Below are positions 1 through 64,000 of a stretch of DNA of 64,000 nucleotides, one piece after another. A program made the translations under genes and the position numbers. The stretch comes from a virus: IMG/VR virus record IMGVR_UViG_3300032282_005862, positions 34,630 through 98,629 of that record. One strand, 5' to 3'. Below the pieces are notes generated by a model that ran no database searches, was not told the origin of the DNA, and was given only the letters and a program-made list of their open reading frames with translations. How positions within the stretch are numbered: position 1 is the stretch's first letter; each line of letters starts with the position of its first letter.

Positions 1-525
1 TACGCTTGGAAAGCTGTAAGAAATTGGGAGCTTTCTCAAGTAGATTTATTTAAACAAGATAAACCAAATCCATCTCATAGACCAAGTATTCTTGCTGATG
101 GTGGTATTAGATATCCAAAAGATTTAGTTAAAGCTATTGCTAGTGGATGTGATGCTGTTATTTGCGGTAGAATTTTTGCTGGATTATCTGATATAGTCGA
201 AGATGAAGATATTGTAGAGATTAATGGTAAAAGATTTGCTAAATATAGAGGAATGGCAAGCCAAGATGTTGTTGAAGATTATGATTTATATGATGGAACT
301 AAAAAAAATCTTTTTGTAGAAGGAGATAATACTTTAATTCCAATTATTGAAAATAAATCTATAGAAGATATTGTATATGATTTTACTAATGGATTAAGAA
401 GTGCTATGAGTTATCTTGGATTCAGAAATTTACAAGATATGAGAGGTGGATTATGGAATAATACTATACAAGCAGTTAGAAATAGTCCAAATAGTATGTA
501 CGAAGGATTTGCTCATGGAAAATAA
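1..525 (+). CDS. IMP dehydrogenase / GMP reductase family, C-terminal part (5' end outside window)
   Basis: The frame is open from base 1, so only the last 174 codons are seen. The visible part has the phosphate-binding end of the IMPDH/GMPR TIM barrel: ILADGGIR (about residues 31-38 of the fragment), then SGCDAVICG and IFAG, then KYRGMASQDVV, which matches the flap KxxRGMxS of the family, and a C-terminal helix with NGLRSAMSYLG. The catalytic cysteine loop lies upstream of the window, so IMP dehydrogenase (IMP to XMP) and GMP reductase (GMP to IMP) cannot be told apart here. The enzyme would adjust the purine pool in the infected cell. It ends 4 nt from a convergent gene. The family is clear; the exact reaction is not. 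Confidence 0.88.
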   Translation, partial: YAWKAVRNWELSQVDLFKQDKPNPSHRPSILADGGIRYPKDLVKAIASGCDAVICGRIFAGLSDIVEDEDIVEINGKRFAKYRGMASQDVVEDYDLYDGTKKNLFVEGDNTLIPIIENKSIEDIVYDFTNGLRSAMSYLGFRNLQDMRGGLWNNTIQAVRNSPNSMYEGFAHGK

Positions 526-529
526 ATCA

Positions 530-1291
530 CTAATCAACAAATGGATTAGTTAATATTATTTTTCCTGTTGCAAATCCTCCGTATTCTGCTGAACCATATG
601 TTGCCATATTTATTGTAATTTTAGATTTATCTGATGAACCACTAGTTGATCTAAGATTTCCACAGCATCCATTTAAACTTTCATAAGTATAATAAAATGG
701 ATATATTAATTTATTATTTTTATCAATCCAGCCTCTTTTACCTTCATATGCAAGCCAAAATCCTGCTGCTACTCCAAAATATGGTTTTGGATATAGACCA
801 TCAGTTGGATAAGTACATTTTCCTCCATCGCTTCTTGTAGGAGCTTTTGGATTAGTAGTATTATCAGCTTCTGCTCCTCTTGCTGCTTCACCACAAAATA
901 AATCTTTAAGTTCTAATCCTTTTGTCTGTAAAGTAGTAGAACCGCTTGAACTCCATACACCATTGCAAGATTGTGGATTTATATTTCCTGCAGCTCCTTT
1001 GGCTTCAAAAATTATTTTAATTGAGCTTCTATTCCAAAAAAATCTCATAGCATCTTTATAAGATAATCCTATATTTGCTTCTAAATAAGGACTACTTGGA
1101 GCTGAATCAGCTAAACAAAATGGAAAAGCTACATTTTTTTCGTCTTCATCTAGAATAAGACAACCATCTTTTACTGGCGCTTTGATTTGACAAACACAAC
1201 CTTTTAATGTTTCATCCCTTCCAGCAAGAGCTTCTTCAATATATCCTTTAAGATATTTTGGAAAATCAGCATCTTTTAAACTACATGACAT
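530..1291 (-). CDS. Cysteine-containing protein of unknown function, possibly virion-associated
   Basis: A 253-residue protein that I do not recognise. It contains about ten cysteines spread along its length and a Ser/Gly/Thr-rich centre. There is no signal peptide or membrane segment. The C-terminal half has the beta-rich, aromatic look of a structural protein (for example FWLAYEGKRGWID and GGFATGKI). It is preceded by a GTGTAAA class 2 promoter-like motif of the kind found before the tail genes, which is the only hint that it is expressed late. It is convergent with the IMPDH-like gene. Confidence 0.6.
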   Translation of the reverse strand: MSCSLKDADFPKYLKGYIEEALAGRDETLKGCVCQIKAPVKDGCLILDEDEKNVAFPFCLADSAPSSPYLEANIGLSYKDAMRFFWNRSSIKIIFEAKGAAGNINPQSCNGVWSSSGSTTLQTKGLELKDLFCGEAARGAEADNTTNPKAPTRSDGGKCTYPTDGLYPKPYFGVAAGFWLAYEGKRGWIDKNNKLIYPFYYTYESLNGCCGNLRSTSGSSDKSKITINMATYGSAEYGGFATGKIILTNPFVD

Positions 1292-1301
1292 ATGTTTTAT
1301 A

Positions 1302-1308
1302 TTTACAC
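1302..1308 (-). promoter_or_regulatory. Class 2 (GTGTAAA) promoter-like motif
   Basis: GTGTAAA on the minus strand, 10 nt before the ATG at 1291. It is followed by TATAAAAC. It belongs to a family of GTGTAAT/GTGTAAA motifs in front of virion genes across the window. Confidence 0.4.
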
Positions 1309-1782
1309 TTAAAAATCATTTAAAATTTTCCAATTTTTAAATTTTGATTTTCTTATTTTATAATTTGGGCAATTTTTAAAACCGATTGCTTCTTTTTTAT
1401 CAAAACCATATAGTAATGTATTTATATCATAAGAAAAAACATTTGGAACAATTACTATATTTTCTCCAATTAATCCTAAACAATTAAAAGTAAAATCATT
1501 TATATAAAATATTTTACATAAATCAATTCTATAATTTCCATATTTTAAAACATAATGAATTTCTAAATTTTCAATAGAATCTGGTGGAAATTTTTTTATA
1601 AAATTATTATATAATTCATCAAAATTATAACATAAAATATCCACTTCTTTATTCCATTTTTCATTTATTAATATATTCCTAATAAATCCTCCAAATATCA
1701 TACAGTCTTCATTATTTAATAAATAAATTATCTGATCTGAAACTTCTGGGTAAGTTTTTATAATATATTGGTATATATCCAT
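1309..1782 (-). CDS. Small protein with nucleotidyltransferase-like fold
   Basis: A 157-residue protein. MIFGGFIRN at about residues 28-36, followed by NKEVDILC, resembles the GG-x-x-R-(D/N) ... (D)xD core of polymerase-beta/CCA-adding type nucleotidyltransferases. The second half lacks the usual tRNA-binding domains and the acidic pair is only partly kept, so activity is doubtful. The ATG at 1782 sits exactly 6 nt downstream of a TATAAT box, which supports this start and predicts a leaderless transcript. The nearby tmRNA makes a role in RNA 3'-end metabolism conceivable, but that is only a guess. Confidence 0.55.
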   Translation of the reverse strand: MDIYQYIIKTYPEVSDQIIYLLNNEDCMIFGGFIRNILINEKWNKEVDILCYNFDELYNNFIKKFPPDSIENLEIHYVLKYGNYRIDLCKIFYINDFTFNCLGLIGENIVIVPNVFSYDINTLLYGFDKKEAIGFKNCPNYKIRKSKFKNWKILNDF

Positions 1783-1788
1783 TATATT

Positions 1789-1817
1789 ATTATAATACGC
1801 ATAGTTAGAGTATACAA
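1789..1817 (-). promoter_or_regulatory. Class 1 leaderless promoter
   Basis: On the minus strand TTGTAT (1817-1812), a 17-nt spacer and TATAAT (1794-1789), then 6 nt, then the ATG of the 157-residue gene. The predicted +1 is the A of the start codon. Confidence 0.6.
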
Positions 1818-1824
1818 ATAAAAA

Positions 1825-1853
1825 TTGATTTTTAATCTATAAATATATACAAT
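1825..1853 (+). promoter_or_regulatory. Class 1 leaderless promoter
   Basis: TTGATT (1825-1830), 17-nt spacer, TACAAT (1848-1853), 6 nt, ATG at 1860. It is back-to-back with the promoter at 1789-1817. Confidence 0.6.
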
Positions 1854-1859
1854 ATTATA

Positions 1860-2111
1860 ATGAATAAAGAAAATATTGATAAATTAACATCTATTGAATA
1901 TGCTAGAGCTACAGAATTTAGTCCAATAGTAAGAATATATCCAAAAGTACCTAGGAATACAGTTTGTTCTTTTACTGGTAAAAAATTCAAAAATTGTTGT
2001 GGTCAATTAAATCAAGATTTTTGTGAGAAAGCTAGAGATGCTCTAAAAGAACATCTTATGAAAATTGCAAATGAAAAAGAAAATCAAAACAAAAAAGAAG
2101 AAACAAATTAA
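1860..2111 (+). CDS. SEC-C-like zinc-motif small protein
   Basis: An 83-residue protein whose centre (residues about 35-48) reads CSFTGKKFKNCCG. This closely resembles the SEC-C motif (CxCxSGKKYKxCCG) at the end of SecA and of many small adaptor proteins, but the first cysteine of the usual CxC is replaced. The C-terminus is a charged helix rich in Lys, Glu and Asn. The start is fixed by a class 1 promoter whose +1 falls on this ATG. The next gene begins inside its 3' end in another frame. The function in the phage is unknown. Confidence 0.6.
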   Translation: MNKENIDKLTSIEYARATEFSPIVRIYPKVPRNTVCSFTGKKFKNCCGQLNQDFCEKARDALKEHLMKIANEKENQNKKEETN

Positions 2112-2250
2112 ATATTACGCTGTTTACAGTAGAAGTGATAATTTTCTTCATGGAGTATTTCCTCCTTCTAAAGAAGGTTTGATAAAAGCTAAAGCACATG
2201 TTCTTAAACTAGATCCTACAAATAAAAATTATAAAATTAAAAAATATTAA
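2071..2250 (+). CDS. Small basic protein of unknown function
   Basis: A 59-codon frame starting at ATG 2071 (a TTG lies 6 nt upstream), overlapping the end of the SEC-C-like gene by about 40 nt. It begins with a run of lysines, then a regular-looking segment with YYAVYSRSDNFLHGVFPP and KAHVLKLDPTN. The composition past the overlap looks like protein rather than chance. It is convergent with the following membrane-protein gene, with 4 nt overlap at the stops. No family is recognised. Confidence 0.5.
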   Translation: MKKKIKTKKKKQIKYYAVYSRSDNFLHGVFPPSKEGLIKAKAHVLKLDPTNKNYKIKKY

Positions 2251-3233
2251 TGCTTAATATTTGGGTCAGCTAAGTCTGGATTATGTTGCATTTTTGTACC
2301 ACGTTTAAAATTTTTATGTAGATTTTCATAAAATACTTTAAAAGTATCTAATGGTTTATCTATAATATTTTTAATTTTTTGTTCTGTTTTTTGCAATTCT
2401 TGATTTTCTACTTTTTTAATAATTGAGTTATAAGCTATAACTAAACATACTGCTAATGGATCAAAAACAATAACAATTAATATAATAAATATTCTTACTG
2501 CAGTTTCTATTTTTAATCCAAATGCATCAGCTACAAATTTAAATGTACCAATTTCGCCTTTTGTATTATCACTCTCTAGTCTCATTATTTCTTGACTATT
2601 TTCTAGACTTTGTTTTTCTAAATTTTGAAGATCAGAAGTTACTGTAGATATTTGAGAAAATAAGTTATTGATATTAACTTGAGATCCTTCAACTATTTTA
2701 TTTTTACTTTCTACTAATTTAATATCTGTTACTTTTTCAGTTTTAGCGGAACTGAAAAATCCACCGCCAGTAGTTTTAGTTGTAGTCACATCTTGTTTAA
2801 CGGCATTATCTAGAGATGCTTGATATGTTTTTTGTAATTCAATTAAATCTTTTAATTTGCTTTTATTGAAATCTATTTGAGAAATATAAAAATTTTGTTG
2901 AGATTTTAAACTTTGAATTTTATTTAAGTTTAAAGAATATTGAGAAAAATTACGTTGAAAAGCATCAGAAAGAAAACCAAAAATACCAAGACTTGTTATG
3001 CACATCAGTAATATCGTAGCAGATAGCATATATTTTTTAAGTAAATCATGTATTACTGACCAATATCTATAAAGATAACTTGCGCTAACTAATTTTGCTA
3101 TTTCTAAACTTCCAGCCATTATTCCAACGCTCCAAAAACTAGCTGCAAAAAGTAGAGCTATTCCTTTAACTGAAAAGAATGCTGCACAAGAAGCTAATAA
3201 GAAGGCTGATAATCCAAGTATATATTTGAACAT
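2247..3233 (-). CDS. Phage membrane protein with central coiled coil
   Basis: A 328-residue protein. The N-terminal third has three strongly hydrophobic segments (about residues 2-22, 28-48 and 70-90). A long Gln/Asn/Lys-rich, probably coiled-coil region (about 95-235) follows, interrupted by a Gly-rich linker TTGGGFFSS. One further membrane segment (about 245-268, with RIFIILIVIVFDPLAVC) and a basic cytoplasmic tail complete it. The layout suggests an inner-membrane protein with a large soluble loop. A class 2 motif stands 15 nt before the start, suggesting late expression. No named family is recognised; lysis or envelope roles are possible but unsupported. Confidence 0.65.
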   Translation of the reverse strand: MFKYILGLSAFLLASCAAFFSVKGIALLFAASFWSVGIMAGSLEIAKLVSASYLYRYWSVIHDLLKKYMLSATILLMCITSLGIFGFLSDAFQRNFSQYSLNLNKIQSLKSQQNFYISQIDFNKSKLKDLIELQKTYQASLDNAVKQDVTTTKTTGGGFFSSAKTEKVTDIKLVESKNKIVEGSQVNINNLFSQISTVTSDLQNLEKQSLENSQEIMRLESDNTKGEIGTFKFVADAFGLKIETAVRIFIILIVIVFDPLAVCLVIAYNSIIKKVENQELQKTEQKIKNIIDKPLDTFKVFYENLHKNFKRGTKMQHNPDLADPNIKH

Positions 3234-3247
3234 AATATTTAATCTAA

Positions 3248-3268
3248 ATTACACTTTTAAAATGTAAT
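3248..3268. promoter_or_regulatory. Divergent pair of class 2 motifs (imperfect palindrome)
   Basis: GTGTAAT on the minus strand (3254-3248) and ATGTAAT on the plus strand (3262-3268) form an inverted repeat between the divergent genes at 3233 and 3276. The plus-strand copy is 7 nt before the GTG start. Confidence 0.4.
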
Positions 3269-3275
3269 AATATTA

Positions 3276-3791
3276 GTGATAGTATCTGAAAGAGATATTG
3301 ATTTCTTTGCTAAAAAATTGGACTTATCTCCAGAAAAAGCATTTTTACTAATCCAAGATCCAGATTGTTTGCCAGAAATATTAAATAAAATTTCAGAAGA
3401 AGATATAGATGGGATTGTTGATATAAGTTTTCCAGTATTTGCAGAAATAACTATTATAAAATATAGTAAAGATTTAAAATATTCATTTGAAGAAAAAGAA
3501 TATGTCTCAGAAGCAGTTGGTTTAAAATTCTATGATTTAATTGGAGAGCCTATTTTAAAAAAATCTATACTAGAATTCAAACATGACGAAGATACAGCTA
3601 AATCACTTTTAGTATTTTTAGGATTTTTTTATAAAAACTTACATAAAGCAAGAAGAGCTTATCCATCAGAAAATATATATTATAATATAGCAAAAAATGG
3701 ATTTGAAAATTCAGACAAAATACATATATCAGAACATCTTAAAGACTGGATTAAAATATTAAGAATAATACATAATGAAGTTTGGTTTTAA
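3276..3791 (+). CDS. Unknown phage protein, 171 residues
   Basis: It starts at GTG 3276, 7 nt downstream of ATGTAAT. The protein is acidic and mainly helical by composition, with no cysteine-based metal site or obvious membrane segment. Repeated patterns such as ILNKISEEDIDGIVDI and SLLVFLGFFYKNLHKARR suggest a compact helical fold. I do not recognise the family. It is followed by the structured RNA encoded on the opposite strand. Confidence 0.6.
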   Translation: MIVSERDIDFFAKKLDLSPEKAFLLIQDPDCLPEILNKISEEDIDGIVDISFPVFAEITIIKYSKDLKYSFEEKEYVSEAVGLKFYDLIGEPILKKSILEFKHDEDTAKSLLVFLGFFYKNLHKARRAYPSENIYYNIAKNGFENSDKIHISEHLKDWIKILRIIHNEVWF

Positions 3792-3794
3792 TAC

Positions 3795-4120
3795 GATATC
3801 CTAATTATTTAACTTTTCTTTGATATCCAAAAGGGCTTTACCTCCAGATTTTAAATATCTGAAGTTGGGTATTATCAATCCAACTTTTCTTTTGACTCCA
3901 AATTTCACCACGATCTCAGTGATGAATGGGCCATCGCACTTACGGATCAGAGGTAGCTTCGATCACTACATTCTGCGATGCCTATAGCTACATTTCCTTC
4001 TTTAGCCATATTATGTACAAATGAAGGTTTTAATAGTTGTCAGCCCTTAGGACATTGCTATCTCAAGGATTGATAGTTGATTATTTGACATCAACAAACT
4101 GCTCTAATTGGGAACTATGT
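3795..4120 (-). ncRNA. Structured non-coding RNA of unknown family (about 325 nt)
   Basis: No frame is open across this block, yet it is richer in G+C than its surroundings and is packed with inverted repeats (plus-strand positions): 3795-3800/3822-3827 (GATATC twice), 3845-3849/3857-3861, 3862-3868/3880-3886 (7 bp), 3905-3911/3919-3925 (7 positions, 7-nt loop), 4058-4062/4072-4076, 4076-4081/4090-4095. Arms 3929-3938/3974-3982 and 3953-3958/3986-3991 interleave and would form a pseudoknot. I assign the minus strand for three reasons: a consensus promoter (TTGACA-N17-TACTAT) with +1 near 4120; A/G-rich loops on that strand; and the 3905/3919 stem being complete only there through a G-U pair. 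One stem (4058/4072) instead gains a G-U on the plus strand. The 3' end is not defined by a clear terminator. Confidence 0.65.
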
Positions 4121-4126
4121 TAACTT

Positions 4127-4155
4127 ATAGTATATTAAGTTTGAAGTTTTGTCAA
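4127..4155 (-). promoter_or_regulatory. Class 1 promoter of the structured RNA
   Basis: On the minus strand TTGACA (4155-4150), 17-nt spacer, TACTAT (4132-4127). The predicted +1 is about 4120 and no start codon is there, unlike the other class 1 promoters. It overlaps the opposing promoter at 4141-4169. Confidence 0.62.
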
Positions 4156-4169
4156 ATTATTTTTATAAT
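4141..4169 (+). promoter_or_regulatory. Class 1 leaderless promoter
   Basis: TTGAAG (4141-4146), 17-nt spacer, TATAAT (4164-4169), 6 nt, ATG at 4176. The promoter itself covers a TTG upstream in the same frame, which excludes that TTG as the start. Confidence 0.62.
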
Positions 4170-4175
4170 ATATTA

Positions 4176-4385
4176 ATGGAAATTATAAAAAATAAAGCCA
4201 GATGGTCAGCTTATGCAAATAAATGTGTTAAGCATTATAATATTTCTAATGAGAATATTTATGATGAACCAGAGCAATATCCATGTATCGCAATACCCCA
4301 GTTAATTTCTGATATGAATGGATCAAGAGTTAAATTTAATTTTGTTTATAAAAAAGATTGCCAAAGATTATTAAAAGCTTTATAA
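4176..4385 (+). CDS. Small unknown protein between the structured RNA and the tmRNA
   Basis: A 69-residue protein. The start at ATG 4176 is chosen because a class 1 promoter places +1 on this ATG. It is basic, with KARWSAYANKC near the N-terminus and PCIAIPQLISDMNG followed by a FNFVYKKDCQRLLKAL tail. No family is recognised. Its stop lies just before the class 2 motif that precedes the tmRNA. Confidence 0.5.
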   Translation: MEIIKNKARWSAYANKCVKHYNISNENIYDEPEQYPCIAIPQLISDMNGSRVKFNFVYKKDCQRLLKAL

Positions 4386-4386
4386 T

Positions 4387-4393
4387 GTGTAAT
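4387..4393 (+). promoter_or_regulatory. Class 2 (GTGTAAT) motif upstream of tmRNA
   Basis: GTGTAAT, 21 nt before the mature 5' end of the tmRNA. A start about 7 nt downstream would leave a short leader for RNase P to remove. Confidence 0.45.
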
Positions 4394-4414
4394 ATCAGTT
4401 AGTTCTTTAACATT

Positions 4415-4802
4415 GGGCCAGATTTGGTTTCGATTTTAGGAATTAGAATTGAAATGCAAGTGGAGGTTGAATCGAGGACTCCTTAAAAAGTTTCAATTAT
4501 ATTAACTGCCAAAACAGCAAAATATAAAGGTCATATTTCTGCAAGAGTTTCTCTTGTTGAGATGACCGCTTCTGTAGCCTAAGTTCTACAGCGTGATATC
4601 CACGACACATCTACTGGAATATTGCGTAATTAGATGTTTGAGTATAATAAGTTTTTTTATTCTTTTTTTATTCAATATCTAAAATAAAATCGCTAAGTAT
4701 GTTTGTTGTTTATCTATACGAAGTTAAAAATAAAAACAACTAAACTTGTAGTATTTTAATTTGTATTCTCTAAAAGAAGCGGTTCGACTCCGCACTGGTC
4801 CA
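4415..4802 (+). ncRNA. ssrA: One-piece transfer-messenger RNA (tmRNA)
   Basis: The two ends form a tRNA-like acceptor stem: GGGCCAG (4415-4421) pairs with CTGGTCC (4795-4801, one G-U), with discriminator A at 4802 and CCA not encoded. The 5' side continues with TTTGGTTTCGAT, close to the conserved tmRNA 5' segment. The 3' side has a T arm with loop TTCGACT (4783-4789) closed by GCGG/CCGC. An internal tag reading frame runs from GCA 4517 (or in-frame GCC 4508) to TAA 4580-4582. The tag starts AKYKGH from GCA and ends MTASVA, 21 residues (24 if GCC is used), with a small-residue end like other degradation tags. CTGTAG/CTACAG around the stop forms the usual helix 5. tmRNA rescues stalled ribosomes with SmpB; no smpB gene is seen here. 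It is about 388 nt, normal for the family. Confidence 0.92.
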
Positions 4803-4869
4803 AGTAAACGAATTGATTCGCCTCCAATTTATATTAGAATATAGTTTCTCATTGATATATAATATAAAA

Positions 4870-5424
4870 ATGGCAGTATCTAAAATACAATTAAAATGTC
4901 TTTATTGTGGAAATATATTTGATAAATTAAAATCGGAATATAATAGAAGAGTTAGTAAAGGTAAAACTAAATTTTATTGCAGTTACAAATGCGTTGGTAA
5001 GGCTGATGTCGATAAGAATCCAGATAAATTTAAAAAATTTAGAGAAGCTAATGCTATTAGAATAAAAAAATATTGTGGATGTAGACTAGACCAATATAGT
5101 CCATTCAAATACCATGCAAATAAAGCTAGATCACGAAGTAAACAAAAAGGATACATAACAGATTTAACTACAGAATATTTAAAAGAAATTTGGGATAAAC
5201 AAAATGGAATTTGTCCATATACAAAAATACAAATGGAACTAAGTAGAACAAGCGGCGATGAAGATATTAAAAAAACTCCCACAAAAGCAAGCCTAGATAG
5301 AATCGATCCGAATATAGGATATATAAAAGGTAATGTTGAATTTGTATGTTATTGTATTAATGTAATGAAAAATGATTTTACAAAAGATCAAATGCTTAAT
5401 TTTATAAATTTAATTAAAAAATAG
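4870..5424 (+). CDS. HNH homing-type endonuclease with N-terminal zinc ribbon
   Basis: A 184-residue protein from ATG 4870. The N-terminus has CLYCG ... CSYKC, a zinc-ribbon pattern. The C-terminal half has NGICPYTKIQM, then SLDRIDPNIGYIKGNVEFVC and NVMKNDFT, the HNH arrangement typical of phage free-standing endonucleases (SLDRID..GY..GNV). It lies 68 nt downstream of the tmRNA and may be a mobile element that uses the conserved RNA gene or its flank as target. A weak GTGTATA motif follows it, before the next gene. Family assignment is good; the target is unknown. Confidence 0.8.
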   Translation: MAVSKIQLKCLYCGNIFDKLKSEYNRRVSKGKTKFYCSYKCVGKADVDKNPDKFKKFREANAIRIKKYCGCRLDQYSPFKYHANKARSRSKQKGYITDLTTEYLKEIWDKQNGICPYTKIQMELSRTSGDEDIKKTPTKASLDRIDPNIGYIKGNVEFVCYCINVMKNDFTKDQMLNFINLIKK

Positions 5425-5439
5425 TGTATATATATTTAT

Positions 5440-7026
5440 ATGGGAGATGTAAATAAATATATAGAAGGAACTTTAGAAGCTTATAAAAATGCTACAATTT
5501 TATCACAGACATCTCAAAACTGTGAGTGTACATATACCCCAGTAAATATTGCTGGAGAAAAATCATTTCAAATTGCAACTTTTACGCTTGATATTGAATA
5601 TAGTTATAATTTTGGTGGTAGTATGACAGAAAATGCCATACAATGGCAATGGAAAGTTCTCGGCGAGCCTAAATTAATAAAAAAAGAACATTTAGAACCA
5701 ACACTTAAAGAATGGTACGACCAACATAAAGATGGATGTGCTAAATCAATGGAAAGTTCATTTAATGATGAACTCGAAAAACATTTAATGAATTTATATA
5801 AAGATCAAGAAAAAGTAATAAAAACTAAAATTAAACAATATTTTGACTTTTCAAAAAGAATGTTATATAGAGATCAATACGGAGTAGATGAATTATCTAG
5901 AATTATATCTGGGTATAACAGCCTGAGCGGAGGCGGCTTTAATGCTAAAAAAATTACAATTCAAGGAAAAGTTCAAATAAGACCAAAAATGATTATGTGC
6001 TCAAACAAAGCAGATTTTGCTAGCATGACTTATACTTCTGGTAGCAATGGAGCAACAATTAAAAAATGCGCAAGCGCAACACTTCTTCTTGGAGCAGATG
6101 CAATTAATTTTGAATTTACATTAGATAATGTAGCAAATGGAGCAGACATAACTTCTTGGCTTCCTAATGGAGCTCAGGATTTTGGTAAAGCTTTGGATAC
6201 TATGGTAAATAATATGGCTACTTTTGAAGCTGATATGGCTAATAGATATATAAAACAAAAAGGATTAATGGCATATTATCAGTATACTATTGGAAATGCT
6301 GAAAGATACCAACGATGGGCAGCTGAAATGGCAGCTAATCAAGCTACAATTACAACTAAGCAAGATAATGGATGGTTTAAATATGGATTAACATCATCAG
6401 GGCAAGGAATGTTTAATCTTCAAATTATTATTCCATTTAATGAAGGTGGATTATATTGGAATTCAACAGTAGTTGTTGTAGCATTTAATCCTGGTGTACT
6501 TGCAAAATATTATACAGCAATGAAAGAATATCGAGCAAAAGTAAGACAAGCTCAAGAATCTCGAAGAAATGCATATAATTCATGGGTACAAGCTCAAGCA
6601 TCAATTCCTCCAGCTACTAGCACAACTCCAGTAAATCTTAATCCCCTCACACCAATTAATACAGTTTTTCCAGTATCACCAGAAATTTTACATGGACCAG
6701 GAAATGGAGGAGGTGGAGGCAGAGATGTTCCTTTAGAATTAGCTCCAGATTTAAATTCATTTGATATATGGATTCCTCCATTTATTCCAAATCAATTCAG
6801 TAGTAATGGCGGAGGCGGAGATGGAGCTGGAATTGGAGGAGCTGGAGCTGGTGCTGGAGGTGGAGGAGGTGCAGGAGCTGCTGGTGGAGGCGGTGGAGCA
6901 GGTGGAGCTGGAGCAGGTGCAGGCGGATATTCTGGAGGCGGACATGGTGCAGGTAGTGCAGGGGGTGATGGGGGTGGTGGAGGACCATTTGCTGGATCAG
7001 CTACAGATGGTTTTATTCCTGTATAA
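5440..7026 (+). CDS. Glycine-rich C-terminal protein, adhesin-like
   Basis: A 528-residue protein. Residues 1-390 form a mixed domain with CECTYTP near the N-terminus and several aromatic beta-type stretches. Residues about 390-425 are Pro/Thr-rich. The last 90 or so residues are an almost pure Gly/Ala segment with short GGGGxGG blocks, ending GSATDGFIPV. Glycine-rich C-termini of this kind occur in the gp38-type receptor adhesins of T-even-like phages, where they pack as polyglycine helices. That parallel is structural only; no sequence relationship is claimed. The sugar-gene island follows it. It may be a host-recognition or surface protein. A weak GTGTATA motif precedes it. Confidence 0.55.
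   Translation: MGDVNKYIEGTLEAYKNATILSQTSQNCECTYTPVNIAGEKSFQIATFTLDIEYSYNFGGSMTENAIQWQWKVLGEPKLIKKEHLEPTLKEWYDQHKDGCAKSMESSFNDELEKHLMNLYKDQEKVIKTKIKQYFDFSKRMLYRDQYGVDELSRIISGYNSLSGGGFNAKKITIQGKVQIRPKMIMCSNKADFASMTYTSGSNGATIKKCASATLLLGADAINFEFTLDNVANGADITSWLPNGAQDFGKALDTMVNNMATFEADMANRYIKQKGLMAYYQYTIGNAERYQRWAAEMAANQATITTKQDNGWFKYGLTSSGQGMFNLQIIIPFNEGGLYWNSTVVVVAFNPGVLAKYYTAMKEYRAKVRQAQESRRNAYNSWVQAQASIPPATSTTPVNLNPLTPINTVFPVSPEILHGPGNGGGGGRDVPLELAPDLNSFDIWIPPFIPNQFSSNGGGGDGAGIGGAGAGAGGGGGAGAAGGGGGAGGAGAGAGGYSGGGHGAGSAGGDGGGGGPFAGSATDGFIPV
6805..6990 (+). repeat. GGA/GGT/GCT-rich low-complexity coding repeat
   Basis: An imperfect run of GGA, GGT, GGC, GCA and GCT codons encoding the Gly/Ala tail of the adhesin-like protein. 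It is far richer in G+C than the rest of the window. Confidence 0.7.
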
Positions 7027-7079
7027 TTTCAAAATTAAAAAATAATAGATAAAAATTAAAAATTTCACTAAAATAATTA

Positions 7080-8048
7080 GTGAATATACTTTGGCCAGAG
7101 ATGCATATATATTTGACGCAAAATATGGCGTCAGCATTTAAAAAAATGGGCCATAGATTAATTATTCCATCAGATCAATACAAACCAACTCACCATGTTC
7201 AATGGCAAAATAAAGAAAATATATGGGCTTGGAATACTTACTGGAATCAAGAAAAAGCAAAAAAAGAAATTGGTGATAATGTTTTAGTTTTATCAAAACA
7301 AGAAATATTAGATTTAAAACCTGAAATCATATTTTTAACTTGCGTTGAATCACAGCCAGAAATTTTAAATGAATTATATCCACATTTAAAAAATACAAGT
7401 AAATTTGTAGCGTATAGTGGAAATGATTATTGGGATGGAGCTTATGATTTTTATACTATTAAAAATTATCTTTGCGCAGATTTTACTGGATATCTTTTGT
7501 CTTTAAAATATGGATTAAATTATTTATATTATAAACCAGAAGTAAATTATGATTTTTTTAAATACCAAGGAATAAGTAATGGCAATATTTTTGGATCATA
7601 TATAAATAATTATAAAATAGGATTTCCTCAAGATTATGAATTTTGTTTTAATTTTATGAATAGTATAAAAGAAATAAAATTTCAACCATGTGATAAATGT
7701 ACAAGGCCAGAAATGCTTGAAAATTTAAAAAATAGTATTGGTACAATACATGTAAAACATCTTGAAGGATATGGATATTCTGTTATAGAAAGTCTTGCTG
7801 CTGGTAGGCCTGTATTTTTAAGTAGAGCTTATTCGCAAAATAAAAGTCTAAAACAATGGTGTTTAGAAAATGAAACAGCATTATTTTTTGATACTGAAAT
7901 GGATCTAAAAATGAAGATATTATATTATATGGAAAGCCAAGAACTTAGACATTACATGCAACAACAATCAGCAAAAATAGTCAGAGAAATTATAAATAAT
8001 GAAAAAGAATTTGAAAAATTAAAAAACTTTATAAATAATTTAGTATGA
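7080..8048 (+). CDS. Glycosyltransferase, GT-B (GT4-like)
   Basis: A 322-residue protein, start GTG 7080 giving NILWPEMHIY, with a possible TAAAAT -10 box 5 nt upstream. The C-terminal half has HVKHLEGYGYSVIESLAAGRPVFLS (about residues 223-247), the family pattern in which the Glu of E-G-x-G-x-x-x-x-E-S-L-A-x-G-x-P binds the sugar nucleotide. It would transfer a sugar to a glycan or protein. It begins a run of genes that overlap by 4 nt (ATGA), so they are probably translated together. The donor and acceptor are unknown. Confidence 0.8.
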   Translation: MNILWPEMHIYLTQNMASAFKKMGHRLIIPSDQYKPTHHVQWQNKENIWAWNTYWNQEKAKKEIGDNVLVLSKQEILDLKPEIIFLTCVESQPEILNELYPHLKNTSKFVAYSGNDYWDGAYDFYTIKNYLCADFTGYLLSLKYGLNYLYYKPEVNYDFFKYQGISNGNIFGSYINNYKIGFPQDYEFCFNFMNSIKEIKFQPCDKCTRPEMLENLKNSIGTIHVKHLEGYGYSVIESLAAGRPVFLSRAYSQNKSLKQWCLENETALFFDTEMDLKMKILYYMESQELRHYMQQQSAKIVREIINNEKEFEKLKNFINNLV

Positions 8049-8824
8049 GAATTCCAAATCAATATATAATATTCGCAAATCAATTAGGAATAGATATAGC
8101 AGATATAGTTAGACTTGATAAATTTAAGTATATAAGAGAAGATTTTCCATTAAAATGCTTAGAAATATATAAATCACCATTTTCAAAAATTAGACTTGGC
8201 AAAGATAACGATGGTGGTTATATTATTGCTGATTTAAATAAATATGATAGTTTTTTAAGTTGTGGAGTAAAAGATGATATTTCTTTTGAAGAAGCTTTCA
8301 TTAACAAATATAATTTAAATTGCACAGCCTTTGACCATTCCATTCAACAATTACCAAGCAATAATTCTAAGATAAAATTCATTAAAAAACAAATATCTGA
8401 TATTAATTCCGAAAATGAAGATAATTTACATAATTATATAAATGATTTTAATAATATTTTCTTGAAAATGGATATAGAAGGAGATGAGTATCTTTGGATT
8501 AATACAATTAATAAAAATCAACTATTAAAATTCAAGCAAATAGCAATAGAATTTCATGAACCTTATGAAAAAATAAAATGGCGTATGATAGAAAAAATTA
8601 ATGAAACTCATTACGCCATTCATTTTCATCATAATAATTGTAGCTCAACATGTAAATTTAATAATTTGACAATGCCAGAAAACTTTGAATTAACATTTGT
8701 TAGAAAAAATGAATTTGATAATTTACCGCAATTAAATGAAGAAAAATTTCCAACACAACTTGATCAAGCTAATGACGTATCTAGACCAATTTATTTTTTC
8801 AATAAATATCCTTTTGTAAAATGA
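8045..8824 (+). CDS. FkbM-type methyltransferase
   Basis: A 259-residue protein. The region with RLGKDNDGGYIIAD and SCGVKDDISFEEAF is the S-adenosylmethionine-binding part, and FLKMDIEGDEY (about residues 138-148) is the signature LKxDIEGxE of FkbM-family methyltransferases. These enzymes usually O-methylate sugars or polyketides. It is coupled at both ends by ATGA overlaps to glycosyltransferase genes, so a methyl group on a phage-directed glycan is the likely product. Confidence 0.8.
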   Translation: MRIPNQYIIFANQLGIDIADIVRLDKFKYIREDFPLKCLEIYKSPFSKIRLGKDNDGGYIIADLNKYDSFLSCGVKDDISFEEAFINKYNLNCTAFDHSIQQLPSNNSKIKFIKKQISDINSENEDNLHNYINDFNNIFLKMDIEGDEYLWINTINKNQLLKFKQIAIEFHEPYEKIKWRMIEKINETHYAIHFHHNNCSSTCKFNNLTMPENFELTFVRKNEFDNLPQLNEEKFPTQLDQANDVSRPIYFFNKYPFVK

Positions 8825-9540
8825 AATTATTAATAAATTTGCCTACGCGTGGAAGACCAGAAAGAGCACTTAAGCTTTTAGATTTGTATATAGAGAATTC
8901 TACACATAATGATATTTATTTTATTATAAGTTGTGACGAAGATGATCAACAAATGAACAATCTTCAGACTATTGATGAGTTTCAAAAAAGAAAAAATGTA
9001 AAGGTTATATTTAATGAAAATAAAATCTTAGTAAATAATAATGGTAATATTGAAAAAAGTAATTTTACAACAAAAATAGCAGCAATTAATTCTGGAGTAA
9101 AAGATCAAAATTTTGATATATGTCTTTTAGCTAGTGATGATATGTTTCCAGAAATTAAAGGATATGATTCTATAATTGTTGAGCATATGCAAAAATATTT
9201 TCCAGATACAGATGGAGTTCTTTGGTATAATGATGGATATCAAGCTGACAAATTAAATACTCTATGTATTTTTGGCAAAAAATATTACGATAGATTCAAT
9301 TATATATACAATCCATCATATCTTTCTTTATATTGCGACAATGAATTTACAGAAGTATCAAAAATTTTAAAGAAAGTAATATATATAGATCAAATTATTA
9401 TTAGACATAATCATTGGTCAATTAATAATAATGAAAAATGTTTTAAAAAAGATAAAATAGATGAAAAAAATGATATTTTTGCTGGATACGATCAAATGAT
9501 ATTTGAACAAAGAAAATTTAATAGATTTTATTTAAAATGA
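8821..9540 (+). CDS. Glycosyltransferase family 2-like
   Basis: A 239-residue protein beginning KLLINLPTRGRPERALKLLDLY, a GT-A fold first strand. IISCDEDD (about residues 38-45) and LLASDDMFPE (about 101-110) provide candidate DxD metal/donor sites. A final part with IIRHNHWSIN could hold the catalytic loop. It overlaps neighbours by 4 nt on both sides and belongs to the same translational unit. Donor and acceptor are unknown. Confidence 0.75.
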   Translation: MKLLINLPTRGRPERALKLLDLYIENSTHNDIYFIISCDEDDQQMNNLQTIDEFQKRKNVKVIFNENKILVNNNGNIEKSNFTTKIAAINSGVKDQNFDICLLASDDMFPEIKGYDSIIVEHMQKYFPDTDGVLWYNDGYQADKLNTLCIFGKKYYDRFNYIYNPSYLSLYCDNEFTEVSKILKKVIYIDQIIIRHNHWSINNNEKCFKKDKIDEKNDIFAGYDQMIFEQRKFNRFYLK

Positions 9541-10376
9541 TAGTTCAAATAACAATGACAAAAAACGAATGCTTTCTGTTAAAAGAAATGCTTGAAGTAT
9601 GGAAGAATTATGCAGATGCATTTATATTTTTTGATGATGGATCTACAGATGAAACTTACGATTTTTTAATGCACAACAAGGAAAAATATAATATTTTAAA
9701 AGTTTTAAGAAATGAACAAAAAAACGAAGAACTTTGGATAGAGACAAATAATAGACAATTACTTTATGATGAAGCATTAAAATATTCTAATAAAATAATT
9801 TGTATGGATTCAGATGAATATCTTGATGGAAACATGACAAAAGAACAATTAGAAGATCTTTTAGATAAAAATCCAGATACCACATTCAATTTAGATTGGA
9901 TTCAATACACATCTCAAAATGAAATACGAGTAGATGGACCATGGAAGGTAAACACAAAAGATAGAATTGGATCATATTCAACAAGAGCATTTTTTCAATT
10001 TGCACAAATGCACTCGACTCATCTACCATATACAGCTAAAAATATTTACATAAAAACTCCAGATCTATTTATCGCTCATCTTCAATGGCTAGATAAACAA
10101 ACGGTAGCTATAAAACAATACTTTTGGAAGGTTACAGACTATTTAAATAGATTAAAATTTAATATACCAACGTTACCACCTCAAGCTTATGATGAATCAG
10201 TAGCTAATTTTAATTGGGAATATAAAAAGTTCCATTTTCCATTAAAAATAGATTCTGCTATATATAGCAAACAATCTATAGAAGATAATTATAAACTAAA
10301 ATTTATAAAAGAAAATACAATAAAATATAATATACCAAATTTAAATGATTGGGGTTTAAATTTGATTAATTTATAA
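9537..10376 (+). CDS. Glycosyltransferase family 2/92-like
   Basis: A 279-residue protein. It starts IVQITMTKNECFLLKEMLEVW, then FIFFDDGSTDET (about residues 30-41) and IICMDSDEYLDGN (about 83-95). NE and DDGSTD are classical GT2 donor-site motifs, and DSDEY gives the acidic metal site seen in GT92-like enzymes. It is the last gene of the ATGA-coupled run; the next gene has its own class 1 promoter. Confidence 0.8.
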   Translation: MIVQITMTKNECFLLKEMLEVWKNYADAFIFFDDGSTDETYDFLMHNKEKYNILKVLRNEQKNEELWIETNNRQLLYDEALKYSNKIICMDSDEYLDGNMTKEQLEDLLDKNPDTTFNLDWIQYTSQNEIRVDGPWKVNTKDRIGSYSTRAFFQFAQMHSTHLPYTAKNIYIKTPDLFIAHLQWLDKQTVAIKQYFWKVTDYLNRLKFNIPTLPPQAYDESVANFNWEYKKFHFPLKIDSAIYSKQSIEDNYKLKFIKENTIKYNIPNLNDWGLNLINL

Positions 10377-10389
10377 TTTATAATATAAT
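10362..10389 (+). promoter_or_regulatory. Class 1 promoter (N16)
   Basis: TTGATT (10362-10367), 16-nt spacer, TATAAT (10384-10389), 8 nt, ATG at 10398. The -35 box lies inside the end of the upstream gene. Confidence 0.5.
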
Positions 10390-10397
10390 ATATAAAT

Positions 10398-12014
10398 ATG
10401 AGCATACCAATGTATTACTGCACAGCTATAGATGACAGACATTTACCATTATTATTGAACTTAATTGGAAGTATTCATAAATTTCATTTTGATCAATTAG
10501 AAGAAATTATGGTATACGACTTAGGATTGAGTAAAGAATCTAAAGAAAAATTAGAAAATATTCAAAAATTAAAGATCTATGAAATAGAAAAACTTAATCC
10601 ACAAATTCTTGAAGATCTTCAAACTGATGAACATAGATATGTAAAGGGGTTATTCTCTTGGAAACCCGTAGTTATTAAAGATGCATTAGATAAAGTTCCA
10701 TATGTCTTATACTTGGACTCTGGAACCACCTTATTAAAACCAATAGATATTTTATTTAAACATATTATCCAAAATGGATATCTATTATTTGATTGTGGGC
10801 ATTCAATAAAATGGATGACAACTAAATATATTATAGATAAATTTAATCTTGAATCAGATGAAAATAAATGGATTTTAAATGATAATACATTTGGAATAGA
10901 CGCAGGGTTTCAAGGTATGTCTAGAAGTGTGTACGATAATTATATTATGCCTATGTATGAACTTTGCAAAGACATTAAAAACTTTGTAGATGATAAAACT
11001 TGCCCCAATGGATGGGGATGCGGAAGACACGATCAAACTCTTTATAGTATTTTAGCGAGAAAATTAAATTTACATATAGAAAATCACGACGTAGAAGGAT
11101 GTAGCCTTAATGTAGATGCTCAAAAAGTCCCATTTGATATAACCCATACTCCACATAAAGTTACAGATAAAACTTACATTTTTAGATCAAGATGGACACT
11201 ACCAAGTCAATTTACAGATCATAACATATCGATGATTAGAATCAAACAAGAGCCAAATAATATTTTATTAGAAAAAGCTAAAAATGATTTTCAGAAATTT
11301 AGTAAAGAATGGGTTAATTCAAAAGATTATAATGCAAAAATATACTCTTATTTCAAAGATCAAATAAATTTTTATCCATTTTTAAATGACCACAATGAAA
11401 TTGTAACAAAATATAATTTAGGTTATGGTGAAAAAGCTTTTAGATATCTTTGGTTTTTAGTATTATCTCAAATACCAAAAAATGGAAAATTCCTAGAAAT
11501 AGGAGTGTTTAAAGGATCAATACTTGCTCTGTCTCAAGTCGTCTCTAAACAATTCAATTTAAATATAACTTCATTTGGAATTACCCCACTTAATAATACT
11601 GGAGATAAATACTCAAATTACATAAATGAGGACTATGAAAAAAGTATTTTATTTTTATATCAACAACTAGGGTTAGATTTATTTAATACAAAAATAATGC
11701 ATGGACTATCAACAGACGAGAGCGTAAAACATCTTGCAAAAGAACATGGACTATATGATATAGTTTATATTGATGGCGGACATGATTATGAAACAGTTGT
11801 AAATGATATAGAATTAACTAATAAAATCTTGAAAAAAGATGGATTATTAATAATGGATGACGCATCTTCATTTTTAGAATTTAACCATAATCACGAAGGA
11901 TTTACTGGGCATAAAGATGTTGCTCAAGCAATAAAAGATAAGATTGATGTAGGCGATACCTACATTCACCTTTTTGCTTGTGGACATAATAGAGTATGGA
12001 GGAAAATAAAATAA
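10398..12014 (+). CDS. Fusion: glycosyltransferase plus class I SAM methyltransferase
   Basis: A 538-residue two-domain protein. Residues about 1-300 start MYYCTAIDDRHLPLLLNL and contain VLYLDSGTTLLKP (about 105-117), the DxD-type site of a GT8-like GT-A enzyme, and GRHDQT near residue 213. Residues about 330-538 form a methyltransferase with FLEIGVFKGS (motif I, about 367-376), DIVYIDGGHDYETV (about 453-466) and KILKKDGLLIMDDA, a Methyltransf_24-like arrangement. Fusion suggests that one polypeptide adds and then methylates a sugar. Confidence 0.8.
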   Translation: MSIPMYYCTAIDDRHLPLLLNLIGSIHKFHFDQLEEIMVYDLGLSKESKEKLENIQKLKIYEIEKLNPQILEDLQTDEHRYVKGLFSWKPVVIKDALDKVPYVLYLDSGTTLLKPIDILFKHIIQNGYLLFDCGHSIKWMTTKYIIDKFNLESDENKWILNDNTFGIDAGFQGMSRSVYDNYIMPMYELCKDIKNFVDDKTCPNGWGCGRHDQTLYSILARKLNLHIENHDVEGCSLNVDAQKVPFDITHTPHKVTDKTYIFRSRWTLPSQFTDHNISMIRIKQEPNNILLEKAKNDFQKFSKEWVNSKDYNAKIYSYFKDQINFYPFLNDHNEIVTKYNLGYGEKAFRYLWFLVLSQIPKNGKFLEIGVFKGSILALSQVVSKQFNLNITSFGITPLNNTGDKYSNYINEDYEKSILFLYQQLGLDLFNTKIMHGLSTDESVKHLAKEHGLYDIVYIDGGHDYETVVNDIELTNKILKKDGLLIMDDASSFLEFNHNHEGFTGHKDVAQAIKDKIDVGDTYIHLFACGHNRVWRKIK

Positions 12015-12015
12015 T

Positions 12016-12240
12016 ATGACTAATCAAGAATTATTAGAAGCAAGAAAACTTTATATTTCAGAGGTTGATACTCCAAATTCTTGGATTGGGACAGGTTTTA
12101 GCGCTATATGCGAATTAGGCATTGCAAAAGGTTATTATCCAATAATACATTTTGGAAATGTTTTTTTTAGGTGAAATTAATTTCTTAAAAGAAAAAAATA
12201 CGATCTAAATCCAGATATTCCAAGCATGTACAATTGGTAA
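12016..12240 (+). pseudogene. 75-codon gene with two compensating homopolymer frameshifts
   Basis: ATG 12016 opens a frame that stops at 12172-12174 just after a run of eight Ts (12161-12168). The neighbouring frame continues with LGEINFLKEK to a run of seven As (12192-12198), after which the first frame resumes with KYDLNPDIPSMYNW and stops at 12238-12240. Removing one T and adding one A restores an uninterrupted 75-codon protein. It starts TNQELLEARKLY and contains PNSWIGTGFSAICELG. Either the gene is decaying or the assembly has two homopolymer errors. No family is recognised. Confidence 0.55.
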
Positions 12241-12246
12241 GAATAA

Positions 12247-13026
12247 ATGAATAAAAAGTTAGCACTCTGTTTGAGTGGAGAATTTAGATTTTTTGATCAT
12301 CCACTTATATTAGAAGGTTTTAAAAAATTTCTATTTATATATAATCCAGATATTTTTATATCAACATGGGACCACATAGGGGCATCTATGAATCATGGAT
12401 ATATTGAGCCAAATAGCAAGAAAAATACAGATACAGATATGACTCAAAAGATCAAAGAAGCGTATCCATCTATAAAATATTTAAAAATAGAAAACTATAA
12501 TGCATGGTTCGAAGGATTAGATAAAGTATTAAAAGACACTATATATTTTGGGAATTTTGATCCACGAACAGTAAATTCATATACGCAGTTGTATAAGATA
12601 TATGATTCTATTAGTTTAAAATCAAAATACGAAAAGGAAAATAACTTTAGATATGATATTGTTATTCGGGCCAGAGCAGACAATCTTTTCGTAAATCATT
12701 TTGATTTATCTATTTTACCAAAATCAATTTATAATATAAATTTTGGTGGAGCTTTCTATTCCAATAGAATTTATGATATATTATTCTATGGAGATAGTTG
12801 TTCTATGGACAAGATATCAGAAGCTTTTGTAAATTTTAAAAATTTAATTGCAAATGAGTTTAATAATGGTTTATGCAGAAGAGATGCTTGTAGAATACTT
12901 TATTTACAATCAATTTTATCAAATTTACAAGTTTTATCTACAAATTCCAGATTATGCGATATATATCGAGGAACCTCATTTGAAGAATATTACAATAATA
13001 TTAAACTTTGTGGTGAATTTAAATGA
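12247..13026 (+). CDS. Glycosyltransferase-like protein
   Basis: A 259-residue protein beginning KKLALCLSGEFRFF, followed by DIFISTWDH and later DIVIRARADNLF (about residues 138-149). The pair LSGxxR near the N-terminus and RxRxD in the middle is typical of a group of phage and bacterial proteins annotated as glycosyltransferase-like and found in polysaccharide islands. The RARAD segment would supply the acidic metal site. It sits between the broken 75-codon gene and the dehydrase gene, which has its own promoter. Confidence 0.6.
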   Translation: MNKKLALCLSGEFRFFDHPLILEGFKKFLFIYNPDIFISTWDHIGASMNHGYIEPNSKKNTDTDMTQKIKEAYPSIKYLKIENYNAWFEGLDKVLKDTIYFGNFDPRTVNSYTQLYKIYDSISLKSKYEKENNFRYDIVIRARADNLFVNHFDLSILPKSIYNINFGGAFYSNRIYDILFYGDSCSMDKISEAFVNFKNLIANEFNNGLCRRDACRILYLQSILSNLQVLSTNSRLCDIYRGTSFEEYYNNIKLCGEFK

Positions 13027-13046
13027 ATTAAATTAAAAGAAAATAG

Positions 13047-13075
13047 TTGACAGATATAAAATATACTTATATAAT
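13047..13075 (+). promoter_or_regulatory. Consensus class 1 promoter of the nucleotide-sugar operon
   Basis: TTGACA (13047-13052), 17-nt spacer, TATAAT (13070-13075): a perfect sigma70 consensus. ATG follows after 8 nt, so the transcript has a leader of 0-2 nt. Confidence 0.8.
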
Positions 13076-13083
13076 TTGATATA

Positions 13084-14403
13084 ATGGATAAAGAATTATC
13101 TGATATTTTAACTAAAATTAGTATCTTTTTAGATAAAAGAAGTAATAAAAAATGGACACCAAAAGAACACTGGGTTCAATATGCTGGACCATATTTTAAT
13201 AATGAAGAATATTTATCAGCAATAGAGACTCTTCTTGGAGGATGGCTTGTACTTGGCGAGAAAGGGATATCCTTCGAGAATCAATTCCCTAAAATTCTAA
13301 ATAAAGAATATGGGATATTAACTAATAGTGGAAGCAGTTCTAATTTAATTATGATGTCAGCAATGACATCTAAAAGACTTTATAATTTTCCTAAAGGTAC
13401 AAAAGTAATAACTCCAATAGCTGGATTTCCAACTACAATTAATCCAATTTTTCAAGTTGGATTTATTCCAGCTTTTGTTGATATTGATTTAGATACTCTT
13501 AATCTTAATTTAGACCAAGTTGAGGAGCAAGCAAAAAATGGTGCTAAAATTATTACATTTGCACATGTTTTAGGAAACCCGCCAAACATGAGAGCTTTAA
13601 TGGAAATTGTTAAAAAATATAATTTAATACTATTGGAAGATTGTTGTGATGCTCTTGGATCAACATTTGACAATAAACCCCTTGGCAGCTTTGGAGAATT
13701 TGCAAGTTGTTCTTTTTATCCTGCCCACCATATAACAATGGGAGAAGGAGGATTTGTGGCATGTAATACTTATCAACAAGAAATTGTAGCGAGAAGTTTT
13801 AGGGAATGGGGAAGAGGATGTTATTGCGTTGGAAAAAAAGCTAATCTTTTAAAAAACGGAACTTGCAAAAATAGATTCGCAAATTGGTTGCCTTCTTTGC
13901 CAGATGAAATTTTTGACCATAAATACGTTTATGATGAAATTGGTTATAATTTAAAGCCAATAGAATTACAAGCTGCGATGGGCTTAGTTCAAATGAAAAA
14001 GCTTCCAGAGATAAATACTCTTAGAAAACTTAATCATTCTAGATTGACTCAAATCTTTTATAAGTTTGAAGAATATTTTATATTACCTAAAACTACCGAT
14101 TGGGCAGATCCAAGTTGGTTTGCTTTCGCTCTAACAATCAAAGATAATGCTCCATTTAAAAGAAAAGATATTGTTCATTTTCTTGAAGATAAAAAAATTC
14201 AAACTCGCCCATATTTTGCTGGAAATATTATGTTGCAACCAGCTTACTCTGGAATGATACCACAAGAAGATATTATAAAAAATTATCCAATTGCAAGAAA
14301 AGTAACAACTGATACATTCTTTTTAGGAACAAGTCCAGTTATAACAAATCAACAATTAGATTACGTTGAAGAAGTGGTAAACGAATTTTTTAAAACTATA
14401 TGA
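13084..14403 (+). CDS. DdhC/E1-like PLP and [2Fe-2S] NDP-4-keto-6-deoxyhexose 3-dehydrase
   Basis: A 439-residue DegT/AspC-fold enzyme. YPAHHITMGEGG (about residues 212-223) has His in place of the PLP-binding Lys, as in the 3-dehydrase E1/DdhC (RfbH). Cys188, Cys246, Cys248 and Cys261 give C-X57-C-X1-C-X12-C, matching the first part of the family's [2Fe-2S] motif (C-X57-C-X-C-X7-C) with a longer last gap. Family members remove the C3 hydroxyl of CDP-4-keto-6-deoxyglucose on the way to 3,6-dideoxyhexoses such as abequose, tyvelose or ascarylose. The partner reductase (DdhD) is not seen here. It is the first gene after a consensus promoter and overlaps the next by 4 nt. Confidence 0.85.
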   Translation: MDKELSDILTKISIFLDKRSNKKWTPKEHWVQYAGPYFNNEEYLSAIETLLGGWLVLGEKGISFENQFPKILNKEYGILTNSGSSSNLIMMSAMTSKRLYNFPKGTKVITPIAGFPTTINPIFQVGFIPAFVDIDLDTLNLNLDQVEEQAKNGAKIITFAHVLGNPPNMRALMEIVKKYNLILLEDCCDALGSTFDNKPLGSFGEFASCSFYPAHHITMGEGGFVACNTYQQEIVARSFREWGRGCYCVGKKANLLKNGTCKNRFANWLPSLPDEIFDHKYVYDEIGYNLKPIELQAAMGLVQMKKLPEINTLRKLNHSRLTQIFYKFEEYFILPKTTDWADPSWFAFALTIKDNAPFKRKDIVHFLEDKKIQTRPYFAGNIMLQPAYSGMIPQEDIIKNYPIARKVTTDTFFLGTSPVITNQQLDYVEEVVNEFFKTI

Positions 14404-15353
14404 AAATTGTATATGTAACAGGTTGTTTAGGTTTTATTGGCTCTTACATCACAAGGCTATGCCTTCAAAAAGGATGGTATGTAAAAGGCGTAGACAAGAT
14501 TACTTACGCAGCAAATAAAGATTTGCTAGATGAGTTTAATAAAAATCTAAACTTCTCATTCGTACATTGTGATATAAATGACCTTAAATTTTTATATGAT
14601 TGCGATTATATTATCAATACTGCAGCAGAAACTCATGTTGGAAATTCAATAAGCAATAGTGATGATTTTATACATTCAAATATTGATGGCGTACATAATT
14701 TGTTAGAATTAATTAGAAATTACCGACAAGAACATACAAGAGTTCCTACTCTAATCCATTTTAGTACAGATGAAGTTTATGGAGATGTTGATCAAGGAGC
14801 ACATACAGAAAAAGATTTGCTTAAGCCATCTAATCCGTATTCGGCAACAAAAGCAGCAGCAGATATGTTAATTTTAGCATGGGCTAGAACTTACAAAACA
14901 AATTATATCATTGTAAGACCTACAAATAATTATGGGATTGGTCAATATGTAGAAAAACTTATCCCAAAGACATGTAAATATTTAAATTTAGGTAGAAAAA
15001 TACCTCTGCATAACTCTGGAGCACCAATTAGAAATTGGCTTCATGCAGAAGACACAGCTAATGCAATTATAAAAATCATTGAAAATGATGTCAGAAATGA
15101 AATATATAATATTGCAGGTGGATTTGAGCAATCAAATCTAGATACAGTAAGAAAAATATTAGAGGTATATTTAAATACAAAAGATTTTAATTTATTAGAT
15201 TATGTAGATTTATCTTACTCCAGACAAGGACAAGATGTTCGATATGCGTTAGATGATACTAAATTAAGAAATTTAAACTGGATGCCAAATAAAAATTTTA
15301 ATCAAGAAATAAAAGGTATAGTTAATTACTATAATAATAAATTTATATGGTAA
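14400..15353 (+). CDS. NDP-glucose 4,6-dehydratase-like SDR enzyme
   Basis: A 317-residue extended short-chain dehydrogenase. GCLGFIG (residues 8-14) is the NAD-binding glycine motif. STDEVYGD (about 121-128) carries the Asp-Glu pair of RmlB/CDP-glucose 4,6-dehydratases. YSATK (about 147-151) is the YxxxK pair. It would make the 4-keto-6-deoxy sugar used by the upstream 3-dehydrase. Whether the nucleotide is CDP or dTDP cannot be read from the sequence. It overlaps the genes on both sides. Confidence 0.85.
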   Translation: MKIVYVTGCLGFIGSYITRLCLQKGWYVKGVDKITYAANKDLLDEFNKNLNFSFVHCDINDLKFLYDCDYIINTAAETHVGNSISNSDDFIHSNIDGVHNLLELIRNYRQEHTRVPTLIHFSTDEVYGDVDQGAHTEKDLLKPSNPYSATKAAADMLILAWARTYKTNYIIVRPTNNYGIGQYVEKLIPKTCKYLNLGRKIPLHNSGAPIRNWLHAEDTANAIIKIIENDVRNEIYNIAGGFEQSNLDTVRKILEVYLNTKDFNLLDYVDLSYSRQGQDVRYALDDTKLRNLNWMPNKNFNQEIKGIVNYYNNKFIW

Positions 15354-15973
15354 AAGAAGATTTAATAAATTTTGAAAAAGAAATAGCCGACTTATTTAAT
15401 TCTGGTAAGATAAAATCTCCAGTTCATCTTTATTCTGGAAATGAAGATCTTATGATTGAAATTTTTAAAAATATTGATATTGAGAATGATTGGGTATGCT
15501 CTGCATGGCGCAACCATTATCAAGGTTTATTAAAAGGAATACCCCAAGAAATATTAAAGCAAAATATTTTACAAGGTAAGTCTATGGTGGCTAATTTACC
15601 AGAATATAAATTCATATGTAGTTCTATAGTTGGTGGAATTCCTTCAATTGCAGCGGGGATTGCTATGTCAATTAAAGTTAAAAATAAAACTAATAAAGTT
15701 TGGTGTTGGGTTGGGGATATGTCTTCTGAAACTGGCGCTTTTCATGAAGCTTACAAATATAGTTTAAATCATGATCTTCCAATTACATTTATAATTGAGG
15801 ATAACAAAAAATCGGTATGCTCACCAACCCAAAAGATTTGGAACAGACAAAAGCCATATTATTTAGATAAAGATTATAGTGGAGGACTATTAATTCAAAA
15901 AAATTTAATATATTATCAATATGACAATCAAAAATATCCTCACGCTGGAGCAGGGAAAAGAGTACAATTTTAA
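15347..15973 (+). CDS. Thiamine-diphosphate enzyme, E1-alpha/transketolase N-terminal-like subunit
   Basis: A 208-residue protein. VWCWVGDMSSETGAFHEA ... ITFIIEDNK (about residues 120-150) is the ThDP-binding motif GD(G)-X(about 25)-(N/D)N, with Met in place of the third Gly. CSAWRNHYQGLLKG and SIVGGIPSIAAGIA are typical of E1-alpha/transketolase phosphate-binding regions. At about 200 residues it is a minimal domain. The following gene supplies the pyrimidine-binding half. In sugar clusters such pairs may transfer a short carbon unit to a keto sugar; the substrate is not known. Confidence 0.8.
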   Translation: MVKEDLINFEKEIADLFNSGKIKSPVHLYSGNEDLMIEIFKNIDIENDWVCSAWRNHYQGLLKGIPQEILKQNILQGKSMVANLPEYKFICSSIVGGIPSIAAGIAMSIKVKNKTNKVWCWVGDMSSETGAFHEAYKYSLNHDLPITFIIEDNKKSVCSPTQKIWNRQKPYYLDKDYSGGLLIQKNLIYYQYDNQKYPHAGAGKRVQF

Positions 15974-15977
15974 TATT

Positions 15978-16514
15978 ATGAAATACTTTGAAGAACTTAA
16001 AAAAGCAATGACTATGCTATCTGAGCACCCTGACACGCTTTTTATAGGGCAATCTATAGAATATGAGGGAACTGGACTTTATGATTCATTAACACATATA
16101 CCAGCTCATAAAAAAATAGAATTGCCAGTAGCAGAATATCTTCAAGCAGGTCTAGCCAATGGAATGGCAATTGAAGGTTTAATCCCAATATCTACTTATC
16201 CGAGATGGAACTTTTTATTAATGGGCACAGATCAAATAGTAAATCACGCTGATAAATTTAAAGAAATGTCTAATGGAAAATGTACCCCAAAATTAATAAT
16301 TCGAGTCGCAGTTGGTAGCGAAAGACCCGTAGATCCACAATGCCAACATAAGGGGAATTTTTCCGAAGCATTTAGATCGATGCTTACTAATACGGAAGTA
16401 ATTGAATTAAATGAACCAGAAGACATTATTCCAGCTTACGAGAAGGCTTTGAATAGAAAGGATGGACTTATAACAATTCTTGTAGAATTCGCTGATTATT
16501 CAAAAGAAAAATGA
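15978..16514 (+). CDS. Thiamine-diphosphate enzyme, E1-beta/transketolase pyrimidine-domain subunit
   Basis: ATG 15978, 4 nt after the stop of the partner gene, is chosen as start, giving KYFEELKKAMTML. IELPVAEYLQAGLANGMAIEG (about residues 46-66) has the catalytic Glu that activates the aminopyrimidine ring. YPRWNFLLMGTDQIVNHADK is the conserved dimer-interface stretch. The C-terminal third lacks a full transketolase C-domain, so the protein is short (179 residues). Together with the preceding subunit it forms a split ThDP enzyme inside the nucleotide-sugar operon. Confidence 0.8.
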   Translation: MKYFEELKKAMTMLSEHPDTLFIGQSIEYEGTGLYDSLTHIPAHKKIELPVAEYLQAGLANGMAIEGLIPISTYPRWNFLLMGTDQIVNHADKFKEMSNGKCTPKLIIRVAVGSERPVDPQCQHKGNFSEAFRSMLTNTEVIELNEPEDIIPAYEKALNRKDGLITILVEFADYSKEK

Positions 16515-16520
16515 TATTTA

Positions 16521-17297
16521 ATGAAAATTTTAATTACTGGTGGAAATGGTTACCTAGCTAAATCAATAGAATACGCTTTATCTAAAACTTATACCATCAC
16601 AAGCATAAGCAGAAAAGATTTCGATTTACAGAATTTAGATTTATTTACAGAATGGTTAAAAGATAAAAATTTTGATATTATAATTCATACGGCAACAGAA
16701 GGTGTGTCAAGATCAAAGCATCAAAATGAAAAAGATCTGGAAGCCAATTTAAAAATGTTTAATAACATTAAAGCTCATAAGGATAAATTTAAAAAATTAA
16801 TATTTTTTGGATCTGGCGCAGAATTATATATGCAAGAAACATATTATGGTAAAAGTAAAAAGTTAATAAATGAAACCATACAAAAAGAAAACAATTTTTA
16901 TAATATAAGAATATTTGCTGTTTTTGATGAAAATGAATTAGATACTAGATTTATAAAATCTAATATTTTAAGATATATTAATAAAAAAGAAATGGTTATT
17001 CATGCGAATAAACTAATGGATTTCTTCTATATGCAAGATTTGATATCTTTAGTTAATTATTATATTAATGAAAAAAATCCCCCCAAAACAATAGATTGTT
17101 CTTACAAAGATAAAAAAAATTTATTAGAAATAGCTAATTTTATCAATACTTTAGATCAATACAAAGTACCAATTAACTTTCAAAAAAATACTCTAGAACA
17201 AGATTATTGTGGCGTAAGTAATTTACCAATTAAACCTATAGGCTTAGAACAAGGAATAAAAAATAGTTTTAGAGAAATTAAAACGAAAACGCTATAA
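16521..17297 (+). CDS. SDR sugar reductase/epimerase (RmlD/WbpK-like)
   Basis: A 258-residue extended SDR protein. ILITGGNGYLAKSI (residues 3-16) binds NAD(P). IIIHTATEGVSRSK (about 54-67) and FFGSGAELY (about 95-103) are the substrate-site strands. YYGKSK (about 109-114) holds the YxxxK pair. Such short SDR proteins usually reduce a 4-keto nucleotide sugar at the end of a pathway. Here it could finish the dideoxy or branched sugar made by the preceding genes. Confidence 0.75.
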   Translation: MKILITGGNGYLAKSIEYALSKTYTITSISRKDFDLQNLDLFTEWLKDKNFDIIIHTATEGVSRSKHQNEKDLEANLKMFNNIKAHKDKFKKLIFFGSGAELYMQETYYGKSKKLINETIQKENNFYNIRIFAVFDENELDTRFIKSNILRYINKKEMVIHANKLMDFFYMQDLISLVNYYINEKNPPKTIDCSYKDKKNLLEIANFINTLDQYKVPINFQKNTLEQDYCGVSNLPIKPIGLEQGIKNSFREIKTKTL

Positions 17298-17303
17298 TTA
17301 TTA

Positions 17304-18470
17304 ATGAATAAGAATATAAAAGAATCGTATTATGGTAAAAAAATAGATACAGCTAATATTTTAAATATTGAAGATGCAAGTAAATTAATTAATAATAAAA
17401 AAACCGTCGTAATAACTGGGGTAACTGGACAAGACGGAAGCCATATGGTAGATTTTTTACTTAAAAATACAGATTATCTTATTTTTGGTGGAGTAAGAAG
17501 ATTAAGCGTTTATAACCACGAAAATATCAAACATATTAAGTCTGATAGGTTTCATTTAATTAATTTCGATTTAACAGATTCACATGCTATATCTAGAACT
17601 ATCGAAAAACTTCAACCAGATTATTTTATTAATTTTGCGGCTCAGAGTTTTGTAGCCAGTAGTTGGGATTTTTCAAGACAAACTTGGGCAACTAATTCAA
17701 CTGCAGTTCTTGATATTTTAGAAGCCATAAGACTTTACAAGCCTTCTTGTAGACTTTATCAAGCTGGATCTAGCGAAGAATTTGGTAATATTTTATATGC
17801 CCCACAAGATGAAAAGCATCCATTAAGGCCAAGAAGTCCATATGGAGCAAGCAAAGCAGCTTCTAGACAGTTAGTTAAGGTTTACAGAGATTCATACAAT
17901 TTATACGCAATTCAAGGATGGCTTTTCAATCACGAAGGAACTCGTAGAGGCGAAGAATTTGTAACAAGAAAAATTACTAAAAACGTAGCTAGAATTTTTA
18001 ATTCAATTAAGAATAATAAATTTTTTGAACCATTAGAATTAGGAAATATTGATGCGAAAAGAGATTGGAGTGATGCCGAAGATTTTGTAGAAGGAGTTTG
18101 GATGATGTTAAATCAAGATATTTATAATCCAAATTACAACGGAACACCAAATGAATACATCTTTTCCTCAAACGAAACTCATACAATTAGAGAATTTGTA
18201 GAAAAAGCTTTTGATTACGTTGGTATTAAAGGTAATTGGGTTTATATTGACCCAGATGCAAGAGCCGAGAATGAAATTTTTTGTAGAAAAAAAGATGATG
18301 GCGATTACGAATTGCTAGTAAAAATTAATCCAAAATTTTATAGACCAGCAGAAGTCGAATTACTTCTTGGAGACTCTACAAGAGCAAGAACTGAATTAAA
18401 TTGGAAACCTAAAATTTCATTTAATAATTTAGTTAAAAAAATGGTTATTAATGATTTAAATAATCTTTAA
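17304..18470 (+). CDS. gmd: GDP-mannose 4,6-dehydratase
   Basis: A 388-residue protein. GVTGQDGSH (residues 39-47), SSEEFGN (about 155-161), YGASK (about 179-183), LFNHEGTRRGEEFVTRK (about 209-225) and LGNIDAKRDW with EDFVEG are all characteristic of Gmd. The enzyme converts GDP-mannose to GDP-4-keto-6-deoxymannose, precursor of GDP-fucose, GDP-rhamnose, perosamine and colitose. An extra N-terminal 35 residues precede the usual start. No GDP-fucose synthase is visible; the preceding reductase could act instead. Confidence 0.93.
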   Translation: MNKNIKESYYGKKIDTANILNIEDASKLINNKKTVVITGVTGQDGSHMVDFLLKNTDYLIFGGVRRLSVYNHENIKHIKSDRFHLINFDLTDSHAISRTIEKLQPDYFINFAAQSFVASSWDFSRQTWATNSTAVLDILEAIRLYKPSCRLYQAGSSEEFGNILYAPQDEKHPLRPRSPYGASKAASRQLVKVYRDSYNLYAIQGWLFNHEGTRRGEEFVTRKITKNVARIFNSIKNNKFFEPLELGNIDAKRDWSDAEDFVEGVWMMLNQDIYNPNYNGTPNEYIFSSNETHTIREFVEKAFDYVGIKGNWVYIDPDARAENEIFCRKKDDGDYELLVKINPKFYRPAEVELLLGDSTRARTELNWKPKISFNNLVKKMVINDLNNL

Positions 18471-18477
18471 ATTAAAC

Positions 18478-20322
18478 ATGAAAATCTTGATTCCGATGGC
18501 TGGTCTTGGTAAAAGATTTCAAGAATTTGGCTATTCAGACCCTAAGCCATTAATAAAAATATTTGGAGATGAAATGATCCAAAATGTTATTAGCAATTTA
18601 GATATTTCTTCTGATGATGAATTAATTATTATTTATAATAAAATTTTAGAAAAATTTAATTTTGAATCACTTCTAAATTTTAAAAACAGTATCAATATCA
18701 AATTTTTAAAATTAGAAAACGACACTAAAGGGGCAACCGAAACAGTATTTAAATATTTAGAAAAAATAAATTCAAATGAGCCAATATTAATAATTGATTG
18801 TGATACGATTTATTATGAAAATATTATTTCTAAATGCAAAAACACAAAAGAAAATAAAATTTTTTACAGCATAAATAAAGATAAAGATCCAATATATTCA
18901 TATATTAAAATTAATAATCAAGGTCTCGTGGAAGAGATAAAAGAAAAGTGCAAAATTTCCGATAATGCAAATGTAGGTGCTTATTTTTTTAAAAGCATAA
19001 ATGAATTTAAAGAATACGCATTAAAGCTAATAAATAATTCGAATGAACAAAATGAGTTGTATATTTCAAAAGTATACGATTTAATGTTAAAAGATAACAT
19101 ATCAATTCAGTCAGAACAAATTAAAGATTTTTATTGCGTAGGAACACCATTACAATTACAAAAATATTGCGCAGCACATAAAAATAATAAAAAAAGATTT
19201 GTGTTTGATTTAGATAATACTCTTGTTTCTTATCCAGAAATCAAAGGAGATTATTCAACAGTGAAGCCTATCGAGAAAAATATAAAATTTTTAAATTTTT
19301 TAAAAAGCTTGGGTAATTATATTATAATTTATTCTGCTAGACGCATGAAAACTTTTAATGGTAATGTTAAACTTGTTGAACATGATATAAGAGAAATAAC
19401 AGAAAAAACATTAAAAAAATTTAACGTTGAATATGACGAGCTGATTCTCGGAAAACCTTACGCAAATTTTTATATTGATGATTTAGCAATATATAGCTAT
19501 GATGATTTAGAGAAAAAAACTGGATTTTATAACACTTCAATAGAGCCAAGAGATTTTCATAAAATAGAGGTTTATGATAATTTAGTAGTCAAATACGGTA
19601 ATCTTCAAGGAGAATGTTATTGGTATAAAAATATACCAAAAGAAATTCATAAATATATACCTAAAATACATAAACTATCTGACTCTGTAATAGAAATGGA
19701 GAAAGTTAATGGAATAGCTTTATCCTTTTTAAATGTAAACGGAACTTTATCTAAAAAAGAACTTAATCAACTTTTTTCAATATTAAATACTATACATCAA
19801 TATAAATACGTAGAAAATATAGATATAAAAACTTTTTATTTAAATAAATTAAAACAAAGATATGAAAATAAAATATATAAAAATTTACAAAACTCATATG
19901 ATTTTTACAGTTTTTTCGTAAATTATTTTGAAAATTTAAATTTAAATAATTTATCATTAATTCATGGGGATCCTGTTTTTTCAAATATATTATATACAGT
20001 AAATAATGATATAATATTTATAGATCCAAGAGGCTTAGTGGAGCAAACAAAATGTATTTATGGAGACATATTTTATGATTATGCAAAAATTTATCAATCA
20101 ATTTGTGGATATGATTATATCCTATTAAACAAAGAACTCAATCTGGAAAGTATACAAATAAATAAAAATATTTTTAAGGAATATTTCTTACAAAAATTTT
20201 CTGAAAAAGAATTTGAATATGTTAAAATTTTAAAAGATTATTTAATATATACTTTACTGCCCTTACATTCAGATGAAGTTAAAATTATTAAATATTATAA
20301 TTTAATAGAACTTAATAATTGA
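18478..20322 (+). CDS. Three-domain fusion: sugar nucleotidyltransferase, HAD-like and choline/aminoglycoside-kinase-like
   Basis: A 614-residue protein. Residues 1-235: IPMAGLGKRFQEFGYSDPKPL and IIDCDT are nucleotidyltransferase motifs. Residues about 240-345: FVFDLDNTLVSYP, IIIYSARRM, and FYIDDLAIYS resemble the HAD motifs of capsule-associated phosphatases. Residues about 355-610: EMEKVNGIAL, LIHGDPVFSNIL (about 495-506) and FIDPRG form the catalytic loop of choline/aminoglycoside kinases. The combination looks built to activate and phosphorylate a small headgroup for attachment to a glycan. The substrate is unknown. It closes the operon. Confidence 0.82.
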   Translation: MKILIPMAGLGKRFQEFGYSDPKPLIKIFGDEMIQNVISNLDISSDDELIIIYNKILEKFNFESLLNFKNSINIKFLKLENDTKGATETVFKYLEKINSNEPILIIDCDTIYYENIISKCKNTKENKIFYSINKDKDPIYSYIKINNQGLVEEIKEKCKISDNANVGAYFFKSINEFKEYALKLINNSNEQNELYISKVYDLMLKDNISIQSEQIKDFYCVGTPLQLQKYCAAHKNNKKRFVFDLDNTLVSYPEIKGDYSTVKPIEKNIKFLNFLKSLGNYIIIYSARRMKTFNGNVKLVEHDIREITEKTLKKFNVEYDELILGKPYANFYIDDLAIYSYDDLEKKTGFYNTSIEPRDFHKIEVYDNLVVKYGNLQGECYWYKNIPKEIHKYIPKIHKLSDSVIEMEKVNGIALSFLNVNGTLSKKELNQLFSILNTIHQYKYVENIDIKTFYLNKLKQRYENKIYKNLQNSYDFYSFFVNYFENLNLNNLSLIHGDPVFSNILYTVNNDIIFIDPRGLVEQTKCIYGDIFYDYAKIYQSICGYDYILLNKELNLESIQINKNIFKEYFLQKFSEKEFEYVKILKDYLIYTLLPLHSDEVKIIKYYNLIELNN

Positions 20323-20347
20323 CTCAAATCTATATTTATGATACATT
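20319..20347 (+). promoter_or_regulatory. Class 1 leaderless promoter
   Basis: TTGACT (20319-20324), 17-nt spacer, TACATT (20342-20347), 6 nt, ATG at 20354. It begins the recombination block and overlaps the stop of the preceding gene. Confidence 0.6.
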
Positions 20348-20353
20348 TTAAAA

Positions 20354-20686
20354 ATGAAAAGCCATAAGCTTTGTCAGTTCATAGCGAAAAAACATATAAA
20401 AGATAAGATAAATTGGCCAAGAGAGATTAAAATTGCTCAAATATTAACTAAAAGATTCAAGGAATTCGAATTTTGGGATAACTTAAGAGATTTTAAGCTT
20501 CCATCTTTGGCATGGTTTCTTAAAAGCGAAGGCAAAGCTTTCCTATTATCAGAATATGAGAAATTTAAATTAAATTTAAATATAGAAGTAATAAAACTGG
20601 AAGATAATAAAGTTCAAGATGATAAAAAGATTTGCAAAAAGCCTAAAAGTTTGATAGAATTTATAAGATATGGCAAAAAAATCTAA
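20354..20686 (+). CDS. Unknown protein upstream of recA
   Basis: A 110-residue basic protein from an ATG exactly at the predicted +1 of a class 1 promoter. Helical segments rich in Lys, Trp and Phe (for example KRFKEFEFWDNLRDFKLPSLAWFLKSEG) dominate. Its last 17 nt overlap the recA-like gene, so the two are probably co-translated. It could assist the recombinase or helicase, but no family is recognised. Confidence 0.6.
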   Translation: MKSHKLCQFIAKKHIKDKINWPREIKIAQILTKRFKEFEFWDNLRDFKLPSLAWFLKSEGKAFLLSEYEKFKLNLNIEVIKLEDNKVQDDKKICKKPKSLIEFIRYGKKI

Positions 20687-21812
20687 AGAAGAAATTATTG
20701 AACCATCTGGTCCAAGTGCATCAGATAGACTATTATCCTTTTTAAAGGAAAATAAAGAAGATCATTACAATTTTGAAGATGAGGTATACTATAAAGTATC
20801 AACTGGTAGTTTAAACCTGGATATCGCTACAAGCGGTGGTTTATGCCCAGGTTTGCATAGATTTATTGGTATGAATGAAGGTGGTAAAACTTCAGAAGCA
20901 CTCGAAGTAACAAAAAACTTTCTTAAAACTGTAGATAATTCTAGAGCTTTGCTCTTTAAAGCAGAAGGAAGATTAAGCAAAGAAATTAAAGATCGCTCTG
21001 GTATCAAGTTCGTAACTGACGCTAAAGAATGGGTTGATGGAACTTGCTTCGTATTTGAATGTAATATTTTTGAAACAGTTTCTGAATTGATGAAAGACCT
21101 CATTCAATCAAATGATGAAAATAAAAGATATATCTTTATTCTTGATTCAGTTGATGGTTTGATGACAAAAGGTGATTCTCAAAAGAGCATGACAGAAGCA
21201 ACAAAGGTTGCTGGTGGAGCAGTCATATCTTCAATGTTGATGAAGAAGATTTCTCTTGCGCTTTCTAAACGTGGACATATGGCAATCTTTATTAGTCAAG
21301 TTCGATCTGATATTAAACTTGATCCTTATGCAGCAAATAAGGATATTCGTCAAACTACTGCAACTGGTGGAAATGCACTATTGCATTTTGCTAATTGGAT
21401 TCTTGAATTTGAACCAAAGTTTAATAAAGACCTTATCCTTGAAAAACCAAATGACAAATATGATCCAATTAAGAATAAAATTATTGGACATAATGTTAAG
21501 ATTGTTATTAAAAAATCCACAAATGAATCTACAAACTCCAAGATTCAGTACCCAATCAAATATGGTCGTAAAGATGGTTCTTCTGTTTGGAGAGAATACG
21601 AAATTATTGATCAAATCCTAGCTTGGGAATTTGCAACTGCAAAAGGAGCATGGGTTACTTTTTCTGATGAAATTATTGAAGAACTTAAAAAAGTAAATCT
21701 AGAGCTTAAGAAGCAACATCAAGGAGTAGATAATCTGAGGTCTTATCTCGAAGAAAATAAACCAATTGTAGACTATTTCTATAACAAATTCATTAATACT
21801 CTTGCGTCATGA
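20670..21812 (+). CDS. recA: RecA/UvsX-family recombinase
   Basis: A 380-residue protein. STGSLNLDIATSGG leads into a Walker A variant GMNEGGKT (residues 67-74; bacterial RecA has GPESSGKT). YIFILDSVDGLM (about 151-162) is Walker B. FISQVRSD (about 209-216) and TATGGNAL (about 229-236) match the RecA loop L1/L2 region (motif ..ISQ.R.. and ..TGGNALKF). The C-terminus is acidic-basic helical. It would form filaments on ssDNA for strand exchange in phage recombination. The base composition here is slightly less AT-rich than in the sugar island. Confidence 0.9.
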   Translation: MAKKSKEEIIEPSGPSASDRLLSFLKENKEDHYNFEDEVYYKVSTGSLNLDIATSGGLCPGLHRFIGMNEGGKTSEALEVTKNFLKTVDNSRALLFKAEGRLSKEIKDRSGIKFVTDAKEWVDGTCFVFECNIFETVSELMKDLIQSNDENKRYIFILDSVDGLMTKGDSQKSMTEATKVAGGAVISSMLMKKISLALSKRGHMAIFISQVRSDIKLDPYAANKDIRQTTATGGNALLHFANWILEFEPKFNKDLILEKPNDKYDPIKNKIIGHNVKIVIKKSTNESTNSKIQYPIKYGRKDGSSVWREYEIIDQILAWEFATAKGAWVTFSDEIIEELKKVNLELKKQHQGVDNLRSYLEENKPIVDYFYNKFINTLAS

Positions 21813-22228
21813 GATTATTAAATATTAACGGCAAGCTCGTTAATAAAAATGTAAGAAATTACGAAATAGATTGGGATGGAAAATGTAGAAGTAAATTGCA
21901 ATTTAAATTCAAGCAATTCTTCTACCCTTACTGGAAAAATCACATTGTATATGAAGAGTTTCCAGTTTATGGAAGTATGCTTAAAGTAGATTTATTAAAT
22001 GCGACTAAAAAGATAGCAGTTGAGATACAAGGTAATCAACACGAGAGCTTTAATAAGTTCTTTCATGATAATTCTAGATTAAAATATCTCCAAAGCATAA
22101 AAAGAGATGTTAAAAAAGAAAAATGGTTAGAAATGAATGGATTTAAGTTTTTAGAACTCTACGAAAATGACTTAAAAAATTTATCACCACAATATATAGA
22201 AGAAAAATGCGGAATATTAATTATTTAA
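21809..22228 (+). CDS. PD-(D/E)xK / Vsr-like endonuclease
   Basis: A 139-residue protein starting in a 4-nt overlap with recA. KVDLLNATKKIAVEIQGNQHE (about residues 51-71) is the D ... ExQ core with the trailing Gln-His of very-short-patch-repair and DUF559-like nucleases. FKFLELYENDL near the end matches their last strand and helix. With recA upstream, a role in recombination or DNA processing is likely. The substrate cannot be stated. Confidence 0.7.
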   Translation: MRLLNINGKLVNKNVRNYEIDWDGKCRSKLQFKFKQFFYPYWKNHIVYEEFPVYGSMLKVDLLNATKKIAVEIQGNQHESFNKFFHDNSRLKYLQSIKRDVKKEKWLEMNGFKFLELYENDLKNLSPQYIEEKCGILII

Positions 22229-22235
22229 GTGTAAA
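22229..22235 (+). promoter_or_regulatory. Class 2 (GTGTAAA) motif
   Basis: GTGTAAA, 8 nt before the GTG start at 22244, overlapping the stop region of the upstream nuclease gene. Confidence 0.35.
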
Positions 22236-22243
22236 ATTTTCTG

Positions 22244-22519
22244 GTGACAAATAAGAAAAAATTCAATTTTCCAGACTCTCTTTTAAAGCAAATTGATGAA
22301 TGCAGTTTTGGCGGATATATTCTTTTTAATTTTTCCAGCAAAGGTGAACCGCAAGTATATACAAAATTTGATAATCAAATAAATGCCATGGCACTTTTAT
22401 ATTATATTAATACATGGAGTCAAAGTATTGACCAGTTGAATTTAGAAGCAACAACAGATCAAATTGCAAGAAAAAATCAAGAAGACGATGATTTTGATGA
22501 TTCAGAAGATAAAGATTAA
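22244..22519 (+). CDS. Small acidic-tailed protein
   Basis: A 91-residue protein from GTG 22244 (no better start is seen). It has a folded-looking part with GGYILFNFSSKGEPQVY and a C-terminus of mostly Asp/Glu (QEDDDFDDSEDKD), which recalls the acidic tails by which ssDNA-binding proteins contact replication partners. It lies between the nuclease and the helicase. No family is recognised. Confidence 0.55.
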   Translation: MTNKKKFNFPDSLLKQIDECSFGGYILFNFSSKGEPQVYTKFDNQINAMALLYYINTWSQSIDQLNLEATTDQIARKNQEDDDFDDSEDKD

Positions 22520-22522
22520 AAC

Positions 22523-22551
22523 TTGACTTTTAATTTCTAATTTGGTATGAT
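22523..22551 (+). promoter_or_regulatory. Class 1 promoter of the replication operon
   Basis: TTGACT (22523-22528), 17-nt spacer, TATGAT (22546-22551), 9 nt including AAAGG, ATG at 22561. The leader would be at most 3 nt, too short for ribosome binding at the AGG. Confidence 0.65.
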
Positions 22552-22560
22552 ATATAAAGG

Positions 22561-24045
22561 ATGATTTACTCCTTACAAGTAGAAAGACACGTATTAAGTG
22601 GTTTATTAAAGCATCAAGATCTTTTTGCGGATGTTGATGTATTTTTAACTGAAAATGATTTTTATAATGATGTTCATTCATCAATATATACTGTATTTAA
22701 AAATATTAAGCATAAAGGTGAAAATGTAGATAAAGTCTTATTAGCTGAAAAGATTAAGAATCTTGGAATTACATTCAAAGACGAAATTAATATATTTGAT
22801 TATATTGATAATTTAAGCTTCTCACAGATTACAGAAGAAGCCACAATGAACGCTTGTAAAGAGTTAATTAAATTAAGAGTCCGTAGAGAAATATCTCAAA
22901 CAGCAGATAAATTAAAAGAATATGTAAATAAAAACTCCGAAGATTCAATGGATGAGATCATTGGTAAAATTGATCAAATTTATAATAAAAAGATATCATC
23001 ATATTCAGAAAATGATGTGCCAATTAATATTTTTGAAGGAGTTGAAGATCTTGTTGAAGAAATTGGAAATAGCCCTAAAGAAGATACTGGTTTGATAACT
23101 CCATATTCTGAATTTAATAGAATGTATGGTGGTTTAAAGAATGGTAATATTTATGCAATTGCAAGTAGACCAGGTCAAGGAAAATCAACTTGGTTAAATG
23201 ATATCTGTTTTAAAACTTCAATTAATCCTAAAAATAAAACTAAAACTCTTATTCTTGATACTGAAATGCAAACAGTAGATATTCAATTAAGAATGGTTGC
23301 GTCTTTAAGTGGAGTTCCAGTTTGGTATCTTGAAACTGGTAATTGGCGTAAAAATGAAGAAATGACAAAAAAAGTAAGAGAAGCTTGGGATAAAGTTAAA
23401 AAATATGAATACTTTCATTATCATGTAGGCAATAAAAATATTGATCAAGTATGCTCTATTATTCGTAGATGGTATCTTTCTAAAGTTGGCAGAGGAAATC
23501 AAGCTATGATCGCTTATGATTATATTAAATTAACTGGAGAAAAAGTAGGTCAAAATTGGGCAGAACATCAAGCAATTGGAGATAAGATTGATAAACTTAA
23601 AAGAATCTCAGAAGAAATTCATTGTCCAATTATTACTGCTATGCAATTAAATCGAACTGGTGAAAGTTTTAATAGAAAAGGTTCAGAAGTTGTGGATGAT
23701 AGCTCTGTAATTTCTCTTTCGGATAGATTACAATGGTTTGCGTCATTCGTAGCAATCTTTAGAAGAAAAACTTTAGATGAGATTACTCTTGATGGCCAAA
23801 CATTTGGAACGCATAAATTGATTCCAACTAAAACTAGATTCCAAGGAAAAGATGCAGCTGGTCATCAAGATTTAGTTAGAAGACTAGATTGTACTGGTAA
23901 AGAAATATGGTCACAAAATTATTTAAATTATAATGTTCAAAACTTTAATATTGAAGAAAGAGGATCACTCGCAGATGTAGCAGAGCGTCAAAGAGAACAA
24001 TACGAACTTAATGATGCAAATGCAAATGACGGAGAATTATTATGA
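22561..24045 (+). CDS. dnaB: DnaB-type replicative helicase
   Basis: A 494-residue protein of normal family length. The N-terminal domain (about 1-110) resembles DnaB-N. A linker precedes the RecA-like ATPase with SRPGQGKST (Walker A, 202-210), LILDTEMQ (about 232-239), MIAYDYIKLTG (Walker B) and MQLNRTGE. It unwinds DNA ahead of the phage polymerase and recruits the primase encoded two genes downstream. It overlaps thyX by 4 nt. Confidence 0.92.
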   Translation: MIYSLQVERHVLSGLLKHQDLFADVDVFLTENDFYNDVHSSIYTVFKNIKHKGENVDKVLLAEKIKNLGITFKDEINIFDYIDNLSFSQITEEATMNACKELIKLRVRREISQTADKLKEYVNKNSEDSMDEIIGKIDQIYNKKISSYSENDVPINIFEGVEDLVEEIGNSPKEDTGLITPYSEFNRMYGGLKNGNIYAIASRPGQGKSTWLNDICFKTSINPKNKTKTLILDTEMQTVDIQLRMVASLSGVPVWYLETGNWRKNEEMTKKVREAWDKVKKYEYFHYHVGNKNIDQVCSIIRRWYLSKVGRGNQAMIAYDYIKLTGEKVGQNWAEHQAIGDKIDKLKRISEEIHCPIITAMQLNRTGESFNRKGSEVVDDSSVISLSDRLQWFASFVAIFRRKTLDEITLDGQTFGTHKLIPTKTRFQGKDAAGHQDLVRRLDCTGKEIWSQNYLNYNVQNFNIEERGSLADVAERQREQYELNDANANDGELL

Positions 24046-24698
24046 ATGTAGATTTAATATCAATTACAAAACCAGAAATTAAAGGAATTAAAAATCCAGA
24101 AGATTTAGTAGCATTTTGTGCTAGAGTTAGTAATCCATCTAATCAAATGAATGTAGAAACTGCTCCCAAATTATTAAAATTCTTAATAAAGCATAAACAT
24201 TGGAGTCCATTTGAACTTGTTGATATGTGCGTTGAGATAAAAACTAGTAGAGGAATTGCAGCTCAAATTCTTAGACATAGATCATTTAGCTTCCAAGAGT
24301 TTAGTCAAAGATATAGTATTGCAAACGAATTTGAAGATGTTGAGCTTCGTTTGCAAGGAGATAAAAATAGGCAAGTGGGAGAGATTCTTATGCCCACAAA
24401 TACGGATGCATACGATAAAATTAATGAACTTCTAGTAGAATCTTTATCTCTTTCACAACATTGTTATGATACAATGATTGAAAACGGAGTAGCAAAAGAA
24501 GTAGCAAGAATGATATTACCCTTGAGTACTCAAACCACAATGTATATGAAAGGATCTTTAAGAAGTTGGATTCATTATATTGAATTGAGAACCGAACAAA
24601 ATACCCAAAAAGAACATAGAATGATTGCTGAAAAATGTAAAAAAATCTTTATTAAAGAATTTCCTATAATAAGCGAGGCATTAGAATGGATCAAGTAA
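24042..24698 (+). CDS. thyX: Flavin-dependent thymidylate synthase
   Basis: A 218-residue protein. RHRSFSFQEFSQRYS (residues 78-92) is the ThyX signature RHRxxSxxxxSxR. LPLSTQTTMYMKGSLRSWIHYIELRTEQNTQKEHR (near residues 150-200; only its ends LPLST and RTEQNTQKEHR need be noted) provides the dUMP and FAD-binding end. The enzyme makes dTMP from dUMP using methylenetetrahydrofolate and FAD, useful for an AT-rich phage. It overlaps neighbours on both sides in the replication operon. Confidence 0.93.
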   Translation: MNVDLISITKPEIKGIKNPEDLVAFCARVSNPSNQMNVETAPKLLKFLIKHKHWSPFELVDMCVEIKTSRGIAAQILRHRSFSFQEFSQRYSIANEFEDVELRLQGDKNRQVGEILMPTNTDAYDKINELLVESLSLSQHCYDTMIENGVAKEVARMILPLSTQTTMYMKGSLRSWIHYIELRTEQNTQKEHRMIAEKCKKIFIKEFPIISEALEWIK

Positions 24699-25591
24699 AT
24701 GTTTATCAAATTTTAACTGATTTAGGATATAAGTTAAAAGATTTTGGAAAAGAGTATAGAGCTAAACCCCTTTATAGAGATAGCGATAATGACACTGTGT
24801 TAAAAATTTACAAAGATACTGGTCATTGGTTTGATTTTAAAGAAAATATTAGTGGCGATTTTAGTTCATTAGTGGGAATGACATTAAAACTAGAAGATCC
24901 GAATAAAGCTAAAGAATGGTTAAAAGATAAAAATTTTGCATTTCATCAACCTAAAGAAATTTCCAAACCACTTCTTAAATCAACAAAAAAGTTTGATTTG
25001 GATCTTTTATCTAATTTAGAAAACGATAATTCATATTGGAATAAAAGAGGCATTAATAATGAGACTCTTGATCAATTTAAAGGTGGAGTAGGAAAAGCTG
25101 GAAAAATGAAAAACAGATACGTTTTCCCTATATTTGATATTAAAAATAATATTATAGGATTTTCTGGTAGAGATATTACAAATCTTTCTAAAATTAAGTG
25201 GAAGCATCTTGGAGAAAAAAGTGATTTTCTTTATCCATTATTTTTAAATTCAGAAGCTATACAATCTCAGAAAGAGATTATTCTTGTAGAAAGTATTGGC
25301 GATATGTTAAGTTTGTATCAAGCTGGAATTAAAAATATTTTAGTAACATTTGGAACAAGTTTAAGTTTAGCAATTTTAAATTATTGTTTAAAGATTGATA
25401 TGAAGAAAATTTATATTAGCCTAAATAATGATTCAGATAAAAACAACGCAGGTAATATTGGTGCAGAAAAAACCTATTCAAGACTTAAAAGATATTTTGA
25501 TGATAAACAATTAAAAATAGCCCTACCAAGTAAAAAAGATTTTGGAGAAATGAATAAAGAAGAAATATTAACATGGAAAAACAATCTCTAA
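24686..25591 (+). CDS. DnaG-type TOPRIM primase without classical zinc cysteines
   Basis: A 301-residue protein. The N-terminus keeps the outline of a CHC2 zinc domain (YRAKPLYRDSDN ... WFDF, residues about 24-51) but has no cysteines, so it probably binds no zinc. The central part has FPIFDIKNNIIGFSGRDI, typical of DnaG-like proteins. The TOPRIM core is IILVESIGDML (E202 and D206) with SLNNDSDKN further on as the DxD. It would make RNA primers for the phage replisome. The protein is short compared with bacterial DnaG (about 600) and lacks the helicase-interaction domain. Confidence 0.85.
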   Translation: MDQVNVYQILTDLGYKLKDFGKEYRAKPLYRDSDNDTVLKIYKDTGHWFDFKENISGDFSSLVGMTLKLEDPNKAKEWLKDKNFAFHQPKEISKPLLKSTKKFDLDLLSNLENDNSYWNKRGINNETLDQFKGGVGKAGKMKNRYVFPIFDIKNNIIGFSGRDITNLSKIKWKHLGEKSDFLYPLFLNSEAIQSQKEIILVESIGDMLSLYQAGIKNILVTFGTSLSLAILNYCLKIDMKKIYISLNNDSDKNNAGNIGAEKTYSRLKRYFDDKQLKIALPSKKDFGEMNKEEILTWKNNL

Positions 25592-25618
25592 AATAGTGGA
25601 GCAAAAAGGGTAAAAGTA

Positions 25619-25625
25619 GTGTAAT
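25619..25625 (+). promoter_or_regulatory. Class 2 (GTGTAAT) motif
   Basis: GTGTAAT, 7 nt before the ATG of the GIY-YIG gene at 25633. Confidence 0.45.
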
Positions 25626-25632
25626 AATTTTT

Positions 25633-26397
25633 ATGGGATATATTTATAAAATAACAAATTTAATCAATAATAAAATATATATTGGTAAAACTACTGCAGA
25701 AAACCCTACTAGAAGGTGGACAGAACACAAAAGCAAAGCCAACAAAAGCCCAAGAACACCAATAGAATTTGCTATTAAAAAATATGGATACCAAAATTTT
25801 AAATTTGAAATAATCTTAAAATCTAATAATAAAAATCTTCCAAAATTAGAAACAAAAAATATATTAAAATATAATACTTTATCACCAAATGGATATAATT
25901 TGGAAATATATCAACCCAATAGAATTTTAACTAAAATTTCTATAGAAAAAATGAGTAAAAGCAATCAAGGCAAACTAAAGAGTAAAAATAAAACATCTAA
26001 ATATGTTGGAGTTTATAAAGATAAAAACTCTATACATACGGAATTAAGACATAGAAATATCAAATATAAAAAAGCATTTTCTTCAGAGATCAAAGCATCT
26101 ATAGCATATGATAAAATGGTTTTATTTCTATATGGGAATGAAGCAATTATAAATCATAAAAATAAAAAAAATAAATGGTCAAAACAAAATTTAAAAAATT
26201 TTTATAATTTCTTTATTAAAAAAACTTCTAAAGAAGAATCTAATTTATACTATGATCCAAAAAGAAAAAAATGGCAAGCTAGATTAAGATATAATAGTAA
26301 AACATTTCACCTAGGAAGATTTAAATCAAAAAAAGAAGCGATTAAAGCCAAAATAAAAAAAATGAAAGAATTAAAAATTTATGACCCAGCAAAATAA
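25633..26397 (+). CDS. GIY-YIG endonuclease with two AP2-like DNA-binding domains
   Basis: A 254-residue protein. GYIYKITN ... IYIGKT (residues 2-19) and RRWTEHK are the GIY-YIG core, with E at about residue 73 (PKLETKNI) as catalytic glutamate candidate. SKYVGVYKDKNSIHTELRH (about 122-140) and LYYDPKRKKWQARLRY (about 207-222), each followed by a three-strand/helix pattern, look like AP2 domains. This is a typical homing endonuclease inserted between replication genes, with its own class 2 motif. Its last 17 nt overlap the next gene. Confidence 0.83.
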   Translation: MGYIYKITNLINNKIYIGKTTAENPTRRWTEHKSKANKSPRTPIEFAIKKYGYQNFKFEIILKSNNKNLPKLETKNILKYNTLSPNGYNLEIYQPNRILTKISIEKMSKSNQGKLKSKNKTSKYVGVYKDKNSIHTELRHRNIKYKKAFSSEIKASIAYDKMVLFLYGNEAIINHKNKKNKWSKQNLKNFYNFFIKKTSKEESNLYYDPKRKKWQARLRYNSKTFHLGRFKSKKEAIKAKIKKMKELKIYDPAK

Positions 26398-27343
26398 AAC
26401 TTTATCTGCTTCAAGAATAAAAACTCTTGAAACGTGTTCATGGACATATTGGTTAAATTATCATTTAAAAATTCCACAAAGATCTAATGATGGAAGTGAT
26501 CGTGGTACGATTTGTCATACTATTTTTGAATTACTATTAAATAAAAGACATCTTAAAAACTATAAAAGAATTATAAAGAAAAATTCTATAGATGGCGATC
26601 AAGGGGTATCTAGGTTAGTTAAGAAGTTATCAATAAAAGTTAAACTCGATGAAAGTAATTATAAATTATTAAATGATATGATATTAGTTGGGCTTAAAAA
26701 TGATTTCTTTGGCGAAGGTGGCGAAATAGTTAAACCAGAATATTCTTTTGATATTGTAAATGAAGAGCCTAAATACCATATTAAGGGTTTTATAGATAAA
26801 CCCATTAAAATTAAAAAAGAAATGCATATAATTGACTATAAAAGCTCTAAATATAAGTTTAGGGGTGATGACCTTGAAGCTAATATTCAAGCAATGATGT
26901 ATAGCCTTGCAAGTAAGAAATTATGGCCTAAATTGAAGCCTATTGTTAAATTCTTATTTTTAAGATTTCCAAAACAGCCAATTCAAGAATTATCATTTGA
27001 TGATAATCAAATTAAAGGATTTGAGCATTATTTAGAGCATATTAATGATTATATCAATAAGTTTAATGAAGAATCTGCAAGATCTAATTTTGCAGTAGAT
27101 AATCAAAAAAATAAATGGATGTGTCAAGTTGGAGGATGGAAATGTCCATATAAAGACCCATATACATATTATGTTAAAGTTAACAATGAAGGTGAAGTTG
27201 TAGAAACTAGTCTAGAAAATAATTTTAAAAATATGAAAGGATTTAAAATAGAAACTCGAAAATATGAAGGATGTCCAAAATTTCAAACTAGTTTAGCTAA
27301 AGATGATTTTCTTGATAAATCAAAAGATGAATTTTTAGATTGA
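26381..27343 (+). CDS. RecB/Cas4-like PD-(D/E)xK nuclease with probable Fe-S cysteines
   Basis: A 320-residue protein. LSASRIKTLETCSWTYWLNY (residues about 8-27) contains Cys19, and the C-terminal part holds Cys248, Cys255 and about Cys297 (MCQVGGWKCPY, GCPKF). One N-terminal plus three C-terminal cysteines is the arrangement of Cas4/AddB Fe-S nucleases. GTICHTIFELLL supplies the His, and MHIIDYKSSKYKF (about 147-159) the DxK active site. It would trim DNA ends for recombination or replication. It overlaps the PHP-domain gene by 4 nt. Confidence 0.8.
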   Translation: MTQQNKTLSASRIKTLETCSWTYWLNYHLKIPQRSNDGSDRGTICHTIFELLLNKRHLKNYKRIIKKNSIDGDQGVSRLVKKLSIKVKLDESNYKLLNDMILVGLKNDFFGEGGEIVKPEYSFDIVNEEPKYHIKGFIDKPIKIKKEMHIIDYKSSKYKFRGDDLEANIQAMMYSLASKKLWPKLKPIVKFLFLRFPKQPIQELSFDDNQIKGFEHYLEHINDYINKFNEESARSNFAVDNQKNKWMCQVGGWKCPYKDPYTYYVKVNNEGEVVETSLENNFKNMKGFKIETRKYEGCPKFQTSLAKDDFLDKSKDEFLD

Positions 27344-28122
27344 TTACTATTAAAAAGTCTGCTATATTCAGTAAAATGATACCATTATTTAAATCGCATT
27401 ATTCTTTAGGAAGATCTATTTTAACCCTTGAGGATAAAAGTGAGGCAGATGATTATCCAGATTCAATTATTCAAATAGCAAAAGAAAATAAACTTAAAGA
27501 GTTATTTCTTGTAGAAGATAATATGTCGTCTTTTCTAGAAGCATATACGAACACAAAAAACAATAATATTAAGTTAAATTATGGATTAAGAGTTACAGCC
27601 ACGGAGTCGATTAATGATAAAACAGATGAATCTCGCCAGAAAAATTCAAAAATAGTTATATTCTTTAGGAATAAACAAGGACATGAGCTTTTAACTAAAT
27701 TATTTAGTATAGCAGCAAAAACTGGTTTTTATTATGAACCAAGGCTGGATTATGAAACTATCAAACAAAACTGGACAGATGACTTATTACTTTGTATTCC
27801 ATTTTATGATTCTTTTATATTCAATAATACTTTAAAAAACTTTATATGTATTCCACAATTTGATTTTACAAAACCTATAGTTTTTATTGAAGATAATGAC
27901 TTACCATTTGATTTTATTGTTAAAAATAAAATTGAAAAATATGCCCAAGAAAATAATTTAGAACTTTACAAGACTAAAAGTATTTATTATAATAAAAGAA
28001 AAGATTTTAAAACATATCTTACATTCCGTTGTATAAATAATAGAAGTATTTTAAATAAACCAGAATTAGAGCATATGTCTACTAATGAATTTTCTTTTGA
28101 AAGCTATTTGGGAGCAAAATAA
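27340..28122 (+). CDS. Stand-alone PHP domain of DNA polymerase III alpha
   Basis: A 260-residue protein starting at TTG 27340 within the previous stop region (ATG 27376 is an alternative). FKSHYSLGRSILTLED, KLKELFLVEDNMSSFLEAY, KLNYGLRVTATES and LTKLFSIAAKTGFYYEPRLDYETI follow the order of the DnaE N-terminal PHP region. The usual H-x-H metal pair is reduced to one His, so phosphoesterase activity is doubtful. In bacteria this domain is the N-terminus of the alpha subunit. Here it is a separate gene, with the polymerase part 0.8 kb downstream. Confidence 0.8.
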   Translation: MITIKKSAIFSKMIPLFKSHYSLGRSILTLEDKSEADDYPDSIIQIAKENKLKELFLVEDNMSSFLEAYTNTKNNNIKLNYGLRVTATESINDKTDESRQKNSKIVIFFRNKQGHELLTKLFSIAAKTGFYYEPRLDYETIKQNWTDDLLLCIPFYDSFIFNNTLKNFICIPQFDFTKPIVFIEDNDLPFDFIVKNKIEKYAQENNLELYKTKSIYYNKRKDFKTYLTFRCINNRSILNKPELEHMSTNEFSFESYLGAK

Positions 28123-28760
28123 TGGATGAGCATTTATTAAGATATAACAAGAAAAAGACTTTGGTATTTATTGATTGTGAGACATTTAATCTTTGCCTTA
28201 ACTTCTGCCACAATATTCCTTGGCAAATTGCTATGATTAAAGTTCAAGGTGATAAAAAAGTTGATGAAAAGAATTATTACCTTAAATGGCAAACAGATTT
28301 AAAGATTAGCCAAGACGCAGCAAGAATTACAAGATATGATCATAAAAAAGTTCAAAAAGAAGGACATGATCCAAAAGAAATATTTCCAACTATAAAAGAT
28401 TGGTTAGATCATGCAGATTATATCGTAGGTCATAACACTCTTGGATTTGATATTTATTTAATTAAAGAGTATTATAAGTATATGGGATGTAATTGGCACC
28501 ATCTTATTAATAAATTTATTGATACCAATACTATAGCTAGAGGTATTAAATATGGAATACCATATAATCCAAAAGAAAGTTTAATTGAATATCAATACAA
28601 GATTTTTCATACAAGAAAAAAAGGAGTCAAGAGTTCTTTAACAGTTTTAGGTAAAGAAAATGGCATTGAACATGATTATGATAAATTACATGACGCAATA
28701 AATGATCTTGACTTAAATTTAAAAGTATGGAATAAATTGAAATGGCAGGTAGAAATTTAA
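28122..28760 (+). CDS. DnaQ-like 3'-5' exonuclease (proofreading)
   Basis: A 212-residue DEDDh exonuclease. LVFIDCETFN (D18 and E20) is ExoI. GHNTLGFDIYLIKEY (about residues 105-119) is ExoII. LHDAINDLDLNLKVW (about 189-203) is ExoIII with the catalytic His. It shares one base with the PHP gene and sits between the two parts of the polymerase, which supports a proofreading role like the epsilon subunit. Confidence 0.88.
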   Translation: MDEHLLRYNKKKTLVFIDCETFNLCLNFCHNIPWQIAMIKVQGDKKVDEKNYYLKWQTDLKISQDAARITRYDHKKVQKEGHDPKEIFPTIKDWLDHADYIVGHNTLGFDIYLIKEYYKYMGCNWHHLINKFIDTNTIARGIKYGIPYNPKESLIEYQYKIFHTRKKGVKSSLTVLGKENGIEHDYDKLHDAINDLDLNLKVWNKLKWQVEI

Positions 28761-28761
28761 T

Positions 28762-28983
28762 ATGGCATCATTAGACAATATTTACGATATGCTTCAAAAT
28801 CTAGACGATTCTGGTATAGAATATTTACTTATAACTATTCAAAAAGGCAAGAAAACTGGAAAAGCAGATGTTTTCTTTTCATTAAAAGATAAGGCTTCTA
28901 TGAAAATTCTTTCAACAGGATTAAATGAATTTAATAAAGAAATTGATAAGATAAATCAAAAGGATGAAGATGACGAAGAATAA
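28762..28983 (+). CDS. Small acidic protein in the polymerase operon
   Basis: A 73-residue protein. ASLDNIYDMLQNLDDSGIEYLLITIQKG is followed by a helix and a terminal run INQKDEDDEE. Its last 20 nt overlap the polymerase gene. It could be a small polymerase accessory subunit; no family is recognised. Confidence 0.6.
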   Translation: MASLDNIYDMLQNLDDSGIEYLLITIQKGKKTGKADVFFSLKDKASMKILSTGLNEFNKEIDKINQKDEDDEE

Positions 28984-31558
28984 TACTTTAGAAGATAAAG
29001 CATTTTCATCAAAATTTCAAGATGTTGATCTTGGATTACATGGTGTTAGATTGCCAGAATTTACTATTGATAGTCAATCTAAAAGGCATTTAAATCTTAG
29101 CGAAGATGTTTCAAATTATGACTTCCTAAGAGGTTTAGCTTTAAATGGATTTAAAGATCTAAATATAGATAAAAGTAATTCTGAGTATAAAAGATATGTT
29201 GATCGCGCAAAGTATGAACTTGAAACACTAAAAGAACTTGGGTTTATTGATTATATTTTATTGGTATGGGATGTTATTAATTTTTGCAAAACCCATGATA
29301 TTCCAGTTGGTTTAGGCAGAGGTTCTGCTGCTGGATCATTAATTTTGTATCTTATTGGAGTAACTAGAATTGATCCAGTTAAATATAACCTTTATTTTGA
29401 AAGATTTATATCCAAGATTCGAGCTAAAAAGCAAGTTGTAGATGGAATAACCTATTTAGATGGTTCATTAATGTGTGACGTTGATTTGGATATTTGTTAT
29501 TATAATCGTCATAGGGTACTTGAATATCTTGAGACTAAATTTAAAGGCAAAACTAGTAAAATTTTAACTCTTAATACTCTTAGTGGAAAATTACTTATTA
29601 AAGAGTGCGGAAAGATTGTAGGGGAAAAAAGTGAAGAAGAAATGACGAATATTTCCTCACTTATTCCAAAGGTATTCGGTCAAGTCAAAGATATTACAAC
29701 TGCTTACGAGGAAATTGAAAAATTTAAAGAATGGTGCGATGAAAATAAAGAGGTTTATGAAATTGCTTTAAAACTTAGAGATTTAATTAAAAATAAAGGA
29801 GTTCATCCTTCTGGAGTTCTTTTATCTTATAATAACCTTGAAAAAGTATGTCCAACTGAATTTTCAAGTGATAAAGAAGCCGTTTCAAGTTTTGATATGA
29901 ATTGGGTTAGTTTATTTAATATTAAACTTGATATTCTTGGATTAAGAAGTGTTTCTGTTGTAGATGACGTTTGCAAAAGTATTGGCGTCAAAGTCCAAGA
30001 TATTGATTTGTCTCATGAATCTATTTATAGAAATTTACAAGAATTAAAATCGCCTCATGGACTATTTCAAATTGAAGCAGATACAAATTTTAAAGTATGC
30101 CAAAAAGTAAAACCGAAAAATCTAGAAGAACTTAGTGGAGTTCTTGCTTTAGCTAGACCTGGAGCACTTCAATTCGTAGACAAATATGCTAAATATACAA
30201 ATTATGGTGAACATGAAAGTATTCATCCATTCTTTGATGATATTTTAAAGCAAACTGGTGGAGTTGCACTTTACCAAGAACAGCTTATGCAAATGGCGCA
30301 TAAAATTGGGTTCACTCTTGATGAAGCAGAAATTTTAAGAAGAATCGTAGGTAAAAAGAAAACCGAAGAAATCAAAGCATGGCAAAAGAAGATTCAAGAA
30401 AAAGTAAAACAAAATAAACTACCAAAAGAAGTAGGAGAAATTCTATGGAAAATCATGGAAGATTCAGCAAATTATTCATTTAATAAATCTCACTCGCTTG
30501 CATATGCAGCCTTGGCTGCAGTTACAATCTATCTAAAATTTAATTATCCACAACAATTCTTCTTATCTCTTTTAAAAATGAGCAGAAATGAACCAGATCC
30601 AATTGGTGAAATTTCTAAAATTCAAAAAGAAATGCATGAATTTAATATTCAATTACTTCCTCCTCATATCATTAAATCTGAAATGGATTTTTCAATTGAA
30701 CAAAAAGACATCCGATTTGGATTGTTGTCAATTAAAGGTATTAGCGATAAATCAATTGAAAAACTTAATAGTTTTAGAAATAAGTATTCCAATAAATTTG
30801 AAATTTTTCAAGCAGCAGAAGAAGCAGATCTTAATATTGGAGTATTATCTGCACTTATACAAGCTGGAGCATTAAGTGGTTTTAATCAATCTAGAAGTAA
30901 AATCGTATTAGAAGCCCAACTATGGAATATTTTAACTGCTAAAGAAAAGAAATATGCAATTTCATTCGCAGAAAAATTTGATTATGATCTTATTAAGATT
31001 ATTAAACATTTAAATAAATTTACTGATGAAAAAAATCATGTAGTAATCAAAGATACAAGATTAAAAACAATTAAAAGTAAATATGATCCATATTTACAAA
31101 TTTATAATCAAAATAGCAAAAGTGAAAGTTTTGCAAATTGGTATTACGAAAAGAAACTTTTAGGATATACTTATAATAAAGATCTTAAGGAAATCTTCTC
31201 AGAGAAAAGAGAAAATTTAAAATATATTTGCGAGATTATAGATGAACCAATAAATAATAAAGTAGCGTTTGTAGGTCAAATTGAAGAAGTATTTACTGGC
31301 GTTTCCAAAAATGAAAAGAAAACTAGATATGTAAGATTAAAGATATCAGACGAAACATCATCAATTAGCGTATTAATATTTAATGATAATATTGAAAATA
31401 ATAAATTATTAAATAACAGGACTTTTGAAGAAGGAAATATAGTTATTTGCAAAGGTTCAAAAAGAGATGATTGCGTATTTGGAGACTTAATAGCTATTCA
31501 AGATCATCAAATTTATATGAAATTAAATGATCTAAAAAAGACAGATAAAAATAATTGA
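28964..31558 (+). CDS. dnaE: DNA polymerase III alpha, catalytic part lacking PHP domain
   Basis: An 864-residue C-family polymerase. YILLVWDVINFCK and GLGRGSAAGSL (residues 116-126) belong to the palm/PHP junction. CDVDLDI (171-177) carries the two catalytic Asp residues of PDxDxD. IKLDILGLRSV (about 326) holds the third. VALYQEQLMQMA and NKSHSLAYAALA are fingers motifs. The end (about 770-850) is an OB-fold, KVAFVGQIEEVF ... VLIFND. No PHP domain precedes it; that is encoded by the gene at 27340. It replicates the phage DNA with the neighbouring helicase, primase and exonuclease. Confidence 0.93.
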   Translation: MKMTKNNTLEDKAFSSKFQDVDLGLHGVRLPEFTIDSQSKRHLNLSEDVSNYDFLRGLALNGFKDLNIDKSNSEYKRYVDRAKYELETLKELGFIDYILLVWDVINFCKTHDIPVGLGRGSAAGSLILYLIGVTRIDPVKYNLYFERFISKIRAKKQVVDGITYLDGSLMCDVDLDICYYNRHRVLEYLETKFKGKTSKILTLNTLSGKLLIKECGKIVGEKSEEEMTNISSLIPKVFGQVKDITTAYEEIEKFKEWCDENKEVYEIALKLRDLIKNKGVHPSGVLLSYNNLEKVCPTEFSSDKEAVSSFDMNWVSLFNIKLDILGLRSVSVVDDVCKSIGVKVQDIDLSHESIYRNLQELKSPHGLFQIEADTNFKVCQKVKPKNLEELSGVLALARPGALQFVDKYAKYTNYGEHESIHPFFDDILKQTGGVALYQEQLMQMAHKIGFTLDEAEILRRIVGKKKTEEIKAWQKKIQEKVKQNKLPKEVGEILWKIMEDSANYSFNKSHSLAYAALAAVTIYLKFNYPQQFFLSLLKMSRNEPDPIGEISKIQKEMHEFNIQLLPPHIIKSEMDFSIEQKDIRFGLLSIKGISDKSIEKLNSFRNKYSNKFEIFQAAEEADLNIGVLSALIQAGALSGFNQSRSKIVLEAQLWNILTAKEKKYAISFAEKFDYDLIKIIKHLNKFTDEKNHVVIKDTRLKTIKSKYDPYLQIYNQNSKSESFANWYYEKKLLGYTYNKDLKEIFSEKRENLKYICEIIDEPINNKVAFVGQIEEVFTGVSKNEKKTRYVRLKISDETSSISVLIFNDNIENNKLLNNRTFEEGNIVICKGSKRDDCVFGDLIAIQDHQIYMKLNDLKKTDKNN

Positions 31559-31583
31559 CATTTTTAAATATAATTAGTAACAT
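31555..31583 (+). promoter_or_regulatory. Class 1 leaderless promoter
   Basis: TTGACA (31555-31560), 17-nt spacer, TAACAT (31578-31583), 8 nt, ATG at 31592. The -35 box overlaps the stop of the polymerase gene. Confidence 0.62.
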
Positions 31584-31591
31584 AGATTAAT

Positions 31592-32134
31592 ATGATATCA
31601 TTTTATAAACCAAATAGTAAAAATACAGGCACAGCTTGTAGTTTCAGCGTAAATTCTAAAGATAATTCAGTATGGGGATCATTAATTAAGCAAAGTTCTT
31701 GGAACGATGCCAAAAAAATCGGATCTTTTTCAGAAAATCAAAATAATCCTAATAAAAGTGTTAAAGTTAAATTTTCACTTACAGAAGCAGCTGGACTTCT
31801 TGATGCTCTAGAAAGAAATGTAGAGTTTTCAGCATATCATACTTCTGAAAAACAAATTACAAAAATTAAACTTGCGCCTTATATTAAAGATGAAAAACAA
31901 GTAGGTTTTTCATATAGTGTCAATAAAGAAGATAAGCAAAATGTTGAAAATAAACAATCATATTTAATTGGATTTTATTTTAACGAAGCTAGACTTTTAA
32001 AAGAATTTTTAACTTACTCTTTAAATTCTGTTTTCGAGGCTCAAAGAATTGAAGCGATTAAAAAGGCTAAAAATTCAACAAAAGATACTAAAGAAGTTAA
32101 TCCTGATAACCAAGAAGACAGCGAACTCTGGTAA
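31592..32134 (+). CDS. Putative single-stranded DNA-binding protein
   Basis: A 180-residue protein with a beta-rich body: SFYKPNSKNTGTACSFSVNSKDNSVW at the start and FSLTEAAGLLDALE in the middle, patterns I associate with PC4/whirly-type ssDNA-binding proteins of phages. A linker leads to an acidic tail ending NQEDSELW, comparable in character to the SSB tail with an aromatic last residue. It lies directly after the polymerase with a strong promoter, as expected for an abundant ssDNA-binding protein. The assignment rests on context and composition. Confidence 0.5.
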   Translation: MISFYKPNSKNTGTACSFSVNSKDNSVWGSLIKQSSWNDAKKIGSFSENQNNPNKSVKVKFSLTEAAGLLDALERNVEFSAYHTSEKQITKIKLAPYIKDEKQVGFSYSVNKEDKQNVENKQSYLIGFYFNEARLLKEFLTYSLNSVFEAQRIEAIKKAKNSTKDTKEVNPDNQEDSELW

Positions 32135-34053
32135 TGGACAGAAAAAAGAAAATTTTAATACAAACTGATTTTTCTTTAGCTAAAACAGGCTTTGGAAGAA
32201 GTGCAAGAGCTATATTAAAAAATTTATATTTAAAAAATAAATACGATATTGTACACTATGCATGTGGGATGACTTATAATCATCCAGATTTTGGTAAAAC
32301 TCCTTGGAAAACAGTAGGCTCTTTACCAAATACTCAACAAGAATTAGATCAATTAAATAGAGATCCACACTTAGCTAGAATGGCTAGTTATGGAGCACAT
32401 CTTTTAGACAAGGTAATTAATGAAGAAAAACCAGATGTTTATATTGCAGTCCAAGATATTTGGGGAGTAGATTTTGCAATAGAAAAGCCTTGGTTTAATA
32501 AAATCAATTCTGTTATATGGACAACATTAGATTCTTTACCAATTCTTGAATCGGCAATACAAGCGGCAAGAAAAGTAAAAAATTATTGGATTTGGAGTGA
32601 TTTTGCTACAAAAGCTTTGCATAAACTTGGATTTCCTCACGTAAAAACTCTTCATGGAGCATTAGAAAATAAAGATTTTTACAGACTTTCTGATTTTGAT
32701 AGAAATCAACTTAGAAAAAGAAATAATATAGCTCCAGACGCATTTGTTATAGGTTTTGTTTTTAGAAATCAATTAAGAAAAAGTGTTCCTAATTTGCTTC
32801 AAGGATATGCGCTATGGAAAAAACAAAATCCAGAGATTAAAAATACATACCTTCTTCTCCATACTCATTGGGGAGAAGGTTGGAACATACATAAATTAGC
32901 TGGTGAAATTGGAGTAAATCCACAAGAAATATTAACTACTTATGTATGTAAAGATTGCGGAGAATATGAAGTAAAACCTTTTAGTGGTCAAGATTTAAAT
33001 TGCAGATTTTGTAAAAGTCAAAAAACTCAAATAACTACAAACGTTGGATTAGGAGTATCAGAAGAAAAATTAAATGAAATTTATAATTTAATGGATGTAT
33101 ACTGTCATCCATTTACTAGTGGTGGACAAGAAATACCAATTCAAGAAGCAAAATTAACAGAGCTTATTACATTAGTTACAAATTATAGCTGTGGAGAAGA
33201 AATGTGCGAAAAAGAAGCTCATTCATTATCTCTTGAGTGGTCAGAATATAGAGAACATGGAACAGAGTTTATTAAAGCTTCAACATCTCCAGAGTCAATA
33301 GCAAAAAATTTAAATATTGTTTATAAAATGCCAATTCAAAAAAGAAAAGAAATGGGAGCAAAGGCTAGAGAATGGACAATTAAAAACTTTGGTGTAGAAA
33401 ATATATGCAAACAAATAGAATCATTTATTGATAGCAAAGAATTTATAGATTGGTCAAAAATTTCAGAAAGCAAAGAAGAAAAAGATCCATATTTCCAAAT
33501 TCCAGAAATTCCAAATAATATTGAGTGGTTATTATTTATGTATCATAATATTTTGAAAATGAAAGAGGTTGATCAAAATGATGATGGTTGTAAATATTGG
33601 ATGAACGAATTATCAAAGGGTGCTAAAAGACAAGACATTGAAAATTATTTTAGAAATGTAGCCGTACAAGAAAATCAAAAATTAAAGAAAATTAATTTTG
33701 AAGACTTATTAGATCAAAATGATAAAGGTAAAAGAATTTTATATGTAATGCCAGAAAGCATAGGAGATATATTTTTATCTACTTCTTTATTCGAAAATAT
33801 TAAAAAACAATATCCAGAATATAATCTTTATGTTGCTGTAAAGCAGGAATATTTTGAAATATTAGATGGAAATCCTCATATTCATAGACTTTTAAATTAT
33901 ATACCTCAAATGGATCAATTAATTTGGCTAGAAGGATCTCAAGATCATAAAGGTTATTTTGAAATAGCATTTTTGCCACACGCAGGTACACAAAGATTTT
34001 TAGATTATTTACATAATGGTAAAACTAATATACAATTCAATATAAAGGATTAA
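32134..34053 (+). CDS. GT4 glycosyltransferase fused to the first half of a GT9-like domain
   Basis: A 639-residue protein. Residues about 1-430: GT-B glycosyltransferase with FSLAKTGFGRSAR near the start and VYCHPFTSGGQEIPIQEAKL (about 326-345) as donor site. Within it, CKDCGEYEV ... CRFCKSQ (about 271-295) is an inserted zinc ribbon. Residues about 530-639, RILYVMPESIGDIFLSTSLFENIKKQYP and later, are the N-terminal Rossmann half of a GT9 heptosyltransferase-like fold, and the protein stops there. The missing half is the next gene. It shares one base with the preceding stop. Confidence 0.78.
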   Translation: MDRKKKILIQTDFSLAKTGFGRSARAILKNLYLKNKYDIVHYACGMTYNHPDFGKTPWKTVGSLPNTQQELDQLNRDPHLARMASYGAHLLDKVINEEKPDVYIAVQDIWGVDFAIEKPWFNKINSVIWTTLDSLPILESAIQAARKVKNYWIWSDFATKALHKLGFPHVKTLHGALENKDFYRLSDFDRNQLRKRNNIAPDAFVIGFVFRNQLRKSVPNLLQGYALWKKQNPEIKNTYLLLHTHWGEGWNIHKLAGEIGVNPQEILTTYVCKDCGEYEVKPFSGQDLNCRFCKSQKTQITTNVGLGVSEEKLNEIYNLMDVYCHPFTSGGQEIPIQEAKLTELITLVTNYSCGEEMCEKEAHSLSLEWSEYREHGTEFIKASTSPESIAKNLNIVYKMPIQKRKEMGAKAREWTIKNFGVENICKQIESFIDSKEFIDWSKISESKEEKDPYFQIPEIPNNIEWLLFMYHNILKMKEVDQNDDGCKYWMNELSKGAKRQDIENYFRNVAVQENQKLKKINFEDLLDQNDKGKRILYVMPESIGDIFLSTSLFENIKKQYPEYNLYVAVKQEYFEILDGNPHIHRLLNYIPQMDQLIWLEGSQDHKGYFEIAFLPHAGTQRFLDYLHNGKTNIQFNIKD

Positions 34054-34054
34054 T

Positions 34055-35197
34055 ATGCATTTAATTGAAAGATACGCAACATCTTGTGGGGTTAAAATTG
34101 GAAAACCTTTTATTTATGAAAAATTTTTTCCATTACCAATAGAAAAATATATATGTTTTCAACCTTTTAGTAAATATAATTCTAAAAATTATGATTATTG
34201 GCAAGAAGTATTAGAAATATTAATTCCATATTTAGAAGAATATAATATTAAAATTGTCCAAATTGGAACAAAAAATGATAAACAATTTTTAAATACTGCG
34301 TTTTTAGGTGGTCAAACAACTATAAATCAAGCAGCATATATAATAAAAAATTCAATTCTTCATTTAGGTGCAGATAGTTTTGGCGTACATATTGCTTCTG
34401 GTTATGATAAAAAAATAGTAGCACTTTATAGTAATAGCAATATTGAAAATGCTTGCCCATATTGGACAAAAAAACAAGATAAAATATTAATATCTTCTAA
34501 TAGAGATAAAAAACCATCTTATTCCGCAGAAGAAAATCCTAAAAGTATCAATAATATAAAACCAGAAGAAATAGCTTATTCAGTATTAAAACTTTTAAAT
34601 ATTAAATTTAATAACAATAAAGAAACAATTAATTTTGGTTCTGATTATAATCTACAAAGCTATGAAATAATTCCAGAAGATAATATTAATTTAACTAATT
34701 TTCTAGTAGAAAATCCTATCGTCAGAATGGATTACTGCTTTAATGAAATAGTTTTAGAACAATTATTACAGCAGAAAAAATGTATTATATTTACAAATAA
34801 ACCAATTAAAAAGGAAATAATTGAAAAATACAAAAGCAATATAAATCAAATAATTTATATAATAGAAGAAGAAAATAGTCCTAATTTTGTAAAATTATTA
34901 AAAATAAATTCTATAAATTATATATTGCTTTCATTTTTGGCTGAAGAAGTTTTAAATAAATTTAAATTAGATTATCTCGACTATAATTTAATTATAAATA
35001 AAAAACATAAAACAAAAGAAGATTTTAATATTAAAAATATAAATAATCTTCATTACAAATCTTCAAGAACATTATATGGGGCAGAAGGTAAATTTATCTC
35101 TAGATATGATTGGATTAATAAAAATGGAGATAAAGTAGTAGATGATCCAGAATTTTGGAAAGAAGCCGATAATTTCTATATTTTTAAGTTGACTTAA
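34055..35197 (+). CDS. Second half of a GT9-like glycosyltransferase
   Basis: A 380-residue protein beginning MHLIERYATSCGVKIGKPF, the part that follows the domain linker in GT9 enzymes. LGGQTTINQAAYIIKNSILHLGADSFGVHIAS (spanning about residues 87-118; core HLGADSFGVHIA) is the ADP-heptose-type donor site. The last 200 residues are Asn/Lys/Ile-rich and unrecognised. It starts 1 nt after the stop of the preceding gene with AAAGGA in front, so the two are translationally coupled and together make one GT9 fold. Confidence 0.7.
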   Translation: MHLIERYATSCGVKIGKPFIYEKFFPLPIEKYICFQPFSKYNSKNYDYWQEVLEILIPYLEEYNIKIVQIGTKNDKQFLNTAFLGGQTTINQAAYIIKNSILHLGADSFGVHIASGYDKKIVALYSNSNIENACPYWTKKQDKILISSNRDKKPSYSAEENPKSINNIKPEEIAYSVLKLLNIKFNNNKETINFGSDYNLQSYEIIPEDNINLTNFLVENPIVRMDYCFNEIVLEQLLQQKKCIIFTNKPIKKEIIEKYKSNINQIIYIIEEENSPNFVKLLKINSINYILLSFLAEEVLNKFKLDYLDYNLIINKKHKTKEDFNIKNINNLHYKSSRTLYGAEGKFISRYDWINKNGDKVVDDPEFWKEADNFYIFKLT

Positions 35198-35217
35198 TAT
35201 ACAATGTATAGTATCAT
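35189..35217 (+). promoter_or_regulatory. Class 1 leaderless promoter
   Basis: TTGACT (35189-35194), 17-nt spacer, TATCAT (35212-35217), 6 nt, ATG at 35224. Confidence 0.65.
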
Positions 35218-35223
35218 TACTAA

Positions 35224-36030
35224 ATGAGCCCTAAAATTAAATCAGAAGAAAATACTATTTCAATTGGTAGTTCAGAGTTATTCGAAGGAGTAACTGCTAT
35301 TCAGCAAGAGCAAATTACAAATAAAGTTATACCTCCAAACTTGATTACTAGAAATCAATATGGTCTGGTTGAAGATACCAATCTTAATTATATATTTAAT
35401 GATGATGGAACAATTAATTGGCGCAAGATGGTCAAAGTAGAACATCTTGTTCCTAATCGTCAAAAAACTCAAGAAACAGATGTTTCAAAGCTCCAAGATA
35501 AAGATCTTTTAATACTTTTAGGTGGAATCAAAGAATTAGCTCAAATTAGAGGCTATACTAGCGTAGAATACAAAGTGGTAGCAGCATCTGAAAGCTATTT
35601 TGCAACGAGTTGTAGGATTACTTGGCTACCAAATTATGAAACTGGAGGAAGAGAAGTAGTTTTTGAATCTCTTGCTGACGCTACTATAAATAATACAAAG
35701 AGTTTTGCTAGATTCTTTTTGGCTGCAATTGCGGAGAATAGAGCATTTGTTCGTTGTGTACGTAATTTCTTAAAAATTAATATTGTTTCTCAAGAAGAAT
35801 TAGGGGATGCAAAGCTTATCGATGATTCTTCATTTATTAATGAAAATCCTACATCCCCTCAAGCATTACTTGAAAAAGTTATGAAAGATAAAGGTGTTAA
35901 TTTTGAAAGTCTTAAAAAAAGGCTTATCAAAGAAAAATTTGAAAATGCAGAGAATATTAACTCTATTTCAGATATATCAAAAGTTAAAATATTCGAACTA
36001 ATTGATAGACTTAAGAAAGTGAAAGATTAA
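35224..36030 (+). CDS. Unknown protein, possibly ssDNA annealing or recombination
   Basis: A 268-residue protein on a leaderless promoter. The centre has SVEYKVVAASESYFATSCRITW and FARFFLAAIAENRAFVRCVRNFL (about residues 150-180 for the latter). A beta-rich core followed by an A-x-N-R-A-x-x-R helix recalls Rad52-type annealing proteins, but the match is loose and I cannot confirm it. The C-terminus is helical (KVMKDKGVNFESLKKRL, KIFELIDRLKKV). It is convergent with the next gene, 4 nt overlap. Confidence 0.5.
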   Translation: MSPKIKSEENTISIGSSELFEGVTAIQQEQITNKVIPPNLITRNQYGLVEDTNLNYIFNDDGTINWRKMVKVEHLVPNRQKTQETDVSKLQDKDLLILLGGIKELAQIRGYTSVEYKVVAASESYFATSCRITWLPNYETGGREVVFESLADATINNTKSFARFFLAAIAENRAFVRCVRNFLKINIVSQEELGDAKLIDDSSFINENPTSPQALLEKVMKDKGVNFESLKKRLIKEKFENAENINSISDISKVKIFELIDRLKKVKD

Positions 36031-36323
36031 TAATCTTTATACCTGACAAGTTGATTCCTAACAAAGTAAAGATTAATAAAAAATCCACAAAAAGCACTAA
36101 ATATATTGCTAAAATAAGGATAAGTTAATTCAACAAATGGATTAATAAAAAAACTAATAGCTAAAGATATCCAAAAGCTAGAGCACTCATGACAAAGCAA
36201 TGGTTTATGAATATAAGGTATTTTTGCTATAAAATTACGAAATGGTATAGCGATTTGCGTATCACTCCAAGCATAAGTTACTGCTAAACAAAGAAATAAA
36301 TACAATAAAAATTGATAAAACAT
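36027..36323 (-). CDS. Small membrane protein, DUF1360-like
   Basis: A 98-residue protein with two or three membrane segments and the motif LLCHECSSFWISL (about residues 42-54), a CxxCxxFW pattern seen in DUF1360-type membrane proteins of phages and bacilli. Function unknown. It is translated right after the following gene in the map (no gap), so the two form a unit. Confidence 0.65.
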   Translation of the reverse strand: MFYQFLLYLFLCLAVTYAWSDTQIAIPFRNFIAKIPYIHKPLLCHECSSFWISLAISFFINPFVELTYPYFSNIFSAFCGFFINLYFVRNQLVRYKDY

Positions 36324-36785
36324 TTAAATAAAATAAACCACTAATTTATCTTCTTTTTCAATAATAGAAAAAGATTTAAAATTGATTCTTTCATCTGTTA
36401 TTTTTTTAGCAAGATTTGCCCAATCTTGTTCGGTTTTGCCAATTTGAAATATTTTTCCACCACTATTTTTATGCAAATTATATATTTGATCAAGATGACT
36501 TAGTTTTGATGGAATAGAATTTATAATTTCTTCGTTTTTTTCTGATATTAATTTTTTAATTTCTTCAATATTTATTAAATCGTTAAAATAATTTACTTCA
36601 TTAGTAATTTTTGATTCCAAATAAGCTTTTACTCGATTTTTACATGAACAATTTGGATTATTTCTAGAACTAGTAAGATCTGCTAAAATTTCTGGAAATT
36701 TTTGTTTTAAAGAATTAAAAAAAATATCATTTTTAATAAAAATATTAAAAAATGCCTGAGAATCTAATAATTTTTGAAATGTCAT
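36324..36785 (-). CDS. Unknown protein, 153 residues
   Basis: Helical and charged, with NNPNCSCKNRVKAYLESKI (about residues 42-60), a short Cys-x-Cys followed by a basic helix, and IFQIGKTEQDWANLAKKI near the end. The C-terminal FSIIEKEDKLVVYFI is a beta hairpin pattern. A TATAAT box lies 8 nt upstream of the ATG, with a poor -35. Not recognised. Confidence 0.55.
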   Translation of the reverse strand: MTFQKLLDSQAFFNIFIKNDIFFNSLKQKFPEILADLTSSRNNPNCSCKNRVKAYLESKITNEVNYFNDLINIEEIKKLISEKNEEIINSIPSKLSHLDQIYNLHKNSGGKIFQIGKTEQDWANLAKKITDERINFKSFSIIEKEDKLVVYFI

Positions 36786-36827
36786 ATATTAATATTATAT
36801 ATAATATAAATAATATTTCTATTAATT

Positions 36828-37637
36828 TTATATTCCGCTTAAGATATATGTTTGAAAATTGAGATTTAATTTAGCATCATCAGATGTACTATATCTTAAT
36901 TGAGTTTCACTATTTATTAGATTTGATAAATTTAAAGATAACAAGTTTTGATTTGTGCCATATTTTTTGAAATTTAAAGTTAAATTTCTAGAGGCAATAC
37001 CAGTAAAAATATTCGTTACTTTTTCTTGAGTATAATTACTCATAGAAAATTGAAAATTTAAAGATATAGAAATTGGATATTTTACGATTACATTTGTTGG
37101 TAAATAATTTCCAATAGTATAAACTGTTGCCCTTGGAATATCTATATTTATTCGAAATGATTCTAATCTATTATTTTGATCTGCTTCCGCTAAATTTAAA
37201 TCTACATAACAATTATCACCAATATCAAAATTATTTAAAACTTTTGGAGTATAAGAAAAAGTACCAGAAGTATTTCCAAGTTCACCTAAAATAAAACTTT
37301 TTGTATTAACTTCGGGATATTCACCAAATTTATAATTTAAAGAGTAATTTGTTAAATATCCACTTGAAAATGTAAAATAATTGTTACCATACTCAACTTT
37401 ACCACTAAATGAATTAGAGCCAGTATAACTTATAAATCTATCATTAGAACTTAATATATAGGCTAAATCAAGATTCGCTGTAACTGGTTTACCTACAAAA
37501 TAATTCAAATTAGAATTATCGATGGCTATAGAAGGATTTATATTATTATCATAACTAATTCCTAAACTTTGGATTCCAGATATTAAAGAATCATTTAGAT
37601 AAAAGTTCTGATTTTCTATAGAATATACATTAAACAT
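36828..37637 (-). CDS. Tail-tube-like protein (paralogue of the major tail protein)
   Basis: A 269-residue beta-rich protein. It shares the layout of the larger tail protein at 54383-55540: KPVTANLDLAYIL against PTVNLDFSYIL, then NNYF with a GY/GF-(S/T)-x-Y segment, and near the end IDIPRATVYTIGNYLP ... YPISISLNF against FDLARTPIQRLGSRFA ... FPLSVNLSV. I infer a second tube-type subunit, for example a distal tail or tail-tip ring. A class 2 motif directly precedes the start, as for other virion genes. Confidence 0.65.
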   Translation of the reverse strand: MFNVYSIENQNFYLNDSLISGIQSLGISYDNNINPSIAIDNSNLNYFVGKPVTANLDLAYILSSNDRFISYTGSNSFSGKVEYGNNYFTFSSGYLTNYSLNYKFGEYPEVNTKSFILGELGNTSGTFSYTPKVLNNFDIGDNCYVDLNLAEADQNNRLESFRINIDIPRATVYTIGNYLPTNVIVKYPISISLNFQFSMSNYTQEKVTNIFTGIASRNLTLNFKKYGTNQNLLSLNLSNLINSETQLRYSTSDDAKLNLNFQTYILSGI

Positions 37638-37645
37638 TAATTATA

Positions 37646-37668
37646 ATTACACTACTTTTAAGTGTAAA
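37646..37668. promoter_or_regulatory. Palindromic divergent class 2 motifs
   Basis: GTGTAAT on the minus strand (37652-37646) and GTGTAAA on the plus strand (37662-37668) form the inverted repeat TTACACT-N7-AGTGTAA between the divergent tail genes at 37637 and 37689. It could be two back-to-back promoters or a dimer site. Confidence 0.5.
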
Positions 37669-37688
37669 ATATAAGAGGTAAAAGGTAT

Positions 37689-38237
37689 ATGGCTAGTATA
37701 TATGATACAGTTCCGACTTGGGACCAGTCTACTACTTATAATAAGTACAGTATAGTGCTTGGTAGTGATAGTAAATATTATTATTCAATAATTGATTCTA
37801 ATGTAGGAGCAGGGAATAATCCAGTAACTCCTACTAATCTTCAAGTTGATTGGGATGGATATATTATTTTAAATGGAAATTTAATACCTAATTTTTGGTG
37901 GAAACCCTCATATAATGCTAAAATTAATGTTAATCCAAGAATTAAGATCAATAAATTTGGAAATGGATATGAACAAAGAATTGTTGATGGTTTAAATAAT
38001 AACTTAATTGAATTTAATTTAGCATTTGAAAACCGATCAGAATTAGAAACAGTTTCAATTCTTCATTTTTTAAAACAAAGAAACGTACAAGAAAGTTTCA
38101 TATATAATATTCCAACTATTTTTTCAAAATCTTCATCAAATTTAACCACAAGATTTATTTGTCCAGAATGGTCTCCTTCATATATTTCTTATAATAATTA
38201 TACAATTGAAGCAAAATTTATAGAAGTACCTATTTAA
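37689..38237 (+). CDS. Minor tail protein gpM-like with N-terminal carbohydrate-binding-like motif
   Basis: A 182-residue protein. FWWKPSYNAKINVNPR and KFGNGYEQRIVDGLNNN (about residues 73-108) match the lambda gpM/DUF2460 tail-tip family. The first 30 residues, TVPTWDQSTTYNKYSIV and YYYSI, look like a chitin-binding CBM5/12 module. GpM-like proteins sit at the tail tip between tape measure and hub. It is the first gene of the plus-strand tail-tip operon and has AGAGGTAAAAGG as ribosome-binding sequence, so it is not leaderless. Confidence 0.82.
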   Translation: MASIYDTVPTWDQSTTYNKYSIVLGSDSKYYYSIIDSNVGAGNNPVTPTNLQVDWDGYIILNGNLIPNFWWKPSYNAKINVNPRIKINKFGNGYEQRIVDGLNNNLIEFNLAFENRSELETVSILHFLKQRNVQESFIYNIPTIFSKSSSNLTTRFICPEWSPSYISYNNYTIEAKFIEVPI

Positions 38238-38246
38238 TTTTTAATT

Positions 38247-39611
38247 ATGCCAACTTCTTCAGAAATTTATAATCTTGTTGTAAGCGGAAGCTCTTCTTTA
38301 AATAAAGAAATAGCTTCATTAACTCCATCTACGCAAATTCAATTTTATGAAATAGATCTTTCTAAAATTGCCCCATCAATAATTAATTATAACCAAAATC
38401 AATCAACAACTAACACTCAACCAATAAATAATAGCATTTTTAGAATATATAATGATTATAATTTATTTAATATTACCTCAAATCCATATGGTACTATAAA
38501 ATGGCAAGGTAACTATTATTACCCATTTCCAATTTTCGCAGAAGGATTCGAATATTCTTCTGCAGGAACTTTACCTACTCCTAAAATTTCAATATCAAAT
38601 TTATCACCAGATAATTCTTATAATTCATTTTATAAATATATAAGAATGCAAATTCAATCTTTAGGAGATATTATCGGAGCAAAATTTACTAGAATTAAAA
38701 CTTTTTTAAAATATTTAGATGGCATAAATTTTTCTGGAAATGTAAATCCATATAATCCAAATACTGGAATCTATGAAATAGAATTACCTAAAGATATTTA
38801 TTATATTGATAGAAAAACAATAGAAAATAGAGATGTAATCGAATATCAATTAGCCTCAGTATTAGATGTCGAAAATGTAGTTCTTCCTGCGCGTACAATT
38901 TTATCTAATAGATGCCCATTTCAATATAGAGGAGAAGGATGTATTTATGAATATAATAGCAGGTTAACGTATCTGCATAGTGGAATTTATGCAAATACTA
39001 CTGATCCTAGAGTAATTAGAGGTTTAGAGACTGCACCTCCAGTTGCAACAGCAAATGATCAATTGTTTATAGGTGGAGTTTTTGCAACGACTGGAATTAG
39101 TACTGGAGCGATATTTCGCTTAAGCGGAGGATTAGGTAATTCTGGTTTATGGCAACAAAGTGGAAATTATATTTCTGGCGATTTTGTTTATTTTGAAAAT
39201 AATGGATTAAAATTTTATTATGTATGTATTAATAATCATACATCTAACGTATTTAATGCTCCACCAAACATTAATTATTGGATAGGAGATTCATGTGGTA
39301 AAAGTATTTCTTCATGCAGATCTAGATGGTTAAAAAATCCAGCATTTAGACCAGTAATATGGCCAACCAGTAGAAATGGAGAAACTTATAATCAATTTGC
39401 TCTTAGACTCTCAAGATTATACACTACTGGAGAACTTTCTTTATTTAGATATAATTCTTCAAATACAGGATTTCTTTTTCCAAGAAGACCAGGAGCAGAA
39501 GATCCATTATCAGAACGGGCTCATGGCATACCAAAAGATTATCAAGGAAATTATTTAAATGGATTTTTACCTTTTGGTGGATTTCCTGGGACAAATCAAC
39601 CGCAAATTTAA
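38247..39611 (+). CDS. Minor tail protein gpL-like (Fe-S cysteines) with inserted CBM-like module
   Basis: A 454-residue protein. CPFQYRGEGCIYEY (about 226-239), SCGKSISSCRSRW (about 348-360) and LPFGGFPG near the end are gpL signatures; the four cysteines are those that hold the [4Fe-4S] cluster in lambda gpL. Between the two cysteine pairs (about residues 305-345) SGNYISGDFVYFENNG and YVCINNH resemble a CBM5/12 module. It is longer than lambda gpL (232 residues) because of N-terminal and inserted segments. It follows gpM closely. Confidence 0.85.
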   Translation: MPTSSEIYNLVVSGSSSLNKEIASLTPSTQIQFYEIDLSKIAPSIINYNQNQSTTNTQPINNSIFRIYNDYNLFNITSNPYGTIKWQGNYYYPFPIFAEGFEYSSAGTLPTPKISISNLSPDNSYNSFYKYIRMQIQSLGDIIGAKFTRIKTFLKYLDGINFSGNVNPYNPNTGIYEIELPKDIYYIDRKTIENRDVIEYQLASVLDVENVVLPARTILSNRCPFQYRGEGCIYEYNSRLTYLHSGIYANTTDPRVIRGLETAPPVATANDQLFIGGVFATTGISTGAIFRLSGGLGNSGLWQQSGNYISGDFVYFENNGLKFYYVCINNHTSNVFNAPPNINYWIGDSCGKSISSCRSRWLKNPAFRPVIWPTSRNGETYNQFALRLSRLYTTGELSLFRYNSSNTGFLFPRRPGAEDPLSERAHGIPKDYQGNYLNGFLPFGGFPGTNQPQI

Positions 39612-39612
39612 T

Positions 39613-40329
39613 ATGATTGATAAAAAAAATAAAAATTTTATTATAAATGAATCTTTAAAAAATTCAAATGAAGAAATTTGTGGTTTTATAATTTTAAAAA
39701 ATAATAATTTTATATGCGTACCATGTAAAAATATTGCAAAAAATAAAAAAGAAAATTTTATGATATCATCGATAGATTATATAAAAATAAAAAATTATGC
39801 AGATAAAATTCTTTATATTTACCATACTCATATAAATGATAATGAAAATTTAAGTGAGCAAGATATTGCTTGTTCTGAAAATCTTTGCCTACCAATCATA
39901 ATGTATAATTTAAATAAAAAAATATTTAAAATTTATGAACCAATAAATATAAATAAAAGTTATATTGGGAGATATTTTGAAATAGGAAAATATGATTGCT
40001 ATACATTAATTAAAGATTTTTTAAAAAATGAATTAAATATAGATATTTCAGCTTTAATTCATTATAACGATTTTATTCAAGCTCAAAATGTTTTTAATGA
40101 AAATTTATCTTTAAATTTTTTTGAGAAAAAAGGATTTAAGATTATAGAAAATAAAGAATCCTTAGAAAAAAATGATATTTTGATTTTACAAAATAATTTA
40201 GGTAAACATTTCGCTCTATACCTTGGAAATAATAAAATATTGCATCAACCAATGCTTAGTTTCTCAAAAATAGAAAATTATTGTAATTTCTATAAGAGGC
40301 ATACGGAGTTAGTATATAGAAAGGTATAA
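39613..40329 (+). CDS. Tail assembly protein gpK-like: JAMM and NlpC/P60 peptidase domains
   Basis: A 238-residue protein; ATG 39613 is used (directly after the gpL stop, no leader). NEEICGFIIL and YHTHINDNENLSEQDIA (about residues 70-86) form the JAMM metalloprotease site E ... HxH ... S..D. KYDCYTLIKDFL (about 125-136) and KHFALYLGNNKILHQ (about 197-211) carry the Cys and His of NlpC/P60. In lambda gpK these domains act on peptidoglycan or on assembly at the tail tip. Confidence 0.87.
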   Translation: MIDKKNKNFIINESLKNSNEEICGFIILKNNNFICVPCKNIAKNKKENFMISSIDYIKIKNYADKILYIYHTHINDNENLSEQDIACSENLCLPIIMYNLNKKIFKIYEPININKSYIGRYFEIGKYDCYTLIKDFLKNELNIDISALIHYNDFIQAQNVFNENLSLNFFEKKGFKIIENKESLEKNDILILQNNLGKHFALYLGNNKILHQPMLSFSKIENYCNFYKRHTELVYRKV

Positions 40330-40330
40330 T

Positions 40331-41110
40331 ATGATAAGAGTAAATTTACATGGTAAATTAGGACAAGATATTGGCGAATCCTGGGATTTAGATGTATCTA
40401 CTGTATCTGAAGCGCTTAGAGCGATAGATGTCAATACTAAAAAATTAAGAAAATGGCTAATTGATTATAAAGATGAATATGAATATGAAATTTTAGTTGA
40501 TAATAATAATTTATTTACAGAAAGTAAAGATTTTAAAAATATAGAAGAAATTAAAAATTCTGAATTTTGTTTAAATATAAAAGGCAAAGTACAAACAATA
40601 GATATTGTACCATCAATTATAGGGTCGGGTGGATTTTTTGGAGGTGGAATCGCTAAAATTGTTCTTGGTGCATTTGCTGTAATTGGCGCAGTAGCTTTAG
40701 CTGTATTTACGCCTTTTGTATTACCTGCAGTTGCAATTGGTTTTGCAGGACTAGGATTAGTTGCAGCAGGAACTAGTCAATTGCTTTCAAAACCACCTCC
40801 TAGCGTACCATTCACAGCACAACAAGTCAATCCAATCGCTGGCGAAGGAGAAGCTGGTGGTCCAACGTCTTATCTTTTTAATGGTCCAGTAAATACAGTA
40901 GGAGAAGGAGGCGCGGTTCCAATAGGATATGGAGAATTAGTTGTAGGTGGAAATAATGTATTTAGCAATTATGATATTTTATATAGAGCATATTTAGCGA
41001 GTTATGATAGTTCAACTTTAGAAATAAGTTTTACTGGAAGTAATCAATATTTATTTAATAATAAATGTTATTTAATTTCGAAAGAATCTTTAAACAGTCT
41101 TCCTTTCTAA
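40331..41110 (+). CDS. Tail assembly protein gpI-like
   Basis: A 259-residue protein. The N-terminal ubiquitin-like part starts IRVNLHGKLGQDIGESWDLDV. A strongly hydrophobic Gly/Ala/Val/Phe stretch (about residues 110-150, GAFAVIGAVALAVFTPFV) follows, then Gly/Pro-rich IGYGELVVGG, as in lambda gpI. GpI helps assemble the tail hub and is thought not to remain in the virion. It starts 1 nt after the gpK stop. Confidence 0.83.
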   Translation: MIRVNLHGKLGQDIGESWDLDVSTVSEALRAIDVNTKKLRKWLIDYKDEYEYEILVDNNNLFTESKDFKNIEEIKNSEFCLNIKGKVQTIDIVPSIIGSGGFFGGGIAKIVLGAFAVIGAVALAVFTPFVLPAVAIGFAGLGLVAAGTSQLLSKPPPSVPFTAQQVNPIAGEGEAGGPTSYLFNGPVNTVGEGGAVPIGYGELVVGGNNVFSNYDILYRAYLASYDSSTLEISFTGSNQYLFNNKCYLISKESLNSLPF

Positions 41111-41111
41111 T

Positions 41112-44100
41112 ATGGGTAATGCAAATAAATATGCTGATGGTTTAGAGTATCTCCTTTTTCCAGGAAATTTTGGGATGGGTACTTGTGGTTATAATTTTCC
41201 AGAAAGTACAGCTCAAGATTTAGATGGAGGCGCAATTTCTTTATCTTTTAGTGGAAGTACTCTTCCTTTAGGTAGCACTCAATCAACAATAGCTTATAAA
41301 TATGGACCAAGTGGTTATTATACCGTTTTTACTCCAATGGCAGTTTTAAGTGGAAATACTATTCAAAGATTTGACTCGTCAAGCGTTACTGGTCTAGAAA
41401 GAGCAAATCTTGAGAGAGGCGGTCCAGATTTTAGAACAATATTTAGATCAAGTGCAGTTAAAGCTACAGAAGATGCTGTTCCACAAACATTTAAAGATAG
41501 TAGAGCTTATAATTCTATAACACAAGTAAATATTTTAGATTTAATAAGTGAAGGACCAATTGAAGGATTTGTATCTGGAATTTATATTCCAGATCTTAGT
41601 GGTAAAAATACTGGAGATATTGGATATTCTAAAGTTACTTTTCAACCATATTCACAAACATTATCTAATCCAGAAACAAGATCAATTTTTTATGATGATG
41701 TTCCTATTACAGATTTCAGAGGATACTATAATTTCCAATTTCTTGATTATAAATATACTTATGGAGAAAAAACAAATGATCATACTATTTATAATCCATA
41801 TTTAAATCTTTATGAAGATAGAAGAGATTATTTTGGAAAACAAGTCGATATAAATCAAATTCCATTACAAACATCAGTTACTAAAAGTATAGGAGAAACA
41901 ATATATGGAGCATATTTAGTAAGTGGCGGAAGTTCTTATGCCACTCAAATAATAACTCCTAAAAGATACTATGTATATAATACAAATATTTCAGCTTTAA
42001 AAGTAAATATAAAAGTTAATTCTTTATTTCAACAAATATTAACGGGTTCAAATGCAGGAGATGTAGAAAGACAACTTTTGTCATTTAGATTTGCTATATG
42101 GAGAGTTTTAAAAGATGGTCAAGTTGTTATGCTTGATACATCTAAATATTATCCATATATATCAAATTATTACTCTTATGATGAAATAGCATTAAAGGGT
42201 AAAGTAACAAATCCATTAATTTTCACTTATGAAATTTCTTTAAGACCTTTTGCAGAAAATAGTCCATGGTTTGAATTATTTCCAAATCAAATTGGATGGG
42301 CAATAGATATTATTAAAAGTGTTTATGAGGGAGTTTCAAGTAGTTTAAGTAATTCTACAGAAGTTCATAGCATTACAGAAGTATATTCTGATCGTTTCGT
42401 TTACCCAGATGCAGCTTTAGTTTGCTCTAAGTTTGATGCAAGATATTTTAGCGAAATTCCAAAAAGAAGTTATAAACTTAGACTTTTAAAAGTTAAAGTT
42501 CCATCAAATTATGATCCAATAGCAAAAAGTTATAGTGGACCGTGGAATGGTCAATTTAAAGTAGCATGGACAGATAATCCAGCTTGGTGTTTTTATGATT
42601 TATTAACTAATAATAGATTTGGTTTAGGTAAGTATATAGATACAAGTTTAGCGGATAAATGGTCATTATATGAAATTGCACAATATTGTGATCAATTAGT
42701 TTCAGATGGAGCTGGCGGATTAGAACCAAGATTTAGATGTAATTTATATATTTCTAATAAAGAAGAGGCTTACAAAGTATTAAATGATATGGCAAGTCTT
42801 TTTAATGCAATAGTATATTATTCTGCTGGCCAAATAACTGTATCTCAAGATTCATTAAAAGATCCAATTTATATATTTAATAATAGTAACGTAATTAATG
42901 GCTCGTTTAATTATTCAGATGCATCTAAAAAAGCTAGAAAAACAGTTGCATATGTAAGATATAATGATGAAAATAATAATTACAAGCCAGCGATAGAGTA
43001 CGTAGAAAATAAAGATGCTATTTTAAAATATGGAATTAGAGAAACAGATATTACAGCATTTGGCTGTACTAATAAAAATCAAGCTAGAAGAGCTGGCACA
43101 TGGCTTTTAACCACAGAAAATACAGAAACTGAATTAGTAGATTTTCAAGCTGGAATTGATGCAAATTATATAAAACCAGGAGATATTATATTAATCTATG
43201 ATCAATATAGAAAAAATCAAATTTATGCGGGAAGAACTTTAGGATTAACTTCTGGAAATGCAATATTAGATTTACCTTATACTAATTATAATTTATATGC
43301 ACTTACTGGAGTCAATAGTTCATTTAAATTTAATGTTCTTGTTCCAACTTATAATTTAAATCTAGGTACATATCTTGGAGATTTATATGCTACTGGATTT
43401 GATATCACCTCTTCTGGAATTACAGGATTAAATAGTTCTTTTATAAGAAAATCTCAAGTACAATCAATAAATTTTGATAGCAATCTTTCAAGTTTTGTAT
43501 CTAGTGGAACTGGAATATATTCTAATAATATATCATTAAATTTTCCAAGTTCATTAGATACAACTTATGGTTTAGTGCAAAATACAGTTTGGTCAATAGA
43601 TATATCTACTACTGGATATGGAGGTATATCTGGAGGATTAGATATAAGATCCCCAATAAATAATACTCTCAAAGAAGCGTATCCAGGATATTATCTAGAA
43701 TCATATTTAAATAAACCAAAAAAATATAGAGTATTGAATATAACAGAAAAAGATCCAACGATTTTTAATATAAATGCACTAGAATATAATGATCAAAAAT
43801 ATACAAATATTGATAATTCAGCGCTTTTGGTAAATGTTCCTGTAAGACCAGATGCACCAGTTAGCCCAAATTTATTTCTAAGTGGAATTTTTAGAAGTCC
43901 AACTACAAATTCATATTGTTCAACTGGAAATTGTTCGACTATTTATACAACTAATCAAGGTGGCGTTAATAGTATAATGTACAATATAAGACCTACCCCA
44001 AATTCTCAATCAAATTCACTATACTATGTATATATTAAAAGTGGAACAAATTTTGATAGCTCTATAAATTATGAACAATATTTATATAATGTAATATCTT

Positions 44101-44312
44101 CAAATTTATTAAATACTGGAGTAGCAATTGGAAACTTTATAACAGGATTAATACCACCTTATTTAACACCATATTATACTGGAAATTATTATTTTAGGAT
44201 ATTTGCCGAAAATTCAATAGGTGAAAGATCTACTCCTGCAACTGGATTATATTCCTTAACTGCTCAAGCAAGTTTAGATAGAGTAATAGCATCTGGAGTT
44301 AATATATATTAA
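41112..44312 (+). CDS. Tail tip hub / host specificity protein gpJ-like
   Basis: A 1,066-residue protein (lambda gpJ 1,132). NILDLISEGPIEGFVSG (about residues 139-155), IAQYCDQLVSDG (about 523-534), FRCNLYISNKEEAYKVLNDMASLFNA and QITVSQD (about 540-580) are classic gpJ hub motifs. Later regions have FNIII-like strands and a GLRSG-type Gly/Ser composition. It forms the central hub and fibre of the tail and contacts the receptor. It begins 1 nt after gpI. Confidence 0.88.
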   Translation: MGNANKYADGLEYLLFPGNFGMGTCGYNFPESTAQDLDGGAISLSFSGSTLPLGSTQSTIAYKYGPSGYYTVFTPMAVLSGNTIQRFDSSSVTGLERANLERGGPDFRTIFRSSAVKATEDAVPQTFKDSRAYNSITQVNILDLISEGPIEGFVSGIYIPDLSGKNTGDIGYSKVTFQPYSQTLSNPETRSIFYDDVPITDFRGYYNFQFLDYKYTYGEKTNDHTIYNPYLNLYEDRRDYFGKQVDINQIPLQTSVTKSIGETIYGAYLVSGGSSYATQIITPKRYYVYNTNISALKVNIKVNSLFQQILTGSNAGDVERQLLSFRFAIWRVLKDGQVVMLDTSKYYPYISNYYSYDEIALKGKVTNPLIFTYEISLRPFAENSPWFELFPNQIGWAIDIIKSVYEGVSSSLSNSTEVHSITEVYSDRFVYPDAALVCSKFDARYFSEIPKRSYKLRLLKVKVPSNYDPIAKSYSGPWNGQFKVAWTDNPAWCFYDLLTNNRFGLGKYIDTSLADKWSLYEIAQYCDQLVSDGAGGLEPRFRCNLYISNKEEAYKVLNDMASLFNAIVYYSAGQITVSQDSLKDPIYIFNNSNVINGSFNYSDASKKARKTVAYVRYNDENNNYKPAIEYVENKDAILKYGIRETDITAFGCTNKNQARRAGTWLLTTENTETELVDFQAGIDANYIKPGDIILIYDQYRKNQIYAGRTLGLTSGNAILDLPYTNYNLYALTGVNSSFKFNVLVPTYNLNLGTYLGDLYATGFDITSSGITGLNSSFIRKSQVQSINFDSNLSSFVSSGTGIYSNNISLNFPSSLDTTYGLVQNTVWSIDISTTGYGGISGGLDIRSPINNTLKEAYPGYYLESYLNKPKKYRVLNITEKDPTIFNINALEYNDQKYTNIDNSALLVNVPVRPDAPVSPNLFLSGIFRSPTTNSYCSTGNCSTIYTTNQGGVNSIMYNIRPTPNSQSNSLYYVYIKSGTNFDSSINYEQYLYNVISSNLLNTGVAIGNFITGLIPPYLTPYYTGNYYFRIFAENSIGERSTPATGLYSLTAQASLDRVIASGVNIY

Positions 44313-44313
44313 A

Positions 44314-45726
44314 ATGAAAATAAAAAATATTGATTTGACTTTAGAATGGGAAACAATAAGAGATATTCCTAGTTTTATTGACATAAATCAACCATTTCCA
44401 AACTATAATATAAAAATAAGAAATATAGATAATATATTAATTGAAAATTATATAGGATTAACAAATTATGAACCAATAATTGAACATAAAATAGAAAATT
44501 TAGAATTTGCAAAAAAGACAAAATATTTTTCTAGTCTATTGAAAAATAAAGCCAAAAATATATTTAAATATAATTTTTTAAATAATTATGAATCATACAA
44601 AAGAATAAATAATAAAATTGGATTTTTTAAAAATCTTTTATTTGAAATTGATTATAATAATGATAATCAAGAAGATTTTAGAGTAGAAGGTGAATATCCA
44701 GAAATAGATAATATAAGCAAAAATGATCTATTTAATAAAATCTATAGAAGCAGTGATTATTTAAATGTAAAATTTCTTATAAATAAAGAATATTTTAAAG
44801 AAAAAGAAATTTATTCTTTTTTAATATTAAGTAAAGCATCTAATCGTATTATAAAAAATAAAAGTTTAAGTAATTTATTTGTAGAAAATATTCAAAAAAA
44901 TTGGTTAGACGTTAATGAAAATACAGTATTACTAACTGTACCCTTTATTGAAAGTGATATCGTAGAAATATCAGAAAATTTAAATATTACTGTAATTCCA
45001 TTAAATTATGTTCAGTCTGAAATATATAAATTTTTTAAAGATAAAGAAGACGAAAAAGATATTAATAATTTATTTTTAGAATTTTATTCAAATCAAATAT
45101 TAGATATAGGCAAAATTTATAAACAATCAGTTAATAATGAAACATTAATATTTTATCAAAATTATATTTATTTATTCAATAAAGAAAGTATTGCGACTAG
45201 TTTAAATGAAGAAGTATCAATTAATGATATGAATTTTAAAAAATATTTACCTTTATTAAGAAAAAATGAAATAAATAAAACTGTATGTCTATCAGATGAC
45301 CTTAATACAGATTCTGTATTAGATAATAATTATAATATACAAAAAGATTATATTGGATATTATGATAAAAATTTAATTAATTATATAGATGCATTAATTG
45401 ATTTAGATTACTTGCAAAATAAAAATATTTTAAAAGTTGAAATTATTAAAGTAGAAGAAATTGATAACGAATGTATTATTTATATAGAATTTATTACAAA
45501 TTTCTGCGATGATGAAAAATTTTATATTGAGAGTAGTGGAAATCTTAAATTTTATCAAAAATATAAAACTCTATTAAATAATAAAGATTATATAACATTT
45601 TTATTCAAATATTCTTATTCTTTAAATACTTTAAATGAATATCTAAATCAAAATTCTTCTATTAATAAAAATCAAGTTATCTCTGAAAAAGATTTGATTA
45701 ATTTTTCTGCAAAATTAATTTTATAA
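44314..45726 (+). CDS. Unknown protein after gpJ with FNIII-like N-terminus
   Basis: A 470-residue Asn/Ile/Lys-rich protein. The first 70 residues, DLTLEWETIRDIPSFIDI and YNIKIRNIDNILIENYIGL, have the strand pattern of a fibronectin type III domain of the kind found at the end of lambda gpJ. The remainder is not recognised. It starts 1 nt after the hub gene and stops directly against the stop of the convergent tape-measure gene. I infer a tail-tip accessory or a separated C-terminal part of the hub. Confidence 0.6.
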   Translation: MKIKNIDLTLEWETIRDIPSFIDINQPFPNYNIKIRNIDNILIENYIGLTNYEPIIEHKIENLEFAKKTKYFSSLLKNKAKNIFKYNFLNNYESYKRINNKIGFFKNLLFEIDYNNDNQEDFRVEGEYPEIDNISKNDLFNKIYRSSDYLNVKFLINKEYFKEKEIYSFLILSKASNRIIKNKSLSNLFVENIQKNWLDVNENTVLLTVPFIESDIVEISENLNITVIPLNYVQSEIYKFFKDKEDEKDINNLFLEFYSNQILDIGKIYKQSVNNETLIFYQNYIYLFNKESIATSLNEEVSINDMNFKKYLPLLRKNEINKTVCLSDDLNTDSVLDNNYNIQKDYIGYYDKNLINYIDALIDLDYLQNKNILKVEIIKVEEIDNECIIYIEFITNFCDDEKFYIESSGNLKFYQKYKTLLNNKDYITFLFKYSYSLNTLNEYLNQNSSINKNQVISEKDLINFSAKLIL

Positions 45727-48700
45727 TTAACGTTTTTTGCTATATACTGAACTACTTAATAAACCGCCTGGTCTTTGTTGCTCTGTGATGACTCTCATTA
45801 CTTGAGTTTTAACTTGTTCAGCTAGCATTTTAGTTCTGTTTGCTTCTTCTTGATTATTCGCGCTTGTATTTGTTTCACTTTTTTCACTTATTACATTTTC
45901 TTGATTTAAATTAATTGTTACATTTACATTACTTGTTGGAGAGTAATTAGTAGAACCTGTTCCATCAACAACATTACCAACTGCTCCACCATCTGCAAAT
46001 TTTTTAGCTCTTCCAGCGTTAAGATCATCAAAGAATTTTTTACCATACATATTAACCGCTTCTTTTTTCATTACAAATTCTCCACCCATAAGTAAAGCTG
46101 GAACATCATCTTCACTACTTCCTCCAGAAGCAAATTTTTTAACTTCTCCTCCTTTTGCTAAAAATCCTAATCCTGCTGAAGCTAAACCTAATCCAAAAGA
46201 CATATAAGCTCCTCTGCTCTTTGCACTTTTTTGAGTATTATATTGATTTTGTATTTCTTGATTTACGCGAATATTTTCTTCTAAACTTCTGCGATTACTT
46301 TCATTAACTCCAGCAACATAATTTAAATAATCATATAAAACTCGTTCTCTTTCTTGTCTTATTCTATTTTGAGGATTATTTTGATCAAGAATCGCTTGTA
46401 AACTAAGTCTTGGATCAATAATATTTTGTCCACCAGTTGGATTAAGAGGATCATTATATCTATAAACATTTTCTCCTAAAAATTTAGATTCTCCTCCATC
46501 TGCAAATTTTTGGACTCTTCCACCAAAGTTAAATTCTTGACCATCATTAAACATACGGGGTCTTAAAAAAGAACTAGTTGATCCATAAGATGATTCAGAG
46601 GAAGGGATTTGCCAATTTGTTCTTCCGCCTTGTATAAGGTTAGTCCAAAGATTTAATGTTTTTCCCCAACCCTTTAATCCACTAGCATTATTTTGCGCGA
46701 TAGCATAATCCGCATAGGCTTTTTTATTATTTAATGTAGAGACCGTGTTGCCAATTAAATTTGAAGCTCCTGTCGAAGAAATAGCATTTCCAAGAAAATT
46801 TGCAAATCCGCCTTCAGCAAATCCTTGAATTATTCCACCATATTTTAAAAATTTATTATTTTTATTTTTATTAGAAATCATCAATGAAGCAACACCTGTA
46901 AAAGGAGAATTATTAGTTGGATTCGTTTTTATTGCTTGACTAAGCCCTGCAACTAAAAGAGCAGCAGCGCCTCCAGCAAATTTTTTATCTACTTTTCCTT
47001 CATTAAGCATTTGTAAATATTCTAAACCATATTTTTTAACAGCATTTTTTCTAACAACATACTCTCCTTGACTTAACATAGCTGGAACATCATCTTTACT
47101 TCCTGATCCTCCAAAAACATGTCCTCCAGTAGAATAACCTTTAATTAATCCACCTTGTGATTTGCCAAATAAACTTCCAAATAATCCACCTCCACCGCCC
47201 CCAAATATATTGCTAGTACTACCGAAAAGTTTACCAAAAATAAGATTAGTACTAAATTCAAGAGCCAACTGTTGTATTTTATCACTGATATTAAGAGCCA
47301 TCTTTGTAAATGCATCACTAGCAGTAGCTGTTCCATTAGCAAAAGATAAGAAAGCGTTATTAAACTCGCTTTTAATTGTTCTAGCTGTATCAGCTGCTCC
47401 AAGTTGAGCTTGACGATAAGAATCCTCAGACCGATTATCAAATTCATCAAAAAATGCTTGTGAAAAATCACCTATTTTTGTTTGTTTGTTTAATATTCTA
47501 GATTCTCTTTGAGTTTGTCTTCCAGTTCTAAAATCTTCTGCAAATAATTGACCTCTTTGCCTTTTATCCAATAAAATACTACTTTCTTTCAAACTTTTTA
47601 AGGCACCTAAATATTCATCATAATCTATTTTACCTTTTAGATATTGATTAGCTAAATCTTTTTGTCCATTTATAAGATCTTTTTGAATTTTATCTCTTGA
47701 TTCAAAATTTAATACTTCTTTATCTACAGATGTTAGTAGATTTTCAAATTCTGCTCCAATCATATATGCAGGTTGATTTTCTTCTAGTTTAGCTTGCTGT
47801 TCTAAATATTTATTTATCTTTTCTCTAGTTAATTGACCTTTAGCAAAAGATGCTGCAAAACTTTTTGCGTCAACAACATTTATTTCTTCTAATTTTAAAG
47901 CTTGTTGACTTAAAGCTAATCTCTTTTGTAAATTATTAATAATAAAATCTAAAACTTTATTCTCATCACCCGTGGAAAGAGCTATATTTTTTGCTTCATT
48001 TTTAATATCTTCAAAATATTTTTGTCCCTCTACTGTAGAAGAATATATTGGATCTAAAGCACTAAATATTGCTGATAATTTTGCTGCCCCACCTTTAGTT
48101 AATTGTTGAGTACCAAATATATTCTTTTCAATTATAGGTCCTCCACCACCTCCTACTTGAACTCCGCCAATGGATATAGTTTGACCTCTTCTCAAAGCTG
48201 CTAATTGATCAACTATTTCAGAGGCTTTTTCTCTTCCTCCTTTAGTTTCTAAAAATTGAGAAACAAATCCTCTTCCTGTCGCTGGATTAATTCCGCCAGT
48301 TAATATTTTTGCTATTTTTTCTGTGTCTCCAGGTTTTTGTCCTTCAAGTTTAAGTCCTTCTAAAAATGTTACAGCTTCTTTTTCTATTAATTCTGCACTC
48401 TTTCCAAAAAGACCTTGATTTATTAAATCTGGAATTTTATCTAATTCTCCAGCATTAAAACCTTCTATTATTTTTGTACCAATTTCTTCTGGTAATTGAC
48501 TAGTTACTTCAATTATTTTATCTCTTAATAAATCTAATCTTGCTTTTTTAGTTATTTCATCTACGTTAGAAATTTGAACATTTTTATATTCTTCTATAGT
48601 TGGAAGTAGTTGTTGAACTGCATTTTGTGTACTATTAAATTCATCTTTTAATTTTTCATATTCTACCATTTTATTTTTGAAATCTTCAGATTTAATATCT

Positions 48701-51700
48701 TCTAAGTATTGATATGCCGCAAGAACTCCCCCTATTGCAAGGCCTGCTCCTGCACCTATAGCAGTTCCTATTCCAGGAGCAGCACTTCCAATAAACGCTC
48801 CAGTTCCTGCGAATGCTAACGCTGTTTGAGCAGCGTTTACTCCTCTTTGCAATCCTTTATTATTTGGAGAAAATTGTGAAACAGTTGATAGTAGAATTGG
48901 AGCTAAAGCGGATAAAAGTAAAAATTTGTCGCCAGTCATAGATAAATTCTTATTAGCTTTATTTGCAGATTTTGATAAAGATTCTATAGATTGAGTTGCA
49001 ATTTTTTGTTGTCTAGCATTTTCAGCCATAGCCGCTGTATTAGCTTTCATTTGCGTTACTAATGGATCATCAGGTCTAATATATTCAGAAAATCCCCAAT
49101 TAGAATTAGCAAAATTTGGAATAAATCCATTTGCTGCACCAGCCATTTTAGCTTTAGATCCATATCTTTGTACTCCTTGACCAAGGCCCATTGGTTCATC
49201 TTTTGTATTATAAACTCCTAGACCAAGAGGATTTGCTGAAGATGTTAATCTTGAGTCTTTACCAATTCTTATTCTAGAGATAGATGTTCCCGCTGCGACT
49301 TCTCTTCCTATCGCACTATCTAATGCTGTAAAATTAGGAATAAATCCTGCAGCTGCATTTTTTCCACCAATTAAATTTAAAACTGAAACCATGCCTTCAG
49401 ATCTTAAAATTTTAAGTGCCATACTTTTTCTATTACCACCACTATCAGAACTTTTAAAATCTCCTGGAACTCCAGGCATTGCACCAGGAAAAAATAGACC
49501 TAAATCTCTTGGAATTCTTCCTACATCAAATCCACCTCCAAGTCCAGCTTTGACACTACGACCAAATGCAGATCTAAAAGCAGACTCAAATATTCCTCCA
49601 ATTGTTCCTTCTACTGATCCAGCAAGTCCTTCAGATTCATGTTTTGCTTGTTCAATTGTTTTTGGTAAATCAATCGGAGGATTTAATTGTCTTGTTTTAT
49701 AAATACTTGTTGCAAAATTCTCAATAGAAGAATCTATAACTTTATCTAAATTTTTTCTTAAATCCGTTAACTTAAATCCAGCAGAATTTTGATTAAATGG
49801 AATTACTGGAAAATTAACATCCACATTTCCTTTAGGAGTATTAAATGTATATCCTTGTTTTCTTTCATAACGATTTAATGCTAGTAATGGAGAGTTAGAG
49901 AATATGGGAGGAATAAGATAACTTCCTGATTTTTCTTTTTCTTTTAAAAGATTTTTTTCTGCAGTATTTAAATATCCAGCTGCTCTAGCTTCTTCTGAAG
50001 TTATAACTTTTGATTTGATTGCATAAGGTATTTGAGAAGCTGAAAATCTTCTATTACCAATCATATAATCTGCAAAATTAGGAATAAATCCACCAGACGC
50101 ATAAGGATTAAATCCATGCGCTCCAATAAATTCTTTTTGATAATTTTTTCCAGCTGCACTTCCTTGTGGAGGCATAATGGCTGGTTGACTCATTCCTGGA
50201 AAATTTTTAACTGTTTCTGCGGTATTATATGTTATATTTCCTTGTCCAGGTATATTCATTTGACGAACACTTCCTGGTACATATCCACCAGCTAATGCTC
50301 CATAAATTTCTGAAGCACTAAAATTAGGTATAAATCCTCCACTTTTTGCTTTTAAAGTCCCACCTTTAGTTGAAACTCCTCTTACAAGTAAACCTTCTGT
50401 TACTGCAGCTGAAACAGCAGCAGCTCTTTCTCTTTCTAATGTTTGTTGGCGAATGATTTGTAAAATATTATTCTCTACATCTAGGACACTAATTTGTCTA
50501 TTATATATTGCGCTTATTAAATTAGGTTCTTGGGCTAATATTTGATTAATTTTAGTTTGTATTTGTGCTCTTTGATCTGCTTGAGTATTTATATTTAATA
50601 ATGTTTGAATTGATTGAGAAGCAAATTTTGCTAAATTTAAAAATAATTTTCCAAAAACTGCAGTAACTAATACTACTCCAGGACCACTTATAAATGACCC
50701 AAGTCCCTCTAATACTCCTTTCGCTATTTTACCTCCAGTTGAATTACTGTCGGTAGATAATGATTCTAGTCCTTTATTTAATAGATTTAAAGTATTTGTA
50801 AGAGTTGGAGCTAACGTAATATTTCCTACCTCAGAACCCACTTTAGTTAAGTTAACAAAAGTTTTATTTACTAATGCTGATAATGTTTGATTTAATTTTT
50901 CATTTCTTATAATAGCTTCATCTGTAGAAGATCCAGCTGTATCTAATGCATTTTTATATACAGAATATTGTTTGTTTAAATCCCCCAAAGCTGCTTTTAA
51001 AATATTAATTTGAAATACACCACCAACCAATTCTGCTGTTTGAGATTTTTGAGCATCTCCTAAACTATCATATGTTTTAGCCAAATTACTTAAAATTTGT
51101 ATTGCTGGTAAAGTATTATCTTCAGTATCTCTTACTTGAATTCCTAATCTTTCTAATTGATCTAGAACAGAAGTTCTTTCTAATCTTGTAAAAATAGTCT
51201 TTAAAGAATTTCCAATAACTGCTCCACCTCTAGCAGTAGTTTGTTGCACGCTTGTTACAATTGCTAATAATTGATCGAAACTAACTCCTGCGTCAGTTGC
51301 AGACGAACCAACTCGTTTAATTGCTTCTGCAAGATCGCCACTACTTACTGCAAATGCTGCGTCAACATTAGCTAATTTATTAATTACGGCAGTTGAATCT
51401 AAACCCGCTTTATTAAAACTATTAAGAGTAGCAGTTAAAGCTTCTACAGAACTAATAGTATCTAAACCGCTTAAACGTGTTAATATCAGTGCGTCTTTTG
51501 TTCTTTTTAAAGTTTCTTCTAATGTTAGACCTTGTCTTGCAAATTCTGTTGCAGCTTGAGCTACTGTATCGAAAGATTGAGCTGTATTTTTAGCAATATC
51601 AAATAAACTATTCCCAAATCTTTGTAAATTAGAAGAATTGGTATTTAAAATAACATTAATATCAGTTAATGATTTTTGTACATCTATTGTACTTTTAACT

Positions 51701-51951
51701 AATGATGTAAAAGCTTTTTCTACGGAATATATTAAACCTGCACTCGCACCGAATGCAATAACACGCGCATTTGATGCATCTAATGATTTTTGGAATTCAT
51801 TAGCAGCCCCAGTAATACGCCCAAGAGGTTGGGTAAAGGCTTTTTCACTAAATCCTTTGAATTTAAAATCACGCGCCAAAGCGCTCTGAATATCTCTTTC
51901 GAGCTGCCTTGTATCTGCACCTACTGAAATTGTAGCCGAAGTTTTAGCCAT
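45727..51951 (-). CDS. Tape measure protein
   Basis: A 2,074-residue protein. Residues about 85-330 match the TP901/PhageMin_Tail domain (FDTVAQAATEFARQGLT, AVEALTATLNSF-like). A Gly/Ala-rich hydrophobic stretch (about 1035-1080) is the likely membrane-channel part. Motifs GFIPNF(A/S/T) occur four times (about residues 540, 623, 868, 942), and two C-terminal modules with DDVPA(M/L)L and GE(Y/F)V(V/M)(R/K)K occur near 1620 and 1950. At about 0.15 nm per residue, the tail would be near 310 nm. The start has AAAGGAATAAGG and a class 2 motif upstream. Confidence 0.92.
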   Translation of the reverse strand: MAKTSATISVGADTRQLERDIQSALARDFKFKGFSEKAFTQPLGRITGAANEFQKSLDASNARVIAFGASAGLIYSVEKAFTSLVKSTIDVQKSLTDINVILNTNSSNLQRFGNSLFDIAKNTAQSFDTVAQAATEFARQGLTLEETLKRTKDALILTRLSGLDTISSVEALTATLNSFNKAGLDSTAVINKLANVDAAFAVSSGDLAEAIKRVGSSATDAGVSFDQLLAIVTSVQQTTARGGAVIGNSLKTIFTRLERTSVLDQLERLGIQVRDTEDNTLPAIQILSNLAKTYDSLGDAQKSQTAELVGGVFQINILKAALGDLNKQYSVYKNALDTAGSSTDEAIIRNEKLNQTLSALVNKTFVNLTKVGSEVGNITLAPTLTNTLNLLNKGLESLSTDSNSTGGKIAKGVLEGLGSFISGPGVVLVTAVFGKLFLNLAKFASQSIQTLLNINTQADQRAQIQTKINQILAQEPNLISAIYNRQISVLDVENNILQIIRQQTLERERAAAVSAAVTEGLLVRGVSTKGGTLKAKSGGFIPNFSASEIYGALAGGYVPGSVRQMNIPGQGNITYNTAETVKNFPGMSQPAIMPPQGSAAGKNYQKEFIGAHGFNPYASGGFIPNFADYMIGNRRFSASQIPYAIKSKVITSEEARAAGYLNTAEKNLLKEKEKSGSYLIPPIFSNSPLLALNRYERKQGYTFNTPKGNVDVNFPVIPFNQNSAGFKLTDLRKNLDKVIDSSIENFATSIYKTRQLNPPIDLPKTIEQAKHESEGLAGSVEGTIGGIFESAFRSAFGRSVKAGLGGGFDVGRIPRDLGLFFPGAMPGVPGDFKSSDSGGNRKSMALKILRSEGMVSVLNLIGGKNAAAGFIPNFTALDSAIGREVAAGTSISRIRIGKDSRLTSSANPLGLGVYNTKDEPMGLGQGVQRYGSKAKMAGAANGFIPNFANSNWGFSEYIRPDDPLVTQMKANTAAMAENARQQKIATQSIESLSKSANKANKNLSMTGDKFLLLSALAPILLSTVSQFSPNNKGLQRGVNAAQTALAFAGTGAFIGSAAPGIGTAIGAGAGLAIGGVLAAYQYLEDIKSEDFKNKMVEYEKLKDEFNSTQNAVQQLLPTIEEYKNVQISNVDEITKKARLDLLRDKIIEVTSQLPEEIGTKIIEGFNAGELDKIPDLINQGLFGKSAELIEKEAVTFLEGLKLEGQKPGDTEKIAKILTGGINPATGRGFVSQFLETKGGREKASEIVDQLAALRRGQTISIGGVQVGGGGGPIIEKNIFGTQQLTKGGAAKLSAIFSALDPIYSSTVEGQKYFEDIKNEAKNIALSTGDENKVLDFIINNLQKRLALSQQALKLEEINVVDAKSFAASFAKGQLTREKINKYLEQQAKLEENQPAYMIGAEFENLLTSVDKEVLNFESRDKIQKDLINGQKDLANQYLKGKIDYDEYLGALKSLKESSILLDKRQRGQLFAEDFRTGRQTQRESRILNKQTKIGDFSQAFFDEFDNRSEDSYRQAQLGAADTARTIKSEFNNAFLSFANGTATASDAFTKMALNISDKIQQLALEFSTNLIFGKLFGSTSNIFGGGGGGLFGSLFGKSQGGLIKGYSTGGHVFGGSGSKDDVPAMLSQGEYVVRKNAVKKYGLEYLQMLNEGKVDKKFAGGAAALLVAGLSQAIKTNPTNNSPFTGVASLMISNKNKNNKFLKYGGIIQGFAEGGFANFLGNAISSTGASNLIGNTVSTLNNKKAYADYAIAQNNASGLKGWGKTLNLWTNLIQGGRTNWQIPSSESSYGSTSSFLRPRMFNDGQEFNFGGRVQKFADGGESKFLGENVYRYNDPLNPTGGQNIIDPRLSLQAILDQNNPQNRIRQERERVLYDYLNYVAGVNESNRRSLEENIRVNQEIQNQYNTQKSAKSRGAYMSFGLGLASAGLGFLAKGGEVKKFASGGSSEDDVPALLMGGEFVMKKEAVNMYGKKFFDDLNAGRAKKFADGGAVGNVVDGTGSTNYSPTSNVNVTINLNQENVISEKSETNTSANNQEEANRTKMLAEQVKTQVMRVITEQQRPGGLLSSSVYSKKR

Positions 51952-51975
51952 TCCTTATTCCTTTAACTATAAGGA

Positions 51976-51982
51976 ATTACAC
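51976..51982 (-). promoter_or_regulatory. Class 2 (GTGTAAT) motif before tape measure
   Basis: GTGTAAT on the minus strand, followed by a leader of about 24 nt with a purine-rich ribosome-binding sequence. Confidence 0.5.
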
Positions 51983-52013
51983 GAAATATTATTAATTATG
52001 ATAGTATTAGCTA

Positions 52014-53024
52014 TTAAACTCCATGCATTTTCATTAGATCTTGCATGGTCAAAACTCCGCCTTTTTTCTCTGCTTCTTGATGTAAACTTATAGCATTTTC
52101 ATCTTTTCTAATCTTATCTAAATCTTCTTTTTTAGCACCTACGATGGAGGTAGCTATTGCGCCTTCAGTACCTTTATGATTTTCTTCTGTTTTATTAAGT
52201 ACTTCTTCTACATTTTTGCTACTTTCTAGCCATTCTATTAGTTTTTCTGGATCTTCAAAATATTCATCAGCTGGTTTATTTTTTGCTTCAGATAAAGCAT
52301 TTTTAAAATATTTAGCATAACCAAATACTTCCATTTGATAAAAAGTTAAATAAACTATAGGTTTTCCATATAAATTATAAGCGCTATCTGAAGATAGATT
52401 ATATAAACTAAGATAATAAGAAGATAAGGCTATCTTTTTAAGATTAATTTCTATAAAATTTTTATTAATATTATTATATATATTTAATATATCAGATAAA
52501 TCCTTATTTTCTAATTCATCAAATTGCTCTTCTGAAAAGAACTTTTCTTTTAAATTTTTATCCTTATATAATGTATTAAACATGTAATATTCATTAATTT
52601 TTTTATTAGCATAGTCTTCTACTGTAAAACCTAATAATTCTTTTCTTTCGGAGGTTAATTCAATTAATTTTAAATTTTCTTCATTAATTTTCTTATTTAT
52701 TTCATTAATATCATCACTTTTAAATAATTTAGATTTAGTTTGTTTTAATCCAGATATTGAATATTTTATATTTTTAATTTGTTCATTTTTATCTTCTGAC
52801 CATAACTCTTCACCGATTAAATATTTTTCTTTTTCAATTTCTGTTGGTAATCCATTTTTTTTAGCTTTCTCAATAAATTCCTGCCTAAGATGATCTATAT
52901 CTCCAGAATCAAAACTGGTGTTATGCTTAAAATATAATTTATTATTTTTATAATAAGCTAAACTATAGCCTTTTAATATATCAACAAAAAGTAATCTTAA
53001 TTGAGCTTTTTCTTGAGTTTGCAC
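52014..53024 (-). CDS. Unknown tail-morphogenesis protein, 336 residues
   Basis: It starts at GTG 53024, chosen for AAGGTAAAC upstream. Mostly helical and charged, with LRLLFVDILKGYSLAYYKNNKLY near the N-terminus and MQDLMKMHGV at the end. It lies between the chaperone-like gene and the tape measure, the position of the second tail-assembly chaperone in many siphophages. No domain is recognised and I see no slippery site that would fuse it to the preceding gene. Confidence 0.55.
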   Translation of the reverse strand: MQTQEKAQLRLLFVDILKGYSLAYYKNNKLYFKHNTSFDSGDIDHLRQEFIEKAKKNGLPTEIEKEKYLIGEELWSEDKNEQIKNIKYSISGLKQTKSKLFKSDDINEINKKINEENLKLIELTSERKELLGFTVEDYANKKINEYYMFNTLYKDKNLKEKFFSEEQFDELENKDLSDILNIYNNINKNFIEINLKKIALSSYYLSLYNLSSDSAYNLYGKPIVYLTFYQMEVFGYAKYFKNALSEAKNKPADEYFEDPEKLIEWLESSKNVEEVLNKTEENHKGTEGAIATSIVGAKKEDLDKIRKDENAISLHQEAEKKGGVLTMQDLMKMHGV

Positions 53025-53039
53025 TCACGTTTACCTTAA

Positions 53040-53789
53040 TTATTTATCACTTTTTTGCATTAAATTCAAAAGTTTTTCAAATTCTTCTTGAGTAGCAGCT
53101 CTTCCAATATACCAAAAACTGATTAAATAAAGTAGTTTTTGTAATGCTGTTTTTTCTAGAACATTATCGGACTCTTCAATTTCATCATATCTTTTAAGCT
53201 TTTCTTCATAAGAATTACCTATAAATAGTTCTTTTAACTTTTTATCTTCGCCCTCAATAAGACTAAGTTGAAGTACCCACCACATAATAGTTTTATTTCT
53301 AGCTCTATTTTCCGCAGTTTGCTCAAATAAATTTGCTTGAGCCATTTCATATTTTTGCAATCTTTCTCTTGCTGCAGTCATTTTTTCTATGATATTTTGA
53401 ACTTCTTTTTTCTCTTCTGGTGAACGTATAGCCTCTTCTTTAATTGATAATTTTTGAAAATCACCTTGAAGATTAAAAAAATCTACATATAAATCATTAT
53501 ATTCTTTTTGCTCTTCGTCACTTAGAACTCCACCATCATTATTAAATCTTTTAGCAAGTAGTGCGCGAGTCAATAATCCAGCTTTAATACCTTCTGAAAG
53601 TCTAACTCCATAAAACAATTCGGCTTCATCAAAAAGACTTCTTGTTGGTTTTTTAATTCCTAATTTAACTGGAATTGTACTTTTAACTTTAGAAGTTACC
53701 TTTACTTCTTCTCCTTTTTCATTAATAGAAACATCTACTTTTTCAATCTCTTTTTCTTGATAGATATCAAATTCAAACATTGTTTTCAT
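53040..53789 (-). CDS. Probable tail assembly chaperone
   Basis: A 249-residue acidic helical protein. A short beta N-terminus with FEFDIYQEKEI and TIPVKLGIKKPTRSLFDEAELFYG leads to long helices. Position after the major tail protein and before the tape measure is that of gpG-type chaperones, which bind the tape measure during assembly. It overlaps the preceding 91-residue gene by 4 nt. Confidence 0.55.
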   Translation of the reverse strand: MKTMFEFDIYQEKEIEKVDVSINEKGEEVKVTSKVKSTIPVKLGIKKPTRSLFDEAELFYGVRLSEGIKAGLLTRALLAKRFNNDGGVLSDEEQKEYNDLYVDFFNLQGDFQKLSIKEEAIRSPEEKKEVQNIIEKMTAARERLQKYEMAQANLFEQTAENRARNKTIMWWVLQLSLIEGEDKKLKELFIGNSYEEKLKRYDEIEESDNVLEKTALQKLLYLISFWYIGRAATQEEFEKLLNLMQKSDK

Positions 53790-54061
53790 ATTTTTTCTCC
53801 ATTATTATTAATCAAATCTTGTAAATAGCTTTTAATTTTACCATAATAAACTACTCCACCAATTGTTTTAATAAATTGATGTTTTTTATTATCATCCCAA
53901 TTTTGATAGTTTCTAATAAAATTAGGATTTTTAAATGTTGTTAAACTTGGCGTTAAGATTCCAAAATTATCCTTTAAGCTTTTTTGTATGCTTTGAACAG
54001 AAAGATTTCCTTTAATTATTTCATCTATAGGAAAGTTATAATTTAATCTTTTTGTTTTCAT
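53786..54061 (-). CDS. Small unknown protein of the tail chaperone region
   Basis: A 91-residue basic protein: LNYNFPIDEIIKGNLSVQSIQKSLKDN and FIKTIGGVVYYGKIKSYLQDL. It overlaps both neighbours by 4 nt, so it is made with them. Not recognised. Confidence 0.55.
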   Translation of the reverse strand: MKTKRLNYNFPIDEIIKGNLSVQSIQKSLKDNFGILTPSLTTFKNPNFIRNYQNWDDNKKHQFIKTIGGVVYYGKIKSYLQDLINNNGEKI

Positions 54062-54282
54062 TTTAGTGTTATGTTTATTTTACTGAAACTTTCTTCAATC
54101 TCTCTTACTGCATCATTAGCATTATCGAGGACTCTTTTACGAATTTTTTGATAAGTTTCATCATTTATATTATAGCCAGAATCGGATAAATCTTCAAGAA
54201 TAAAAAAGAAATTCTTATATATGTTTGTAATTTTTCTCTTTATCTGAAAAAGAGTAATATCTTTTATAGGATCGTTTTCCAT
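54058..54282 (-). CDS. Small helical protein of the tail chaperone region
   Basis: A 74-residue protein, nearly all helical by composition (ITLFQIKRKITNIYKNFFFILEDL). It is the first gene after a terminator and a class 2 motif, with AAAGGTAAAAG before the ATG. Not recognised. Confidence 0.55.
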   Translation of the reverse strand: MENDPIKDITLFQIKRKITNIYKNFFFILEDLSDSGYNINDETYQKIRKRVLDNANDAVREIEESFSKINITLK

Positions 54283-54320
54283 AATCTTTTACCTTTATTT
54301 TAACCTTTAACCTACAATCT

Positions 54321-54327
54321 ATTACAC
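54321..54327 (-). promoter_or_regulatory. Class 2 (GTGTAAT) motif directly after a terminator
   Basis: GTGTAAT on the minus strand, touching the U-tract of the terminator at 54329-54362. It restarts transcription for the chaperone and tape-measure genes. Confidence 0.5.
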
Positions 54328-54328
54328 C

Positions 54329-54362
54329 AAAAAATAACCCCCGCATAAGCGAGGGTTATTTT
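54329..54362 (-). terminator. Rho-independent terminator after the major tail protein
   Basis: On the minus strand AAAATAACCC pairs over 10 bp with GGGTTATTTT; a mismatch, three G-C pairs and a 4-nt loop close the hairpin, and a run of six Ts follows on the 3' arm. It lies 20 nt after the tail protein stop. Confidence 0.85.
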
Positions 54363-54382
54363 AATTTTAACTAAATTATATA

Positions 54383-55540
54383 TTAAACTAATCCGCTAAT
54401 ATATAATCCACGAAGTGTATCTTGTGGGCCTCCAACTTGAGCGCTAAATGTTAGAGTTACTGTCTTATTCTTACCGATATCAGAACTGAACTCTTGACTA
54501 TTTAACTTGGCACCTTTTAATTTATATTGAGCAACTGTTCTTGCTGTTGTTTTATCGCAAGCAGGCTCTTTGATTGTTATAATTGGAGTATAGGTTGTTG
54601 AATCATCACAAACTAGATCAGCAATATTTCCAGCAACAATATCTGTAACTTGTGCATCAACACTTAGATTTACAGAGAGTGGGAAATTGATTGGTCTTGT
54701 GAATGCAAATCTACTTCCTAATCTTTGAATTGGAGTACGAGCCAAATCAAATGTTAAGCTATAGCTTTGAATATTCATTGTTGTAACATCTGCTCCACCA
54801 CCAGTTGTTTGAGGTACTGTTAGAGTAATATCTCCTGGGCGCAAAGCACTAATTCCACTTGCTACACTTGTTCCCATATTTTGGACTGTGAGTGGCAATT
54901 GGTAGTAATTTGATAATGCAGAACCATCTGTTGGATTAACTGCTGGAACATAATTTCCGCTCAAGGCTTTTTGGAAATTCATATTCAAACCTTCAACTTT
55001 AATTGTTGTGGTTGGGAAGTTTCCTACAGAACCTTCTGTTGCATAAGAACTAACAAATCCGTTACCGATTCCGATAACTCCGTTATTTCCAGATGTTGAA
55101 TCTGAATAACCAACTGCATCGTTACCTTCTGGTACTGTACGGATGAAATAGTTTCTTTCGTCTTGTGTACCATTTAAAATTCCAGAAATAGCTGAAACTT
55201 CAGTTGTATCTCCAGCTTGTGAAATTGTGAATCCTAAATTGTTTTCATTAGCAAGATTTGCCAAGATATAACTAAAATCAAGATTAACTGTTGGATTTGT
55301 TAAGATAACACGATCAATAGCTGCCAATTGACCAAATTGATTTACATCAGTACGATCTACTGCAAAGCTATAATTAGCTGTTTGAATTCTTTGAAGTTGT
55401 TTTACTAAATTAGTATTTGCATTTGGTACATTTGAACTTCCACCTTGTCCAGGTGTAAAAGTTCCATAATGATATCCTGTGGCTGGTGATGGACCAGCAT
55501 ATAAAGCTTCAGATTGATAAATTATACGATTTCTTGCCAT
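54383..55540 (-). CDS. Major tail (tube) protein
   Basis: A 385-residue beta-rich, Gly/Thr/Asn-rich protein with better G+C content and codon choice than its neighbours, consistent with high expression. NPTVNLDFSYILANL, QSYSLTFDLARTP, NFPLSVNLSVDAQ and a C-terminal NKTVTLTFSAQVGG are tube-type strands. It is followed by a strong terminator and lies just before the chaperone and tape-measure genes, the canonical place of the tube protein. It has its own class 2 motif and a GGAG ribosome-binding site. A shorter paralogue is encoded at 36828-37637. Confidence 0.82.
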   Translation of the reverse strand: MARNRIIYQSEALYAGPSPATGYHYGTFTPGQGGSSNVPNANTNLVKQLQRIQTANYSFAVDRTDVNQFGQLAAIDRVILTNPTVNLDFSYILANLANENNLGFTISQAGDTTEVSAISGILNGTQDERNYFIRTVPEGNDAVGYSDSTSGNNGVIGIGNGFVSSYATEGSVGNFPTTTIKVEGLNMNFQKALSGNYVPAVNPTDGSALSNYYQLPLTVQNMGTSVASGISALRPGDITLTVPQTTGGGADVTTMNIQSYSLTFDLARTPIQRLGSRFAFTRPINFPLSVNLSVDAQVTDIVAGNIADLVCDDSTTYTPIITIKEPACDKTTARTVAQYKLKGAKLNSQEFSSDIGKNKTVTLTFSAQVGGPQDTLRGLYISGLV

Positions 55541-55564
55541 ATTATTTGTTCTCCATTTATTGTT

Positions 55565-55571
55565 ATTACAC
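55565..55571 (-). promoter_or_regulatory. Class 2 (GTGTAAT) motif before the major tail protein
   Basis: GTGTAAT on the minus strand, 24 nt before the ATG, with GGAG between. Confidence 0.5.
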
Positions 55572-55598
55572 CTTATTTTTTATTTTTTTCTTCTTTTT

Positions 55599-56471
55599 TT
55601 ACCCTTCTCTAGGGTGTCTATTTTTAATTATTTCAAAATCAACAAAAGCTGAATATACATGTCTATTTAAGCTATTTGTGCCTTGTAATAATCTTGTGTC
55701 AGTTTTACTAACATTTACATCATTAATATATGAATAATCATAATCAACAATTTTACCAGTAATATGCTCAATATAATTAAAACATCCTTCTGGATCAATA
55801 ATACTTCCTAATGAATTAAATGGCATATCTTCTGGATATAATAATGGCACATTTTGACGTACAGAGTCTTTCATTATACTTGTAACAGCATCTAAATTAA
55901 ATACGCTATCAGCCATAATGATTGCTCTTACATTACTAACAGTTTGATCCATGCCACCAAATGCAAATGGTTTATTTTTGCCACCTTGATATTTTAAATA
56001 TATAATAGGATAAGTATTAGCATTAACTGGTAATCCAGTTGGATTTTGATATGTTTTTGGATTTACTTCATATGCTGTTTCAAATAATAAAAATTCTTCT
56101 GGTTTACTAGTTAAATATATATTAAAATCTTTAACTGCATAATTTCCACTTAAAGCTATAGTAGGATTAGTAATTGGTTGAGTAAAATATAATTGTCCTT
56201 CTTGAGGATTTATACCGCTTAAAGTATTTTGACCTGGAGTAGTAAAAACTCCACTTACGTATACTCCGCTTATAATACTGGCACCACTTACAGAACAATC
56301 TATTACCATTTGTTTGAATGGTGCTCCATAAGTATAATATCCATAATACATATTTGGTACTTGATAAAATACGCTTTGATAATTAGTATAAGCTTGACCC
56401 CTGGTTAAGATTTTATTATCTAACCAAAAAAGCATACTCGTCATTAAGATATTATCGTATTGTGGTAGCAT
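55599..56471 (-). CDS. Tail terminator / tail completion-like protein
   Basis: A 290-residue protein rich in Tyr, Gly and Ser: MYYGYYTYGAPFKQMV and SGASIISGVYVSGVFTTPG in the first third, PFAFGGMDQTVSN in the middle. I assign it from position only: between the gp10-like gene and the tube protein, where siphophages place the tail terminator. No motif is decisive. Confidence 0.5.
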   Translation of the reverse strand: MLPQYDNILMTSMLFWLDNKILTRGQAYTNYQSVFYQVPNMYYGYYTYGAPFKQMVIDCSVSGASIISGVYVSGVFTTPGQNTLSGINPQEGQLYFTQPITNPTIALSGNYAVKDFNIYLTSKPEEFLLFETAYEVNPKTYQNPTGLPVNANTYPIIYLKYQGGKNKPFAFGGMDQTVSNVRAIIMADSVFNLDAVTSIMKDSVRQNVPLLYPEDMPFNSLGSIIDPEGCFNYIEHITGKIVDYDYSYINDVNVSKTDTRLLQGTNSLNRHVYSAFVDFEIIKNRHPREG

Positions 56472-56472
56472 A

Positions 56473-57060
56473 TTATTTTAAACTTTTTATGAATTTATTA
56501 TATAATTCACTCATATATTTTACTGGTCTATAGTTAAGAGATCTAACTTTATTTTTAGATTGTATGCCATGTTTAGATCTGCTTTGCTTGAACATTCCAT
56601 AAACATAATAACCAAAACCAGAAATTCCATCTTCAATTCCCTTAACCCAACTAATTCCACCTTCAAATGGTAATGGAGTTGCAGATTTTATTTCATCTAA
56701 TGAAGGAGTAGTAACGTTGAATTTTAATTCAAGTTTTTCTTCGTCAAAAATAGATTTTCTATCTAAAGAAGTATTATCTTTTATAAAGTCAGTCAATTCT
56801 TTAACTGGTTTTCTATTAACATCAAAACCAATAAAAGCAAATAAATTTTCTTTTCCATCTAAAGTATCACTTAAATTTTCTCCCTCTGGACCCTCTTCTA
56901 ATTCTTTCGAGACTGGATGATTTTCAATTCCATTAATGTATTTATTTTTATTTTCCTCTAAAATTTCTCTAGCTAAACTAAGACCTTGTTGTTCGATTGC
57001 TCTTTTATAGCTATTTGAAATTTCTTTTTTAACTTGATTAAAATTAATTTTACTTGCCAT
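56473..57060 (-). CDS. Neck protein, HK97 gp10-like
   Basis: A 195-residue protein with an N-terminal helix (FNQVKKEISNSYKRAIEQQGLSLAREI) and a later VKGIEDGISGFGYYVYGMFKQSRSKHG region. Length and place between head-tail stopper and terminator fit HK97 gp10-type neck proteins. It overlaps none but is only 1-2 nt from its neighbours. Confidence 0.5.
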   Translation of the reverse strand: MASKINFNQVKKEISNSYKRAIEQQGLSLAREILEENKNKYINGIENHPVSKELEEGPEGENLSDTLDGKENLFAFIGFDVNRKPVKELTDFIKDNTSLDRKSIFDEEKLELKFNVTTPSLDEIKSATPLPFEGGISWVKGIEDGISGFGYYVYGMFKQSRSKHGIQSKNKVRSLNYRPVKYMSELYNKFIKSLK

Positions 57061-57061
57061 A

Positions 57062-57502
57062 TTATTTTGCCTGTTCTAATCCATAAATATAATATTTTTT
57101 ATCCAAATATACTTTAGTAACGTCTTCAGTAATAACATTCCATGATTTTCCATCAAATTCTACTTTTAAAGTTCTTCCGTTTGCTATAAAATCTCTTGCT
57201 GGTTGTTTGACTTTTAATGTGACATCCCCTCGTGCAAAAACCAATTTTAATTCACTATTTACAGCATCTACATCTCTTGCGTTATTATAATATATTCTTC
57301 CTCTAAAAACTCCTGTTACAGGTATATAGGTATAATTTACTGCATCAGATGCACCACCATATCCATATAAAGTTGGACTTTGAATTTGATTAATAACTTG
57401 TATTGGATCTTTATGTACTACAAATTCTCTTGAAAAATAATCAAAAAATTGATCATATTCTTGAGAAAATCCCGCTGCAACATCTGAAGGAATATAGCTC
57501 AT
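57062..57502 (-). CDS. Head-tail connector (stopper-like)
   Basis: A 146-residue protein with SREFVVHKDPIQVI, YTYIPVTGVFRGRIYYNN and LKLVFARGDVTLKVKQPARDFI. The beta-barrel pattern and size fit a head-tail stopper. The neighbours on the promoter side (adaptor-like) and downstream (gp10-like) keep the usual connector order. Confidence 0.5.
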   Translation of the reverse strand: MSYIPSDVAAGFSQEYDQFFDYFSREFVVHKDPIQVINQIQSPTLYGYGGASDAVNYTYIPVTGVFRGRIYYNNARDVDAVNSELKLVFARGDVTLKVKQPARDFIANGRTLKVEFDGKSWNVITEDVTKVYLDKKYYIYGLEQAK

Positions 57503-57504
57503 AA

Positions 57505-58014
57505 TTATGACGCATAGTAAATCGTTCTGATATAATATAATGGCTCTTTCTCAAATTTATAGTTGCCAGCTTCTGTATCATCGCCAGCTACTTGTAATGG
57601 AGAAGAGTTATTAAGTTTATATTGATAAACTAATTGCTTTAATTCTTCGTATTCTTGTTTACGTATCATATAGAAATTTCTTAATACTTCATTTTTATTT
57701 AATTTTTGAACACTGGCGATATCATCTTTTATCACAATATAATCATTAATTGCTAAACTTCCAGTACTTTTAATTTTAATATCAAAAAAATAAATTGAAT
57801 ACATTTTTTTAAATATGTATTTTTCTATATCTGAAAGATTAGGACTTATTTCTAATGTCGTATCATCAATTAAATAGGAATTATTTAATAAATTACCTAG
57901 ACCACCAATATTTCTTCTTACCCATGCAGCGATAGCAGCTATACTTAAATCTGATGGTTCGCCTATTTCTTCATATATTTCTTGTGCAATAGATGTTACA
58001 GTATTAATGATCAT
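57505..58014 (-). CDS. Head-tail adaptor-like protein
   Basis: A 169-residue protein. IINTVTSIAQEIYEEIGEPSDLSIAAIAAWVRRNIGGLGNLLNN starts like gp6/gp15-type adaptors that bind the portal (helical bundle with IAxWVRxNI). It is the first gene of the connector-tail operon, 7 nt after a GTGTAAT motif, so its transcript is probably leaderless. Confidence 0.55.
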   Translation of the reverse strand: MIINTVTSIAQEIYEEIGEPSDLSIAAIAAWVRRNIGGLGNLLNNSYLIDDTTLEISPNLSDIEKYIFKKMYSIYFFDIKIKSTGSLAINDYIVIKDDIASVQKLNKNEVLRNFYMIRKQEYEELKQLVYQYKLNNSSPLQVAGDDTEAGNYKFEKEPLYYIRTIYYAS

Positions 58015-58021
58015 ACCTTAA

Positions 58022-58028
58022 ATTACAC
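58022..58028 (-). promoter_or_regulatory. Class 2 (GTGTAAT) motif of the connector operon
   Basis: GTGTAAT on the minus strand, 7 nt before the ATG at 58014. Confidence 0.5.
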
Positions 58029-58043
58029 TTTAAATATAATAAT

Positions 58044-58910
58044 TTAAAGCAAAGTTGATAGTATTTCTTCTTTATTAAAAGCCTGTAATATATTATAATT
58101 GCATTGATGGGGTAGTCCAGCGAACTCTTTTTCCATAACAATCCCATCTATATTATGCGTAAATATTTTAGCATGATCTTTTGCTAGTATATTTTTATGT
58201 ATATTATACCCTAAATGATCTGGATTAGTGCTTATCCAACAAACAGTCGAAGGTAGATTAAGGGCAGCAGATGCATGTTGAGCAAAAGAATCTATAAATA
58301 ATCGTTTTTGACTTAAGCTAATCAGACAAAAAATTTCTCTCCAATGAGCGCTAACTTTTTCTGTATGTTCATATGAAATTTGATCATTTCTTGCTATATG
58401 ATATATATGATAAGTATCTTTTAATTCATTTATTAAATCTTTAACTAAAAATTCTGGTAAATCTCTAGCCCAATTGTAATGATTTGTATCTCCTCCTCCA
58501 TTAGTTTGAAGAAGTAGTAATGGTTTATTTTTATTATATTTTTTAGCAACATCTATAACTTCTGGATAGTTTAAAAATAATCTAGGATTTTCTCCAGTAT
58601 ATTTTAATCCAAACATATTGCACCATGCTTCAATTAAATGTTTTTTTTCTACTACATATGAATGAGACTGATATACTTCATTACCTAAGAATATCACATC
58701 TTTATTTTTTATAAAATCTTCATAAAAATATTGAGCAGTATTTGATCTATAAATTCTATAAATAAATGGATTATTAAGAAAAACTTCTGGATATGGGCAT
58801 ATTACAATCAATTTTCTATCTGGATAATTTTTATTTATATTTTCGACTACAGCAGTTGCTGCTATATGTTTACCTATACCACCTTGTAAAAAAAATACTA
58901 TAGTTTTCAT
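58044..58910 (-). CDS. GT9 (heptosyltransferase-like) glycosyltransferase
   Basis: A 288-residue protein. TIVFFLQGGIGKHIAATAVVE (residues 3-23) is the first Rossmann strand of GT9 enzymes. LLLLQTNGGGDTNHYNWAR (about 128-146) and LFIDSFAQHASAALNLPSTVCW (about 208-229) cover the donor site. It overlaps the sulfotransferase gene by 4 nt. GT9 enzymes normally add heptose to LPS core; here it may act on a phage or host-surface glycan. Confidence 0.78.
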   Translation of the reverse strand: MKTIVFFLQGGIGKHIAATAVVENINKNYPDRKLIVICPYPEVFLNNPFIYRIYRSNTAQYFYEDFIKNKDVIFLGNEVYQSHSYVVEKKHLIEAWCNMFGLKYTGENPRLFLNYPEVIDVAKKYNKNKPLLLLQTNGGGDTNHYNWARDLPEFLVKDLINELKDTYHIYHIARNDQISYEHTEKVSAHWREIFCLISLSQKRLFIDSFAQHASAALNLPSTVCWISTNPDHLGYNIHKNILAKDHAKIFTHNIDGIVMEKEFAGLPHQCNYNILQAFNKEEILSTLL

Positions 58911-59716
58911 TTTAAATTACGCCAAAATTCTAAATTTGCATATTTATCAGCAACTTCTCCAAGTATTTGATATGCTTTTAGTGGCACTGGTTTTACAACT
59001 GATCTGATTGTATGGAGATCTTTGATTCTATGTATATTATCATCATCTTCTTTTGTAACTTGTATAACATTATCAAAATCATGATTATAATATTCTAAAT
59101 TTAAAAAATCATAAATATTTTTAACAGTTTCTTTTGGATAAGTTGTTAGATTATCAAATTCCATAAAGAATAATCTATCCTTATGTCCTCTATCAATTGC
59201 ATCTTTTAATCTATTAAAAGCAGAACCAAGAGGTTGACCAGCTTCACTCCAAAGCTCGCATCTACCTTTAAGTGTAAGAGATTTTTCATAATTATTTTGT
59301 TCTATATTCCATTGACTTTGACCAGTCGTATTACGCCATAATCCTTCAAAAGATGCAAGAATTTCATTTATATTTCTTACTGTGCAAATTAGTTTTACTT
59401 TTTTATCTAAAGCAAATTCAAGAGTTTCTATCATAGATAACCATCCGCGCCCTTTGTCAAATATAATATTTTTATCTGTTAAATAATAAGAATTTAAAGA
59501 TCCTTTCAATACATTTTTTAATTGATTTCTATTTATTCCTTCTGCTTGATGTTCTATTATTCTATCCCATTGATTTCTAATAGAAAATAATACTTCAACA
59601 CAACCGCTAGTTGCTTTAGTAACAAAAAATTCTGGATTTTGAGCTAAAATATTACAAAGTAATGTAGAGCCTGATCTAGGAAGGCCAGAAATAAAAAATA
59701 CTTGCTTTTCAGACAT
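58907..59716 (-). CDS. Sulfotransferase
   Basis: A 269-residue protein. FISGLPRSGSTLLCNIL (residues 8-24) is the 5'-phosphosulfate-binding loop for PAPS (PxxGTTxL type). A segment with CTVRNINEILASFEG (about 110-125) fits the 3'-phosphate-binding R-D/N-S strand. It would sulfate a glycan or protein using PAPS. The ATG lies exactly 6 nt after a TATTAT box of a class 1 promoter, unlike the class 2 promoters of the surrounding virion genes. Confidence 0.85.
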   Translation of the reverse strand: MSEKQVFFISGLPRSGSTLLCNILAQNPEFFVTKATSGCVEVLFSIRNQWDRIIEHQAEGINRNQLKNVLKGSLNSYYLTDKNIIFDKGRGWLSMIETLEFALDKKVKLICTVRNINEILASFEGLWRNTTGQSQWNIEQNNYEKSLTLKGRCELWSEAGQPLGSAFNRLKDAIDRGHKDRLFFMEFDNLTTYPKETVKNIYDFLNLEYYNHDFDNVIQVTKEDDDNIHRIKDLHTIRSVVKPVPLKAYQILGEVADKYANLEFWRNLK

Positions 59717-59722
59717 CTTATT

Positions 59723-59751
59723 ATAATAATAAGATATAATATTAATTTCAA
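59723..59751 (-). promoter_or_regulatory. Class 1 leaderless promoter
   Basis: On the minus strand TTGAAA (59751-59746), 17-nt spacer, TATTAT (59728-59723), 6 nt, ATG at 59716. Confidence 0.62.
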
Positions 59752-59763
59752 GTTAATTTTATA

Positions 59764-62700
59764 TTAATAATAACAATATATATTAACTGTATCCCTTACT
59801 CCAGAAAAACTAGGAGTAAAAGCGGGCGTAAATAATGAACAAACCACATAATCTCCAGCGTTTATAGTTACTGGTGGAGTTATCATTCCAGTGAAATTAT
59901 TGGGAATATTAGTATTGTTACTTAATATACCTGTACTTATTACCCCAGTTTGAGGTGGTATAGTAGATGTATTAATAAAATATCCAGTACAATTTAAAGT
60001 TGGCGAAATCAACGTAGTTCCAGCTATATGTTGCCATGAAGCTTTTCTTGCTATACCTGTTTCTAAAATTTGGATATATCTTCTATTTGGTCCAGATGCA
60101 TTATAACCTAAGTTATGTGGTGCAAAATAGTTATGCGAAGATGCAGTTGGTTGATCACTAGTATGTCCAAAATTTAATATAAAATAATTAGATTTATTAA
60201 TAACTTCTCCATTTAATAAAACTCCACTTCCATTTACTGTTGGCCTAGTAGTAAAATTTTTAGTTCCACTAATTGTTTGATTTCCAGTAGTATAAACAGG
60301 ATTAAATCGATCTGTTATTACTTTTTCCCAAGCGTTATTTTTTCTTATATATAAATTATCATTTACTTTGTTATAAATTGAACCATCATTTTGAGTTGCT
60401 GGTAAATTTGCTGTTTGAATTGAAAAATTTGCTCCACTATTTTGTGAAAGATTTATGCTTCCTCCAGAAATATTTAGTCCAGCATATGTATAAATATTTC
60501 CTCCTGCAGCACCTTGTGCTCCATAAGTATAAATATTTCCTCCATGTCCCCCATCTGACGCAGCGCTAGTGTTAATATTTCCACCTACAGCATTATCTCC
60601 ACCATAAGTATTAATAGATCCTCCAGGTTCACTAGCTCCACCTGGTCTAGTATCTAAACTGCCAGCTCCAGGGTTATTCATGAATATAGAACCTCCGCCA
60701 TCAGAAGTATCTATGATTCCTCCAAAAAGAGATGTATCAATATATCCTCCATTTGCATTTGTGCTAATATAACCTCCACCGTCAGAAGTATTTATGTCTC
60801 CTCCATTTCCCTCCGCATCAGCATATGTATAAATTGATCCTCCAATTTTACTGCCATCTGGGTAACCATATGTATAAATATTACCACCATAATTTGATGC
60901 ATCAATACTTCCTCCTGCATTTGAAAGATTTATATATCCACCATTATTAAAATAAATATTTCCATCTAAAAGGTTAATTCCACTTGTTCCAATTGTCACT
61001 TTATCCATCGCTAAACCACTACCAACATTAGTTGTTCTAAATAAAATATAAGTTCCTTGGCCCGTATAACCAGTTTTTGCAATCCAATTTTCGTCTGCAA
61101 TTAATCTTATTGCTGCTCTACTATTTGATGAATAATCATTTAATCCAGAAACATAACCTCTTGCTTGCAAATTAAATAAAACATCATCTTTTAATACTCC
61201 AGAAAGGCCAGTTGGAATTCCCCTGGCTCTTCTCATTAATATTTGAGCTGGATTAGTTCCATAAGCATCAATTTGTATTCCTACGTTTTCATCTGTATTT
61301 CCCCCAATATTTAAACGATAATCAAGATTAGAACTATTATATCCGTTTTCAGTATAAGCATTAAGAGACATAGTATCTGCAAAGGTTTTGACTCCACTTA
61401 TAGTTTGCTTGCCTTTTGTTAAAACTAAAGTTGGATTATTTATATTGCCACTAACATTTAAATTATTTGCTATATTTAAATTATCACTAAAATAAGCTGT
61501 GCCACTTCCTCTTATATTTCCAGTTACAATAATATCATTTTGAAAATATGTATTTGCTGAAAAAGTTTTAGTTCCAGCTATAGTTTGATTACCCGTAGTA
61601 TAAACAATTGCAGTTGGTAAACTTGCAGCTTCTCCACTTAATAAAACTGGAATTCCATTTACTGTTGGGCGATTTGTTAAGACTATATTTCCGCTTGTTA
61701 TACTTATATCTACTCCAGATAAACTTAAAATATCAATATTATTTAAATCAATAGGAGAATTAAAACTAACTTTTCCAAATATATTTGGTTTAGCAAAATA
61801 TACACCACTTGCAAAATCTATCGTTAGAGTATAAGCTCCAGAAGAATTATGTTGTCGGTTTTGACCATCTCCTAAAATTGCAGATCCATTATGATCAGGA
61901 GCAATAATTGAACAACAACCACCAACTATATAACTATTTGACGCAAGAACTTCATTAAATGCTCCTCCACCAATTATAGAATAAACTCCAGAAATTTTAT
62001 TACGAAATCCACCCATAATACTTGAAGTATCAGAACCATATTTAATTTCATTACCATATCCACCACCAATAAACGAAGTGCCTCCAAAATTACAATTATT
62101 ATATCCAGCGCCAATAAATGACATCTGAGAACAATTATAATTATAATATCCACCTCCAACGAATGAAAGACTTCCGCTTATTTTATTTTCTGCGCCCCCA
62201 ACAATTGAAGAACAATCTGCATTAATTAACTTATTAGAATTTCCTGCAATAATTGCTGAACGATTACTGTCTGTAATTTTATTACTACCTCCACCAATGA
62301 TATTTGAATACATACTAGAACTACCTGTAATTTCATTAGTAGTTCCACCAATGATGTTTGAATAACTACTGGTTGATCTGATACAATTATATGTTCCTCC
62401 AAAAACAAAAGAACCAAATGCATTTGTATTATTTAGATATCCACCAATAATAATTGATTCATTTCCATTTGCATTCGAATAATTTCCACCAATAACTATA
62501 GATTTATTTCCATTAGCATATCCTCCTAATGATCCAATAATATTTCCATAACTATTAGTAACTTGAGCTCCCACCCCTCCTAAAATAACTCCATAGTCTG
62601 ATCTTATTTGATGATTAAATCCTCCACCGATTATAGAATAGTTTCCAGAAATACAATTATTCTCTCCTCCTAATATCAAATTTTGATTACCACTAATAAT

Positions 62701-63060
62701 TTTATTATTTTTTCCAAATATTTTACTTCCAGATATATATTGATCGCCAGTAGTATAAACTATAGTATTTGGTAAAATTGTTAATACTGGATTTCCAGAA
62801 ATATAAAGTGTTCCTCCAGAAATATTAACATTTCCATTTATTAAACTAATATTTGTTCCAGAAAAATCAAATTCACTAATATTACTTAAATCTAAGGCAT
62901 TTAAAATACCAGTGCCTTGAACTTCAAGATTATTAACAAAAGTTTTGTTTCCATTTATTGTTTGATTACCAGTATTATATACCAAATTGGGAGCAATTAC
63001 TTCTTGAGAAAAAATCCCACTTTTACCTACTAAAGTTTTAGCCTTAAATATATTTGCCAT
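59764..63060 (-). CDS. Long tail fibre with YadA-head-like and Gly-rich repeats
   Basis: A 1,098-residue protein. Modules of the type YTTGNQTISGTKTF occur five or so times and divide it. Residues about 115-400 are 14-17-residue repeats with (S/I)IIGGxxN, like the left-handed parallel beta-roll of YadA heads. Residues about 700-880 are repeats of GGxIxT (GGSIYTY, GGDINTS, GGYIDTS). The last 130 residues form a distinct domain ending NIYCYY, the likely receptor-binding tip. The mRNA leader has two hairpins and AATAAGGAT as ribosome-binding site. Confidence 0.83.
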   Translation of the reverse strand: MANIFKAKTLVGKSGIFSQEVIAPNLVYNTGNQTINGNKTFVNNLEVQGTGILNALDLSNISEFDFSGTNISLINGNVNISGGTLYISGNPVLTILPNTIVYTTGDQYISGSKIFGKNNKIISGNQNLILGGENNCISGNYSIIGGGFNHQIRSDYGVILGGVGAQVTNSYGNIIGSLGGYANGNKSIVIGGNYSNANGNESIIIGGYLNNTNAFGSFVFGGTYNCIRSTSSYSNIIGGTTNEITGSSSMYSNIIGGGSNKITDSNRSAIIAGNSNKLINADCSSIVGGAENKISGSLSFVGGGYYNYNCSQMSFIGAGYNNCNFGGTSFIGGGYGNEIKYGSDTSSIMGGFRNKISGVYSIIGGGAFNEVLASNSYIVGGCCSIIAPDHNGSAILGDGQNRQHNSSGAYTLTIDFASGVYFAKPNIFGKVSFNSPIDLNNIDILSLSGVDISITSGNIVLTNRPTVNGIPVLLSGEAASLPTAIVYTTGNQTIAGTKTFSANTYFQNDIIVTGNIRGSGTAYFSDNLNIANNLNVSGNINNPTLVLTKGKQTISGVKTFADTMSLNAYTENGYNSSNLDYRLNIGGNTDENVGIQIDAYGTNPAQILMRRARGIPTGLSGVLKDDVLFNLQARGYVSGLNDYSSNSRAAIRLIADENWIAKTGYTGQGTYILFRTTNVGSGLAMDKVTIGTSGINLLDGNIYFNNGGYINLSNAGGSIDASNYGGNIYTYGYPDGSKIGGSIYTYADAEGNGGDINTSDGGGYISTNANGGYIDTSLFGGIIDTSDGGGSIFMNNPGAGSLDTRPGGASEPGGSINTYGGDNAVGGNINTSAASDGGHGGNIYTYGAQGAAGGNIYTYAGLNISGGSINLSQNSGANFSIQTANLPATQNDGSIYNKVNDNLYIRKNNAWEKVITDRFNPVYTTGNQTISGTKNFTTRPTVNGSGVLLNGEVINKSNYFILNFGHTSDQPTASSHNYFAPHNLGYNASGPNRRYIQILETGIARKASWQHIAGTTLISPTLNCTGYFINTSTIPPQTGVISTGILSNNTNIPNNFTGMITPPVTINAGDYVVCSLFTPAFTPSFSGVRDTVNIYCYY

Positions 63061-63076
63061 ATCCTTATTCTTTTTA

Positions 63077-63110
63077 TTAGCTTGCGCTAATTTGTCGCTT
63101 TTAAAGGCGA
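63077..63110 (-). promoter_or_regulatory. Two hairpins in the fibre mRNA leader
   Basis: On the minus strand TTAGC-GCAA-GCTAA (63090-63077) is a hairpin closed by a GNRA tetraloop, and an imperfect TCGCCT/AAGCGA hairpin lies upstream (63110-63095). Both fall between the GTGTAAT motif and the ribosome-binding site of the long fibre gene. Confidence 0.5.
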
Positions 63111-63128
63111 ACTAAAGAATCTAATAAA

Positions 63129-63135
63129 ATTACAC
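63129..63135 (-). promoter_or_regulatory. Class 2 (GTGTAAT) motif of the long fibre gene
   Basis: GTGTAAT on the minus strand, about 69 nt before the ATG at 63060, just inside the 3' flank of the next fibre gene. Confidence 0.45.
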
Positions 63136-63144
63136 TTAATAGTA

Positions 63145-64000
63145 TTACTGTATGCTTGCAAAAGTATGTATTTTTGCACCATTTTCAGTTAAATCATCAG
63201 ATAATAAACCTGTATAACCTGTCATGTTAATATTACTTATAGTTAAATTATACAATATATTCCCTGGAACTTCTAATGTAGCTTGAATTTTAGGTATTAA
63301 ATTAAAAGGTATTGGATAATTTATTTGATAAGCATCACTACCAGGTGTTAATGATGTTGTAAATATTTGTTGATTAGATAATATTGTATTTATTTGATTT
63401 TGAAGATTTGAACCCGTTGTGTTTAAATTAATTATTGTTGCAAATTTATTATCTGCTACTCCACTGTAAGCTATAATATTTTGTACAGATGCAATATCAG
63501 ATAAAGGTGAAAGATCACTATTTCTTGTGCTTATGCCAAACTTAAATTTATTACTATGATCAAAGCCTATAATTGGACCACTATCATTTAGTCCAGTTAA
63601 TCCCGCTCCAGTAACAAAGAAAATTCCACCATCAACTGCTCCTCCAGTAAGATTTAAAAGAAGATAAGGACTTTGAACGCTAAAATTTGTTGTATTTACA
63701 ATAGTTTGAGTTCCAGTAACAATAAGATTATTAATAGTAGTATTACCATTAAAAGTTTTATTTCCTAATATAAGTTGATCACCATAAGTAAGTACAGAGA
63801 CTCCACTTAAGTCATTTATTTTTTTATCTAAAGTTGAGCCTGTTAAAGCAATATTTGTAAATATTGTTCCACCAGTAATATTCAAATTCGTTGCAAGCGT
63901 ATTTCCAGTCGTAGCTAAATTCGTTGTAAGCGTATTAATATTCGTTTGCAACGTAGTTCCAGTCGTATTCAAATTCGTTGCAAGCGTATTTCCAGTCGTA
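63145..64000 (-). CDS. Tail fibre protein, C-terminal part (5' end outside window)
   Basis: The frame is open to the end of the window, so the start is not seen. The part nearest the edge is an 11-residue repeat (TTGNTLATNLN and variants), expected to be a trimeric stalk. A TYGDQLILGNKTF module follows, as in the neighbouring fibre gene. Then GGAVDGGIFFVTG and a C-terminal beta domain ending GAKIHTFASIQ. It is probably an upstream section of the fibre complex. Confidence 0.75.
   Translation of the reverse strand, partial: TTGNTLATNLNTTGTTLQTNINTLTTNLATTGNTLATNLNITGGTIFTNIALTGSTLDKKINDLSGVSVLTYGDQLILGNKTFNGNTTINNLIVTGTQTIVNTTNFSVQSPYLLLNLTGGAVDGGIFFVTGAGLTGLNDSGPIIGFDHSNKFKFGISTRNSDLSPLSDIASVQNIIAYSGVADNKFATIINLNTTGSNLQNQINTILSNQQIFTTSLTPGSDAYQINYPIPFNLIPKIQATLEVPGNILYNLTISNINMTGYTGLLSDDLTENGAKIHTFASIQ
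63868..64000 (-). repeat. 33-bp tandem coding repeats of the fibre stalk
   Basis: About four copies (one shortened to 21 bp) of a 33-bp unit encoding 11 residues, continuing past the window. The units use ACG and GCG-containing codons that are rare elsewhere, and two copies are identical, a sign of recent duplication. Confidence 0.8.

Follow-up and report, generated by a model that had tools for sequence, protein, structure and literature searches.

On balance, our results favor the view that a phage gene cassette makes a C2-branched 3,6-dideoxy sugar nucleotide similar to yersiniose. The window, which is the whole stretch of DNA that was analyzed (64,000 nucleotides of the IMG/VR virus record IMGVR_UViG_3300032282_005862), carries five genes in one tight row between positions 13084 and 17297, located as a first-pass annotation of the sequence had described (Table 1). 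Profile searches, which that annotation had proposed as a check, placed the 3-dehydrase, the 4,6-dehydratase, both halves of the ThDP enzyme, and the SDR each in a family. These genes have intact active sites and recur together, and sister phages carry a YerE-like carboligase at the site of the ThDP pair.

Table 1. Positions and assignments of the cassette genes and their neighbors in the window.
Feature	Position	Strand	Length and basis of assignment
RfbH/E1-type PMP-dependent [2Fe-2S] sugar 3-dehydrase	13084..14403	+	439 aa; NF011936, PDB 3bcx, four Cys and His215
RmlB-like NDP-glucose 4,6-dehydratase	14400..15353	+	317 aa; TIGR01181; ORF overlaps genes on both sides
ThA, short E1-alpha-like ThDP (PP-domain) subunit	15347..15973	+	208 aa; PF00676, structure model
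ThB, short E1-beta-like (PYR-domain) subunit	15978..16514	+	178 aa from conserved start; E1-beta models, structure model
SDR, proposed side-chain ketoreductase	16521..17297	+	258 aa; PF01370/PF04321
Gmd-like GDP-mannose 4,6-dehydratase; part in pathway uncertain	17304..18470	+	388 aa; TIGR01472
Nucleotidyltransferase, HAD phosphatase, and kinase-like fusion; flanking sugar gene	18478..20322	+	614 aa; PF00483, TIGR01689, phrog_4098
Glycosyltransferase and methyltransferase genes upstream of the cassette; may use the sugar	7080..13026	+	PF00535, PF13578, translations

The 3-dehydrase matched the NCBIfam RfbH model above its cut-off (448.6 versus 423 bits), and its nearest solved structures are 3bcx and 3bb8, CDP-4-keto-6-deoxyglucose 3-dehydrase (E 2e-99). 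A C-X57-C-X-C motif, a fourth cysteine, and a histidine replacing lysine had been read from the sequence, and alignment recovered all of them. The four cysteines for the [2Fe-2S] cluster are all present (C188-X57-C246-X-C248-X12-C261), with X12 before the last cysteine where Yersinia E1 has X7, and His215 aligns to the catalytic histidine of E1, a position occupied by lysine in 3bb8. The same histidine is found in 78/78 DegT proteins near the ThDP pair; we dropped it as a sign of coupling because 27 of the 28 control DegT proteins, taken from control phage RmlB loci, also carry it. Searches for an E3 reductase detected neither PF00175 nor PF00111 in the phage record and no PF00175 in 16 related records, and no ferredoxin was found in the phage record. 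With an E3 reductase missing from the search results for the phage, reducing power may come from the host. An E3 partner is not always required, because SpnQ, the RfbH-like Fe-S 3-dehydrase of the spinosyn pathway, works on a dTDP sugar without a dedicated E3 (PMC8987622).

Which nucleotide would the sugar carry? The RmlB-like protein scored 297 bits against TIGR01181, under the cut-off of 365, but just 78 bits against the CDP-glucose-type dehydratase profile, whose cut-off is 278. Its translation contains the motifs STDEVYG and YSATK, both invariant in A8. These sequence matches make a dTDP sugar more likely than the CDP- or GDP-4-keto-6-deoxy sugar suggested in the first-pass annotation. The Gmd-like protein encoded downstream of the SDR (Epimerase/RmlD type in Pfam) reached 323 bits in its profile search, under the cut-off of 415.

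The two ThDP genes had been described as E1/transketolase type and not YerE type, and both parts of this description agree with our data. ThA matched the Pfam E1_dh family, and ThB scored 26.3 against PF02779 (Transket_pyr), slightly under the cut-off of 27, and also matched E1-beta models. Structure models of the two subunits (pLDDT 91 for each) had PDH E1-alpha and E1-beta, respectively, as top fold matches, with weaker matches of the ThB fold to transketolase-family proteins. The TPP_enzyme N/M/C architecture of YerE-like enzymes is absent from the phage record (no PF02776); sister phages do carry this family. ThA consists of the PP domain only, without ∼40% of a normal alpha subunit, and ThB consists of the PYR domain only, its profile and fold matches stopping before the C-terminal transketolase domain. 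The conserved start of ThB is the ATG at 15978, 4 bases past the ThA stop, and its longest ORF starts at the ATG at 15921. A non-functional ThDP motif had been named as a possible objection to the pathway, and we found the motif intact: ThA His57, Asp124, and Asn153 are conserved among relatives, and ThB Glu53, Phe79, and His124 are invariant. Judging from sequence and structure models, ThA/ThB is a shortened pyruvate-dehydrogenase E1 that has kept its active site.

The ThDP pair family is frequent in environmental viruses (>400 matches) and rare in cells. The gene set of the window was found again in many divergent viral contigs and is therefore not due to chance. Among 53 well-covered viral ThA loci, counted with a 5-kb radius, RmlB-core was near ThA in 47, a His-type 3-dehydrase in 43, and an SDR in 46, leaving 10/53 without a 3-dehydrase inside 5 kb; only 2/16 control RmlB genes had a 3-dehydrase nearby. 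Seen from the other side, the pair is present in just 5 of 51 RmlB-core loci, and with this nested pattern it looks like a tailoring step added to a common RmlB-based core. Bacterial and cyanophage relatives of the pair lie in heptose-like or UDP-sugar contexts from which RmlB and RfbH are absent, so the acceptor may vary. No bacterial donor lineage was found (among 386 cyanobacteria and 385 alphaproteobacteria, the ThDP family was in seed genomes only), and a plasmid search for the pair returned ordinary E1-alpha only, at ≤30% identity. FastTree trees had at least 30 changes between neighborhoods with and without the pair for RmlB-core (shuffled mean, 48.8) and at least 28 for RfbH (shuffled mean, 37.5), which suggests frequent exchange, single-gene trees of mosaic phages being weak evidence.

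Most viral cassettes that share the RmlB and RfbH genes hold a YerE-like, specifically JanthE-like, carboligase and not the pair. This enzyme, whose nearest solved relative is JanthE (8rph), occurred in 21 of the 30 records whose loci lack the ThDP pair versus 1 of 35 control phages, and it alternates with the pair, the flanking RmlB/RfbH and SDR genes being the same. In the loci L328 and L331, the YerE-like gene is found in the gene order of the window, and RecA identity is 89% and 95%. The pair and the YerE-like enzyme were together in 0/39 and 0/37 loci (Fisher P = 0.0013 and 0.003, with shared ancestry ignored); the exclusion is not absolute, however, as 5/39 ThA-centered loci do hold a YerE-like gene as well. 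This alternation in sister phages points to a widespread, putative virus-made sugar chemistry.

From these genes we infer the reactions, their order, the donor, the nucleotide, the reductase partner, the stereochemistry, and the destination of the sugar. The RmlB-like enzyme would form an NDP-4-keto-6-deoxyhexose, probably linked to dTDP, from which the RfbH-like PMP/[2Fe-2S] enzyme would remove the C3 hydroxyl with electrons from the host. The short E1-type heteromer would then decarboxylate pyruvate and transfer the acetyl carbanion onto the ketone at C4, reduction by the SDR would turn the side-chain ketone into a hydroxyethyl group, and neighboring glycosyltransferases may put the yersiniose-like product on a glycan. 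A branched or dideoxy sugar pathway, as first proposed, is thus still the best-supported reading, with the ThDP motif intact; the accompanying argument, that an E1-type enzyme means a new product, does not hold. For C2 branches in the sugars of avilamycin, paulomycin, aldgamycin, and kibdelomycin, an E1-type (alpha-KADH2) pair is the established or suggested catalyst (PMC4425429, PMC12247030), and in sister cassettes this position is taken by a YerE-like enzyme, so the E1 type does not imply novelty.

As a more tentative proposal, which we hold at somewhat less than even chances, the position downstream of RmlB and RfbH could be an interchangeable branching slot, filled by either a YerE-like carboligase or a minimal, mostly viral E1-type heteromer that constitutes a new ThDP family (AviB1/B2 being compared by description). 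The slot would yield undescribed C2-branched 3,6-dideoxy sugars that vary virion or host-surface glycans. We found no phage-encoded pathway in the literature on yersiniose and phages. If ThA/ThB is a carboligase, it would be an unusually small E1-type sugar brancher, missing a domain found in its known counterparts, and might be of use as a biocatalyst in making chiral tertiary alcohols. Such an activity would also mean that phages make branched sugars from their own genes and that, at a single genome position, they swap catalysts belonging to different ThDP superfamilies, so that variation in phage-made glycans could be tested directly.

Could the pair have another role? The RmlB, RfbH, and SDR enzymes might make a plain unbranched 3,6-dideoxyhexose, with the ThDP pair as an independent module that branches, for example, the Gmd product. 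The Gmd-like gene adjoins the cassette, RfbH occurs without either ThDP type in 11/37 viral loci, and ThA occurs without RmlB-core in 6/53 viral loci and in bacteria; however, ThA has RmlB-core no more than 5 kb away in 47/53 loci and directly touching it in 43/74, and the two ThDP types alternate within the same set of genes, and we consider this arrangement unlikely. Transfer of another C2 or longer unit to the keto sugar is a less probable explanation still. Small subunits could accept other donors, the ThB fold has its weaker transketolase matches, and hydroxyacetyl transfer has been proposed for the split-gene transketolases of miharamycin and amipurimycin (PMC12247030). Against this, E1 enzymes for pyruvate and branched-chain 2-oxo acids, and not transketolases, are nearest to the pair in sequence and fold, and the E1-type branchers known to date use pyruvate.

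The homology of the pair to PDH E1 would also fit a role with no link to sugars, in which the pair feeds metabolism as a general 2-oxo-acid decarboxylase or as a reduced dehydrogenase E1. We regard it as very improbable: the pair falls far below the pyruvate dehydrogenase E1 equivalog cut-offs (77/394 bits), lacks the beta C-terminal domain, and sits in sugar loci wherever it is found, two related carrier phage records other than that of the window contain no lipoyl domain, and bacteria carrying such a pair also have separate full-length E1-alpha genes. The missing parts of both subunits might also mark a non-functional remnant, but the two frames are open and the active-site residues stay constant in relatives down to 44 to 48% identity, and this explanation strikes us as scarcely credible.

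In Yersinia pseudotuberculosis, yersiniose A is made by CDP-glucose 4,6-dehydratase, E1 (RfbH), E3, YerE, and a reductase. The branched-sugar pathway that we favor for the phage likewise combines a 4,6-dehydratase, an RfbH-type Fe-S 3-dehydrase, a ThDP enzyme, and a reductase, and a C4 hydroxyethyl branch is expected, but the phage dehydratase is RmlB-type and not CDP-glucose-type, no E3 was found, and an E1-type ThDP pair stands where Yersinia has the flavoprotein YerE. YerE, ErwE, and JanthE match the phage pair in proposed reaction and in cassette position, where sister phages carry the JanthE-like gene, whereas their three-domain acetolactate-synthase fold belongs to another ThDP superfamily. 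Unlike the phage 3-dehydrase, SpnQ has a 2,6-dideoxy sugar as its substrate and serves an antibiotic pathway; we know of no ThDP partner for it. The "transketolase central region" proteins of cyanophages P-TIM68 and S-SM2 (phrog_34187) belong to the ThA/ThB family (∼40% identical) and lie in phage sugar loci, but in these proteins alpha and beta are fused (402 aa), the neighbors are heptose-like, and RfbH is not adjacent. In actinomycete antibiotic clusters, AviB1/AviB2, Pau11/Pau12, EvdU5/EvdS3, and KbDH resemble the phage pair as two-subunit PDH-E1-like ThDP enzymes within deoxysugar clusters that take a C2 branch from pyruvate, as proposed for the phage, and the paulomycin system has a separate ketoreductase, the role proposed for the phage SDR. 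Their subunits are full size (Pau11, 325 aa; Pau12, 345 aa; PMC4425429), whereas the phage pair lacks the transketolase C-terminal domain, apparently present in known E1-type branchers, and, unlike AviB1/B2-type pairs, is partnered with an RfbH-type 3-dehydrase. ThA/ThB may therefore act like the AviB1/B2 pair and yet not be a standard member of that group.

The first-pass annotation had described an iron-sulfur 3-dehydrase with four cysteines and His in place of Lys, next to a 4,6-dehydratase, two halves of a ThDP enzyme and an SDR reductase. This row of enzymes was confirmed gene by gene at 13084-17297 of the window, which is part of a 98,629-base record of an uncultured virus. In profile searches, the RfbH-type 3-dehydrase scored 448.6 bits, above the curated cut-off; its closest solved structure is the Yersinia E1 dehydrase, its cysteines are at positions 188, 246, 248, and 261, and His215 replaces the aminotransferase lysine. 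The start of the RmlB-like gene overlaps the stop of the RfbH-type gene, and its product scored 297 bits as a dTDP-glucose 4,6-dehydratase versus only 78 as the CDP-glucose type. Downstream are genes similar to E1-alpha (ThA) and E1-beta (ThB; conserved start at 15978, not 15921), followed by the SDR and a Gmd-like gene.

Coordinates of features in the window and in related loci (positions within each)
Sequence	Position	Feature
Window	4415-4803	Phage-encoded tmRNA (Rfam RF00023, 92 bits)
Window	13084-14403	RfbH-type 3-dehydrase
Window	14400-15353	RmlB-like
Window	15347-15973	ThA
Window	15978-16514	ThB
Window	16521-17297	SDR
Window	17304-18470	Gmd-like
Window	18478-20322	Nucleotidyltransferase, EcbF/BcbF-type HAD phosphatase and kinase-like domain in one fusion
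Window	20670-31558	RecA/UvsX-like protein, DnaB-like helicase, DnaE-type polymerase
L038	9010-18657	Phage locus with two distinct ThA/ThB pairs; a ColD-like dehydrase comes after the second, which is also the bacterial arrangement
L082	1272-10300	Phage locus with two distinct ThA/ThB pairs
L327	10961-14532	YerE-type cassette, NeuB-like genes beside carboligase
L328	10948-15456	As L327, also 3-dehydroquinate-synthase-like genes
L338	10920-15439	As L327, also 3-dehydroquinate-synthase-like genes

The tail of the phage (J protein, tape measure) resembles that of siphoviruses, and the polymerase is of the DnaE type. The RecA/UvsX-like protein of the phage has no cultured-phage relative above 26% identity, and the predicted tag of its tmRNA, AKTAKYKGHISARVSLVEMTASVA, is unusual, ending in SVA.

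ThA (208 aa) corresponds to the PP domain, about half of a known alpha subunit, and ThB (178 aa) to the PYR domain, about half of a known beta subunit, lacking the C-terminal transketolase domain. AlphaFold models built from 32 (ThA) and 28 (ThB) locus sequences had a mean pLDDT of 91. ThA His57 and Asn153 were constant in all 32 sequences (position 124 is Asp in 28 and Glu in 4), as were ThB Glu53, Phe79, and His124 in all 28. These positions match known metal and ThDP ligands and active-site groups, with roles as in human E1p. Because they are constant, the pair is probably active; a non-functional ThDP motif had been raised earlier, and the motif is intact. Could the pair instead serve as the E1 of a dehydrogenase complex? 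This is unlikely, since its scores fall far below E1 cut-offs, no lipoyl domain was found in the two related phage records searched, and bacteria carrying the pair also have separate full-length E1-alpha genes.

Neighboring genes were counted in 53 non-redundant viral loci that extend 5 kb or more to either side of ThA. Within 5 kb of ThA, ThB was present in all 53, RmlB of the same subfamily as in the window in 47, SDR genes in 46, and DegT dehydrases of the His type in 43, with RfbH proper in 33. Control RmlB genes had a dehydrase within 5 kb in only 2/16. The His-type DegT was rejected as a marker of the ThDP link, since DegT proteins of control phage loci are nearly all of this type: of the 28 DegT proteins in the control set of phage sugar loci (L238-L317), 27 are His-type dehydrases, not aminotransferases. 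When well-covered loci were centered on the RmlB subfamily (n = 51), RfbH was present in 32 and the pair in only 5, a nesting that suggests that the pair is a tailoring step added onto a common RmlB/RfbH base.

Many pair-less loci hold a three-domain ThDP enzyme of ∼580 to 600 aa (PF02776 in 21/30 pair-less versus 1/35 control records). Among solved structures, this enzyme is closest to 8rph (378 bits, versus 273 for acetolactate synthase), which is JanthE, a YerE-like carboligase (PMC12188165). The two ThDP types tend to exclude one another: both occurred within 8 kb in 0/39 RmlB-centered loci (Fisher P = 0.0013) and 0/37 RfbH-centered loci (P = 0.003; shared ancestry ignored in both tests), although 5/39 pair-selected loci did have both. 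Related locus L328 reads RfbH (87% identity to the window), RmlB (79%), a YerE-like gene plus three genes, SDR (63%), Gmd (80%), a small gene (66%), and RecA-like (89%); the window reads RfbH, RmlB, pair, SDR, Gmd, nucleotidyltransferase, the counterpart of that small gene, and RecA-like. RecA-like proteins 94% and 95% identical to the window's accompany the pair in L002 and a YerE-like gene in L331, respectively. Therefore, one position is held by either the pair or a YerE-like enzyme in close relatives. NeuB-like genes occurred in 14/71 loci with a YerE-like gene versus 0/67 with the pair alone, which fits a broader choice of donors for YerE-type enzymes; these and the 3-dehydroquinate-synthase-like genes may supply a dedicated 2-oxo acid donor or lead to a cyclized product.

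IMG/VR contains many relatives of the pair (446 confirmed stretches for ThA, at least 522 for ThB), and cellular genomes contain few (seven in one scan queried with a close relative). Scans of 386 cyanobacteria and 385 alphaproteobacteria each found the ThDP family in the seed genome only. In the cultured phages P-TIM68 and S-SM2, the two halves are fused. The acceptor may vary from locus to locus, since bacterial and cyanophage loci carry the pair without RmlB/RfbH, beside SIS isomerase, GHMP kinase, ColD-like dehydrase, and B12-binding radical SAM protein genes or UDP-glucose dehydrogenase genes. Five bacterial loci (L014, L015, L017, L018, and L019) share a radical SAM protein of ∼515 aa that includes a B12-binding domain (confirmed with Pfam in L015), and several also encode a GHMP kinase, a SIS isomerase, or a His-type dehydrase resembling ColD; they represent a marine bacterial sugar cluster not known to have been described.

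A branched-sugar pathway, as first proposed, is the most likely interpretation of these genes. The suggestion that the product may be new because the pair is of E1 type did not hold as stated, as E1-type pairs have been shown or proposed to perform such branching of antibiotic sugars, seemingly restricted to C2 branches (PMC12247030, PMC4425429, PMC10338323). What is new here is a minimal E1-type family that is exchanged for YerE-like enzymes within a single phage cassette. YerE transfers activated acetaldehyde from pyruvate to CDP-3,6-dideoxy-4-keto-D-glucose (PMC12247030), the kind of acceptor expected from RmlB-like and RfbH-like enzymes; from the RmlB type, we infer that the sugar nucleotide here would be dTDP. 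In the simplest reading, the pair would add a C2 unit from pyruvate at the C4 ketone of the sugar, and the SDR would then reduce the branch. No E3-type reductase for the RfbH-like enzyme was found in the window's record or 16 related records; SpnQ, which can run on general ferredoxin or flavodoxin systems (PMC8987622), is a precedent for such an enzyme working without a dedicated reductase. The paulomycin pathway is similar in that its branch is reduced by a separate ketoreductase (PMC4753412), of which the SDR is the proposed counterpart.
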